DNA of 64,000 bases from assembly GCF_000715075.1 (NCBI RefSeq), contig NC_134095.1, positions 9,906,722-9,970,721 on the forward strand. The letters are read 5' to 3'. Origin of the DNA: Nicotiana tabacum (lineage: Eukaryota; Streptophyta; Magnoliopsida; Solanales; Solanaceae). The notes under the pieces are model-generated. The model was not told the origin of the DNA and searched no databases. It saw only the letters and a list, made by a program, of their open reading frames with translations. Below, piece by piece: positions 1-64,000 of this stretch (positions are counted from its first letter, which is position 1; each line of letters opens with the position of its first letter). A program made the translations under genes and the position numbers.

Positions 1-1792
1 ACTAAATAGTAATTTTAAGAACCTATTGGAGTTGGATGTTGAATCTTAGCCTATTATTTTTGGGTTAGTTGGTTGTAAAATGAAATATAGGCTATAAAAT
101 TGAAAAGTAGGGAGACCAGTTGTTCTAATGTGAAATTTCCCCCCTAATTATTGGCTAGTTTTGGAGCATTTTGCATCGATTTGAGTCTTCGGAAGAGCGT
201 GTAATGCCGGTTATGGAACTTCGGAGCGAGGTGAGTCTCCTTTCTAACCTTGTAAGAGGGAATTAACCCCATAGGTGAACCAAATTAATATGTGCCTCTA
301 TTTTTGGGGGCTACGTACGCACGAGGTGAGGAGAGTCCATACGTAGATATTAGCTATGCCTATGTCCGGGTAGTTTTAGGTTTACACCATGCCTTGTTGA
401 TATTTTTGTTGATTTATGTTTATTGATTGCCTTGAGAAGAAGCGAGATTGAGTTTACTTAGTAAATCTCTTGAAAAGAGTTGGAATTGAGGAATTTGAGA
501 TCTTAAAAGTTATTATTTGAACTTCATATTTTTGAAATGAATTGAAGGAATATTATAATAGCTTAAGAAATCTATGTGTAACCTCGTCGCATGTATATAT
601 CGCGAGCGGGGTAATTTCCTTAAAACGCTACAAGCTGTATTTCCCTTATTTTGAAAAGAATCAAGAAAGAGAAATGATTTTAATGTTAAATTTATATTTG
701 ACCGCGTCGCAAGTATGATCCGCGAGCGGGATGATTCCTTAAATTTATATTTTACCACATCACACGTATGATTCGTGAGCGGGGTATTTCCTCCTACTAC
801 TCTTATGGGATCAGGCCGTTTGCCTCGACAGGATTTATGTACCACACAATCATGGGAGCGGGTCGTTCGCCCCGGCAGTTTAATAGATGCATCTATGGTT
901 TGTACCGTTCGACCCTCGGCAGTGCACATTTTACTTTTATGTTGGATCGGGTCGTATGCCTCGGCATTTCCTATATATATATATATATATACATCATTCT
1001 TATGGGACTCGTGCTTAACATTTGTCTAGCAGCCAGTGTATCTGAGGATTTTTCTCTGATTTGAAATTGTAACAACTATTTTATGAAAGCCACTATACCT
1101 TTATGTATATGTTCCGGTTACGGAGGGAACATGCTAGTTGAGAGCTTGAGTATAGTCGTAAAGAAGGAAATTGTTACACGTATTTTATACATGTTTGTTT
1201 AATATGTTTACTCTACTTCATATTTATTCACTTCTTTACTGTATTTGATGTCATTGGACCACTAGTAAGTGTCGAAGTCGACCTCTCGTCACTACCTCTT
1301 CGATGTTAGGCGGGATACTTATTGGGTACACGATGTTTTTGTGCTCATGCTACACTTGCTGTGCATTTTTGTTGCACATGAACATATTTGTCTTGTGGCT
1401 TAGTTCGGCGCATCGGCATGGTTGATACAGAGACTGGGGTGAGTTGCATTTCTCGAGACGGTCGACAGCTAACAGAGTCTCCTTCAGAGTAGTGTATTGT
1501 ATTTCCTTTACTGTCCAATTTGTATTTTGGATGGTTAGTATATTACATTATTCCCTAGAAATTGCTCATGCATTTGTGACACCAGATTCTGGAATGACTA
1601 AGGGATTACTTAGTATTTAGGTTTGTTAAAGACATCATTATTTATTCAGCGGAATCTTTATTAGTTGTTTAGTGTTTAAAAAGGAATGATTTTAAAATAG
1701 TAAAATGAGAAATTTCTATTTATTTGTTGTTGGCTTGCCTGAAAGCAGTGTTCGGCGCCATCACGATCCTTAGTAGATTTTGGGTCGTGACA
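1..1792 (+). mobile_element. Truncated 5' LTR, Ty3/gypsy chromovirus type
   Basis: The window opens inside an LTR that ends at 1792 with the GGGTCGTGACA terminus and is followed at once by an initiator-Met primer-binding site. Blocks at about 190-330 and 840-960 match, on the opposite strand, the LTRs at 42333-44885 and 50167-52734, so it belongs to a related family. The region holds irregular internal repeats: three copies of a CGTCGC..GCGAGCGGG block near 570-790 and several copies of a GATCGGGTCGT-TGCCTCGGCA-like block near 800-970. The start lies outside the window. Short ORFs here are not credible genes. Confidence 0.85.
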
Positions 1793-1795
1793 ACA

Positions 1796-1807
1796 TGGTA
1801 TCAGAGA
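1796..1807 (+). other. Primer-binding site (initiator tRNA-Met)
   Basis: TGGTATCAGAGA lies 3 nt past the LTR terminus and matches the complement of the plant initiator tRNA-Met 3' end (TGGTATCAGAGC) except at the last base. It fixes the element's orientation as plus. Confidence 0.85.
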
Positions 1808-3970
1808 ACTAGGTTCCCTTAGATCTCACAAGTCATGAGCGAGTCTAGTAGAGTCTTACGGATTGATACAGAGACGTCTATACTTATCTTCGAGAGGCTA
1901 CAAGGCTGTTAGGAGCACTTCCCTTCTTGATTCCTCATCGTGCAGTTTGATTCCTTTGAGGCTTATGCCTTTACTTCTTTCCTACTCAATCTACGCGACA
2001 CGAAGCACTTATTATAAATTGAGAATTGAGGAATTTTAATGGTACTATAGATGTGGTGCATGATGTTTACTCCTGCGAGTTTGACTGGGCAGCGAAGGAT
2101 GAGAAAGGGCATGTGGGAAGTGTCTTGTGGTGATTAAACTTCTAGAAGTCCAAGTGTGGGAAACATGAGTCGAGTAGTTGCTTAAAGGAGTGAGTTTGAC
2201 CAAAGTGGGAGAGTGGCAGAATAACATATAGGTTTAGTGGCAGGGTAACTACATACCTTGAGGGAAAGTCAGAGTGATTTGGGAATTTTAATGGATGGTG
2301 ATTAGGTCCACAGGCTTAATTTGAATTATTGGCTATTATAAGGCGGGAGATTGGATGCAACAGAATGGGGGTTGCTTGATACGAATAAGGATGCAATATA
2401 ACTTTGAATTGGATGATATTGTCGCATATTTGGTTGATGTCCATAAGAAGTGAGCGGACTAGGTCAGTTGGTGAATGAGCAGGGGCTCAGGGTAGGTTAT
2501 TAAGGTCGTAGTGATTGTACCTCGTGCAGCAACGTTGGAAGATGTCGGCATGTAATTTCCACATGTGGGTTATCTCCTGTGAGTAGATCAGCAGTTGTGT
2601 GGTTGGCAAAGCTTCTATGAAGAATCCTACTGGCTATCTAGCAAGAAGTTGAATATGTGAATGTCGTGAAAGAGTTCAGAGTGTTCATAAAATGCTAACG
2701 GAATGATTTTGAGGAATTTGGCGGTTGATCGCACAAGGTTATGTCAATAAGAGATAAAGAATCTTGGTGGGCCCCAGAGTTTTGTAATAGTAGCTTCAAG
2801 CTAAGTGGGATAGTCCCACTACCTACGATTGGGTTGCGCAGTTAACTACTTGTGAGGTTTCTGGATATCGGCAAAAAGGCGAGCTATTTCAGCTAAGGGA
2901 AAAGAATATAAATGGTAATTTGAGCAAATGGTTTGAGAGATGTGTGCCATATATGGCCTTATCAATTATGTTTAGTCTTGGGGAAGGTTCAGGATTTATG
3001 TTTCGTATAGATGCAGGTGCTTCATTGAGAGGGTGTTCATGTGCTAGAAGAGTTTTGGAGTTGATTATATTCAGGACCAAGTCAGAGTGGGTGACTCTTA
3101 ATAACGGTCCTAGTGGATTCAGAGGTTAAGGCATGGTGCCTAAGTATTTCGAGTCCATAAGTATGGTTAAGAATTGACCTTTGCAGCGGATTATGAAAAG
3201 AGGCTCGGAAGGTTCTATGATATCTTCGGATTGTAGTATAGCTTTTGGAAGAATGAAAGGGAATGCCTTCGGATTCACAAAGGGATTTTCAGAATGGGTA
3301 TATTAGATGAAGATGCGAATATGCGCACAAGGAGGGCATGAGACAGTTTGTGGGATTTGAGATAGCATAGTCACGTGATACAAGGCCAATCGGAAGGAGT
3401 GCAGATTGAGATCGTTATGTATTGAATGGAGTTATTATTGTTTCTGAGGCAATTAAGGATAAATTAGAAGAAGTTATATTGGTTAGCCATAGTTGAATTG
3501 GCATATTAGTGGGAGTGGTTAGTTCCTCCAGCGTGATTGAGTTACGCCGGTGATTTGTGATGATACGTGCGAGGCTTGACAACTGCCACAATTGATTTTA
3601 TTCGGAAGTATTCTAGTGTTATGTCCCTATTATGTGTAGGCGGATCCTGGAAGAGCTATGGTGGCTTAGACCATTACTTAGAGATTTGCATATTCTACGG
3701 TTATGAGAATTCACTTGTGTGTGGCTATAGTTCTCCTGAAATGAGTTAAGTGAAACGTTTCTATAGGATGAAGTATTAATCTATTAGTGGTTCCGGAGTT
3801 ATGATGAAAATCTTGTGCTATCACATATTGGCATGTTGGGAGCAGTGAGTGGTATGGAATTTAAAAGTGAGGATCAAGTTTGCGGTTCGATGTTGACAAG
3901 GATGTCACGAGCTCGGATGAGCAGGAAAGGGGTTTGAATGTTTAGAGTAAGTTGGCATTGTCTTCGACGT
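1808..3970 (+). mobile_element. Non-coding internal region of LTR element (LARD-like)
   Basis: The first ~150 bp match the untranslated leader of the chromovirus at 21200-21350 (shared GAGTCTTACGGAT..ACAGAGACG block). After that no gag, protease, RT or integrase similarity is visible in any frame, and no ORF exceeds about 70 codons. This resembles the non-coding interior of a large retrotransposon derivative rather than decayed pol. It is cut at 3971 by the Tat-type LTR. Whether it is a true LARD or severely decayed coding DNA cannot be settled by eye. Confidence 0.55.
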
Positions 3971-6287
3971 TGTCACACCTCCTTTTTACCACCCTGAAAG
4001 GGAGTATAAGGGTTTTTTTTTCAATTTAAGTGACAATCGAAACTGGATTATTTATTAAAATCAGAGTCACCACTTGGGATAATTTATGGTGTCTCAAGTC
4101 ACCGGCTTAAAATCCCGAATCGAGGAAGTTTGACTCTAATTACGGTCTGCGAATACAGAAATCCAGGTAAGGAATTCTGTTAACCCGGGAGAAGGTGTTA
4201 GGTATTCCCGAGTTCTGTGGTTTTAGCACGGTCGCTTTAATCATACTTGGCTTAATTCAATTGTCTAATTACTTATTTTAGAACCTATGTGCATCCACCC
4301 CTTAACCGCTTTTAATTGATTGATTTACTTGTAATTATAGAATTATCTAAAAAAAAATGAGTCACGCATACGCGTACTCATTTCATTTGGTGCATAAAAA
4401 CTCGTGTCACGCGTACGTGTCCACAATTAATCATGCTTTATTGTTATTACGAAAGTTTGGGCCAAAGTTGCGCGAACGCATACCCCGGTTTTGTTTTTTG
4501 AACTGTAATTATATCACGCGAACGTGTACACAATCACGATGATTCAATTAATCTATATTAAGACAAGAACGCGAATTAAATCCCAATTCTACTTTACTTC
4601 GTCTAAAATCCAAGTCCAAATTTTCAAGTGATTCACACTAAGGAAATCCAAATAAGCAACTAGATTTGATTCCACTCTCATCTGAAGTATCCAGAGGTTT
4701 ACCTAGACCACTCCATGAACAACATAGAACAAGGGCCGTGTGTTCTTTCAAAGTGCTTACCATTTTAGCGTTTGATACTGACCAAGTATGAACAAAACCA
4801 TCAACAGAACCAGCAACAACAAGCTTGCATTTTTCTTGAGAATAACAAAGAGTGATCAATCATAACAATGAACGTGGGGGAAATGATATTCTTTGTGTCG
4901 TTGATTATTTTCCTAAGCCTAAGATTATATGAATCAACTATCCCATTCTATGTTACAAGCTACCAACGAAGGACCAAAACAGAATGATTTACTACGAAAT
5001 ATACTTCACAAATTGTAAGTATTATACTGGCTCAAGTTTAAGTTTCTTTCACTTAACCAAGTTAAATGAATTATATGCTAAAATCCAACAATAACCTTGA
5101 AAGCCAAATAAAAAGAATATAAACATAATATAAGTAACAACCAAACGTATACATTGATAATCTCAAATAGATGAATTCATTGCTTAAAAATTGATTGATT
5201 GAATTTTAAGAAAAGACAAGAGTAAAATCTGACCTCAAATCTGAAATCCAATAAGAAAATTGAAACAATTTCGAGCAAAGAACTGTGACCAAGACTCAAC
5301 AAAGGACCTCGAATCTCCATTGATGACTGAAGTTGACAACTACTGCTGCCAGAATATCATATTCAATCCCAAAATCAGTACAAATCGAAGACGGCGCCAG
5401 CAACCTTGATGAACCTCGAGCAACAATCGATGAGATATCACCAAAAATAAAAACCGACGAACAAAAGATTGACTGAAGGGCTGAACTTCGTGAAACTGTT
5501 ATTTGGTGGTTATTTCAGGTGCGTTCATGGTGTTCAACAACAATTGATTGCTGGCTGGAATTGGAAGAGGTCGTCACCGGCGAGATGATGAAGAAGAAAG
5601 GGGTCAGCGGCAGCGATGGTTGGTGTTCTTGGTTGGGAGTGGAAATGGCTGAAGCAGCTGGATTTTTATTCAAGAGAGATCCCCTTTTCCGTTTTTGTAC
5701 TCTTGGTCCTTTTTAAGAAGAAGAAGGGTTCTGTAGAAGATGATCTCAAACGGTTGGTCTCTAAGGGTCTAGGGGTCTACGATTTTTTAGGTTAATTTTT
5801 TTTGGCTCCTCCCCCATTTTAGGTCTAGGGTCCTTTTATAGGTCTAAGTCTAGGGTTTTAGGGGTATTGGGCTTGGGTTGTTATGGGCTAGGTCCGAAAA
5901 TTAGGCATAAAATGGGTTGTTTGAGCCCAAAATTTATTCTTTCTCTGTGAATGACACTAAAATACGACCTTATTTACTAATTAATCCTACTTAAGTAAAA
6001 TAATTATTAAAATAAGACTAACCGTTAAAACAAACCTATTTTTGGTATTTTCAAATATCATACTAAAATAAAAATAAGGTACTATGTTTTTTGTATTTTT
6101 TTAATTTTACGAAAGGTATATAAACTAAAAGCAACTAAAAGAAGAAATATTTTTTGTAATTTTTATTTTTTGATAAAATAAAGTAAAAGAGTCAAAACTA
6201 ATTGAAATATCGATATTAGACCTAAACTAAATATGTCACGCTAAAATGGGTGAAATTTCGGGGAGGGTCAAAAATCACATGTCTACA
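3971..6287 (-). mobile_element. 3' LTR of Tat/Ogre-like Ty3/gypsy element
   Basis: On the plus strand this block starts TGTCACACCTCC and ends ACATGTCTACA, so on the minus strand it runs TGTAGACATG...GGTGTGACA with proper TG/CA ends. Immediately to its right is the complement of a polypurine tract. Length is 2317 bp. It belongs with the gag at 13253-15228 on the same strand. No matching 5' LTR is visible to the right of gag, so the element is truncated and no TSD can be paired. Confidence 0.75.
4638..4859 (-). pseudogene. WD40-repeat gene fragment inside the LTR
   Basis: Read on the minus strand from 4859, a 73-codon open stretch (no ATG; first codon TTG) has the look of a WD40 blade and a half: a GSVDGFVHTWSV segment, then STLKEHTALVLCCSWSG, then SDESGIKS. 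It ends in TAG soon after, and neither flank continues a WD40 protein. It sits wholly inside the Tat-type LTR, so it is best read as a captured piece of a host transducin/WD40 gene. The parent gene is not identifiable by eye. A chance resemblance is unlikely given the spacing of G-S-D-G, W, H and W-S-G. Confidence 0.55.
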
Positions 6288-6303
6288 GCTGCCCCTCTTT
6301 GAC
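6288..6303 (-). other. Polypurine tract of Tat/Ogre-like element
   Basis: The plus strand reads GCTGCCCCTCTTTGAC; its complement GTCAAAGAGGGGCAGC directly precedes the LTR start on the minus strand. This is the expected plus-strand priming site. Confidence 0.65.
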
Positions 6304-6950
6304 TGGAAACACGAAGTATTTTCAGACAAAAAACGACTAGACAGGTTTTTTGACCCGACCCTTATTTAGAGAGACCACAAACTAAGAGAAAGGAGAATGT
6401 GACCAAGCCTTGGTATCTGAGCTGCCTACATATCCTTGTCTATAAAGGAATCAGGCCACGTGTAGTTCAGAAGTGAGTGAGATGATGGAGTATACCGAGG
6501 TGGAGAGACGATCGAGGTGCCATTCCGTCGAGGTTCCGGTCCGCGGGCCTGTTATTACATTAAAAGTCAAAAAATGAAAAAGACTATCTAAGCTTGTCAA
6601 CTATGAGTTACAAGATTCCTATCTATAAGTCTTCTGAAGTTTGATCTTGAGTCTTGAATGGTTCTTCATGCAGACTTTAGATTTGAACCTCGACGCTTGC
6701 TAGCTACAGGTGCTAGTTTATTCTTCTTCGGATCAAAACCGGACATACAATGCTCGTGATTTCAGCAATCATGTCTTAAGCAGTTCATAACTATCTCTAC
6801 TTCTGCATTTGGATTCACTTCTTGCCTTTCTTTTTTTTGTTTTTTTTTTCTGGATTGTGACTAACTTTCGTTGATCATCTCGGACTGTTGACCCGTATTC
6901 TTACCGCGAGCTTCTTTTGCTGCTGACTTGAATTGCATTCTGAAGTGAAT
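6304..6950 (-). mobile_element. 3' non-coding region of Tat/Ogre-like element
   Basis: Non-coding element DNA between the polypurine tract and the minisatellite. A module near 6410-6480 (GGTATCTGAGCTGCCTACAT and following) recurs in diverged form at about 12100-12175 and 15610-15680, each beside polypyrimidine runs, suggesting old internal duplications within the element. Confidence 0.5.
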
Positions 6951-8216
6951 TCCCTTATTTTCCAGATGGGCGCCTGATTGCAAAAACTTGAACTATCTTC
7001 TTCGAAACTTGAACTGTCTTCCCTTGTTTTCCAGGTGGGCGCCTGATTGCTGAAACTCGAACTGCTTTCCTTGACACTTAAGCTGCTTTCTCTTGTTCTC
7101 CAGGTGGGTGCCTGATTGCTGAACTTGTATTGTATTCCCTTGTCCTCTAGGTGGGTGCCTGATTGCCAAAACTTGAACTGTATTCCCTTGTCCTCCACGT
7201 GGGTGCCTGATTGTCAAAATTTTAACTGTATTCCCTTCTCCTCCAAGTGGGCACCTGATTGCCAAAACTTGAACTGTATTCCCTTGTCCTCCAGGTGGGC
7301 CGAATTGCCAAAGCTTGAACTGTATTCCTTTGTCCTCTAGGTGGGCACCTGATTGCCAAAACTTGAACTGTATTCCCTTGTCCTCCAGGTGGGCGCCTGA
7401 TTGCCAAAACTTGAATTGTATTCCTTTGTCCTCCAGGTGGGCACCTGATTGCCAAAAGTTTAACTATATTCCCTTGCTCTCCAGGTGGGCGCCTGATTTC
7501 AAAAACTTTAATTGTATTCCCTTGCTCTACAGGTGGGCCCCTAATTGCCAAAACTTGAACTGTATTCCCTTGAAACCTGTGTTGTCTTCCTTTGAAACTT
7601 GAACTGCATTCCTTGTTCTCCAGGTGGGTGCCTGACTGCCAAAACTTGAACTGTATTCCCTCGCTCTCCAGGTGGGCGCCTGATTTCCAAAACTTTTACT
7701 GTTTTTCCTTGAGACTTGAACTGCTTCTCCCTATTCTCTAGGTGGGTTCCTGATTTCTAACACTTGCAATGTTTTTTCTTGCAACTTGAACTTCTTCTCC
7801 TTGTTCTCCAGGTGGATGCCTGATTTCCAACACTTGCACTGTTTTCCCTCGAAACTTGACTTATTTTCCCTTGTTCTCCAAGTGGGCTGCTGATTGCTGA
7901 AATTGAACCGCTTTTCCCTGAAACTTGAGATGTTTTCCCTTGTTCTCCAGGTCGACGCCTGATTACCAACATTTGACTTGTATTCATTTCCTCTAAAACT
8001 TGAATTGTTTTCCCTTGTTTGCTAGGTGGGCGCCTGATTGCACATACTCGAACCATCTTCTCTTGCTACTTGGAACTGTTTTCCCTCGAAACTTGAACTG
8101 TCTTCCCTTGAAACTTGAACTGCTTCCCCTTGTTCTCTAGGTGGGCTCCTGATTTCTGAACTTGAAATGTTTTCTCTTGTTACTTGAAACTGTTTTCCCT
8201 TGAACTTGAACCCTTT
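6951..8216. repeat. 48-bp minisatellite array
   Basis: About 25 diverged units with the core AGGTGGGCGCCTGATTGCC. In the best-kept part (7243-7531) the AGGTGGG element recurs at exactly 48-bp spacing. Towards 7560-8216 units become irregular and mix with shorter CTTGAAACTTGAACTG-type pieces. Because 48 is divisible by three, several frames stay open on both strands and give repetitive 16-residue translations; these are by-products and not proteins. The array lies between gag and the 3' LTR, where Tat/Ogre elements are known to carry hypervariable tandem repeats. It continues at 10297-10375 beyond the solo LTR. Confidence 0.9.
8212..8216. repeat. Target-site duplication CCTTT (left)
   Basis: CCTTT immediately left of the solo LTR, repeated at 10292-10296 on its right. 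A perfect 5-bp duplication, as made by LTR-retrotransposon integrase. Confidence 0.85.
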
Positions 8217-10291
8217 TGTTACATCTCGCATTTTCGTACGTTAAAAGTTTCGTCTTCGTTCACCTGACGTAGAATCGGGGATGAGATCATCTTGACGTTA
8301 ACGTATTAACAAGCAATAAATAAGTGCTATGAAGGATAAAAGATGCACGAATTATAGAAAATGAGTTTCGTTGAAAATGGCCAAGTTGGGATAAACTACG
8401 AATCAAGTAATAATACCCGATAATTATAAACTAGTACCATGCAAAGTACCATATGACCACGGTAGTGTAATATATAAAATATATATGAAGTATTTTGAAA
8501 ATAAATAGAATTTTAAGTAATTTGTGATAATTCTTAAATTATGCGGGTAATAAATTAATTACCAGGTAACGAAATATTTTCCGGTAAACTAATAATTGGA
8601 TAAAAATTAATTAATTATATCCACAAAGAAACGTAGCAGTGTACCACAATTTAAGCATATGACTAAGCATATGACTAAGAGTCATATGTGCTTAGCATGA
8701 AACGTGTAAATCAATTGGGTTTTAGTCAAATTTCATATACATTAGATAGTAATTCAATCCCTTCTTAGTTTCAAAAACGCTAAAGAACAGAAACTGTTTC
8801 TTAAAAATTCAAATATGTTGGAGCAAAATAATTTCATTCTCAAGTTCAAATAAGTTTGGAGCAGAAGCCAAATTCGATTCTGAAGAACTTCCAACACAAC
8901 TTTTTTGAAATAATAGTAACGTAAAATTTTGCGATTCTAAAAGAGTACGGTGCAATCTTCGCCAAGAATATTATATAAAGTTTTTCCTATTTCATGTATG
9001 TTAAGGCCCTCCCTTCTTTCTTTTGGCATGGTGTAGATTATACGAAAGAAACGAGGAAATGCACAGTTTCTATAAATTATTCTATTCATAGAAATAGTAG
9101 GGGTGTCTATATTCTTGATTCCTCATGAGAATTATTATTTTCTTCTGTTCATGGGTCTTAAAATAATACGCAATTGAAAAAATTTATCCGGAAGGAATAT
9201 TGAGATTATTATGTATTTTTCATGCATTTCGTACATGTGCATTGACCCATGATCAGATGACGTTATATACGCATATATATGTAAATATATGTATATGGGA
9301 TATGGGAAAAGGTTACGGCGTTATATACGCATCACCACCTGATCGGTTGGTATATGATGATGATATTGCCCACATTGGCTAAACTATGATTCAAATGGCG
9401 TTATATACGCGTATATATGTATGTATTCAAATGGCGTTATATACGCGTATATATGTATGTATTCAAATGGTGTTATATACGCGTATATATGTATGTATAT
9501 ATATGTACATAGGATATGGAAAAGGTTATGGCATTATATACGCACCACCACTTGATCAGCTGGTATATGTTGATGATATTGCCCACAGTGGTCGAGATGA
9601 TATGATGGAATGCCCCCAGTGACTTGATGATATTATGTACACCATACTTATGCATGGCATGACATTTACACGCACGTGCATGACATTATAAACGTTTTAG
9701 TATTTACAAAGTTATTCAAATATAAAAATGAGTTTCAGTATTCCATGTTTCATCTATGTCTTTTACGTACTAATTTCCATGCCTTACATACTCAGTACAT
9801 TTTCGTACTAATGCCCTATTTCACAGGGCCTGTGTTTCATGCCCGCAAGTGTAGGTAGGCAAGCTGACGGTCCCCATTCTTAGGATCCCTGATCAGCGAG
9901 AGTTGGCGTGCTCCATTTGATCCGGAGCTGCTTTTGATATTGGTACGATACATTTGTACATATATATGTATATGAGTATGACGTGGCTCAGTCCCGTCTT
10001 TGTACATCCATGTTTCTGTTAGAGGTTTGTAGACAGTATATCTAGTTGGGTTGTATGTGGCCTTGTCGGCTTTCAGTTTTTGATGTATAGTTGTCTATAG
10101 CAGCCTTGCCGGCTCGCCCACTGTATTTTGCCTGTATACATACATATTCCTTGATGGCAGGCTTCTTTCACGTAGGTTAATTTTGTAAAGCAGCAGATGT
10201 TATTCAGGTTCATATTTTAGACGCATGCTTAGGGGTGTTTGACAGGTAAGACTCAGGCACCCGTCGCGGCCTATCGATTTGGGTCGTGACA
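8217..10291 (+). mobile_element. Solo LTR of chromovirus-type Ty3/gypsy element
   Basis: A 2075-bp LTR with TG/CA ends (starts TGTTACATCTCG, ends GGGTCGTGACA), flanked by the perfect direct repeat CCTTT and lying inside the 48-bp minisatellite. No primer-binding site, coding region or second LTR accompanies it, so it is the product of LTR-LTR recombination. Inside, near 9385-9500, is a short tandem array of a 36-bp unit (GCGTTATATACGCGTATATA core, about three copies). A larger duplicated block at about 9255-9375 and 9475-9590 shares the GGTATATG.TGATGATATTGCCC segment. Confidence 0.9.
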
Positions 10292-10296
10292 CCTTT

Positions 10297-10375
10297 TCTC
10301 TTGTTACTTGAAACTGTTTTCCCTTGTTACTTGAAACTGTTTTCCCTTGTTCTCTAGGTGGGCACCTGATTACAA
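10297..10375. repeat. Continuation of 48-bp minisatellite
   Basis: Right-hand part of the array at 6951-8216, split by the solo LTR: two GTTACTTGAAACTGTTTTCC pieces and a last CTCTAGGTGGGCACCTGATT unit. Confidence 0.85.
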
Positions 10376-13252
10376 CAAAACAGACAAAACAAAAGAAATA
10401 TTTCTTCCCCAGTTTGATATTGGGAACATCTGTGAGTGTTAACCAATTCTTGTTATCAAAATAAGTTCTAAGCTAAATTCCCTTATCTTGAAAATTTTTA
10501 TACCAAGTCTCATCTCAAAAGTGAAAAACTTAACTGTTAAATTATACTTCCCAAAAATAAAACTCTCGTCAGACCTTGTCACTCGCGAGGGTCTCAGAAC
10601 TTACTAAATCTCGTTATCCAAGAGGGTACTAGAAACTCACTGTCGAGCCTGTCTGGCACCTACTTTCCTCACATGGGGTTTCTCTGGAACAAACAAAATT
10701 TCCTGCCCCTGTTTCAATCAAAGAAAACTTGTGAGTTTAAACATGGTGGTTGGTTTGCGGCATTAACTTTGAGGGCGACTGCTCCTTCACTTCCCAAGAT
10801 AACTGCGATTTCAACTCAAAAAATCTTACCTATTTATTGACTGACCACTTTCTTTGTCACCCTTATCGCAGAAAATACGTCTGATTCATTCAAACCCAAT
10901 ACCATTCATATGTTGTATTGTGCTCATGCATTGACATATACTAAACCTTTGTGTTTCACATGAATCCCGAAGCACATCAATTGCCACCCACTCAGTGCAC
11001 ATGTTGTTCTTTCCTGAATTCAACCACTGGCCTTGGCCTTGAGGTTTATTGCTCCTTCACTTGCCATGATAACTTTGATTTCCGCTTGGAAGACCTTGCT
11101 TGTCATTGGTTAACCACTTTCTCTGTCAACCTTATCACAGAAAATACCTTTGATCCGTTCAAACTCAACACCCTCTATTTGTTGCATTGTTCATGAATTG
11201 ACATATACCGACCCTTTGTATTTCACATGAATCCCAAAGAACGTTGATTATTACCAACTCAGTGCGCATGTTGTTCTTTCCTGACTTATGCCACTTTGAT
11301 GTGTTAGCCAGATCCTGTTTTGTGCAATTAGAAAGTTGGTGGCAAATTTTGAAGTCATTTCTCACTTATTCTGAACAAACAGACTTAGGAAAAGAAAGTA
11401 AACAAGACAAAAGGAACAGAGTAAGGACAATAGAAAGAGATGATTCCTAACAAGAAAATCACCAAGTAGAAACTTATCAGATGTGGATACCAACTCTGCT
11501 GACCATGACATGCACTTTTGGATTAAGTGGCCTAATCTGTCAAGCAAGTCTAATATTTAATTCTTGTTGTACCTCTTCACCATGAAACTGGGCTTCAATG
11601 CTCCGATTATCCTATCTGATTCACGGTCCTTATTCGACTTATAGTTCCCGAAGGGTTTTCACCATCAAGCCTCTCTCATTTTGTTCTTTCTCTCAACTTA
11701 TCGTCGTCTTATGGTGCCTGTGAAGGTTTTCACGATAAGACTCTCTCATTTTTTTCTTTTCTTCTTCTTTCCTCTGATTCTATAGATGACAAGGCATTGA
11801 CTATAGTAAAAACATCATACGCTCCTGGCATGGCTAACTCAGCACTCTCAAAGATTATCTGGGAGATCTTTTTGGACTATAATGTGGCTTTTGGATAGGG
11901 TTAGAAAGGAAGGATATCACAAAGGCTCAAAATAACTAAGACAACAGGGTTAATTTTTTTATAACTTTTGGAATCCATTCTAAAATCTTTGCCCAAATTT
12001 CTAAAACAAGGGAATTTGACTCTCTTTTTTCTTCTTTTTGAGATGGAATTTCTAAGAAAGACTGCCCCACTCTCGACTTCGTGGGATTATGAAATATTTT
12101 ATTTGGTATGACCTAACCGTAAGGTTGCCTACGTATCTTGTAGTGACAAGAATCAAGTCAAACATAGTTCACAAGACTACTTTTTGTTACTATTTTCCTT
12201 TTCTTTTTTTTTCTTTTTCTTTTTCCTTTTTTTCCTCTATTTTTCTCTCTTTTTTTGAATTTTCTTTTTGGAATGAACTTTCTAAAATAAACCTATGGGG
12301 ACATGATTTTTTTTTTACGATTCTAACTTGATTCCAAAAGAGGGGAGGTTAAAGAAATCAGCACAGGCTCAAAGGGGCGCCAAAGGGTATAAAGTGTTTG
12401 GATAGCTGAAAGAGGGCCTCCTAATCTCTAAGAATACCAAGTATAACACATGCAACCTGAAGATGAAAAATAAAGATCATGCACAATATTTCTTTTGCGG
12501 CTTCGGCATTGATATCATTGATATGCCTTCCACTTTTCTTTAGCATCTTGTCAAGTACAGAACCCTCGTTGGGTGATTCCTTCTTCACAATGGATATCCT
12601 TCGTCAATTCGAAGAAAACTTCCTTGACTTTATCTTGTAACTTGAGATGCACTTGAACTCAAAGTTGCTTGCTTCAAATTGTCTGGGATGCACTCTCCTT
12701 TAACAAATTCTTGTCATCCTATTAACTTCCCAAATTATCTGCCCTAGTTTCCATGGTTCGGGCTTCAAATGATCTCAAAATGTCCAAATCTGTACTTATT
12801 TCCCTCAAGTGTCCCTATCATCTTCAAAATTGTTTCATTGCTTCATGATTAAACTAACTTTTAAGACCAGGCCTAGAATTATGCGTGCATGTCATGTCAC
12901 TATATCCATCATGAAAAGAACTATAAAAAGAGAAGAGAACTGAACAAAAATGACTAGAAATAACAGAAAACAGAAAATTGCATTAGACAGACGGTGAAAG
13001 GGTTTGAACAACAAGACAAGCAAAATAAACTGGGGTACAACCCTGGAACAAACCTAGATAACACTAGATGAGTTACTACGGCTAAAGGAACTAGGCAAAA
13101 TAAAAAGGATATAAGGGTTTTAGGCATAAGACAATATCCGGATTACCACCCTAAAATAACCCGGACACAGAAATGACAACAAAATAAACCACCAAGACTC
13201 CTCCCTAGCTAGCCAAGAAAGGAGCGTCTTTCCAATTACCCAGCTCGTCATC
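10376..13252 (-). mobile_element. Non-coding region of Tat/Ogre-like element where pol would be expected
   Basis: Lies downstream of gag on the minus strand, where protease, RT, RNase H and integrase should follow, but none is recognisable in any frame. It holds a ~267-bp tandem duplication (10780-11020 and 11050-11285, sharing GACATATAC and CAGTGC.CATGTTGTTCTTTC blocks). A smaller duplication near 11600-11760 shares a GGTTTTCAC..AAG.CTCTCTCATTTT block. Pyrimidine-rich runs occur near 12180-12260. The element therefore looks like a gag-only, non-autonomous derivative. Confidence 0.55.
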
Positions 13253-15228
13253 TTAGCCACTGAGTTCCACATCAACAGTACTAGAACCTTCGCAAGTCTC
13301 TATCACATTGACTTTAGCAAATTGCGTTTGGGTCCCTTTTGCTGGCTCGTTCTTAAGATCAACCTCTGATAGCACTGGAAGCTTTGAAGCACGTGGATAT
13401 CCGAGGCTCTTAGAAGAATTCTCATATTCCTTTTCAAAACAAATCATACCCACCATATGCGTCTTATTATGAATAGGCGATGGACTTTGGCTAGTGTCTA
13501 CTGCATCTGAATTTTGCACGACAATGTCACCTGCATCAATAAGCTTCTGAATTACTTTTTTCAGATGCCAACACTTTTCTGTTCTGTGACCTGGGGCATC
13601 AGAACAATATGCACACCTTTGAGAATAATCAAAATTCTTTGGAAGAGGGTTCGACATTTTTATCTGAATCGGCTTCAACATGTCCAATTGCCTTAACCTT
13701 TGGAACAAACTGGCATATGATTCTCCAATGGGAGTGAAAGTCTTTTCTTTTTGCTTTTGCTTTTGCCTTTTCATCTTGTACTCTAGCCTCGGTTGGAACT
13801 TTTTTGCGGAAGTGGTGCATGCCATAGCGGGTCTCGTGGGTGTGGAGCATATGGTGGTGCATTGTGGACGGAGTACTAGAAAGGTTATGTACGACTGTGG
13901 GGGTTTTGTGGAGAGAAGTTGCATTGGGGAGGATTATCTTGAGCACAGGGATATCCATGGGATCGATATCGAGGCTGAAAGCGTTGCGCAGGAATGCCCA
14001 CTGGATCCTATCATTGGCGTGCCTCAACAATATCTTTTCTATTTCTCTTTCTTCCATCAAATCTTATTGAGATGTTCTGAATGTCTTTTGTAGTGTCTTT
14101 CAATGCAGAATAACTCATGATTTTTCCTAACTTGATTCCCTCTTCTACCATCTCCCCCATGTTTACCACATCATTGAAAGGTTTACCCAAGGCTGGGATC
14201 AAATGACTGAAGTAGGTGGGCCCCTGGGCTTGTAGGAAAAGCTCAACAATTTCTTCTTCACCAATTAGGGGACTGACTCGAGCAACTTGTTTCCTCCATC
14301 TGAGCCCAAACTCCTTAAAGTTTTCCTCCGGTTTCTTTTCCATCTTGAATAGGGAAGAGCGGTCTAGGATAATGTCTAGATTGTATTGAAAGCGTCGAAC
14401 AAAATCTTGAGCCATGTCATCCCATATATGCCACTTATTGACATCTTGACGAGTATACCATTGCAAGGCTGCCTCAGTTAAGCCCTCGCTGAAATATGTC
14501 ATCAACAAATCCTCTTTTCCGCCAACACTTCTCATTTCACTATAATAACTCCTCATATGGGATACTAGATCTCCACTCCCATTATACAAGTTAAACTTTG
14601 GCATTTTAAACCCCGTGGGAAGACGAACATCAGGGAACATGTTAATCTGATTTCCCATCCCTTGCATGCTCCTTAAGGACTGTTCTATACCTTTCAGCTT
14701 CCTGGATATTTCATCTCGCCCTTCTTTTCCTGTGAACTTTTCATTTTCAACTTGAGGCTCATTTCGAGGGCTCTGATTGTATGAGTCAGGAACCTTGTGG
14801 GCAACCTCTGAGGGGTAAGATTGGGCATCATGAGTTTTTAGCGGATGTTCATTGTCGGATCTATGAAGGGAAGATTGTTGAGAAGTTGTGATCATGGGGA
14901 TAGTGAATATGATAGGAGGGCAATTTTGGGGAGAGATAATTGGAGGATGAGTGATGGAGCTACTAGGGTGGTTGGGAAAGCTGTGATAAGCGGGTAGATC
15001 TGGATAGTATGTGGGATCATCTGGCACTATGGCCGGAGTTTGGGTAAGGGTAGCATCTAAGAAACTATGTGGTGGCGGGGGTGGTGCCTTCCCAATCATC
15101 CAAGCCTGATACATGTCCGCAATGTGTTGTCTTAACATCCTTACCTCTTCAACCAACCCATTGCCCTGTTCAACCAATTGCTTTTGGGCACCAGTATCAA
15201 CCGACTCAATTCTGTTGTCATCGGCCAT
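13253..15228 (-). pseudogene. gag: Broken gag of Tat/Ogre-like retrotransposon
   Basis: The start codon at 15228 opens a 405-codon frame. Its N-terminal third has short MLRQHIADMYQA and proline-rich stretches. It is followed by a typical Tat/Ogre capsid-like domain with an FKMPKFNLYNGSGD stretch, the YFSEGLTEAALQWY segment, then FVRRFQYN and LGLRW-like (FGLRWRKQVARV) segments. The frame is lost around 13900-14050 and coding similarity resumes in other frames. The C-terminal part carries the lineage's cysteine cluster CAYCSDAPGHRTEKCWHLKK and ends at 13253. At least two frameshifts break the gene. The structural protein would form virus-like particles in the cytoplasm; this copy cannot make one intact. 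Confidence 0.85.
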
Positions 15229-16485
15229 TGCCTTTCGACCTTATGTTGTAGAGAAGAATTACCACTTTGAGAACCACAAACCAACCACCCTTCTTCTATA
15301 ATGAAGATAACAAAAGGAAAAAAATGAAGTCATCACGTTAGTGTTAGGGCATTTAACATAAGATAATCTCACATTATGTGTAATGCACTTAGTCATAATT
15401 ATCGGTTCTAACTTCGAGGATCACAAGGTCACTTGGCATCATCCCAATTTTGTTCATTTCAATCTTCTCTTTTCTTTTCTTTTCTACCACTTCCTCGCTT
15501 GCTTATTTTCCTTCATTTTTTTTCTTTTTGATTATCGCTCTTTGCTTTCCTCTTATTTCTCATGTCCCACAACTTCATCCTTTTTTTTAATTTCTAAAAA
15601 AATAATTCGATCAAACCCTATGTAGGTTTCCTACGTATCATGTCCCCGCATGAATCAGATCTTTGCGTAGTTTGGGAAGAACGAGAATAAAGTAAACTGA
15701 CTAATGTTCTCTTTTTCCTTTTCTTTTTTTACCTTAATGAATACTCTGATGAGAAATTATTAAGGAAAACCCCTAGAAGAGAATAATATTTTTTGATTTT
15801 TTTAGGAAGGAAATATAAAGGAAGAACCAAAGAAAAATATTTTTAATTTTCGTTTGATATCCGGAAAGAAAGATTTCGACCAAAGAAATGAAAAAGATAA
15901 AAAAAAAGGTTTTGGATTTCAATTTTGATTACCTAAGGGAGAAACTCTGAAGATAAACCAAAGATAAAGTATGTTATTTTTTTTCTTCTATGTACAATGT
16001 CCTAAAGTTATAGCTAAAATAAAAAGACTTTTTTTTTTCTATTCATTTTTCATTAGTTTTCCAAAGAAGAACCTCAAAAGAATTTTTTTTTTGGATCTTT
16101 TGGAATTAGTATCTTAAAGAAAACTGCTTAAAAGGTATTTAAAAGAAAATTCTTTTTTTTTTGTTTAAATTTTTAGTCTTAATATACTAAAGGAAATATA
16201 AAAGAAATTTTTTTATTTCGAGATATTAATTTCCTAAAGGAAAAACCACCTCAATTTTTTTCATTTCTAGAATTAGTATTCTAAAGAAAATTTCTAACAG
16301 AAATATAAAAGCGCAAAATCTTTTTTTTTTTTTTTGGATTTTTGAATTATAACACACTTTTTCAAATACAAAATAGAAAGTACAATAACAAAAACTCGAC
16401 ATTACTGTACAAAACTAGAAAGTAAACGATGACAAAAAAAGGAAAAACAAACTCAAAACATAAAAAAAAACAATCTCCTTAAGCC
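15229..16485 (-). mobile_element. 5' leader of Tat/Ogre-like element, homopolymer-rich
   Basis: Upstream of gag on the minus strand, this is very A/T-rich with repeated poly-T and poly-A runs of 8-14 nt and one copy of the TAGGTTTCCTACGTATCAT module. No LTR terminus or primer-binding site matching the 3' LTR at 3971-6287 is found. The leader ends where unrelated Athila/Tat LTR sequence begins. Confidence 0.45.
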
Positions 16486-17392
16486 ACTTAATATAAATAG
16501 ATTCTTTTTCCATTTTTAGGGCATCAGATATTGTAATAGCATAGCTGCACTCGTGGGTCGACTTTTCTTAGTCATTTTGGGCAACTTTAACTACATTTCT
16601 TCATTGAATCTTTGTATTTAGCTTAGCAATTAAATAATATGTATTTTTCTTCATCTATTTCATGTTTTTCTTCTTTGAATATGAGTAGCTTGACCCCATA
16701 GATAGGGTTGTGGCTCAACCCTACTTTGGGTAATTGATGGGTCTTGTATTATAGGGCTAAATTGATTATGAGTGTTTGATATTTGGGTCAATTTCATGGT
16801 TAATTGTTGAATTAGTGGTTGCAAACACTAGTTTGTGTTTAGTTGACTGAGGCTCTTCTTGAGAAAGAGAGCCTAAGTCTCTGAAATTGATCCAACAAGG
16901 AATTAGGGCGCACTCAAGAGATTGATAGACCCAATTAAAGGATTAAACCTCGAGAGAGTAATACCTGACTTGAACCCTAAGTTGCTTGTGCAAATTTGCA
17001 TACCCAGTTGGTCTTGAGAAAGTCAATCGGGCAAAATCACATGAACCACCGAGAGGTGTAGAGTGGGTAAAGTAGTGCAACGGTTATATCATACTCCCCA
17101 ATCATGTCAATTGTGCCTTAGACTCAAGTACCCGTCAATTGACCACCTAGGCAGATGTCACTACCCTAGTGTCCTTTAAAGTATTTGAACAACCCGTAGC
17201 ATTTAACTCTTAGCTTAATTTACAATTTGTAGTTTGTAAAAAGTATAATTATAAAGAAAACCCCAAAAAATGATGAGAAGTGTAATCTGGAACTCTACGT
17301 AATCCTAATCTAAATAGATACACCACTCAAATTCTAGTTCTCTGTGGAAAACGATCCCGACCCAAAATCGGGTAAAAGCCATTATCACTTTT
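16486..17392 (+). mobile_element. LTR fragment (Athila/Tat-type), from TATA box to 3' end
   Basis: Matches 18640-18950 over its first half and 63260-64000 over most of its length, in plus orientation. It begins about 6 nt before a TATAAATAG box (16492-16500), lacks the upstream U3, and runs to the LTR end just before the primer-binding site. Because homology starts upstream of where transcription should begin, it is not a clean strong-stop cDNA end, although it is close to one. No coding potential. Confidence 0.8.
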
Positions 17393-17467
17393 TGGCGCCG
17401 TTGCCGGGGAACGAACCCGGGTCACCCACGTGACAGGCGGGAATACTTACCACTATACTACAACGAC
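17393..17467 (-). tRNA. Full-length tRNA-Asp(GTC) retro-copy with encoded CCA, fused to an LTR
   Basis: The minus strand is a complete 75-nt tRNA-Asp: acceptor stem GTCGTTG...CAACGGC, discriminator G, then CCA; D arm AGTATAGTGGTAAGTAT; anticodon loop CTGTCAC (GTC anticodon); T arm. Compared with the plant tRNA-Asp consensus from general knowledge it differs at two places: position 40 (C to T, a CpG site, giving a G-T pair) and position 58 (A to T; loop reads TTCGTTC instead of TTCGATC). Nuclear tRNA genes do not encode CCA, and A58 is near-invariant and carries m1A. The plus-strand start, TGGCGCCGTTGCCGGGG, is the usual tRNA-Asp primer-binding site and follows the LTR directly. I infer a reverse-transcribed primer tRNA, not a functional gene; T58 would weaken the B box. 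Confidence 0.88.
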
Positions 17468-17555
17468 CTACTCCTCAAAGCCCACATGGCCTAACACCAT
17501 TGCCATGTGGTCTCCTCAAGGCCCAGGTTCACTTTTTGGCGTTGTTGCCGTGTCA
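17468..17555. mobile_element. Junction debris with a second, decayed primer-binding site
   Basis: Between the tRNA copy and the integrase piece. CCTCAAAGCCCACATGGCC at about 17472-17490 nearly repeats the integrase end at about 17566-17584. CACTTTTTGGCGTTGTTGCC at 17530-17549 repeats the LTR-end/primer-binding-site junction of 17388-17406 with two changes. The block looks like the result of successive template switches. Confidence 0.6.
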
Positions 17556-18299
17556 AGATTAACCTTCCTCAAAGCCCATATGGCCTTGTGCTCCAACTCA
17601 ACCGGTAGATGGCAAGCTTTCCCAAACACCAACCGATACGATGACATACCAATCGGCATCTTGAAAGCAGTTCTATAAGCCCATAGAGCGTCATCCCACT
17701 TCTTCGACCAATCAGTCCTATTTGCATTAACCATCTTGGACAGTATGCTTTTGATTTCCCTGTTGGAGACTTCCACTTGACCACTTGCTTGAGGATGATA
17801 GGGGGTAGAAACTTTATGATTGACATCGTACTTAGAAAGTAATGTGTCGAAAGCTCTATTGCAAAAATGAGACCCCTCATCACTTATGATTGCACGAGGA
17901 GTACCAAACCTTGTAAAAATGTTTTTCTTGAGAAATGCAACAACACTCCGGGCCTCATTGTTGGGCAAAGTCACGGCTTCAACCCACTTTGAAACATAGT
18001 CCACTACCACAAGGATATAAGTGTTCCTACAAGAGCTAACAAATGCACCCATGAAATCAATGCGCCATACATCAAAAATATCAACCTCAAGGATGGTATT
18101 GAGAGGCATCTCATCTTTCTTTGAAATTCCACCCGCTCTTTGGCATTCGTTGCATCTCTTCACAAAGTCACACATATCTTTGAACAAAGTTGGCCAATAA
18201 AACCCATAATTAAGAACTTTAGAAGTCGTCCTCACCCCGCCATGATGACCACCATAGGGAGAGGAATGACAAGACTCCAAATTTGTGCGGTCCACACTA
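17556..18299 (-). pseudogene. Integrase fragment of Athila/Tat-type Ty3/gypsy element
   Basis: About 245 codons are open on the minus strand from 18295. The N-terminal zinc-binding part has GGHHGG followed by CNECQ. The catalytic core shows D in [10 protein letters not shown] in IISDEGSHF and the E in [11 protein letters not shown]. The C-terminal part has the lineage-typical [18 protein letters not shown] segment. Integrase inserts the element cDNA into host DNA. Nothing precedes it (no RT or RNase H) and it lies in inverted orientation between two plus-oriented LTR fragments, so it is an isolated relic. The frame happens to run on to 17516 through junction debris. This is the longest unbroken integrase stretch in the window. 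Confidence 0.88.
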
Positions 18300-18952
18300 G
18301 GAGGTTTAGAGAGTAGGTATTCAGGCTAAAAGACAATGCGGCCACACTCGATTTAGTGCGGTCCGCACTGGAGTCCATGCGACTGCACTACCATTTTGTG
18401 CGGTCCGCAGAGCTAAGATTCAGAGAAGTTGCAGTTTGGAGCTTTCAAGCCAATGCGGTCCGCAGTCCATTTTTGTGCGGACCGCACTAGAAGTCACCGC
18501 TGTCACAGTCCATTCTGTGCGGTCCGCGGAGCCTGAGTTCAGAGGGCTAGATTTTGGAGCCAAGAGTCCTAGTGCAGCCGCAGTCCATTCTGTGCGGTCT
18601 ACACTAACCCCGCAGGGGCTTTTTTATCAAGATTTTTCAACTTAGTATAAATAGATTCTTTTTCTATTTTAGGGCATCAGATATTGTAATAGCATAGCTG
18701 CGCTCGTGGTTCAACTTTTCTTAGCATTTCATCATTGAATCTTTGTATTTAGCTTAGTAATTAATTAATATGTGTTTATCTTCATCTATTTCTTATTTTT
18801 CTTCTTTGAATATGAGAAGCTAGACCCTATAGCTAGGGTCGTGGCTCAACCCTAGTGTGGGTAATTGATGGGTCTTGTATTTTAGGGCTAAATTGATTAT
18901 GGGTGTTTGATATTTGGTTCAATTTCATGGTTAATTGCTGAATTAGTGGGAT
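18300..18952 (+). mobile_element. LTR fragment (Athila/Tat-type) with CpG-palindrome cluster and TATA box
   Basis: Homologous to 62900-63600. At 18340-18620 it carries about ten copies of short CpG-rich near-palindromes of the type GCGGTCCGCAC or GCGGCCGCAC, directly followed by TATAAATAG at about 18648. Its 5' part is missing (it begins beside the integrase relic) and its 3' part is cut at 18952 by the next element. Confidence 0.8.
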
Positions 18953-21185
18953 GGTTAACGAAAAGTTAGGAAGCGGGATTTTGTAACTGAAGTTGTTGCT
19001 TCTGATGTTTCCGCACCTGATGAGTGGGGACCGCAGGTGCAATGATCGCAGACGCAGGAAGTGACCGCAGATGCGAAATTCGTTGCAGGAGCGAAAGTTG
19101 AACCGCACCTGCGAGCCCCCAGGTGCGAGGCCTAGGGCGCAGGTGCGGAAGCTGGTGGGTTAGGTGAGAACCACAAATGCAGTTGTTTTAACCGCAGAAG
19201 TGGTCCTGCAGATGCGGGTAAACGGCCACAGGTGCGAGATGCCTGGGCAGAAAGTATATAAGGAGCCCATCGCGAAATTTGGCCATTCTTCACCATTTTT
19301 CATTCGGATTTTGAGGCTTTTGGAGGGTTTTGAAGAGGGAATCAAGGGGATACTCATTTAAGTAAGTTAATTGAGCTTAATACTTGTGATTATGGTAAAT
19401 TTTAGTTGTTTAAGAATGAAATTAGGGATGAAATTGAGGGGATTAGGGCTTGAAATTGGAGAGTTTGATTTGGGTATTTGAGGGAGCATTTGATGTCAGA
19501 TTTTGATGCATTTGATATGTATATACTCGTGAGTGAAAGGAGTTTCTAGTTTTGTATATTTTGTCAGATTCCAAGATATGGGCCCGGGGGCCGAGTTTGG
19601 GTGAATTTCGGGATTTTGGTATAAATTGATAGTTTTTCGTAAGGAATTGATCCCTTGGACTATATTGATCACATTGTATTTCTTTTAGTTAGATTCGAGA
19701 CATTTGGAGGCCGATTTCAGAGGCAAAGGCATCGCAGAATAGGAATTTGACCGGTTCGAAGTAAGCAATGATTGTAAATCTAGTCCTGAGGGTATGAAAC
19801 CCCGAATTTCACATTGTTTTACTACTTTGAGGTGACACACATGCTAGGTGAGGGCGTGTGGGCGTGTACCATTGGGGATTGTGACTTGATTCGTCCCGTA
19901 GCAACTATTAAGTTGTGTATTTGACTGAAACTATATGATATTTCTGTGTTTTAGAAAGAATTCCTATAAATTTGGGCTGAATGCCATATTTGGGCCTCGT
20001 GCCAAAGTTGTTTGGACCCTTAGGGGCCTTTTATTATTATCCTCTCACTATTTTGATTTAGTATCTATATTCAGTCATGCTATGTTTACTGATTTCATAA
20101 ACTCAGTCTTTATAACCCGATTTGATGCATATAAAATATTATATTAGGCTGAGCACCCTGTTTTTAATGATAGCTCGAGTGGCTTGAGAGGTTTCTGACT
20201 GAGTGAGGCTGAGGGCCTGTGTTGTGAGGATATTATGGGATCGTGATGCGCGCCGCAACATGATGTTACTAATTTATGATTAAGAGAGGCTGATGGCCTG
20301 ATAGATTTATGCCACGAGTTGGCTTGTTATAGCGCTTGGGCTCTAGGAGCCCCTCCGGAGTCTGTAAACCCCTAGTGAGCGCGGGTACCCTAAGTGAGTG
20401 ATATGGTATTTTGCCCGAGGGGCTGCTTTTGATTCATGTTGTGCCTGAGGGGATGTATACGCGTGACTATGAGGTTTTTCCAAGGGGCTAATTCTGAGTG
20501 ATGTTATGCCCGAAGGGCGGTTTATGATTCATGTTTGCCTGAGGGGCTGTTATTGACTTTCATCACTTTTACTCTAAATTGCATTGAACCTCTATTGAAA
20601 CTATTGAAAAATATCTTTAAATGATTCTTTTTTACCGAAATTGGATTTTAAACGAGATGATTTGACTCATATACTGATTTGAAAGCATGTTGTACTTACT
20701 GAGATTTCATAACGTGGATTTTATGTGTTTCTTACTAAGTCTTTATTTACCTTTATTACTTACTGAGTTGGTGTACTCACATTACCCCCTGCACCTTGTG
20801 TGCAGATCCAGAGTTTACTCGACATGCTAGCGAGCATTGATCTTTCATCCATCACAGATATTTTGGAGTTGGCAAGGTAGCTGCACGGCAATCACAGCCT
20901 TGCTCTTCTCCTTCCTATCTTCTTTTAGATATTATTAGTTAATTTCCAAACTATATTTGTCTTAGCATTTTCAGACAGTTTCTAGTAGATTCTCATGACT
21001 TGTGACACTCTAATGTTGGGCTTTTCTTTCCGCACTTTATTATTCAGACTTATATTATAACATTTTATTAATTAATAGCTTAAAGAAACATTCATTTTGG
21101 ATTATCGGGTTGTTTTGGTAAGATAGTCGGCTTTCCTAGTTCCTCGTTAGGCGCCATTACGACATGGTAGATTTGGGTCGTGACA
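18953..21185 (+). mobile_element. 5' LTR (5'-truncated) of Tekay/Del-like chromovirus 1
   Basis: Aligns with the 3' LTR from about 26995 to 29189, so the first ~635 bp are missing. Ends GGGTCGTGACA just before a primer-binding site. A CpG-rich motif cluster (CCGCACCTG, CCGCAGGTGC and variants) spans 19011-19233 and is followed by a TATATAAG box at 19255-19262. Further downstream are repeated GCCCGAGGGGCT units (about 20410-20550). A block at 20812-20920 differs completely from the matching position of the 3' LTR. Confidence 0.88.
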
Positions 21186-21188
21186 AGT

Positions 21189-21200
21189 TGGTATTAGAGC
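21189..21200 (+). other. Primer-binding site of chromovirus 1
   Basis: TGGTATTAGAGC, 3 nt after the LTR; one C to T change from the initiator tRNA-Met complement TGGTATCAGAGC. Confidence 0.85.
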
Positions 21201-21386
21201 CTAGGTTACATAGGTCTCATGGGTCATGAGCAGGTTTAGTAGAGTCTTGCGGATCGGTACAGAGACGCCTGTACTTATCTTCAAGAGGCTGCAGAACCTT
21301 TAGGAAAAATTCCATGTTCTTGAAGTCTTATCGTTCGAATCTGTTGATTCTGGTTACTAAACTTCTATTGTTTCATTATCTCATAG

Positions 21387-22850
21387 ATGGTGAGGACTCG
21401 CACTACCGGACAGGGTGACTAATCACCAGTACTACCAGTTAGGCTCGTGAGGGATCGAGGTCGCGGTCAAGGTCGTGGCAGGGGTAAGGGTGTAGCCCGC
21501 ACTGTAGCCTGGAAAGTACATGTAGACCCTCCCGTTGTTCCAGATCAGGTCCCAGCTGCAGATGCTCCAGCGGGACAAGCTCAGGCACCCCTTATGCCTA
21601 TTGTGATTCCTGGCCTTCAGGAGGCCCTAACTAAGATTCTATCAGTGTGCATTGGCCTGGCTCAGGCGGTCTCAGTCACTACAGCCGCAACTACTTCTCA
21701 ATGAGGGGTAGGCACTCAGACTTTCGCCACTCGCACACCCGAGTTGTTCAGGGGCTTTAGACACTAGGGCACCTTCATCCCAGCCGGTTGTAGCTGCTTA
21801 GGACTATATAGTTCCTGTTATGCCAGAGGATGATCAGCGTAGAGTGGAGAGGTTTGGGAGACTCCAGCCTCCGTCATTTAGTGGTGCTGAGGGTGAGGAT
21901 GCACAGGGTTTCTTGGAAAAGTGCCAGAGGATTCTTTGGACCACAAGTATTCTAGAGACTAATGGGGTCTCATTCACTACCTTCCAGTTCTCTAGGGATG
22001 CACTTAGTTGGTGAGAGTCTCATGAGAGGCGTAGGCCGGTTGGCGCAGCACCCCTTACTTGGCAGCAATTCTCCGTTCTCTTTCTGGAGAAGTTTGTACC
22101 TGAGTCTCGCAGAGAGGAGATGCGTAGGCAGTTCGAGCAGCTTCGCCAGGGTGATATGTCTGTTACACAGTATGAGATGCGGTTCTCCGAGTTGGATCGT
22201 CATGCTGTTTGGTTGGTTCTCACAGACCGAGAGAGGATTAGGAGGTTTATAAATGGCCTCAGTTTTTAGCTTCGGTTACTTATGACCAGAGAGAGGGTGT
22301 CTGGTGCCACTTTCGATGAGGTTGTCGACATTTCTCGATATATTGAGATGGTTCGTGGTTAGGAGAGGGTTGAAAGGGAGGCCAAGAGGCCTCATGGTCA
22401 GGGTGGATTCAGTGGTGCTCCTCATGGGGGTCAGTTCTAGCACGGCAGAGGCCGTCCATTTAGACATGCTAAGTCAGCTCGCCCAGTTCACCGTGGGGCA
22501 TCATCGGGCCATGGTTCTCATAGTTCTCATCAAGGCCATTCATCACTTAGTGCCCCCCAGCCCAGAGTTTGTCCGTGCTCCATCGGTTCAGGGCTTCTCC
22601 ATGCTAGGTTCTTCTACCAGTCATCCTGGTGCTAGGGGTTCCCTTCAGTCCCCGCCACCAGCACCACGTGGTTGTTATAAGTGTGGAGTAGTTTGGGTGT
22701 ATTTGGAGGCAGTGTCTTCGTTGTCTGGGAGGTCCACCTCAATAGAGGAGTCAGCCATCAACTTTAGCACCAGTTACTTCATCACCTGCCCAGTCATTTA
22801 GGGGTGTAGGACATTCAGCTAGGGGTCTCCTTAGAGTAAGAGGTCGATCA
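21387..22850 (+). pseudogene. gag: Broken gag of chromovirus 1
   Basis: Start ATG at 21387 encodes MVRTRTT, the same start as chromovirus 2 (49973 on the minus strand). Capsid similarity follows in pieces: the RRVERFGRLQPPSFSGAEGE stretch near 21835, the TTFQFSRDALSW stretch near 21980, and SVTQYEMRFSELDRHA near 22160. A degenerate zinc-knuckle site begins near 22670 (CYKCG kept, rest lost). The frame is interrupted by TAG at 21799, 22267, 22360 and 22438, each where CAG is expected, by TGA at 22015 and by small frameshifts. No gag product is possible. Confidence 0.85.
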
Positions 22851-23270
22851 GGTGGTGGTCAGGACCGTTTCTATGCACTCCCAGCCAGACCAAATGCTAT
22901 TGCTTCAGATGCTGTGATCACATATATCGTCTCAGTTTGCCACAGGGATGCTTTTGCATTATTTGATCGTGGTTCCATTTTTTCATGTGTCATCATATTT
23001 TGCTCATTATTTGGATATGCCTCGTGAGTCTCTTGTTTTATCTGTTTGTGTATCTACTCTGGTAGGCGATACTATTATTGTAGACCGCGTATATTGGTCT
23101 TGTGTGGTGACTATTGGGGTTCTAGAGACCCGAGTGGAACTTTTGTTGCTTAGTATGGTTGATTTTGATGTGATATTGGGTATGGATTGGTTGTCTTCGT
23201 GTCGTGCTATTCTAGACGTCATGCTAAGATAGTGACGTTGGCTATGCCGGGGGTGTCATGGATTGAGTGG
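22851..23270 (+). pseudogene. Protease region of chromovirus 1
   Basis: Retropepsin-like domain in pieces. The FALFDxGS-type active-site region is at about 22950-22980, where the expected aspartate codon context reads ALFDRGS. It is followed by ARVELLLLSMVDFDVILGMDWL-like sequence at 23120-23190 (VDFDVILGMDWL visible). Frameshifts separate the two halves. The protease would cut the Gag-Pol polyprotein. Confidence 0.75.
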
Positions 23271-23276
23271 TGAGGT

Positions 23277-24760
23277 TTGTCAGATTATGTTCCCAGTAGG
23301 GTAATTTCATTTTTGAAGGCCCAACAGATGGTTGGGAAGGGTTGTCTTTCTTATTTAGCCTTCGTGAGGGATGTTAGTGTAGAGAATCTTACCATTAATT
23401 CAGTTCTGATAGTGAGGGATTTTTCGGATGTGTTTCCTGCAAACCTGTCGGAATGCCACTAGACAGGAATATTGACTTCGGTATTGATTTGGTACCAGGA
23501 ACTCAGCCTATTTCTATTCCACCATATCGTATGGTACCGGCGGAGTTAAAGGAATTGGAGGAGCAGCTTCAGGAACTCCTTGATAAGGGATTCATTCGGC
23601 CTAGTGTGTCATCTTGGGGTGCGCATGTTCTATTTGTGAAGAAGAAGGATGACACAATGAGGATGTGTATTGATTACAGGTAGTTGAACAAAGTCACAAT
23701 CAAGAACAAGTATCATTTGCCTCGTATTGATGATTTATTTGACCAGCTTCAGGGGGCAAGAGTGTTCTCCAAGATTGATCTCAGGTCAGGGTATCACCAG
23801 TTGAAGATTAGGGACTCAGGCATTCTTAAGACAGCTTTCAGGACCCGATATGACCATTATGAGTTCCTTGTGATGTATTTTAGGCTAACCAATGCCCCAG
23901 CGGCGTTCATGCATTTGATGAATAACGTGTTTCGACCTTATCTTGACTAGTTTTTTATTATTTTCATTGATGATATTCTGGTGTACTCATGTAGTCAGGA
24001 GGAGCACATTGAGCATTTGAGAGTTGTAGTGCAACAGTTGCGGGAGGAGAAGCTTTATGCAAAGTTTCCAAGTATGCGTTTTGGCTCAGTTTAGTGGCGT
24101 TCTTGGGGCACGTGGTGTCCAGTGAGGGTATTCAGGTTAATCCAAAGAAGATAGAGGCGGTTTAGAGTTGGCTCAGACCATCCTCAGCCACAGAGATTCA
24201 CAGCTTTCTTGGGTTAGTAAGTTATTATCGTCAGTTCGTTTAGGGATTTTCATCTATTTCATCACCCTTGACCAAATTGACCCAAAAGGGTGCTCCTTTC
24301 AGGTGGTCAGATGAGTGTGAGGCAAGCTTTCAGAAGCTCAAGACCGCCTTGACCACATCTCCAGTGTTAGTTTTGCCATCAGTTTTAGGTTCTTATACGG
24401 TATATTGTGATGCTTCTCGGATTAGTATTGGGTGTGTGTTAATGCAGGAGGGTAGAGTGATTGCTTATGCTTCTCGTCAGTTGAAGCCCCATGAGAAGAA
24501 CTACCCTGTTCATGATTTGGAGTTGGATGCCATTGTCTACGCGTTGAAGATTTGGAGGCATTATCTCTATGGTGTGTCTTGTGAAGTGTTTACTGATCAT
24601 CATAGCCTCCAACACTTATTCAAATAGAAGGATCTCATTTTGAGGCAGCGGAGATGGTTAGAGATACTAAAGGACTATGATATTACTATTTTGTACCATC
24701 CGGGAAAGGCTAATGTCATGGTCGATGCCTTGAGTAGGAAGGCGGTGAGTATGGGCAGTT
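23277..24760 (+). pseudogene. pol: Reverse transcriptase-RNase H region of chromovirus 1
   Basis: RT motifs appear in order: [15 protein letters not shown] and [12 protein letters not shown] (23470-23550), [16 protein letters not shown] (23630-23680), [16 protein letters not shown] (23760-23815), [15 protein letters not shown] (23880-23925), and FIDDILVYS with the catalytic DD at about 23965-23990. RNase H follows with [15 protein letters not shown] (24400-24450), [20 protein letters not shown] and the [11 protein letters not shown] segment. Stops TAG at 23681, 24162, 24241 and 24625 replace glutamine codons seen intact in chromovirus 2, and a 1-nt loss near 24067 shifts the frame. The order (RT-RH-INT-chromodomain) defines Ty3/gypsy. 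Confidence 0.92.
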
Positions 24761-26345
24761 TTGCATTTATTCACGTTGGGGAGAGACCTCTTGCAGTTGA
24801 TGTTTAGGCCTTGACCAATCGTTTTATGAGGTTGGATATTTCGGAGCCCAGTCGGATCCTAGCTTGTGTGGTTTCTCGGTCTTCCTTGTTTGATCGTATC
24901 AGAGAGTGCCAGTATGATGATCCTCATTTGATTGTCCTCAAGGACAGAGTTCAGCACGAGAGGCCAGAGATGTGACTATTGGTGATGATGGGGTATTGAG
25001 GATGCATGGCCGGATATGTGTGCCCAATATAGATGGGCTTCGGGAGTTGATTCTGGAGGAAGCCCATAGCTCGCAATATTCCATGCATCTGGGTGCTACG
25101 AAGATGTATCAGGACTTGGGACAACACTATTGGTGGAGGAGAATGAAGAAAGATATAGTGGAGTTTGTAGCTCGGTGTCTCAATTGTCAGCAGGTGAAAC
25201 ATAAGCATCAGAGACAGGGTGGCTTGCTTCAGCAAATGGATATTCCAGAGTGGAAGTGGGAGTAGATCACCATGGATTTCGTAGCTGGACTCCCACGGAC
25301 TTTGAGGAAGTTCGATGCTATTTGGGTGATTGTGGATCGACTGACCAAGTACATGCACTTCATTCCTATGTGTATTACCTATTCTTCAGAGCGGTTAGCT
25401 GAGATTTATATCCGAGACATTGTTTGCATGCATGGCGTTCCAGTTTCTATCATATCAGATATAGGTACTCAATTTACATCGTAGTTTTGGAGGGTCGTGC
25501 AACGAGAGTTGGGTACTCAGGTTGAGATGAGCACAACTTTTCACCCTCAGATGGACGGATAGTCCGAGCGCACTATTCAGATATTGGAGGACATGTTGCA
25601 CGCCTGTGTTATTGATTTCGGGGGTTCATGGGACCAGTTTCTACCGCTCGCAGAGTTTGCATACAACAACAGTTATCAGTCGAGTATTCAGATGGCTCCA
25701 TATGAGGCTTTATATGGGAGACAGTGTAGATCTCCAGTAAGTTGGTTTGAGCCGGGCGAGGCTAGGCTTTTGGGTACAGACTTGGTGCAGGATGCTTGAG
25801 ACAAGGTGAAAGTGATTCAGGAGCGGCTTCATATAGCTCAGTCAAGACAAAAGATTTATGCTGACAGAAAGGTCGGGATGGGTCTTACATGGTTGGGGAG
25901 AAGGTTCTATTGAAGGTTTCACCCATGAAGGGTGTTATGAGATTCGAGAAGAAGGGAAAATTGAGCCCTTGGTTCATTCGACCTTTTGAGGTGTTTCAGA
26001 GGATTGGGGAGGTAGCTTATGAGCTTGCTTTTCCACCTAGCTTGTTGGGTATGCATCTGGTATTTCATGTTTCCATGCTCCAAAAGTATGTCAGCGATCC
26101 GTTTCATGTTTTGGATTTCAGTACGGTTTAGTTAGATGGTGATTTGACTTATGATGTGAGCCAGTGGATATTTTGGAGCGGCAGTCCGAAAGTTAAAATC
26201 AAATGATATATATTTAGTTAAAGTGTAGTGGATAGGTCGGCCCATGGAGGAGGCTGCTTGGGAGACCGAGCGGAAGATGCGGAGCAGATATCCACAACTG
26301 TTTGAGGCTTCAGATATGTTTCTAGACTCGTTCGAGGACGAACGT
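24761..26345 (+). pseudogene. pol: Integrase-chromodomain region of chromovirus 1
   Basis: The H2C2 zinc-binding domain is visible at 25060-25190 (HSSQYSMHLG...RCLNCQQVK). The catalytic core has D in MDFVAGL (25272), D in IISDIGTQFTS (25455) and E in SERTIQILEDM (25565). The C-terminal segment is MVGEKVLLKVSPMKGVMRF (25889) to HVSMLQKYV. A chromodomain remnant near 26235-26310 has EEAAWETERKMRSRYPQLFE, the basis for calling this a Tekay/Del-type chromovirus. Stops at 24805, 25263, 25482 and 25560 and several frameshifts inactivate it. Confidence 0.88.
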
Positions 26346-26351
26346 TTGTTT

Positions 26352-26361
26352 AAGAGGGGAA
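26352..26361 (+). other. Polypurine tract of chromovirus 1
   Basis: AAGAGGGGAA immediately before the 3' LTR, in the position and composition of the plus-strand primer. Confidence 0.75.
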
Positions 26362-29189
26362 TGATATAACGGTCCGGCCGGTCATATCGTGAATTATAGC
26401 CCTGTTTCCCCCATTTCTGCTTCTTTAAGTGTTCTTCAGCTGTATTTCATCGTATCGTGTTGGTTGGTTGGGTTCGGAGTAGTTTCAGTGTAGAATGAGA
26501 TACTTAGTCTCCTATTTAGAAGTTTAAGTAGGAAAAATCAACCGGATGTTGACTTATGTGCAAATGATCTCGGATGTGAATTCTGATGGTTCGGTTAGCT
26601 CCGTTAAGTGATTTTGGACTTAGGAGCGTATTCAAAACGTGATTTGGAGGTTCGTGGTAGAATGAGATTTGAATTGGTGAAATTGGAAATTTGGCGACTT
26701 TCGGCCGACAGTGAAAATTTTGATATCGGAGTCGGAATGGAATTTCGAAAATTGGAGTAGGTCCGTAGTGTCATTTGGGGCGTGTGTGTAACATTTCAGG
26801 TCATTAAGATGTATTTTAGTAAGTTTTGGCATCATTTGCGGAATTTGAAATTTTGGAAATCCTTAGGCTTGAATCCGGGAGTATTTCAGTGTTTCGATGT
26901 TGTTTTGAGTGTCCCGTAGGTTCGACTAAGTTTGTATGTTGATATGTTACGTGTTGGTATATTTGGTTGAGGCCCCGAGGGGCTTGGGAAGATTTCGGAT
27001 GGTTAACAGAAAGTTTGGAGTGGGATTTTGCAGCTGAAGTTGCTGCTTCTGATGTTTCCGCACCTGAGGAGTGGGGACCGCAGGTGTGATGATCACAAAC
27101 GCACGAAGCAACCACAGATGCAGAATTTGTCGCAAGAGCGAAAGTTGGACCGCACCTGCGAGCCCGCAGGTGCGAGGCCTGGGGCGTAGGTGCGGAAGCT
27201 GGTGGGTTAAGTGAAAACCACAGATGCGGTTTTTTTTACCGCATAAATGGTCTCGCAGATGCGGGTAAAGGACCGCAGGTGCGGGATGCTTGGGCAAAAA
27301 GTATATAAGGAACCCTTCGCGAATTTTGGCCATTCTTAACCATTTTTCATTCATATTTTGAGGATTTGGAGGGTTTTGAAGAGGGAATCAAGGGGATACT
27401 CATTGAGGTACGTTACTTGAGCTTAATACTTGTGATTATGGTAAATTTCAGTTGTTTAAGCATGAAATTAGTAGAAATTAGGGATGAAATTGAGGGGATT
27501 AGGGCTTGAAATTGGAGAGTTTGATTTGGGGATTTGAGGGACCATTTGATGTCGGATTTGGATAAATTTGGTATGTATAGACTCGTGAGTGAAATGAGTT
27601 TCTAGTTTTGTGATTTTTTCGGATTCCGAGACGTGGGCCTGGGGGCCGGGTTTGGGTGAATTTTGGGATTTTGGTATAAATTGATAGTTTTCGTAAGGAA
27701 TTGATCTCTTAACTAATATTGATCACATTGTATTGCTTTTGGTTAGATTCGGGACATTTGGAGGCCGATTCCAAAGGCAAGGGCATCGCGGAATAGGGAT
27801 TTGACCTGTTCGAGATAAGTAATGATTGTAAATCTTGTCCTGAAGGTATGAAACCTCGGATTTTATATTGTTTTACTACTTTAAAGTGACGCACATGCTA
27901 GGTGACGGGCATGTGGGTGTGTACCGTTGGGGTTGTGACTTGGTCCGTCCCGTAGAAACTATTAAGTTGCGTATTTGACTGAAACTATATGATATTTCTG
28001 AGTTTTAGAAAGAATTCCTATAAATTTGGACTGAATGCCATATTTGCGCCTCGTGCCAACGTTGTTTGAACATTTAGGGGCCTTTTCTTATTATCCTCTC
28101 ACTGTATTGATTTAAGATCTATACTCAGTCATGCTATGTTTACTGATTTCATAAACTCAGTCTTTATTGCCCGATTTGATTCATATAAAATGTTATTTTG
28201 GGATGAGCCTCTATTTTTATTTATAGCTCGAGTGGCTTGAGAGGTTTCTGACTGAGTGAGGCCGAGGGCCTATTTGTGAAGATATTATGGGATCGTGTTG
28301 CGCGCCGCAACATGATGTTACTGATTTATGATTATGAGAGGCCGAGGGCCTGATTGATTTATCCCACGAGATGGTTTGTTATAGCGTTTGGGTTGTAGGA
28401 TCCCCTCCGGAATCTGTACACCCCCAGTGAGCGCGGGTACCTTGAGTGAGTGGTATAATATTTTGCCCGAGGGGCTGTTCTTGATTCATGTTGTGCCCCA
28501 GGGGCTGTATACAAGTGACTGTGAGGTCTGCCCGAGGGGCTAATTCTGAGTGATGTTATGCCCGAGGGGCGGTTTATGATTCATGTTTGCCCGAGGGGCT
28601 GTTTATGATTTTCATCACTTTTACTCTAAATTGAATTGAACCCCTGTTGAAACAATTGAAAAATATTTTTAAATGATTTTTTTTACCGAAATTGGATTTT
28701 AAACGAGATGATTTGACTCATATACTGATTTGAAAGCATGTTGTACCTACTGAAATTTCATGACGTGGATTTTATGTGTTTTTTACTGCTCAGTCTTTGT
28801 TTACCTTTATTACTTACTGAGTTGGCGTACTCACATTACTCCCTATACCTTGTGTGCAGATTCAGGTATTTCTGAACCCGGTAGTGGGTGTTGATCACTA
28901 ACTGGTAGATTCTCCCTCCTATCTTCCTTTAGATATTATTAATTAATTTTCAAACTGTATTAGTCTTAGCATTTTTAGACAGTTACTAGTAGATGCTCAT
29001 GACTTGTGATACCCCGATGTCGAACTTTTCTTTCCGCACTTTGTTATTCAGACTTATATTAAAATGTTTTGTTAATTAATAGCTTAAAGAAACCTTCATT
29101 TTGGATTATCGGGTTGTTTTGGTAAGATGGTCAGCTCGCCTAGTTCCTCGTTAGGAGCCATCACAACAAAGTAGATTTGGGTCGTGACA
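26362..29189 (+). mobile_element. 3' LTR of chromovirus 1
   Basis: 2828 bp, starts TGATATAACGG, ends GGGTCGTGACA. The CpG-rich motif cluster lies at 27059-27283 and is followed by TATATAAGG at about 27302, mirroring the 5' copy. The U5-side GCCCGAGGGGCT repeats are at about 28465-28605. No 5-bp TSD can be tested because the 5' LTR is truncated. Confidence 0.9.
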
Positions 29190-29942
29190 TATTTGGCAAG
29201 AAACCAGTGTATCTGAGGGATTTTTCTTTGATGTGAATCATGACAACTTTTTGATGAAATCCATATATATGCTCCGGTTATGGAGAGAACTTGCTAGTTG
29301 AGAGCTTGAATAAAATTATAAAGAGAGGAACTGTACTACGTACTCTATACTTCTTTATTTTCTATATTTACTTTGTTTCATATTTATTCACTTTTTTACT
29401 GTACCTGATATTATTGGACCACTAGTAAGTGTCGGAGTCGACCTCTCACCACTACTTCTTCGAGGTTAGACTGGATATTTACTGAGTACGCGTTGTTTTC
29501 GTACTCATACTATACTTGTTGTACATTTTGTTGTGTAGACACATGCATGGCTAGTGGCCTAGTGGGCGCAGCGGCATGATTGACATGGGGACCTAGGTGA
29601 GCTGCATCTTATGTACGATCCACAGCCAGCAAAGTCTCCTTCAGAGTATTTGTATTTCTTTTTTTGTCCAAGTTTGGATTCCGGATAGTTATTGTATTTT
29701 ATTTTATTTTCTAGTAAATGCTCATGCGTTTGTGACACCGGTTCTGGGATGATTATGGGATATTTAGAATTAAAATTGGAAAACGTTATTATTATTCTTT
29801 AAAGTTCATCTTTTACTAGTTAAATTGAGAAAAATTTATGATTTCAGAAATATGAAAAATGAGAGATTAACTATTTATTGTGGCTTGCCTAACAGTAGTG
29901 TTCGGCGGCATCACGATCTTTAATGGATTTTGTGTCATGACA
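29190..29942 (+). mobile_element. Orphan 3' part of a chromovirus-type LTR
   Basis: Aligns with 1030-1792, from the AGCCAGTGTATCTGAGG-like start to a TGACA end at 29942. It has no primer-binding site after it. It abuts the 3' LTR of chromovirus 1, so that element probably integrated into this older LTR. The left half that should lie before 18953 is gone. Confidence 0.75.
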
Positions 29943-30182
29943 CTTATAGTCTGTGTGAAATGCGTTTATAAGGTTAAGAATCGCATTTAAGTTAAAACTT
30001 CAGCAATCAAAATCATGTTAAAAGCTGATTACTAATGGGGTAGCTTAATTGAATCAAATGTGTGTTTCTTCTTTTCTAATTTTTGGACCTCAACATACAT
30101 GTTAAAAAATAACATTATATTACAGCGAAAATTTAAATAGTTAGAATTTTATGTATATAAAAAATTAGACTATTATGGCGAC
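29943..30182. other. Unassigned AT-rich DNA
   Basis: No ORF, repeat or RNA signature recognised between the orphan LTR piece and the Mutator-like element. Confidence 0.5.
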
Positions 30183-30191
30183 TAAAAAATT

Positions 30192-31975
30192 GGGATAAGT
30201 TCACAAAATACCTACCCTAACACAAACAATTTACCCGCTTCTACCCAAACCAAAGTATTTACCCGATCTACCTATTCCATGAACCATAAAATGCTTATTG
30301 ATGATCAACATTCATTTGATCCTTTTCTTTATTTTTTTCCCCTTTTGTTATATAAAAAAACTGATAAAGTATTTTTCCCCTTATTTGTTTCATATTTTTC
30401 TTTTTCTCCATATCAACTATCAAAAAAATAACCTATATAGTATATCTTATTTATCTTTTTTTTATCTGTCATTTTTTCTTTTTTAAATATATGTATTAAT
30501 GTAAATATTTCTAGCACAAATGATCCAAAATTATATATTAGTACAATAAAATGGAATATTGGTATTTAATGTTATTATAAATACTTGTCACAATAGTATA
30601 TCAAAACTGCATATAAATATATCAAATAGGTATATTACTATTTTATGTCGCCACGCACCTACTTCTTATACAATGAATATTATTTTTATGGAACTCATCA
30701 AAAATTCATTTAAGAAAATATTTGTAAGGACATAGTTGGAAAAATTAAAAAAATTAAAAAATTACTTATTTAGTATGGTATATTATTTTATTATATTGAA
30801 CTACAACAATATAATGCTACTATAACTATGACTTTAGCTTTACACAATAGCACCTAAATGATTTAACAAATAGCAGTCGAAGTATACTATTATTGTATAT
30901 TGTATACTATTACAACATATTGTTGCAGTATATTACATATTATTATGATATACCATTATATTATATTGTATACTATAACATCTGTTGCAGTATAGCTATA
31001 TACGCCTACAACATATGTATACCATAGCGGTATATTATTGGGTAACAGTGTTCTTCATTGATTATTACAGTATACCATTGTAGTATAGCTATATACTCCT
31101 ATAGTATATTTGTATACCATAGCGGTAAACTGTTGGATAACTGTTTTTTTCTTCAATTTTTAGCTGAAAAATTTGATCTCAATCATCTAAAATCAGCTCC
31201 AAATGAGATCAAATTTTAGTATGAAATTTCAGAAAGTACTATAAGTAATATTTAATAACACCCACTTTGAATCAAACAAGAAATCTTCAAAATAAAAATT
31301 TTAAATTCAATAGCTTCAAACCCAACAATGATGGATATTCAAATACACACAAAATTCAGATATGGGAAACTTAATATCAAATTCCAAGCACCAAAATCAC
31401 AATCATGTTTTGAAAAATGACTCGAACAAGGACAAAGAGTTACGAGAAAATATCAAATTTGTAGGGAGGGAGAGAGTGTTTAGTGGCGATGAAAGGCATT
31501 CAATAGGTGATAATTTCATTCAACAAGAGAAAATTAAACTACATGCACGTTATGAATTAATTGAATCGTAATTTGTACATATTGAGCAAACCTCTTTTGT
31601 TGTATACACAAAATCATCACATAACTAAATAAATAATGATATTCCTTACCCATTAATTTATCAATATTTTAATTTGTGAATATTATAAAAATATTGCCGA
31701 TTAGATAAACAATTTAACTTATGAAAATAAAAGCAAGAACAAAGAGAGGAAATTGATGAAGAGAGAAATGAAAGTGTTTCTTACTTTGGATTGAAACAAG
31801 GAAGATTACGCGTGGGTTGGGTATATGTTCATTCCCCCTGAAGCCTTTAGAGACTTCCTTTATGGTTAGAGGGGTAATAATTTTATATGGAATAGATATA
31901 TTTAGTAATTACTGTCCAAATTGATAAGACCGGATAATTAGTTTAAGTTTAATAGGTAGCCACCGTAAATTCCTC
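30192..31975. mobile_element. Mutator-like non-autonomous DNA element
   Basis: 1784 bp flanked by 9-bp direct repeats TAAAAAATT (30183-30191) and TAAATAATT (31976-31984), differing at one base. The ends are imperfect inverted repeats: left GGGATAAGTTCACAAAATAC, right (complement) GAGGAATTTACGGTGGCTAC, with similarity continuing into an ACC(T/C)A..AATT.(A/C)CCG block. The interior (30850-31140) is packed with TATACCATAGCGGTATA-like units. No transposase is recognised. The 69-codon frame at 31362-31571 has no recognisable family. The 9-bp duplication points to a MULE; a high-copy MITE of another type is the alternative. Confidence 0.65.
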
Positions 31976-31984
31976 TAAATAATT

Positions 31985-32771
31985 GGCCAATACTTGGAGT
32001 TATTTGCACCTACACAGAGAGTCAAGCAGAGTAGATACGAAAAACATAAGTTTTAATCACGACTTCTAATAAATCGCCATAAAAGCTCTATTTTTCTGGA
32101 TCGAGTGTGTTTGTCGCACTGAAATTCTTATTGTTTTTAGTTTCCCAACACCGTCGAAAAAATTTTGTCATCCCGTTGCAAAGTCGACAATAAAATGTTA
32201 TCCTAACTATTTAAATAAAGCATGTTGATTTTAAAGAAGAAAAAATGAAGAAAAAGTTAATAAAATCTTTTTTTTAATTTTTACCATAAACTATTGTATT
32301 ATATGTTAGTGTTTTTGTCTAACTTATTTGTTCTATCATTAACTAAGCTATAAAAAAGACCCCGATAAATCATACTGGAGTGATTCGAGAAGAACGATTA
32401 AGCTCATATTCTATTCTTTCTTCAATACTTACAGACGAAGTGTTTCTTTTCAGATCACTACGCTGTGAAGTTAAAGATTCTTTGAATTATCCTTCAATTT
32501 GAAAGAAAATATTTAATTTGAATTTGTCCAAGTCTGGTCATATAATCCATAGAAGTACCTATGTGTTTTCTTTACACGCTAATCTTTAGCGTTGTTAATT
32601 GGAAAACAAAAACATCGTTTCGACGTTGAACAGTAAACGTATTCCTAACTTCCGGTTATATTAATGGATCAATTTTTAAAGCTTGGAAAATTCAACTTCA
32701 ATGATTAGAGTACTAAAAATTCGTCTTATGCAAGAAAGAACGTTCTTACCTCTTAAGAGTATAATCAAATT
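31985..32771. other. Unassigned AT-rich DNA
   Basis: No credible gene. Short ORFs only; nothing recognised besides low-complexity A/T stretches. Confidence 0.5.
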
Positions 32772-32928
32772 TCTTTATAACAATCACATTTGTTCCAGTT
32801 ATTTTTGGTTACTATAATGATGTGATGTTGTAAAAAATACATAATATAGCATAACATGAAAAGTAGGTTCCAAAAAAATTTGACTGTTATAGTGAAATGT
32901 TATTATAAATAATGATTGTAATAAAGAA
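32772..32928. mobile_element. MITE-like element, copy 1
   Basis: About 157 bp with inverted ends TCTTTATAACAATCA and TGATTGTAATAAAGA. The interior TAACATGAAAAGTAGGTTCC and GACTGTTATAGTGAAATGTT segments match copy 2 at 55340-55416. Confidence 0.7.
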
Positions 32929-32935
32929 CCTTCAT

Positions 32936-33169
32936 TGTATCACATTTATCTCAAAACTACATAAAGAGAGAAGGAATCGTACGTATGTGAAGGAAGAGAG
33001 AAATGAATATTTCTAGAAGCTTTTCATTTCTAACTAACTGATGCAATGTGTGTTGTATATCTTTTATACTACTCTAATCGATATTTAACTCCAACTATAA
33101 CTAACAACTAACTCTAGTGACATATGAGTTACAATGCTAAACTATAGTTAGGTAATTACATTCTTTACA
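32936..33169 (-). mobile_element. 3' LTR of Ty1/copia element
   Basis: About 234 bp, aligned with 39802-40028 (shared GAGAGAAGGAATCGTA, GAAGCTTTTCATTT and CTAAACTATAGTTA blocks). On its right is a C-rich tract (33171-33185), the complement of a GAGGGGGGGTG-type polypurine tract. The outermost ~30 bp are diverged, so the exact left end is uncertain, and no convincing TSD pairs with the right side. Confidence 0.8.
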
Positions 33170-34700
33170 ACACACCCCCCCCTCAAGCTAGGAGGTATGA
33201 AGATATTCTTCATTCCTAACTTGGAGATCAAATAGTCATGTTGCACTCTTCCAAGTCCTTTGGTGAGGATATATGTCTGTTGTTCTGTTGAAGATAGGTA
33301 GATAGTTCTAACGAGACCTTGCTTGATCTTTTCACGAACGAAATGACGGTTGATGTCAATATGCTTGGCCCGCTCATGAAACACACGATTAGCAGCTATT
33401 TGGATAGCTGATTTGCTATCACATTAGAGTGGAACAGAAGTGTGTGCTGCAACCCCCAACTTCTTAAACAATCCGAGGAGCCAAATGACCTCTGCCACAG
33501 TAGATGCTAAGTTGCGGTACTCTACTTCAGTAGAACTCCTAGAGATGGTCGATTGCTTCTTAGACTTCCAAGAAAATAAGAGAGCCACCAAATTTGACAA
33601 GGTAGCCAGTAATTGACTTCCTAGTATGGGGGCAGGATGCCCAGTCGGCATCACAAAATACAGTTAAAGATTCCAAGCACTCAGCCTTCATCAGTACTCC
33701 AAACTCATGGCAAGACTTAAGATACCTGACTACACGCAATGCACCTCCATGTGAGAAGCCTTGGGGCAATGAATAGACTGACTTAGGCTTTGCGCATCAA
33801 AGGAAATATCTGGCCTAGTAGCAGTAAGGTATAGCGGCCTCCCAAGTAGTCATTGATAGGGCGCTAGATCAACCAAAATCTTGTTTGTGTTGTCCCCTAC
33901 ATGTGTATCAAACTCAATAATGGTGAGATTCAAATCAGGCTCTAAAGGAAAACCTACTAGCTTAGAACTTGATAAATCTATGTTTGCAATCAGGTCAAGA
34001 GTGTACTTTATCTGATGCATGAGGATACCTTCCTTGCTTCTGGCAAACTTAATCCCCAAGAAGAAACGAAGTTCACCTAGATCCTTAATTTTGAATCTCT
34101 GTCGAAGAGTAGATTTAGTATCTTGAATGAGCTGAATATCATCACTTGTGATGAGAATATCATCTACATACACCAATACAACCACTATCCTTCCTCCAAT
34201 CCTCTTAGTGAAGAGAGAGTAGTCTAGGTGACATTGTGTGAACCCAAAATTAGCTAGAGGAGTAGATAATTTTAGATTCCACTATCTAGATGCCTGTTTA
34301 AGGCCATATAGTGATTTGTGCAAGCTTGCAGACTAGAGACCTATCCCCTGTTCTATTGAATTTTTGTGGTATTTGCATGTATACTTCTTCATCCAAGTCC
34401 CCTTATAGGAACACATTATAAACATCCATTTGAATTATTTTCTAATGTCTAGAAGCTGTCAAAGAGCGCACACTTTTGACAGTGACCATCTTGCTCACTG
34501 AGGAGAAAGTCTTCTTGCTGATTAAACCCCTTAGCTACAATCCTAGCCTTAAAATTTATATTTCACCATTTGCCTTATATTTGATCTTGTAGACCCACTT
34601 GCAGCCTATAGCTTTTTTTTTTCTTTAGGAAGGGTCATTATCTCCCAAGTTTCATTGTCTTCTAATGTTTTGATTTCATCCTTCATTGCAGTCACCCATC
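33148..34700 (-). pseudogene. pol: Reverse transcriptase-RNase H of Ty1/copia element
   Basis: On the minus strand, RT motif LVYVDDILITSDD (34180-34140) with catalytic YVDD is followed by KIDLGELRFFLGI-type sequence (KDLGELRFFLGIKFARS). RNase H then follows with RYLKSCHEFGVLM, VFCDADWASCPHTRKSITGY (catalytic D region, 33690-33620), WKSKKQSTISRSSTEVEYR and the INRHFVREKI segment ending near 33180. At least four frameshifts or stops separate these pieces, and the 5' half of RT (34190-34700) is mostly out of frame. RT copies element RNA to cDNA and RNase H removes the RNA. Confidence 0.88.
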
Positions 34701-34742
34701 TGGTATCTTTATCAACCTCAGAGTATGACCTTGGCTCCTCCT

Positions 34743-35996
34743 CTATGGAGATCTTTGACAAGAAACTTTGGTATTGAGGAGAAATAGTGTAGCTGATGAA
34801 ATCAGATATATGATACTTGCAGCTAGGAGCTCTAGTTCCCCTCCTTTGGGTGACATAATCTTGAAGCCAAACAGGTGGCCTTGATGTCCTAGTAGTCTTT
34901 CTAACATATTCTTCTTGAGAAGGAATAGCTGGCAGTTGTTTTGAAGGATCAACAACTGGCCAGGCTGTGATTCCGCAATGGAACTCCCATATGTAAGTGC
35001 AACCTGCTCCTGCATCATCTCCTCACTTCCAAGCTCAGTATGACCAGGAGTATGAGGACTGTTGGGGCTTTCCTGCAACCTCTCTACACTTCCTTGTTCT
35101 GTATGAGTATGAACAAGAGGAGTTCTTGGAATTGCAACATGTGTGGGTGCTTCCTTCACTATGTCATACCTTGGAATGATAGGTATATCAAGAAATAATT
35201 GCTCAGATTTGTAAGATGACTCCTTAAAGAAAGACATTTTCATAAAAGGTCACATCTCTACTTACAAAAGGAACCCCTTTTTCAAGGTCTAATAGCTTGT
35301 AACCTTTCTACAATAGTGCATAACCAAGTAACACTGACCTTATAGCTTTAGGACCAAACTTGCCCATAGTAGTCAGGTTAGTAGCAAAGCATAGACATCC
35401 TATGACTTGCAAATGACTCAAGGAAGCCTGCTTGTGATACAACATCTCATAAAGACTCTTGTTGTGCAGCACTGTAGATGGCACCCTATTAATTATGTAT
35501 ACTGCAACTTGAATACAATAACCCCAATATATGGCTAGTAAGTATCCTTGAAATCTAATAGATCGGGCAGTCTCTAAAATATATCGATGCCTCCTTTCAA
35601 CCACTTCATTCTGTTGTGGAGTATAAGGGCAAGAGCTTTGATGGAGAATCCCCTATGATTGAAAAGGATCTTTGTAAGTGCTATTAAAGAATTCCCCATT
35701 ATTGTCGAATCTGAACGCTTTAATTATTTTATTAATTGAGTATGAATCATGGCAATGAAATTTCTGAGTAGTGCATGAACATCAAATTTGAACTTCATTA
35801 GGAATATCCAAGTCCATCTAGTACAATCATCAACTAATATAAGAAAGAATCTCATTCCATTCATAGTAGCTGTCTTATAAGGACCCCACACATCTGTGTG
35901 AATCAAATCAAAACTTTCTAGACATCTATTAGAACTACTAGGAAAGGGAAGTCTTGTCTGTCTAGCAAGAGGGCAAATTACACACTTATGTTGCAA
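34743..35996 (-). pseudogene. pol: Integrase region of Ty1/copia element
   Basis: From the pre-integrase zinc site remnant (HKCVICPLARQTRLPF, 35990-35945) into the core with the first catalytic D in LIHTDVWGPY and VDDCTRWTWIFLM. A second piece (35604-35308) has VERRHRYILETARS, with the E of the catalytic triad, to QVIGCLCFATN. It is followed by the variable integrase-RT linker (35243-34743). The region between 35724 and 35604, which should hold the second catalytic D, is frame-shifted. Confidence 0.85.
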
Positions 35997-36309
35997 GTCT
36001 ATGTGAGAACTAATGGTATTTCTAAGGCTTGTTAATTCTCTTCAGCACTGCTACAGATACATGCCCCATTTTCTTATGCCATAATTCTGCAGATTCTCCT
36101 TTGTAATTCCCTGTTGAGACTACAAAAGATTGTGAAATCCCCTGTCTTTTATTTTGTCACATGGAATGTAAATGGTATAGCTCATCTAGCTCTCTACCAA
36201 TCTCATTCACCTTCATAGATAAGAGATCCTGAAACACAAAAAATATTGCCAAGAATGTTGCACTACAATTAAGCTCTTTTGTAAATTTGGAAACTAACAA
36301 GAGATTCAA

Positions 36310-37681
36310 TCAGAATGCAAACACACATAGAACATTCTTAAGCACATTACCTCCTGTGAGTTGATGGCTACCCACATGAGTGACTGCTGTAGAATCCTCA
36401 GTTGGCAATTGAACTTGTCCTGCATTATCTATTGACACATTATTGCTCAATAAAGCCTTATCTCCAGTCATATGATTAGTAGCACCAGTGTCTACAATCC
36501 ACTTAGAACTCTTTGTATCATTACAAGTGTAATTACCTGCCATGTTTGCACAAGCATTGATGTCACCAATACAATTTTTCTACAACAAATATAGAAGTTG
36601 TGTATATTGTTCTTGAGTAAACATTAGAGAGGAAATGCCTGAATTGTTCCCCAGCCAAGTGCTTCCCTGTGCACAGGTCATACCAGATGCTTCATGCTGA
36701 GGAAATTATGGTCCAACTACTTCCATTTGTACTGCATTAGCTCTATGTTTCCCTTTAAAATCAGAGGGGTATCTCATGATCTTGTAACAAGTTTTTCTTA
36801 CATGCTCCGGCATATTACAAAAGTCATACTTCATCAAGTTGTAACATTAATCTTTGATGTGTCCCTTTAGATGACAGTAGTCACATTGTAAATTTTAATT
36901 CTTCTTTGGGTTTTTACTGGACTGAGCAATGAACATTGTTGTGAGATCTATACTTTTCCCACCCCCATAGTTATTGCTAGAAATTATCTTTCTACTCTCA
37001 GCTTGAACTATCATAGCAAATGCTTGGTTAATACTGGGCACATTTAGCATCATCAATATCTGTCCCTAGCTTGCTCAAATGTATCATTTAAGCCCATTAA
37101 AAATTGCAGCGGTCGCTGAAATTCAATTTGTTCTTCATAATTTTTTATAGGAGAGGGTGGTAATATAGAGTCATACTCTGCTCATAAATCCTTAAGTTTG
37201 GTAAAGTAAACAAAAACTTAGGAGATACTTTGAGTCAATATAAAAATCTCCTTATGCAAGTAATACAGTCGTGAGGCATTCATCATGTCAAAACGTTCTC
37301 TAAGTTCTGTCCAAATGGTCAGTGCATTTGACGAGAAAAGAACTCCAGTCACTAGGTCCTTCTAACATTGCTCATTATCCATGAGGTTACTATCGCATTG
37401 AAGCGATCCCATTGCTAAGCCAAATCTGCACCAAAATCACTCTTAGTCGGCGTACCATCGATAAGGCACAATTTGTTTTTCCCTAACAATACAATCTTAA
37501 TCGCCCAACACCAAAGTGTGTAGTTCCCCATTCCTATTAGCAACAATCCCACATTCATCGAACCAGGTCCATCGGAAGGGTGCAAATATAACGGATGACT
37601 GTGGTCGAGAACTACCATGCCACCAGCTCCGCCACTAGAAGTACTACTACTCATACTGTTTGAGTTTTCCAGAATTGTCAT
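36310..37681 (-). pseudogene. gag: Gag-protease region of Ty1/copia element
   Basis: Start ATG at 37681 encodes MTILENSNSMSSSTSSGG and the copia-type N-terminus (NYTLWCWAIKIVLLGKNKL). Downstream, near 36890-36840, a zinc knuckle CDYCHLKGHIKD is followed by a stop and CY. The protease begins near 36520 with WIVDTGATNHMT, whose DTG is the retropepsin active site. Several stops and frameshifts break the frame. Confidence 0.85.
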
Positions 37682-37821
37682 GATAGATGAAGAATTAGAT
37701 GTAGAATGAATAGAATATGCGTAATTTCAGCACAAGTTCTGTGAAAACCTCTAAAATTAGGGTTCTAGACTATTAAAAAATTGCCGATTATCAGGTAAAA
37801 TTGTGCAAGCTCTCTCAATTT
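37682..37821 (-). mobile_element. Leader of Ty1/copia element, proximal part
   Basis: Untranslated leader between gag and the TRIM array. Resumes at 39740. AATTT at 37817-37821 is the left target-site duplicate of the TRIM array (right copy GATTT, 39740-39744). Confidence 0.7.
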
Positions 37822-39739
37822 TGTTAGGACCGAAAAAGTCAGGTGTCATGCGGAAGCTAGAAAAGCAAACCTTGAATGACGATAAATCATGTAACAATGA
37901 GAAATATACCAAAAGTGATACAAACATTTAACGTGGTTTGGTCAATTGACCTACGTCCATGGCGGAGATGAGAAATCCACTATAATAAAAGAGAGTACAA
38001 AATATTGAGAGAACAATCTCACGAATAGACAAATACAAGTGACACACTAACACTTATCCCGTAAAGTTCTCCCCCTAAACACGACTCTCAAACCCCATAT
38101 GGCTACATTGTGGATGCTACTGAATGAGAAGGAAGGATCCTCAATTTATAGAAGTCCAAATCTTTTCCTACAAGAAAAAGGACTAGTCAAATATGAGAGA
38201 TTATAATTTTCTTCTAAAAGAAGAAAAACTCAATTATGGTAAATATGTTGCCCTTTTCTTCAACAAATAGAAAAACCAAATATGGTAAGAAAATCAGGAC
38301 AACACCTAACAATTCTCCCCCTTTTTCTGACAAAATTAACTTGATCCATATTCTTCTCATAATCTTCAATAGATCGCATCTCCAAATATCCACCGCAAAG
38401 TTTGTCTCAACGCGCATAGCACTCCGGTCAAATTTCTCAAACAATAAACATGATAATCGTCAAATAGGTTGCGGCTAGAACTTAACCCGCCAAGATGAAC
38501 CTGCCATGAACCTTGTTCTGATACCACTTGTTACGGCCTAAATAATCAGGTGTCATGCGGAAGCTAGTAAAGCAAATCCTCAACAACGATAAATTAGATA
38601 ACAAGAGAGAAATATACCAAAAGAGATACAAACATTTAACGTGGTTCGGTCAATTGACCTACGTCCACAGTTGAGATGAGCATTCCAATAATAAAAAAGA
38701 GTACAAAATATTGAGAGAATAACCTCACAGAGAGGCAAACATAAGTGACACACTAACACTTGTCCCGTAAAGTTCTCTCCCTAAACAAGACTCTCAAACC
38801 CCATATGGCTATATTGTGGATGCTACTGAATGAGAAGAAAGGATCCTCAATTTATAGAAGTTGAAACCTTTTTCTACAAGAAAAAAGGACTAGCCAAATA
38901 TGGAAGATTTATAATTTCCTTCTATAAGAACGAAAACACAATTATGGTACATATGTTGTTCTTTCCTTCATGAGATAGGAAAATCAATTATGGTAAGAAA
39001 ATCTGGCAAACACCTAATAATTCTCCCCCCTTGGGCTGAATTTTCTGACAAAATAAACTTGATCACCTTCATCACATAACTTTTCATCAACAGGTCGCAT
39101 CTCCAAATCTCCACCACAAAGTTTGTCTCAACATGAGTCGAACTCCGGCCAAATTTTTTTGACAAAAATCACGATTATCGTCAAATAGGTTGCGCCAAGA
39201 ACTTAACACGCCAAGCTGAACATGTCTTGAACCTCGCTCTGATACCACTTGTTATGACCAAAAAAAGCAAGTGTCATACAGAAGCTAGTAAAGCAAACCC
39301 TCAACGACAATAAATCAGACAACAAAAAAGAAATATATCAAAAGAGACATAAACATTTAACATGATTCGATCAATTGACCTATGTCACAGCGGAGATGAG
39401 CAATCCACTATATAAAAGAGAGTACAAAATATCGAGAAAATAACCTCACGAAGAAGCAAACACAAGTGACACACTAACACTTGTCCCGTAAAGTTATCCA
39501 CCCAAACAAGACTCTCAAACCCCATATGGCTACATTGTGGATGCTACTGAATGAGAAGGAAGGATCCTCAATTTGTAGAAGTACAAATATTTTCCTACAA
39601 GAAAAAGGACTAGCCAAATATGGAAGATTTATAATTTCCTTCTACAAGAAGGAAAACTCAATTATGGTAAATATGTTTTTCTTTCCTTCATGAGATAGGA
39701 AAATCAATTATCGTAAGAAAATCTGGCAAACACCTAACA
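37822..39739 (-). mobile_element. Tandem TRIM array: three LTRs and two internal domains
   Basis: Three ~490-bp direct repeats (37822-38311, 38529-39019, 39250-39739), each starting TGTTA and ending CACCTAACA (CACCTAATA in the middle one). They alternate with two short internal domains (38312-38528, 217 bp; 39020-39249, 230 bp). Each internal domain has, on the minus strand, a primer-binding site AGTGGTATCAGA at its start and a polypurine tract complementary to TTCTCCCCC at its end. There is no coding capacity, which fits a terminal-repeat retrotransposon in miniature mobilised by other elements. The flanks AATTT and GATTT form a 5-bp TSD with one mismatch, so the whole array integrated as, or grew from, one unit within the copia leader. 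Confidence 0.85.
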
Positions 39740-39801
39740 GATTTCCCTTTGAATTGCACGAGAAAATCCATAGAATTGCAGAGAAGATGGCTCTGATACC
39801 A
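39740..39801 (-). other. Copia leader and primer-binding site
   Basis: 39789-39801 reads GGCTCTGATACCA, the complement of TGGTATCAGAGCC, a perfect initiator tRNA-Met primer-binding site next to the 5' LTR. The rest is untranslated leader. Confidence 0.85.
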
Positions 39802-40028
39802 TGTCAAATGCTTTGAAAATACATCAAAGAGAGAAGGAATCGTATTTGAAGGAAGAGAGAAATGGATATTTCCAGAAGCTTTTCATTTTTAACTAACCGA
39901 TACAATGAGTATCGTATATCTTTTATACTACTCTAACTGACATTTAACTTTAACTCTAACTAACAATTACCTCTAGTTACTTATGAGTTATTATGCTAAA
40001 CTATAGTTAAGTTATTACATCTTTTACA
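39802..40028 (-). mobile_element. 5' LTR of Ty1/copia element
   Basis: 227-bp partner of 32936-33169, adjacent to the primer-binding site. Plus-strand ends are TGTCAAATGC and TTTTACA. A short LTR of this size is normal for several copia lineages; I do not assign a lineage. Confidence 0.85.
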
Positions 40029-40171
40029 AAAACTATGACCACGGAGATATTAGGGGGGAAAGAAAAAGCAAGATATGAATTTAAGAAAGTCTTAAGTCAA
40101 TAACGAGAATACTGTGCCTAATATTGAATCTAAACGCTTATTAAGTAACATCGTTTTTTTTTTTGAATAAA

Positions 40172-42332
40172 TTAGTATCTATAAACATGCATTGCACGTT
40201 AATAATGACATATGATGGTTTAAAATTTTATTTATATGAAAGAATAATAAATTTAATTAATGTGAGAAATTTTATATATAATATTACAACAATCATCTAA
40301 ATGCTAAAAAATATTATTACATTAACATAATACGTGAATTCAAAATTAAAGGATATCATAATAACTTACATAAATAATCAATTTTAGTCATATTACGTAG
40401 ATAATTATGTATTGTAGTTTAAAGGTATCTAATGTGATGGTATTTTGTCGAATACTTCTATATAGACAATGTTTTTTTGTATATGTTTCCTTCTAATGCT
40501 TTGTTTACTATGCTATACTAGAACTATTGTTGTCGATATTGATATCTCTCTTGAAAGTGCAATATATAGTTATTCGTAAGAAAATATATTGTGGTAAATA
40601 CAATTCAATATTTAGGATGTTTGTCCTTGTGCTTTATTTATTATAATTACAAAATATAAACATACTTAAAATTATTTTCACACAAACTTAAAAGGATATT
40701 CTTTAGTTTCGGAAGACAAAAGTTGAATTCGGGGAAACACATACTTAGAAGCATATTGAACAGTATCTTAAGTTCTGCATGTATGACATTATTGTCAAAA
40801 CTTCTATATACCATATGTGTACTATTACATAAGCTATTCAGCGGATCTAAGTTTTCAGTAGCATGACAAGCATATTTTTCTTCAAAATCAACCTATATGC
40901 AATGGAAGATCAATTTTAACTTAGTCTATTATATATATGGTGACATTAACATACATAAGAAATAATGAACTTGACAACAAACATGTATAGTAGAAGGCCA
41001 TCATAGGTAAAAAATAATGAACTTGACAATAAACTTGTTCGGTAGAAGGCCATTTGGTATGAAAGTATTTAAGTATTCTTCTTAATAGTTATTGTTGATA
41101 TCATCTCCAGTTGAGTCAAAACTGAAAAATTTTATTTTTACTATAAAACTTAGCAATCAACATTTTATTTAGTTGATCAGTATATTCAATTTTTGCTAGC
41201 TAAGATAGCTCTTTAATTTCTACCATGTAATTTGCATAAATTATGTTTTAATCTAATGATGAAAATATATATTTTCCTTATTAAATACACTACTATTACC
41301 ATTGGGGTTGATAACTAAGTATTCTAGAAGAACCAAATCATCTTTTACTCGATGCTTTTATTCATTTCCGACACGAAGCAAGAAATCACTGAAGTTGGAT
41401 CTGTTCTTACTTTTATAGTATTTCTTGTCATTTGAATATTTTTCATTTGAGGTCATAAGTGTAATTTTGGCAAGCTAGCTTTTACAGTTTCTGCTTTGGT
41501 CAATTTTGGAACTACAAATCGTATTTGACAGAAATCACCTCCCAAACTATAACTTTTCCACCAAACGGTTCATCGATATCCAACATATCTCTAAAACTCT
41601 AGGCGATTGTTTCGATCATTTGATGCTTAGTCAAAAGCGATTCATCCCACATTATCACTTTTGCTTTCCTTATAAATTTAGCACTATTGCTCTGATTTGA
41701 TATATTTATGATGGTTATTTCAGTTATTTGAAGAAGTATATCAAATTTAAAATGGGTTGTACGACCTCGTAATAAAATCATTGTTGGTACACCACTTGTT
41801 CTTATTGCTAACAATATCATGCCCCTTGATCGGATATTTGCAAGTAATGCATGACATAGAAATATTTTTCGATTCCGCCGGAGGCATGTACAAAGGATAA
41901 TCTCGTTATACCAGAGTCGATTTTTTATAATATAGTCTTGAAAGCTTATTCTTGTTCAGGATTTAGCTTTGACTGTTCTTTTTCAAACACTTGTATGACT
42001 TTCTTAATATTATACTAATCTTTTTTACTTTATGATCTATTTTTTTAAATCTTTAACACACTATTTATGGAATAAATTTATGTACCCTAAGATTTTTTTT
42101 TTATTGAAAAATAATTTTACTCATATGATGAATTTAAAAAATACTTTAATTGGATTCTCTTGATAAATAATTAATGGAAAGATTTGATTATTTGGTTTTA
42201 ACATAAAATATAATTTATTTTCTGTTGATTTAGATTCTTAATATTAGTTCATCTCATTTTCTAATTATTTAACCATGATTATAATTTTATCTACCATATA
42301 TTTTATTTTTAAAGAGTAAAAAGATCAATAAC
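40172..42332 (-). mobile_element. Helitron, 3' portion
   Basis: On the minus strand the sequence ends CTAA at 40175-40172 followed by T (40171). About 9 nt before this end is a small hairpin (arms 40185-40189 and 40195-40199, ACATG/CACGT on the plus strand). CTRR ends, a nearby hairpin and insertion before T are Helitron hallmarks. It contains a helicase pseudogene. The partner 5' portion is 52762-53500; the two are separated by chromovirus 2. Confidence 0.72.
40445..42000 (-). pseudogene. Helitron PIF1-like helicase, C-terminal domain, decayed
   Basis: Pieces in three frames follow the order of a plant Helitron helicase. LNPEQ-type start is near 41966-41949. A Walker A-like ASGGIEKYF lies at 41885-41862 (GGTGKT expected, so the P-loop is lost). 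Next are LRGRTTHFKF, Walker B-like KVIMWDES near 41655, DEPFGGKVIV, GDFCQI..VVPK and FSDFLLRVGN. Then come LDPLNSLCN..HMVYRSFDNNVIHAE, INKAQGQT near 40640-40618, and ALSREISISTTIVLV near 40565-40520 with a short tail. In an active element this domain drives DNA strand displacement. Many stops and frameshifts plus loss of the P-loop show it is dead. The Rep nuclease domain is not seen and may have been lost or lie further upstream. Confidence 0.82.
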
Positions 42333-44885
42333 TGTCACGACCCATTTCCGTAATAGGTCATGAAGGCACCCGACACCAATGCCAGGCAAGCCAACGTGGA
42401 AACATAATTAAATTCTTATATTGCTTTTATCAGAAACAAGTAAAGTAGATGCTACAATTTAGATTTAAAACCAGGAGTGATCAATAATGTATATAACCCG
42501 ATTATACAATCCAGAATAAATGTCTACTAATGTGTGTGCCAAGACCTGGTGTCACAAGTATATGCATCTAGTAGAATATACAAAAGAATGTCTCTATCCT
42601 ACTGTCTGAGATAGAAAAGACAGAAAAAGTAAGAAAAGACTCCATCCGGCTGTAGAAAGACATAGGAAGGAAACAGCTCATCGTGGAAGTCCCGGTCACT
42701 AAATCAGGGGCGCGCACCAGACTGGTAACCAGATATACCTGCCTCAGATCCTGTACAATTAAGTACAGAATGTAGTATGAGTATATAAACAATATATACC
42801 CAGTAAGTATCCCGCCTAATCTCGAAGAAGTAGAGACGAGAGGTCAACTTGATACTTACTAGGGTCAAAATAATATGATAAAGTGTTATGCTAAGCATGA
42901 GGATCACCAGTAATCAACAGTTTATAACGAAAAGCAATAATCATGTTCTTGACCATATTTCGGTTAGCCATTTACATTTCAAAATACTTAACAAAACAAG
43001 TCATGAATAAGATTTCGCATAAATATCATGTGCACATTATGCCGAGGTCAACGGCCCGCTCCAACAGAAAATTAACTGTGCACTGCCGAGGGTCGAACAA
43101 CGCGAACCATAGATGCATCTATTTACACCGAGGCGATTGGCCCGATCCATAAATATCAAAAAACATCAATAATACACACAAAGGCGCATTTATATACAAA
43201 TAGATTCTTACAAGAGTTCAACAAGTTCACATGTTCACCTTTATTTCTTTCCAAGTCTCTAACATATCATAAATGATCAAATTAGCAAGTTAATATGTAG
43301 ATATTCACAGTTTAGGCATGATGTGGGTCCTAATCTACCCAAGCAGTTAACGTCATAGTAGCTACGCACGGACTCTCGTCACCTAGTGCGTACGTAGCCC
43401 CCGCATTTAGTAGCAATTTTCTCAATTATTATACCTATGGGGACAATTCCCTCTTACAAGGTTAGAAAAGATACTCACCTCGCTCCAAGCGCACTTTCAA
43501 ATATCAAGAACAAGTCCAAGCCCTCAATTCAGAGTCGAACAATCCCAAACTAGTTAAATAAAGTAAGAACTAGTCAATATAGACTCACAAGATCGAATAT
43601 TAACTATTTAAGCAATTTCCCACCTTTAAACACAAGTTTCCTAAATTCTGACCCCGGGCCCACGTGCCCGGATTTCGAGATTTTTGAAGGAAGTTGTTCT
43701 CTACAACCTAAGGATCAATAATATATGATTCCTAATTCATTTCATAATAATTTCGTGGTTAAATCTAAGTTTTATTAAAACCCTAGGTCTTGCTATAACC
43801 CCTTGACTTTTACCTAATTTCTAGTGTTTAATCTATCTAATATACAAGTAATAAACTAAAGATAGATGGAATAAACTTACCTCACAATGCTAAGTGGAAG
43901 TCTCCTCTCCAAAGCTTCCAAAATCGCCAATGGAGGAGTGTATAAGTGATAAAAATGGTATTGAACTCGTATTAAATGAACCTCATTGCCTAGCGATTTC
44001 CACATCTGCGGTCAGGGGACCGCATCTGTGAAAAGGGGAGGGAAAGCTGGGACTGCATCTGCGGTCTCAGGGCCACATCTGTGGAGCCGCATTTGCGATT
44101 TCCTGACCTGGCCACCTGGGCCGCTTCTGCGATGGAAGAACCGCATCTGCGGTCCAAGAATCGCAGATGCGGTTATGGCAGAAGCAGCAATCCTTCAGCC
44201 TTTTTCCAAATTTCCACTTCACTCGAGCATTGTCCGTTTGACGCTCGGGGCTCACAGGCCCCGTCCGAACATACCGACAAGTCTGAAATCACAAGGCGGA
44301 CCTACTCGAACCTTCAGAACACTCAAAACAATGCCAAATCTAGAAATCATCCCCTAAAACCAAATGAATCAAATTAATGAACTTCATGTTCTTAATTTCC
44401 CTCTAACGGGCCAAAATGCCCTTAAACTACTCGGATTGACACCAAATTTTATAGGCAAGTCTTAAATGGTATTTCGAACCTATACCAGGTTTCAGAACCA
44501 AAATATGAGCCCGATACCTAGGAAATCAATGATTACTTAATTTCTTTAAATCCTTAAAACTTCAAATTAACAATTTCTAATAAAAATTCATTACTCGGGC
44601 TAGGGACCTCGAAATTCGATCCCGGGCATATGCCCAGGTCCCATATTTTCCCACGAACCCTCCGGGACCGTCAAATCATGGATCCGAGTCTGTTTGCTCA
44701 AAATATTGACCAAAGTCAAACTTAGTCTTTTAAGAGAATCTTAAAGAATCAAATTGACATATTCAACTCTTCCAATTCCCAAACTTACCGTCCCCGCAAG
44801 TCGTAAATTAGCTAAGGCAAGCACGGGAAGTTTTATTTAAGGGAACATGGTCCTAGAAGGCAAAACGACTAGCTGGGTCGTTACA
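42333..44885 (-). mobile_element. 3' LTR of Tekay/Del-like chromovirus 2
   Basis: 2553 bp; on the minus strand it starts TGTAACGACCC and ends GGTCGTGACA. Close match to 50167-52734 across the full length, so the insertion is younger than its neighbours. Contains the tandem GATCGGGCC..CTCGG-type block at about 43040-43140 and a CpG-rich cluster of CCGCATCTGCGG-type motifs at about 44000-44180. Confidence 0.92.
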
Positions 44886-44899
44886 TTCTCCACCTCTTA
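44886..44899 (-). other. Polypurine tract of chromovirus 2
   Basis: The minus strand reads TTAAGAGGTGGAGAA directly before the LTR start TGTAACGACC. The same sequence recurs outside the other LTR at 52735-52748. Confidence 0.8.
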
Positions 44900-46500
44900 A
44901 ATAAACGTTCGTCCTCGAACGGACATAGAAAAGTACCTGAACTACTGAATAAATGGGGATATCTGCTCTGCATGTCCTCCTCGAACTCCAGGTCTCCTCC
45001 TCAACTGGTTGGCCCCTCCACTGGACCCTCACCGCAGAAATCCTCTTGGACCTCAACTAGCGATCCTATATATCAATAATGGCAACTAGCTCCTCCTCGT
45101 AACCCAAACTCTCATCCAGCTAGATAGTACTGTAGTCCAACACATGGGATAGGTCGACGTGATACTTCCGAAGCATCGATACATGAAAAATTAGATGAAC
45201 TCCCGATAAGCTGAGGGGTAAAGCAAGCTCATAGGCAACCTCCCCAACTCGCCGCAACACCTTAAAGGGACCAATAAACCTTGGGCTCAACTTGCCCTTC
45301 TTCCCGAACCTCATAATGCCCTTCATTGGCGAGAATTTCAAGAGAACCTTCTCGCCAACCATAAATGATACATCACGTGCCTTCTGATCCACGTAACTCT
45401 TCTACCTGTACTGAGCTGTGTGAAGCCTCTCATGAATCAACTTTACCTTATCCAAGGCATCCTGTACCAAATCTGTACCGAGTAACTTAGCCTCACCCGG
45501 CTCAAACCACCTAATAGGAGAACGACAACGTCGACCGTATAAAGCCTCGTACGTAGCCATCTCTATGTTGGACTGATAGCTGTTGTTGTACGCAAACTCC
45601 GCTAAAGGCAAGAACTGATCCCATTGCCCCCCAAAGTCAATCACACATGCTCTAAGTATATCCTCTAAAATCTAAACCGTCCTCTCCGACTGCCCGTCGG
45701 TCTTAGGATGGAATGTTGTGCTAAGCTCTACACGGGTCCCCAAATCACTCTGAATGGCTCTCCAGAAATGGGAAGTGAACTGAGGGCCTCTGTCCTATAT
45801 GATGGAAACAGGCACACCGTTCAACTAGACTATCTCCCGAATATAAACCTGAGCATACCTCTCCGCTGTATAGGTAGTCGCAACTGGAATGAAGTGAGAC
45901 GACTTGGTCAACCTATCCACAATGACCCATACTGAATCAAACTTCCGCAAAGTCCGTGGCAACCCAACTACGAAATCCATGGTGATGCGCTCCCACTTCT
46001 ACTCCGGAATAGGCATCTACTGAAGTAGTCCACCCGGTCTCTGGTGCTCATACTTGACCTGCTGGCAATTCTAACATTTAGCCACATACTCCACTATGTC
46101 CTTCTTCATTCTCCGCCACCAAATATGTTGCCTCAAGTCACAATACATCTTTGTGACACCTAAATGAATGGAATACCACGAACTGTGGGCCTCCTCTAGA
46201 ATCCTCTCTCAAACTATCAACATTAGGAACACATAGACGACCCTGAAGCTGCAAAACACCATCCTCGCCAATAGAAACCTCCTTGGCACCTCCCTGAAGT
46301 ACCGTCTCTCTGAGAACCGCCAAATGTGGATCATCAAATTGTCGGGCCTTGATCTTCCCCAATAAAGAAAATTGAGCCACTACGCACGCAAGAACTCGGC
46401 TGGGCTCTAAAATGTCCAACCTCACAAGTCTGTTAGCCAAGGACTGAATGTCCAAAGCTAGTGGCATCTCCCCTGCTGGAATGAATGCCAAACTACCCAT
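44900..46500 (-). pseudogene. pol: Integrase-chromodomain region of chromovirus 2
   Basis: From 46500 the frame covers the RNase H-integrase spacer (SLANRLVRLDILEPSR). It is followed by the broken zinc-binding and catalytic core, then WDQFLPLAEFAYNNSYQ (45625) and the MVGEKVLLKFSPMKGIMRF segment (45360). A chromodomain remnant at 45040-44960 has VRVQWRGQPVEEETW. Stops at 45402-45404, 45672-45674, 46017-46019 and 46071-46073 (plus-strand CTA) all replace expected CAG codons. This element is less decayed than chromovirus 1 but cannot make integrase. Confidence 0.88.
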
Positions 46501-46503
46501 ACT

Positions 46504-47925
46504 CTATACCTTCCTGCTTAAGGCATCCGCAACCATATTTGCCTTGCCTGAATGATAAAGAATGGTAATGTCATAATCCTTCAGCAACTCAAGCCACCTG
46601 CGCTGCCTCAAATTAAGATCCCTCTGCTTGAACAAATGTTGCAAGCTACGATGACCGGTATAAACCTCACATGACACCCCATACAGATAATGCCTCCATA
46701 TCTTAAGGGCGTGAACAATTGTGGCCAACTCTAGATCGTGCACAGGATAATTCTTCTCATGAACCTTCAGCTAACGCGAAGCATATGCAATAACTCACCC
46801 CTCCTACATTAATACACATCCCAAGCCAATGCGTGAAGCATCGCAATATACTGTATACATCCACAAGCCGGAAAGCAATACAAAAACTGGTGCCGTAGTC
46901 AAAGCTATCTTGAGCTTCTGGAAGCTCTCCTCACAATCATCGGACCAACGGAATGGAGCACCATTCTGGGTCAATCTTGTTAAAGGTGATGCAATAGATG
47001 AAAAGCCCTGTACGAATCGCCGGTAATAACCTGCTAGCCCCAGGAAGCTCCTGATCTCGGTCACTGAAGTAGGACATGGCCAACTCTGAACTACCTCAAT
47101 ATTCTTGGGGTCCACCTTAATACCCTCTCCTGACACAACATGCCCCAAGAATGCCACTGACTCTAGCCAAAACTCACATTTGGAGAACTTAGCATACAGA
47201 TTCTGCTCTCGCAAGGTCTGAAGCACTACTCTCAAATGTTGCTCGTGCTCCCCCAGGCTACGTGAGTATATCAAGATGTCGTCAATGAAGACGATGACAA
47301 ACGAATCAATATAAGGCTTGAATACCCTGTTCATCAAATCCATAAATGTTGTTGGGGCATTAGTCAAGCCAAAGGACATCACCAGAAACTCATAATGGCC
47401 ATATCTAGTCCGGAATGCAGTCTTCGGAATATCTGAGTCCCGAATCTTCAGCTGATGATATCCTGACCTCAAGTCGATCTTAGAAAACACCCGAGCACCC
47501 TGCAACTGCTCGAACAAATCATAGATACGAGGCAACGGATACTTGTTCTTGATGGTAACTTTGTTCAACTGGCGGTAATCAATGCACATCCGCATAGTCC
47601 CATCCTTCTTCTTCACAAATAACACTGGTGCACACCAAGGTGATACACTGGGCCTAACAAACCCCTTCGCCAACAACTCCTCAAGCTTCTCCTTCAACTC
47701 CTTCAATTCTTTAGGAGCCATACAGTACAGTGGAATAGATATAGGCTGAGTGCCTGGAGCCAAATCAATACAGAAATCAATATCACGATCCGAAGGCATG
47801 CCAGGAAGATTAGAAGGAAAAACATTGGCGAACTCTTGGACTACTGGTACCGAATTAATCGTCGAAGACTCTGCAGTGGTGTTTCGAACATAAGCTAAAT
47901 AATCCAAACACCCCTTCTCGACCAT
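46504..47925 (-). pseudogene. pol: Reverse transcriptase-RNase H of chromovirus 2 (longest intact pol stretch)
   Basis: A 373-codon frame (47925-46804) is unbroken through the whole [76 protein letters not shown] with the catalytic [18 protein letters not shown] and [17 protein letters not shown]. It ends in the first RNase H motif [14 protein letters not shown]. After a stop near 46803, RNase H resumes at 46743-46504 ([40 protein letters not shown]). RT polymerises element cDNA and RNase H digests the template. The frame is the cleanest retroelement coding stretch in the window and serves as comparator for chromovirus 1. Confidence 0.93.
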
Positions 47926-47929
47926 ATGT

Positions 47930-48542
47930 CAAGCCTTCAGGAAAGAAATAACCCGACTAGGTGTATCAACTGTGGAACCCTTCTACTCCAACCTCGGCAA
48001 CCCTGGCATCACTAGTGAAACAGTCTTGGCATGGCAATCTAGGACGACGTGATATGGAGATAACTATACATGCCCAGGATGACCTCAAAATCGATCATAT
48101 CAAGCAATAGAAGATCTGCTCTAGTCTCTAAACCACAGAAGGTGACCACACAGGACCGGTAGATCCAATCCACAACCACAGAATCACCCACAGGAGTGGA
48201 CACATGAACAGGAGTGCCCAAAGGCTCAGGAGAAATAACCAAGAAATGAGCAAACAGAGACGATACATATGAATAAGTATACCCTGGATCAAATAGTACC
48301 GAAGCATCCCTACCACCGACGGAAATAATACCTGTGATAATGGTATTTGAGGCCAATGCATCTGGCCTGGCCGGAAGGGCATAGAATCTGGCTGGAACGT
48401 CGGCTGGCTGGCCTCCACTTGATTGAGCAGTAGTTGGCTGACCTCTCCCTGCCTGGCCTCCACCTCTAGGACGGCCTCTACCAGCCTGCCCTCCACCTCT
48501 AGGTGGCTGGGCAACTGGTGCTGAAATCATGGGCTGCTGACC
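47930..48542 (-). pseudogene. Protease and Gag C-terminus of chromovirus 2
   Basis: A frame from 48530 holds a Gly/Arg/Gln-rich stretch (RGGGQAGRGRPRGGG) and then a retropepsin-like domain: ASVLFDPGYTYSYVSS (active-site aspartate kept, but the usual GAT/GS context is altered to DPGYT), VVDWIYRSCVVT and MIDFEVILGM, after which the frame is lost near 48060. The change in the active-site loop suggests a dead protease. Confidence 0.78.
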
Positions 48543-49973
48543 CTACTGCATTGCCTTGCCCCGAAGTCTAGGGTAGTATCTCCTCATGTGACCAGGGTCT
48601 CCACACTCAAAACAATTATGTGGTGCGGTAACCTGCTGCCCTAATGGCTGACTCTGAAAACCTGTAGATCTACTGGAAAAGGCCTCGATAGCTGGTGGGC
48701 AGTATGAACTCTCTGGCATAGCACTCAAATAGGAACTAGAAGAATCCGGAGGACCTGAAAACCCACTGGAGGAACCCTGATTAGCTGGCGGACGATAAGA
48801 ACTCTCTGGCATGGCGCTAAAATAGCGGCGTGCTGGAGCACCCCGAGTAGGTGGTGGTGCTGAAAATGGGGGCCTACTGGGCTGATCCCTCCCAAACTGA
48901 CCTCTACCCCTAGTCGGGGCGCCTCAGAACTCTCCGTAGAATCTAGACCTCTTATCCTGCTGCATCTGCTCTCTACCCCTCAGACGATATCCCTCAATCC
49001 TGCGAGCAATCTCAACCACTAGCTGATACCCTGTACCCATCTCTACCTCTCGGGCCATACCAGATCGTATAGTTAGGTGTAACCCCGCAACAAATCTCTG
49101 CACTCTCTCTGCATATATGGGAAGTATCGTGAGTGCATGGCGAGACAACTCAGAGAACCTCACCTCATAATCAGTCACCGACATCTAGCCCTGCTCAATA
49201 TGCTCAAACTGATACCGCAACTCTTCCTTCTCAGAGGGTGGAATGTATCGATCCAGGAATAACTGTGTGAACTGACCCCAAGTGAGGGGAGGAGAACCTG
49301 CTGGCCTACCAAGAGCATAGGACTGCCACCATCTACGGGCCCTGCCCTCCAGCTGAAAAGTAGTGAAGTCAACTCCATGTGACTCCAATATCCTCATGTT
49401 ATGCATTCTGTCCCTGCACCTATCGATGAAGTCCTGGGCATCCTCATGTTGCTCACCCCCGAAGATAGAAGGGTGAAGTCTAGTCTATCTGTCCAATAAC
49501 TTTTGCGGGTCCTCGTCCGTAGCTGGTCTTGGCTAGGGCGCCACTGCGGCGACTGGCTGGGCCCCATCTGCGGGTAGTGCACTCGGAGTCTGATACACTA
49601 CAACTGCATGACCTAGAGCTTGAGCAGTAGGGGTCTGTGCTCCCCCTCCTGCATATGAGGTAGTTGGATCTGCTGGAAATAAACCAGCCTGAGTCATAAA
49701 ATCCATAAACCGTAGCATGTGGCCCCTGACCTCCTGAAATCCTGGTGTTGTCATAAAATATGCCGGGGTAAGCTCAGCTGCGGGCACCTCGCCCTGCTCC
49801 TCGATGATAGGATCTACTGCAGGATCTGCTGGTGGTGCTACTGGAATAGCTCTGAGATGCCCTCGTCCCCTGCCACGGGCCGGTGCCCTTCCCTGGCCTC
49901 TGCCTCAGCCTCTAGCAACGAGGGGAGCAGCTCCTCCCAGGTCCGGAACGTCAGTCGTGCGTGTCCTCACCAT
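48543..49973 (-). pseudogene. gag: Broken gag of chromovirus 2
   Basis: ATG at 49973 starts MVRTRTTDVPD. In order: a proline/alanine-rich linker, ILESHGVDFTTFQLEGRARR (49400), WGQFTQLFLDRYIP, SVTDYEVRFSELSRHA (49180), FVAGLHLTIRSGMAREVE, and a zinc knuckle CFECGDPGHMRRYYPRL near 48605 whose last cysteine has become tyrosine. TAG at 49185-49187 and 48543-48545 (plus-strand CTA) replace expected CAG. Gag would package element RNA. Confidence 0.87.
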
Positions 49974-50151
49974 CTGTGAGTGAATAGAAGAGGGAAATTT
50001 AGTACACCAACCATTGCACGATAGAAATGAATAAAGAGTAGTCTTTCCTAATACCCTATAGCCTCTCGAAGATAAATACAGATATCTCTGTACCGATCTA
50101 CAAGACTCTATTAGGTTTGCCCATGACTTGTGAGACATACGTGAACATAGT

Positions 50152-50163
50152 GCTTTGATACCA
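50152..50163 (-). other. Primer-binding site of chromovirus 2
   Basis: Minus strand TGGTATCAAAGC, 3 nt from the LTR; one change from the initiator tRNA-Met complement. Confidence 0.85.
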
Positions 50164-50166
50164 TGT

Positions 50167-52734
50167 TGTCACGACCCATTTCCGTAATAGGTCATGAAGG
50201 CGCCCGACACCATTGTCAGGCAAGCCAACGCGGAAACATAATTAAATTCTTATATTGCTTTTATCAAAAACTAGTAAAGCGGATGCTCCAATTTAGATTT
50301 AAAACTAGGAGTGATCAATAATATATATAACCCGATTATACAACCCAGAATAAATGTCTACTAATGTGTATCACAAGACCTGGTGTCACAAGTATAGGCA
50401 TCTAGTAGAATATACAAAAGAATGTCTCTATCCTACTGTCTGAGATAGAAAAGACAGCAAAAGTAAGAAAAGACTCCATCCGGTTGCTGAACAGCATAGG
50501 AAGGAAACAGCTCACCATGGAAGTCCCGGTCACTAAATCAGGGGCGCGCACCAGACTGGTAACCAGATATACCTGCCTCAGATCTTGTACAATTAAGTAC
50601 AGAAGTGTAGTATGAGTACATAAATAATATGTACCCCGTAAGTATCCGGTCTAATCTCGAATAAGTAGAGACGAGAGGTCGACTTAATACTTACTAGGGT
50701 CAAAATAATATGATAAAGTGTTACGCTAAGCATGGGGATCACCAGTAATCAACAGTTTATAACGAAAAGCAATAATCATGTTCTTGACCATATTTCAGTT
50801 AGTCATTTACATTTCAAAATACTTAACAAAACAAGTCATGTATAAGATTTCGCATAAATATCATGCGCACATTATGCCGAGGTCGACGGCCTGCTCCAAC
50901 AAAAAATAAACTGTGCACTGCCGAGGGTCGAACGGCGCGAACCATAGATGCATCTATTTACACCGAGGCGATCGACCCGATCCATAAATATCAAGAAACA
51001 TCAAGAATACACACAAAGGCATATTTATATACAAATAGATTCTTACAAGAGTTCAACACGTTCACATGTTCACCTTTATTTCTTTCCAAGTCTCTAACAT
51101 ATCATAAATGATAACATTAGCAAGTTGATATGGAGATATTCACAATTTAGGCATGATGTGGGTCCTAATCTACCCAAGCAGTTAACGTCATAGTAGCTAC
51201 GCATGGACTCTCGTCACCTAGTGCGTACTTAGCCCCCGCATTTAGTAGCAATTTTCTCAATTATTATACCTATGGGGACAATTCCCTCTTACAAGATTAG
51301 AAAGGAGACTCACCTCGCTCCAAGCGCACTTCCAAATATCAAGAACAAGTCCAAGCCCTCAATTCGGAGCCGAACAATCCCAAACTAGTTAAATGAAGTA
51401 AGAACTAGTCAATATAGACTCACAAGATCGAATTCTAACTATTTAAACAATTTCCCAACCTTTTACACAGGTTTCCTAAATTCCGACCTCGGGCCCACAT
51501 GCTCGGATTCCGAGATTTTTCGAAGGAAGTTGTTCTCTACAACCTAAGGATCAATAATATATGATTCATAATTCATTTCATCACAAATTTCGTGGTTAAA
51601 TCTAAGTTTTATTAAAACCCTAGGTCTTGCTCTAACCCCTTGATTTTACCTAATTTCTAGTGTTTAATCTATATAATATGCAAGTATTAAACTAAAGATG
51701 GATGACATAAACTTACCTCACAATGCTAAGTGGAAGTCTCCTCTCCAAATCTTCCAAAATCGCCAATGGAAGAGTGTATAAGTGATAAAAATGGTATTGA
51801 ACTCGTATTAAATGAACCTCACTGCCCAGCGATTTCCGCATATGCGGTCAGGGGACCGCATCTGCGAGAATTAGACCGCATCTGCGAAAAGGAGAGGGAA
51901 AGCTGGGACCGGATCTGCGGCTTGGGAGCCGCATCTGCGGTTTCCTGGCCTGGCCACCTAGGCCGCTTCTACGATAGAAGAACCGCACCTGCAGTCCAAG
52001 AACCGTAGATGCGGTTATGACAGAAGCAGCAATCCTTCAGCCCTTTTCCAAATTTCCACTTCACTCGGGCCTCGTCCGTTTGACGCTCGGGGCTCTTGGG
52101 CCCCGCCCGAACATACCGACAAGTCTGAAATCACAAGGCGGACATACTCGAACCTTCGGAACACTCGAAACAACGCCAAATCTAGAAATCATCCCCTAAA
52201 ACCAAATGAATCAAACTTATGGACTTCATGTTCTTAATTTCACTCTAACGGGCCAAAACGCCCTTAAACTACTCGGATTGACACCATATTTTATAGGCAA
52301 GTCATAAATGATAATTCGGACCTATACCAGGTTTCAAAACCAAAATATGACCCTGATACCTAGGAAATCAATGATTACTTAGTTTCTTTAAATCCTTAAA
52401 ACTTCAAATGAACAATTTCTAATAAAAATTCATTACTCGGGCTAGAGACCTCGGAATTCGATCCCGGGCATACGCCCAGGTCCCATATTTTTTCACGGAC
52501 CATCCGGGACCGTCAAATTATGGATCTGGGTTCGTTTGCTCAAAATGTTGACCAAAGTCAAACTTAGTCTTTTAAGAAAATCTTAAAGAATCAAATGGAC
52601 ATATTTCACTCAAAACTCTTCCAATTCTCGAACCGACCGTCCCCCCAAGTCGTAAATTAGCTAATGCAAGCACGAGAAGTTTTATTTAAGGGAACGGGGT
52701 CCTAGAAGGCAAAACGACCAGTCGGGTCGTTACA
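50167..52734 (-). mobile_element. 5' LTR of chromovirus 2
   Basis: 2568-bp partner of 42333-44885, with the same ends and CpG-rich cluster (51830-52020). Differences from the 3' LTR are scattered single-base changes and a few short indels. The sequence just outside it is unexpectedly element-internal (see 52735-52761). Confidence 0.92.
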
Positions 52735-52761
52735 TTCTCCACCTCTTAAACAAACGTTCGT
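52735..52761 (-). mobile_element. Element-internal sequence outside the 5' LTR
   Basis: 27 bp identical, except for one T/C change, to 44886-44912: the polypurine tract and the adjoining end of the internal region. Such sequence belongs inside an element, before a 3' LTR. Its presence outside the 5' LTR implies that another element copy once continued here. Confidence 0.85.
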
Positions 52762-53500
52762 AATGGTATTGGCTCTTACCAACGTTTTTCTTTCTTTTAT
52801 CACACATTTATATTCTTAAAAAAAATTAGTTGTTCTTTAATAATTGAGTATATTTTTCTATATTAAACAAAAAATTAATAATAAAAAAATATTATTTGAT
52901 TAGGAAAGAAGTTCAAATATAATATAATAATATATTATCGTGGGAATGCTTTCTCAATTTCAATACTTTATGCAGTCCGTTTAGCATTAATTTTTTTTTG
53001 GTATTGAATATTATAGAGTGGTAATGTATTACCAATATGGAGGATTCTTATGAAATTGATTTTATTAAATGTTTCTACATATTTTTAATAAGAGTTCAAT
53101 AGACAAGATTTGATTAATGTTAAAATTTTATATATTAAAAAAATTAACAGAGAAGTTATTGTAGTCCAAAAAATAAGTTATTACAGCTATGTCATTTCCT
53201 TATGAGTTCTCTGTTTAATATTTTAGATATTTTGATTTATCAATATTATATTCGTGCTTTTATAATCATATATGAACTCTCCTGTTTTTAAATAGATTTG
53301 GACAATATAATATATTTTTTTAAAATTAAATTAGTAATAGGAATTTTTTAAGAAGTATATCCTAAAAGTAATAGGATTACAAGGCTAATGTCTATAATTC
53401 CGATTATATCCTTTTATTATGAGTTATTATGCTTAATATTAAAATATTATTTTTGTAATCCAACATTTTATTCATGCTTTTATAATAATATAGATATAGA
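52762..53500 (-). mobile_element. Probable Helitron 5' portion
   Basis: On the minus strand the proposed 5' end at 53500 reads TCTATATCTATATTATTATA preceded by A. This is a Helitron-like TC start inside an A-T target and is a common plant Helitron opening. Non-coding, AT-rich, with a related TTCGTGCTTTTATAAT segment repeated near 53250. Pairing with the 3' portion at 40172 rests on shared strand, order and the chromovirus lying between them. Confidence 0.5.
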
Positions 53501-55281
53501 TAGGTGTCCATCATCCATATTCTTATAAATTTTAAATTTTGCTTCAAGTTAACGGATACACGAAATATTGCACTATCAAAGAAGGAAAATCATGAAGTAG
53601 TCACTTAATTAATTATCTAAATTTCGAAAACTCTAGATTCTTGACCCACGATTTTTCGTTCGACAAGAAAACATTCGCCTTTCTCTTCTTTGCTATAACT
53701 ACCATTAAAATAATCACTTCAAATAGCTCTATGGATAAACTTTATTGACATTTTTTAAAGTAAAAAAAGCCTCCAAGCGTGCAATTTTGCATCTGCATCA
53801 TCTTCTAATAAACAATAAGTGGTATTAATAATATTTTAAAACATTCTTTGCTTGTTTTGACTATTAGTATCTTTCTATACAAATAATCACGGCACTACTT
53901 TTTGATTTCTCTTTATTTACACTCAACTTTTCTTGGTCATCCTACTGAATTATAAAATTAAGATAAAACAAGTGATCTAGGTTGATTACCTTTGAAATAC
54001 TTCAGATCCATCGTCTCTTTCTTTTCCCCCTTTTTCAAAGTTTGAGCCATATTATATAGGCGTGTCAATATTTTTCTTTCTGCACAAATATTAAAATAAA
54101 TAAATAAAAAATTAACCTAAAATGCCATTCATCCAATCGCTTAAACTAAAAGTAACTACCGAATATATGATATATGTATAATTTATGTATAATATATGTA
54201 TAAACCGTGTATAGTTAGTATATAATCTATATATACCGGTTAGGAAAAGTAATAATAAACTTATATGTGTTTTTTTTTTTTCAAAATTAGTTGTGGACTA
54301 TGTCGCGCGCTATGGAGAGAGTTCTATCTCAGTTATCTTACAAACCAAAAATGAGAATAGACATTTGTTTTAGTTTTAGTTATGGAGCTTTTAATTTTTG
54401 ATAAGAGGATACATATAATTCATATCTACTACTGCTAGGAATATGAAAGCTACATCTGTTGAAACATCTTAAACGCGTACTAGACGAATTACATGGATTA
54501 CTTTTCTTCCTTTAAAACTGAAGCCAAAGTGCCCATCATTATTAGTATACTAATTCAAACTCAAATAGATTAATTAAGCGAAGTTCCTCTTCAACTCAAA
54601 GATTTTTGAAAATTAAAATGACATAATTGGGCAGCACATTACCATCTGTTTCCAAATTCCAATATCTATGGCATTTGCTTGTCCAATATGGAGAGATAAC
54701 GAACAAAATTAGAATGTACTTATTTTTTCAAGGTGAATATAAATTATATATACACCAACGATGTAAAGAACTTTAATTTATATTAACAATGTAATTTAAC
54801 TTGACATTGTAACAATTCAGTTATTTTATTCTTCGTTACTAGTTACTACTTACACTAATTATAGGCAATTATTTAGAGTTACCTGTCACACGACATGATA
54901 ATGCGAAAAACAATTGTACTTAATTATAGAAGTTCAAATCTTGCATGATTTACATCATAAATTTATATTAGTGTTGGTGATTATACCCCATTGGCTGTTC
55001 AAGTTCAAGTATTCATTGCCCTTTTGACTTATCCTCGGCTGCCCAAATAGTTATAGGTGTAGACCTATGTGTTACAGTGAGGGTTTATGGACCTATAAGC
55101 TTCGGTAGAAATTTTTTATATGTATATGTATATACCTTAAAAATGGTTAATTTAAAGCACTTGACACCCCTAAGCACTAAAAGCCTTTAGAAGACATTGA
55201 TTGAGCAGAATACTATGCCCCCATCGCGAAAATATTCTAGGCCCGCCTCTGGGTATAACCAAGCCTCTCGGTACAACCAAG
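53501..55281. other. Unassigned AT-rich intergenic DNA
   Basis: No credible ORF. A run of ATATATGTATAATTTATGTA-type units at 54160-54240 and a low-confidence repeat end near 55160-55255 (CTAGGCCCGCCTCTG, similar in reverse to 60675-60690 in the patatin gene's intron 5) are the only structures noticed. Confidence 0.5.
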
Positions 55282-55416
55282 CCTCTCTATAACAGTCTCA
55301 TTTATCTCGATACTTTTTGGCTGCTATAGTAAATGTTGTTATAGAGAATATATTATAACATAATATGAAGAATAGTACGTTCCAAAGAAAACTTGACTAC
55401 TATAGTGAAATATTAT
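55282..55416. mobile_element. MITE-like element, copy 2, left part
   Basis: Starts CCTCTCTATAACAGTC and ends at the ATTAT target site of a solo LTR. The right part is 57838-57868, ending GGTTGTTATAGAGAGACC, an inverted match to the start. Interior matches copy 1 at 32772-32928. Confidence 0.72.
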
Positions 55417-57832
55417 TGTCATGTCCCAAACTACCTCCTAGACGTGACTGCACCCAACTAACACCACCAGCCAGGCGAACCATACTTTCATGCCTTAACC
55501 ATTAATTTGCAGCATTTAATTAATTAAATAAGTATCTAAATAGTCTAATAATTAATTACGAACAATTAATATCTCAAAATACTAGATTAAAACTCTAGCC
55601 CAAATCCCACACTAGATCATGGAGCATCTTACAAAAGACCTTATATGAATAAATGATAAAGACTCTTTAGGTAGCCTCCACGAACAATGTGACGGCTCAC
55701 CTCAATAACTGAATCAACTCTAGCGAACTCGTGGCTGCTAGCTGCGCTTTCACCAATAGTATCTGCATAGACATCTAGGTAAGGAGTGAGTTATACGTTA
55801 ATATGACACAGTAAGATTCTCGACAGTCGACTCTCCACTCTGAATACCTCTGAAACAAGTGTTAGAAAATACAAACAAACAACGAGCACACAAATAATAT
55901 GCACAGAAATTCTTTTATCATATAATTACTCTATAAGGTCCAAACAATCATCAACAACAACATTATATATCTCATCACAGTTACACTAAGGACTTGTCAT
56001 AAATGGCAGCGCAGAAAATTAACCAAACACCTCGACGAGTCCACGACAGCATACACAATGCTCCAGATCTATCACGATGGCATACACAATGCCCAAATGT
56101 ATAGCGGTGGCATATACAATGCTCCAAATCTATCACGACGGCATACACAATACTCCAAATATATTACGACAACGAAGAAATAATTTCTAACGCCCCAACG
56201 CCATAGCACGAGGCTACGCCACATCACACTACATCACAAATCACTTATTAAATAATTTCAGCTTTTAACAAAATAATATATATTTGCGGCGGCCGCCAAA
56301 GACCACCGATTCTGCCAAGCGCACGCTCGTCCCAACACATGGACTAGACATAAATAAACATACTTTCAAATGGGTTTTGGAAAAGCAAGCATCAAAGCTT
56401 AAAGTCTCACTTACCTCGCAAACGACAAGTTTTTCAACCTTGCGATGTTCCAAATACTAACCAAACAGCCTCCAATGTCTCCAACTTCGAAGAAAATATA
56501 ACGATGAGTTGCGATTTTTTTGTGTATGTCGGACTCGAACTATTGACTTACTTGTTGATTTGTGAACAGAGACTTGCTAGTGTAAGTTACCATTCCCAAA
56601 TCTTTCTACGTTGCTCAAAATTCATCCTAACTGTTACGTGGCGCCTTCCTGAGATTCCTTGTAAGGGCGACGTAAGGCTAAGCAGCTGATGTCAGTGCAG
56701 TTGTCGTCCGCCAACTGAGGTCCCCTCCGTACGCTAGACTAGATTGTCAGTGTCGTACGGGAAAACCAATGTCAAGAACAATTGAGAGAACATGAATGAG
56801 AATTGAGAATGAAAGAAAGCTTGATTACATTAATGAAAGCTATTACAGAAAGGCAACGCGGTCTCGAGGGGGAGAGACACCAGTACAGAGAATTGTTTGC
56901 TTGCTAGAAAGTTTCATTGCTTGATCCCCCCTATTATACTTAAAAAAAAATAAACCAAAGCTACAAGACTAGACTTGATTAAGCTAGAGAAACATAATGG
57001 AAGTACATGGAATAAAACTACTCTATATTTACAATGAAAAAGACTTAGTTTTATATAAGGCAGCAACATGTCCGTTGTCAGCAGAATAGTCTTTGGCATC
57101 AGGGTCTGCGCGCGCGGCGCTGTTGGCATCCGCCTGCGGTTGGATGCTGGCGAGGGATATTAGTGAGGCGACAGAGGCACATGCGCGCTTGTCACTTGAC
57201 CGACCAAGACCACGGGGCCATCCGTGGCGCTAGGCATTGTGAGGCTTGCTAGGACGCCACGGGGCGTGCCCAAGGGGTCATGGGGCACGGCTGGAAAGCC
57301 GCCCATGACATAACGTATGATTTCCACGGAGCCAATTCAAATGACACATACTGTCCTCCCGTTGCATTGCGCCGTTCTTTCGGAACCAAAGCTAAGAATT
57401 TTCAATTCCTTAGTCTTTATAACTATCCTAGGTCAATAGCAATGTGACATGTGGGACTGACCCATTCTTTTCACCCTTCATTTACTAGCCCTAACGTCAT
57501 CAACTCCCAACATTAAGTGTAAAGTGAGTTTGGCCCATTAACAAGCTTATTTATTTTAATTTCATCGTTAATACCCTCGAGTACATAATATCATCTCCAA
57601 GTATAAATGTACATATATCTATGCATCCACATGTGAATAAATAATTATTATAATCTATGAGAAAATATGAAATTGTAATTAAGATAATAACTCATGGGTC
57701 CTTTCTAACAACTCAAACTCACTTAGGAATATGCTTAATATTATTCGCATAAATTTTACCATCTCCAATAACCACGGGTGATTAAATCCAGTGACAAGTA
57801 TATATAGTTTGAAAAAATTATGGGGTGTCACA
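55417..57832 (-). mobile_element. Solo LTR A within the MITE
   Basis: Flanked by perfect ATTAT repeats (55412-55416, 57833-57837), with TG/CA ends: the minus strand starts TGTGACACCCC and ends GGGACATGACA. Total 2416 bp, of which about 806 bp is a second inserted LTR. Tandem CGGCATACACAATGCTCCA-like units occur at about 56045-56155. No primer-binding site or coding region. Confidence 0.85.
56505..57310 (-). mobile_element. Probable solo LTR B nested in solo LTR A
   Basis: Direct repeats TAACG at 56499-56503 and 57311-57315 bracket an 807-bp segment. On the minus strand it starts TGTCATGGGCGGC and ends CAACTCA, with one extra base next to the right end. Its GC-rich start (57110-57310) contrasts sharply with the surrounding AT-rich DNA. 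A TATAATAGG-like box lies near 56940 on the minus strand. Confidence 0.65.
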
Positions 57833-57837
57833 ATTAT

Positions 57838-57868
57838 TATAGATGATGGTTGTTATAGAGAGACCGTA
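57838..57868. mobile_element. MITE-like element, copy 2, right part
   Basis: Right end of the MITE interrupted by solo LTR A. GTTGTTATAGAGAGACC is the inverted partner of the left end. Confidence 0.7.
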
Positions 57869-58206
57869 TATATTTTGTTCGCTAGATAACTATAGTTCTG
57901 TCTTAATTATATTACCAATCAAAATTTTCTAGAGTTGACAAACTAAAATGATATTGATAAACTATTCGTATAAAATTATAAATATGAGTCTCACAATTTT
58001 TTCTCGTAACGTGAAAGTTTTAGGCACCTGCCATTTAATTAGGTCGCCTCTGACTGGTTCTTGATATATTCGTGGTCATCACTCTTTGATTTTGAAAAAT
58101 AAAATAAAATAAATCGGTCTCCAAAACATATCCAGGATTGCAATTAGTAGAAGCAATTAATTTGATGAGCATTGTGGGGAAGTTTCTTTAATCTTACTTT
58201 GAGGGC
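57869..58206. other. Upstream region of the patatin-like gene
   Basis: About 340 bp of AT-rich DNA between the MITE and the TATA box. No further cis-element is claimed by eye. Confidence 0.5.
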
Positions 58207-58214
58207 TATAAATA
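58207..58214 (+). promoter_or_regulatory. TATA box of the patatin-like gene
   Basis: TATAAATA lies 142 bp before the ATG. With transcription starting roughly 25-35 nt downstream this gives a 5' leader of about 100-110 nt. Confidence 0.7.
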
Positions 58215-58348
58215 GGTGATTCGTCCTTTTGTTGAAGATCAATAAAAAGTTTTAAGTATTCTTGTGTTATTATTTACTTGCTTCAAAACAACCCAACAAT
58301 AATATTCGATCGTAACTCTTACATTCATCAAATTACCAAGTTAGGAAA

Positions 58349-61300
58349 ATGAAGAAGGCAATTTCATCATCTGGTTCTTTAAAGTTGCAGCCTCCAACTT
58401 ATGGTAAACTCATAACCATTCTCAGCATCGATGGAGGTGGCATTAGGGGAATAATTCCTGCCACTATTCTTGAGTATCTTGAATCTCAACTCCAGGTGAA
58501 TTAAGCTTCCATTGTAACCTATATTTGCATAATACAGTTTTTCCGCGAAGGGAATTTTACTGAATGCTACCGCCTCCCTTTAGCTCCGTTCTTGTAATTA
58601 ACTGATGTTATCTTTTATGTGACTTAATTAATAGCATAACAATTCTTTTATGTCATCTTGGTTTAGAATTTAAGTAGCATGTGCCCTGGAACAACCATAT
58701 TCATGTACATGTTTAGTACTTTGAATTTATATTTAAAGAGTTCCAAATTTGGATGAATAGGAATTGGATGGTGAGGATGCAAGGCTTGCGGATTACTTCG
58801 ATATAATTGCAGGAACAAGCACAGGTGGTCTTGTCACGGCCATGCTAACAGCCCCAGACAAAGACAAGCGTCCTTTATTTGCTGCTAAAGACATTAAACC
58901 CTTCTATCTTGAGCATGGCTCTAAGATTTTCCCACAGAAAAAGTAATTAACCTTTTTCTTTCATTTTTTAACTGTGGAATTCTCTTGTAATAGAAGCAGA
59001 GCCTTGGAGCAATAGTAAAATTGTCTCCATGTGGCCTATAGGTCACGGGTTCGAACCGTGAAAGCAGCTACTAATACTTACATTAGGATAAGTTGTCCGC
59101 ATCATACCTTGGAATACGGCCTCCTTTTTTAGAATTCTCTTGTAATAATATTATCTTAGGACGGTCACCTTTAATATTTGTTGTTCATGATAATCACAGG
59201 ATGGTGTTTGGATCAATAGTGAAGACTTTGAAATCTCTAATAGGACCAAAGTATAATGGGAAGTATCTTCACCAAGTCATAGAGGAGAAATTAGGGGAGA
59301 CTCTGTTGCATGAGACATTGACTAATGTGGTTATTCCTACTTTTGATATCAAGAATCTACAGCCAACAATTTTCTCCACTTTTGAGGTCCTTTTCTCTCC
59401 CTTTTATGCTCTACCTCTGAATTTATGTATAGATATATATATATATAGGGAAGGACTAACATAATTTCGAAATGCAAACAGGCCAGAGTAAAACCATTAA
59501 TGGATGCTAAGCTTTCAGATATATGCATCAGCACATCAGCTGCTCCAACGTATCTTCCTGCACATTTCTTCCGGACCCAAGATAAAGATGGCAACTTTCA
59601 TGAGTTCAATCTTGTCGATGGTGGAGTCGCAGCTAACAATCCAGTACGTACAATACCTTTTTTTTGTATAAATATATTCTAGTTTCTGATGTAAAATGTT
59701 TACAAGAAAATAAGTCATTTTCTGATATTTGGTTGCCATGAAAAATTTTCCGAAGAGAACATTCTCCGTTAAAAGAGGGAAAATGACTTTCCACACTTAT
59801 GTGCGGTGTGCGGAAATCATTTTCCTTCCCAATTATTTCAACTCTTAATTTTTAACCAGCAATTGAACATATATTAATTTTTATTATTAAAAATTTCATC
59901 GAAACATCTCAGATTTGCTAATATTACTATCAATCTTTAATACTGTTTGAAAAATATTTTTCACTCTCTAATCGAGAACCATAATTGTTTTCCTAAGAAA
60001 TATTTTTTCATATCATTTTTTTCAAAAATAACTTTTGTCATACCAAATGCATTATTTCTTTCTCTTTTTTAGTTGGAAATCTATATGATTTGGTTATTGC
60101 TTTTTCAGGCCCTTGTTGCTACAAGCCAAGTGACCCGCCAAATAATGACCGGAAACCCAGATTTCTTCCCAATCAAGCCCATTGATTATGGAAGGTTTTT
60201 GGTGATATCTATAGGCACTGGATCAGCAAAAGTGGAACAGAAATATAATGCTAAAATTGCATCCAAATGGGGTATCTTGGGCTGGCTTCTTAATGGAGGT
60301 TCAACTCCAATTGTGGATGTTTTTACTCAAGCCAGTGGTGATATGGTTGATCTTCATATTTCTGTTGTTTTCCAAGCTCTTCATTCTGAAGAAAATTACC
60401 TTCGTATTCAGGTACAATTACATAAGCCTATAAATAAAAAATCTAAATAGTATTGATTGTTATAAATAGATGGATCGCCCTTTTCGTCCTTAAAGTTGAA
60501 TTTTGTTGCCAAAGATCAATAAAAGTTCTAAGAGCCAATTAAATGGTGGGATGGTGAGACCTTCTTTCGGGGAACTCCCGTTAACTTATCTTATTGAGCT
60601 TCTCTCTTAGGGTTGATTTTTCTTAATTATTTGATCCTAAATTATTCGACAACTTGAATGTCGTAATTCTCTTGACATGGGCGGATTTAGGGGGAGGAAA
60701 GGGTACACTGTACATATCAGGCAATGTTCGTTTTGTGACTCTACATATTATATTTTGAATCCCCTTGATACAACACAAACACATATATATATATATATAT
60801 ATATATAGCTTAGTGGTCGAGGGAGTTTAAAACCCTTTTGAAGTTGCTCCTTCAATTCCCATTAGCCTCAGTCCTTTTATATTTTTTAATTTCTTTTTGA
60901 ACCGTTTTAACGGAAATCCTACTTCCGTCACGGAATTTCTTGGATGTTAGATGAGAAGTTGGGTAGAGAGATAATAGAATCTCCCGGGGATGGTAGCGTC
61001 TATTCCTTGATTGCAGGTTGTCTTACTTTGCTACCCAAAAAAAAAAGGTTGAATAAACTTTTAATACATTTTTGTCGACATGCAGTTGAAGCTGATTTGT
61101 TTGGAGATCCGCCTATTTTCAAATAGAATTTAATTTTTACTTTAATAGCGTAAAAGATTTTTATACTATCTGTTGTAACATGTCACTTATCATGTTTGCA
61201 AGTTATACCATTTTATACTTGCAATAAAATAATTAGTTGTAATTAGCTTTTGAAAAACCTGATAATATACAAATTTCGTATACTAGTGTCTATATATATT

Positions 61301-61766
61301 AGTCAAACTATTTTTTAATAAAATACTGAAAAATATAAAGTTCTAGATCTTACGACTCTATCTTAACTAAGATAATTATATTGTTCACCAATTGTAGGAT
61401 GACACATTAACTGAAACAGACTCCTCCGTAGATATATCAACCAAAGAGAACATGGACAAATTGGTTGAAATAGGGAAAACTTTATTGAAGAAACCGGTTT
61501 CAAGGGTAAATTTGCAGACAGGTCTATCTGAACAAAGCAAAAATGATGGCACAAATGAAGAAACTTTAAAAAGGTAATTCAACTCTTTTCAGAACATTAC
61601 CATCTTATATAATTGTATATAGTAATCATACTAATACCAAGAAAAATATTTCGTGTTAATTAATGAAATTGATCATATTATATTTGCCAGGTTTGCAATG
61701 TTACTTTCAGAAGAAAAAAGACTCAGGGATTCCAAGTCACCTCATACAAACAAAAGCTCAGAGTAG
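58349..61766 (+). CDS. Patatin-like phospholipase (lipid acyl hydrolase), seven exons, intact
   Basis: Exons 58349-58495, 58761-58942, 59200-59386, 59482-59643, 60109-60411, 61398-61573 and 61691-61766, all with GT-AG introns, give 1233 nt and 410 residues, close to the usual 380-430 of plant patatins. The start is the first ATG after the TATA box and opens a family-typical N-terminus without an evident signal peptide. The oxyanion loop DGGGIRG is residues 28-34. The nucleophile elbow GTSTG spans 67-71 with Ser69. The catalytic Asp218 lies in DGG at 218-220. The family hydrolyses acyl esters of phospholipids and galactolipids with a Ser-Asp dyad, releasing fatty acids in defence, stress and lipid turnover. 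Absence of a signal peptide suggests a cytosolic or membrane-associated form like PLP2 rather than vacuolar tuber patatin. No stops or frameshifts. Intron 2 holds a SINE; introns 4 and 5 hold other repeats. Substrate is not deducible. Confidence 0.95.
58977..59147 (+). mobile_element. tRNA-derived SINE with 16-bp TSD in intron 2
   Basis: Perfect 16-bp direct repeats GAATTCTCTTGTAATA (58977-58992 and 59132-59147) flank a ~139-bp body. It carries a box A-like GAGCAATAGTAAAA stretch and a box B GGTTCGAACC at 59050-59059, as in Solanaceae tRNA-type SINEs. The 3' end is T-rich. It lies 50 bp from the exon 3 acceptor and does not disturb either splice site. Confidence 0.88.
59690..60060. repeat. 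Repeat-like segment in intron 4
   Basis: Several GGAAAATGA.TTTCC / TCATTTTCCTTCC-type inverted pieces and a terminal CATACCAAATGCATT versus TTTGGTTGCCATGAAAA resemblance suggest a MITE-like insertion. Boundaries are uncertain. Confidence 0.35.
60665..60950. repeat. Repeat-like segment with (AT)n in intron 5
   Basis: Starts near CATGGGCGGATTTAGGGGG, includes a ~26-bp AT dinucleotide run (60783-60808) and ends near TCCGTCACGG. It resembles a common Solanaceae interspersed repeat. It accounts for part of the unusually long 986-bp intron 5. Confidence 0.4.
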
Positions 61767-62789
61767 TACATCATTTGTTTGGAGCACACAAGATCATCCT
61801 TGTCTTTAATTAGTTTTGTATTTACTTTAAAGCTTTAATTTGTTACAGATGACGTGTAAAATTCAATTCGTGTATTTTGTACACTGTAATTCAATTTGTG
61901 TGTTATAAAAGATGTAACAAAATTATTAGTTTGAGTACCCGTATGTTCACCAAGAAACTTGATTTTTACTGTGTTTCGTCAACTTAAAGTAAAGTAAATA
62001 CAACAGTTTTTACGTGAAAAATCACCCAACTGAAAAGGTGCAAAAACCACGACAACTTCCACTCCACTAGAACAATGAGCCAAAAAATGTATCAATTACA
62101 AGACTGTAATTCAATGCTCTCCAGTACTCCTACCACAACTATTTGATTTACAAGTTACTCTAACTTATAAAGCAAACGCTCACTCCAACTCAGTAATTGT
62201 TTGTGATGCGTGATTAAAACTCGATTTTTTAAAACACATTTTCTAGACTGACTCCAGAAGAATACAATATAAGTACTCAACTATGGTGAACAACATATGA
62301 CTCTTCAGTTAATGTGTAAAAGGATAAAATCAGAAGTCCAAAGTAGATAGTATTTAAACGTATAGACTTGAGATCTTCTGGGAGTCCTATACATAATCAG
62401 CTTCTCCTTTGATAGGACTCCTATTGTTCGAAAATTTTTACAAGTTTTGGAACTCTTGTCTCTGACTGAATTATCCGTATCTTGACGAGCGCAAAACACA
62501 ATACGAAATTGATGTTCGCTAATCAAAGATAGTATAGTATAATATCGTCTCTATAGGGATTGGATTTAAACAATGCTCTAGTAATTCCTGGTTTAACTGT
62601 TATTCAGGATGATCACAACTTGATTGGAATGATTCCGAACTACGATTAACTACTAAGTAAAGCAATTGACAGTTGACTGTAACAAACTAGAGATTAGTGA
62701 TAACTAGGGATTTCGATACATTTTATACTCCTTACTTAAGTTTTGATTAGAAATGTGTACAAAAAAGTCCCAAAGGCTCATAAGTTGTG
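61767..62789. other. 3' flank of the patatin-like gene, no further gene seen
   Basis: Begins with the 3' untranslated region. No canonical AATAAA is obvious, but several TTTGTA..TAATT stretches follow. No credible ORF; short ORFs on the minus strand lack family features. Confidence 0.5.
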
Positions 62790-64000
62790 CGTGATTGCAG
62801 GTTTGATCAACAAGGTGACAAGATGTCAAAGATCAGCTCAAAAGGAGTGAAACTTGCACAAGTATCAAGACAAGACAAAGCTCAGACAAAACAAGGCAGT
62901 GCGGCCGCACACCATTCTGTGCGGTCCGCACAAGTGAGGTTCAGAGAGTACGATATTCAGGCAAAAGGAGCAATGCGGCCGCAGTAGGTTTTGTGCGGTC
63001 CGCACTTGGATCAATGCAGCCGCACTCAATTTAGTGCGGTCTGCAGTAAGAAGGATCAGAGAGTTGCCAGTTCCGAGTTTCAAGCCAATGCGGTCCACGC
63101 TCCATTTCATGCGGACCGCACCAGAAGCCTCCGCGGTCGCACTCTATTCTATGCGATCTGCATTGCCTGAGTTTAGAGAGATGGATTTTTATGTCAAGAG
63201 TCTTAGTGCGGCCGCACGTGATTTTGTCGGTCCGCACTAGCCCTGCAGAGGTATTTTTGTCCAGATTTTTCAGCTTAGTATAAATAGCTTCTTCTCCCAT
63301 TTTTAGGTCATTAGATAGTTTTAGCTAAGAGTTGCTCTCGTGGGTTTGAATATTTTAGCTATTTTGGGCAATTTTATCTACATTTCAATATTGAATGTTC
63401 TTGTTTATCTTAGTAATTAATTAATATGAGTTGTTCTTCATCTATTTTATGCTTTTCTTCTTTAATTATGAGTAGCTAAACCCATAAGCTAGGGTTGTGG
63501 CTCAACCCTAGTGTGGGTAATTGATGGGTCTTGTATTTTAGGGCTAGATTGACTACGGGTGTTTGATATTTGGGTAAATTTCATGTTCAATTGCTGAATT
63601 AGTGGCTGCAAACACTAGTTTGTGTTTAGTTGACTTGATCTCTTCTTGAGAAAGAGAGGTTGAGTCTCTGAAATTGGTCCAACAAGAAATTGGGGTGTAT
63701 TCAAGAGATTGATAGCCCCAATTAAAGGGTTAAACCTCGAGAGAGTAATACCTAACTTGAACCTTGATTGCTTGTGCAAATTTGCATACCCAATTGGTCT
63801 TGAGAAAGTCAATTCGAGCAAAATCACTTGAACCACCGAGAGGTGTAAGGTGGGTAAAATCGTGCAACGGTTATATCATACTCCCCAAATATGTCAATCA
63901 TACCTTAGACTCAAGTATCCGTCAATTGATCACCTAGGCGAAAGTCACTACCCTAGTGCCTTTTAAACCATTTGAACAACCCGCAACATTTTACTCTTAG
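62790..64000 (+). mobile_element. Athila/Tat-type LTR, incomplete at window edge
   Basis: Matches 18300-18950 and then 16486-17220 in plus orientation. It carries about twelve CpG-rich near-palindromes (GTGCGGTCCGCAC, GTGCGGCCGCAC and variants) at 62895-63240, then TATAAATAG at about 63278. By comparison with 17220-17392 another ~175 bp of LTR should lie beyond the window, followed by a primer-binding site. The left boundary is approximate. Confidence 0.78.

What the first reader, a model, noticed from the sequence alone, without database searches (positions are those of the whole stretch)
17393..17467. Complete primer tRNA-Asp reverse-transcribed into an LTR junction, with an m1A58 misreading scar
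Seen: the sequence after the LTR is not just an 18-nt primer-binding site but a full 75-nt tRNA-Asp complement, including CCA. It differs from the plant consensus at position 58 (A to T) and position 40 (C to T at a CpG). Established: eukaryotic nuclear tRNA genes do not encode CCA; LTR-element plus-strand synthesis normally stops at m1A58 after copying 18 nt; RT passing m1A often misincorporates so that A appears as T. Inference: RT read through the whole primer, mis-copied m1A58, and the product was integrated. The chance of the one loop change falling on this base is low.
Basis: partly seen in the sequence, partly recalled or inferred. Interest (0 to 1): 0.92.

Follow-up and report, generated by a model that had tools for sequence, protein, structure and literature searches.

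The report
Retrotransposon that copied its tRNA primer
A plant jumping gene copied the whole transfer RNA that normally only starts its DNA synthesis, and this window, like about two dozen other places in the same genome, still carries that copy fused to the jumping gene's end, in a few cases changed at exactly the base whose chemical modification is thought to stop the copying.

Summary
In detail: 17393-17467 is a complete 75-nt tRNA-Asp complement with CCA, 5 nt after an LTR end, with T58 and T40. It is not a tRNA gene: the 16 nuclear tRNA-Asp genes that I read all have A58 and no CCA. Nor is it unique: the host genome (4.0 Gb, tobacco-like) holds at least 24 distinct LTR-CCA-tRNA-Asp fusions in several LTR lineages. 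The five loci with a whole LTR pair in view have exact 5-bp target duplications, so read-through DNA was completed and integrated. After the tRNA the joins differ: repeated LTR, internal region, inverted LTR or, in the window, an antisense integrase patchwork. Two joins share CGAC with the tRNA copy's end; one fits fold-back priming, 40 of 43 nt. Position 58 is changed in 4 of 24 (three A>T, one A>G), above other A/T positions (permutation P 0.001; P 0.0045 without the window). A>T is what m1A followed by U predicts (PMC4787781). But 20 of 24 keep A58 and nt 30 changes as often, so the scar is probable, not proven.

The parts
16486..17387 (+). LTR A, left-truncated: TATA box (16492), R and U5, ends ...ATCA
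   Evidence: 86% to 63274-64000 and 86% to 18640-18949; 83% to the 5' LTR of complete element L031; TATA at 16492
17388..17392 (+). CTTTT spacer between LTR end and PBS
   Evidence: sequence; the same or a similar T-rich spacer in the other fusions
17393..17410 (+). 18-nt primer binding site (complement of tRNA-Asp 3' end incl. CCA, positions 76-59)
17393..17467 (-). complete tRNA-Asp(GUC) + CCA as DNA (read on - strand)
   Evidence: ARAGORN, Rfam RF00005, column table
17411..17411 (-). position 58: T instead of A (suspected m1A58 misreading)
   Evidence: the 16 nuclear genes read have A58; 4 of 24 fusions changed here
17428..17428 (-). position 40: T instead of C, CpG decay
17468..17492 (-). 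short filler, then an integrase 3'-end copy in antisense (17472-17492, 20 of 21 nt identical to 17566-17586)
17482..17510 (.). inverted repeat CCACATGGC ... GCCATGTGG in the patchwork
17529..17552 (+). second LTR-end + short PBS stub (24 nt, 21 identical to 17385-17408), joined to antisense integrase
17516..18325 (-). open frame, integrase zinc-binding + catalytic core (captured in antisense to the LTRs); its last codons run over the stub
   Evidence: Pfam PF17921, PF00665; relatives in Nicotiana
18284..18949 (+). LTR B, left part, cut at 18949 by another element

Best explanation
This is a fossil of failed termination in reverse transcription. Plus-strand strong-stop DNA of a tRNA-Asp-primed LTR retrotransposon should stop before m1A58, after copying 18 nt of primer. 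Here the enzyme ran on to the primer's 5' end and made LTR + complete tRNA complement. At position 58 it probably put dATP opposite m1A (A>T). The 3' end, now the complement of the tRNA 5' end, no longer matched the minus-strand PBS copy, so normal second-strand transfer failed. The end was rescued by switching to another template through short matches (LTR, internal region, sense RNA) or by folding back on the PBS through the acceptor stem. The finished, rearranged DNA was integrated. Shown: the fusions, the absence of CCA and T58 in the genes read, target duplications in complete kin, varied joins, two CGAC matches, one fold-back. Inferred: m1A58 in this tRNA, misincorporation at that base, and that the window copy itself came in by integrase. 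The confidence given is for read-through of the primer; for the T58 of the window being an m1A scar I would say about 0.6.
For:: of 40 scored places (979 first-look candidates), 18 are LTR+TGG+tRNA fusions, the window included, and 22 are gene-like tRNA-Asp matches without TGG (16 of them read base by base); of 40 scored places (292 candidates), 9 further fusions; 29 tRNA copies, 24 distinct events after dropping 5 rows; 16 genes read, all A58, none with TGG; two isodecoders (A20a, G20a). Six of 26 fusion rows (5 events) carry the G20a type, so primers were captured separately; exact 5-bp duplications in the five loci with a whole LTR pair (L031 ACGCG, L034 AGTAC, L035 TTGGT, L040 CCTAC, L041 ATGTC). 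CGAC shared at the L034 and L033 joins. L050 downstream sequence matches the predicted fold-back product, 40 of 43 nt, from the predicted base; position 58 changed in 4 of 24 events against 9 of 611 cells at other A/T columns. (PMC4787781, section 27 read): 5'-m1A-U-3' gives efficient dATP misincorporation, read as T; tRNA-Asp has A58-U59. (PMC13191261, passages): plus-strand strong stop at m1A58, and full copying when the tRNA is unmodified.
Against: 20 of 24 read-through copies keep A58, so either those primers were unmodified or bypass is mostly faithful. The query itself carried T58 and could favour T58 copies; in the set, whose query had A58, position 58 is changed in 2 of 15 (P 0.03). 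Another column, nt 30 in a CpG, is changed in 6 of 26 rows, which is 4 of the 24 strict events, three of them transversions, with no modification known to me there. Modification of tRNA-Asp in this plant is assumed. The window copy has no visible target duplication. Not all joins show matches: L039 has 1 nt, L032, L031 and L035 none clear, and ten events have no identified template. The 24 events differ in locus, join or base changes, but their independence is not proven.
Confidence: 0.9

Rival explanations
1. Read-through is right, but T58 in the window is an ordinary later point mutation (or the primer lacked m1A58 and was copied faithfully, mutating afterwards).
For: 20 of 24 fusions have A58; the related LTRs are 83-86% identical, so random changes are expected; nt 30 is changed in as many strict events, 4 of 24.
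Against: Three separate A>T changes and one A>G at this one base against 9 changes in 611 cells at other A/T columns (permutation P 0.001); A>T is the product predicted by the m1A-U context.
Confidence: 0.35
2. A nuclear tRNA-Asp gene was there first, and the LTR arrived beside it, or the PBS recombined with the gene; CCA came from the PBS.
For: The PBS and the gene share 15 nt, so recombination could give LTR-TGG-gene. ARAGORN accepts the sequence as a tRNA.
Against: Where it could be placed, the sequence after the tRNA 5' end is integrase, LTR or internal sequence, whereas the genes mostly have a CTTG/TTGTTG-type flank. At least 24 different fusions. Complete elements carry the tRNA inside their LTR pair with target duplications. 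T58 would break the B box (recalled).
Confidence: 0.03
3. One element captured the tRNA once and spread it; the fusions share one ancestor.
For: Some copies are clearly shared: the L002/L003/L005 array, L049 and L052, two units in L044.
Against: Different LTR lineages, different downstream joins immediately after the tRNA, different extents (51 to 75 nt), two isodecoders.
Confidence: 0.04
4. A self-primed, reverse-transcribed tRNA was inserted at the LTR end independently of priming, as proposed for HIV tRNA-Gly by Gurgo and Franchini.
For: PMC12220202 (outline, abstract, passages and background section seen) describes a retrotranscribed tRNA-Gly beside a provirus.
Against: Here it is the element's own primer species, in register with the PBS after the LTR spacer, in the 24 events; but the searches were made with tRNA-Asp only, so fusions with other tRNAs would not have been seen.
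Confidence: 0.03

Closest known systems
[quoted passage not shown]
   Same: a DNA copy of a tRNA lies at an LTR end; interpreted as a reverse-transcribed primer
   Different: an unintegrated retroviral circle and a spurious primer; here the element's regular primer in germline insertions, some complete with target duplications, many events
HIV-1 plus-strand strong-stop over-extension products (P1-P5 in PMC13191261, passages)
   Same: the same step, the same stop base, full copying to the tRNA 5' end when the stop fails
   Different: test-tube and infected-cell products; the full-length product is said not to be an active template, whereas here such products were completed through other joins and integrated
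Plant OTA (Ogre/Tat/Athila) Ty3/gypsy elements with tRNA-Asp PBS (PMC6317226, passages)
   Same: tRNA-Asp primer, 5-bp target duplication; integrase of rve/H2C2 type in the window
   Different: that survey looked for matches to tRNA 3' ends, and the passages I saw speak of complete tRNAs as primers but report no complete tRNA copies in elements
alt-EJ-assisted second-strand transfer (Yang et al. 2023, seen only as cited in PMC12786077)
   Same: short matches join the plus strand to another strand at the PBS step
   Different: there the PBS itself is the match; here the end of an over-long tRNA copy

Membership tests
Read-through plus-strand strong-stop product (primer tRNA copied into provirus) | tRNA complement begins with CCA complement directly after the LTR/PBS spacer | tested here: met
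Read-through plus-strand strong-stop product (primer tRNA copied into provirus) | copy continues past position 58 | tested here: met
   the window copy has all 75 nt; the 24 events reach 51 to 75 nt (shorter ones would have escaped the queries); 13 reach nt 1 exactly, 2 miss it by one base, 9 stop 3-24 nt short
Read-through plus-strand strong-stop product (primer tRNA copied into provirus) | genomic tRNA genes lack CCA and T58 | tested here: met
   16 of 16 genes read; 6 more listed were not read
Read-through plus-strand strong-stop product (primer tRNA copied into provirus) | integrase footprint (target duplication) | tested here: inconclusive
   met in the 5 kin with a whole LTR pair in view; not testable for the window copy, whose LTR is truncated
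m1A58 misincorporation scar | change at 58 more frequent than at other A/T positions, mainly A>T | tested here: met
   4 of 24, permutation P 0.001; P 0.0045 without the window, 0.03 in the set, whose query had A58; but the non-A/T column nt 30 is changed in as many strict events
m1A58 misincorporation scar | m1A58 present in this plant's tRNA-Asp | not testable with these tools
   no modification data held
Nuclear tRNA-Asp gene | no encoded CCA, A58, gene-type flank | tested here: not met
Ty3/gypsy LTR retrotransposon | LTR pair, TG...CA, 5-bp target duplication, integrase | tested here: inconclusive
   LTR pair and duplication met in kin and integrase present in the window; the window element has two unequal truncated LTRs
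Athila lineage | RT/IN tree placement | not tested
   name recalled from PBS type and LTR length only

The most novel reading that the evidence does not exclude
Primer read-through is a recurrent side route of retrotransposon replication in plants. The over-long plus strand uses the tRNA 5'-end complement as a microhomology or fold-back primer, producing LTR-tRNA-LTR tandems, palindromes and internally deleted elements that integrate normally. The genome thereby keeps a datable record of the primer's identity (isodecoder) and of its base modification (m1A58 as A>T).
Probability: 0.45. Interest if true: 0.85.

Novelty: new variant of a known kind. Interest (0 to 1): 0.74.

Why it matters
The m1A58 stop is known from test tubes and infected cells. 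Here its failures can be counted in a plant germline, at different ages (LTR pairs 92.5 to 98.9% identical), in elements that still integrated. It gives a way to ask from DNA alone which primer isodecoder was used, how often the stop fails, and what happens next. It also offers a source for multi-LTR, inverted and deleted elements, and touches the old idea that tRNA-derived repeats can begin as a primer tRNA joined to strong-stop DNA (recalled).

Tried and rejected
Rejected: a tRNA gene with a neighbouring LTR (no gene flank, no CCA in the genes read, at least 24 fusions); a single captured copy spread by transposition (different joins, extents, isodecoders); a SINE (no one shared body after the tRNA). 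Considered whether LTR A is minus strong-stop DNA, because it starts near the TATA box; left open, since it begins 6 nt before TATA and not at an expected RNA start.

Led nowhere: two viral contigs pattern scans found nothing (the tool says records near the window's genome may be left out). Pfam on two open frames of L034 and L041 gave no family. Literature searches listed no paper that by title or opening abstract describes complete primer-tRNA copies in plant proviruses; the library lacks most subscription papers.

Mistake: and the unanswered searches used L041 coordinates on the wrong strand. therefore returned flanking repeats, and in L057-L076 no tRNA copy was found. A note claiming an amplified family was retracted, and nothing from it is used.

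Not done for lack of answers: a pattern census of all fusions, queries for two further LTR lineages, other primer tRNAs (initiator Met) as a control, and counts of normal PBS copies. The figure of 24 events is a lower bound, and the fraction of all elements is unknown.

Full report
What is there. At 17393-17467 the minus strand reads a complete tRNA-Asp(GUC) with CCA. On the plus strand it follows an LTR end (..TTATCA) after a 5-nt spacer, exactly where a primer binding site lies. The first 18 nt are the ordinary tRNA-Asp PBS; the other 57 nt should not be there. Two bases differ from the nuclear genes: T for A at position 58 and T for C at position 40.

The surroundings. LTR A (16486-17387) starts 6 nt before its TATA box, so its left part is missing. 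Related LTR sequence lies at 18284-18949 and 62698-64000. After the tRNA comes a short filler, then a 21-nt piece that also occurs (20 of 21) in the antisense integrase frame just downstream, an inverted repeat, and a second stub of LTR end plus short PBS (21 of 24 nt) that leads into the integrase. The frame 17516-18325 (-) has the zinc-binding and core domains, and its relatives include Nicotiana proteins (best 120 of 7864 listed). LTR B is cut at 18949 by another LTR element.

The genome. The window lies in a 4.0-Gb assembly of 700 contigs. No tool names it; size and protein hits suggest tobacco. A search with the junction scored 40 of 979 candidates: 18 are LTR+TGG+tRNA fusions (window included) and 22 are gene-like tRNA-Asp matches without TGG. 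A second search, with another fusion, scored 40 of 292 and added nine fusions. I tabulated 29 tRNA copies. Five rows were dropped before counting events: two array copies beside L042, L052 (same six changes as L049), and the second units of L033 and L044. This leaves 24. They differ in locus, LTR, join or base changes; strict independence is not proven.

Genes as control. Fifteen genes read are identical to each other over 72 nt, have A58 and C40, no TGG, and other flanks. A sixteenth (L056) differs by G at 20a. The other six matches were not read. Six of 26 fusion rows (five events; one row does not reach this base) carry the G20a type, so more than one isodecoder served as primer.

Integration. 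In five of the fetched stretches self-comparison shows a whole LTR pair. All five have an exact 5-bp duplication: ACGCG, AGTAC, TTGGT, CCTAC, ATGTC. Their LTR pairs are 92.5 to 98.9% identical. The tRNA is therefore part of DNA that integrase inserted, at different times. Thirteen LTR starts were looked at; two (L036, L042) follow a purine-rich tract and so look like 3' LTRs, the rest look like insertion borders (judged by eye).

What follows the tRNA. L034: 282 nt of LTR end, then a normal PBS. L039: about 825 nt of LTR, then PBS. L033: about 465 nt of LTR and a second tRNA copy whose CCA complement is not preserved. L044: LTR-tRNA-LTR-tRNA-LTR-PBS. L047 and L051: the last nucleotides of U5 and PBS (by eye). 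L037: a PBS 30 nt on. L032: inverted LTR. L050: inverted LTR end. L035: integrase in sense after a few tens of unplaced bases. L031, L041 and (after about 270 unplaced bases) L040: internal region. Window: antisense integrase. For ten events (L036, L038, L042, L045, L046, L048, L049, L053, L054, L055) no template was established; L036 runs into copia-like sequence by eye. At the joins where a template was laid beside the product, L034 and L033 share CGAC with the tRNA copy's 3' end, L039 shares 1 nt, and L032, L031 and L035 share nothing clear. In L050 the copy's end can pair with the PBS as the acceptor stem did in RNA; copying back from there predicts the next 43 nt, and 40 match, from the first base.

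Extent. Of 24 events, 13 end exactly at tRNA nt 1, two one base short (L031, L050), and nine stop 3 to 24 nt short. Copies that stop soon after 58 would have been missed by these queries.

Position 58. Changed in 4 of 24: window, L031 and L050 A>T, L049 A>G. At the other 27 A/T columns (column 55 left out as isodecoder difference) there are 9 changes in 611 cells; binomial P 0.0004, permutation P 0.001, and P 0.02 that any A/T column would reach four. Without the window, which raised the question, 3 of 23, P 0.0045. In the set, whose query had A58, 2 of 15, P 0.03. Against this: 20 of 24 keep A58; nt 30, a CpG base, is changed in 6 of 26 rows, or 4 of the 24 strict events, three of these transversions, and two further C/G columns reach four rows. 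PMC4787781 (section 27 read) reports that m1A followed by U leads to efficient dATP misincorporation, read as T; tRNA-Asp has U after A58. That the primer bears m1A58 in this plant is assumed from its general conservation (PMC13191261, passages).

Mechanism. According to PMC13191261 (passages), copying normally ends before m1A58; an unmodified tRNA is copied to its 5' end, and the full-length product is not a working intermediate. The fusions show how such products can still be finished: the over-long 3' end is used as a primer elsewhere. PMC12786077 (passages) reports that alternative end-joining uses microhomology for second-strand transfer, which would suit the CGAC joins. This last link is inference.

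Prior work. PMC12220202 (outline, abstract, passages, background section) describes a retrotranscribed tRNA-Gly beside an HIV provirus and cites Colicelli and Goff for a tRNA-Gly copy between LTRs of an MMLV circle. So the kind of event is known. A survey of plant elements (PMC6317226, passages) gives tRNA-Asp as primer in 6% of elements and mentions no complete copies in the passages seen. Searches listed no report of such copies in plants. I rate it a new variant of a known kind.

The odds of the plain-mutation rival were raised from 0.33 to 0.35 for the nt-30 count.

Noticed in passing
18949-29196: A gypsy-type element with long LTRs (18949-20811 vs 26997-28865, 89%) cuts LTR B at 18949.
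   Followed up: partly
L044 3212-5682 (reverse strand): Triple LTR with two full tRNA copies: LTR-tRNA-LTR-tRNA-LTR-PBS, the first 25 nt after both tRNA copies identical.
   Followed up: partly
L042/L043 (C5:138456000-138475800): Tandem array of three LTR-tRNA-internal units, about 6.5 kb each, about 96% identical, with an inverted LTR piece in one unit.
   Followed up: partly
L036 3365 onward: A fusion whose LTR follows a purine-rich tract and whose tRNA copy runs into copia RT-like coding sequence (by eye): tRNA perhaps kept at the right end of a cDNA.
   Followed up: no
tRNA nt 30 in L031, L047, L049: G>T transversion at the same base in three fusions, CpG context, no modification known to me; cause unexplained.
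   Followed up: no
L049 and L052: Same six changes in the tRNA copy on two chromosomes (C11, C17) but different sequence soon after: one fusion later duplicated or recombined.
   Followed up: no
6933-8211: Long minisatellite array (48/69/70-nt units, GGTGGGCGCCTGATTG core).
   Followed up: no
42333-52224: Two blocks 7.84 kb apart, 91-94% identical, probably another LTR pair.
   Followed up: no
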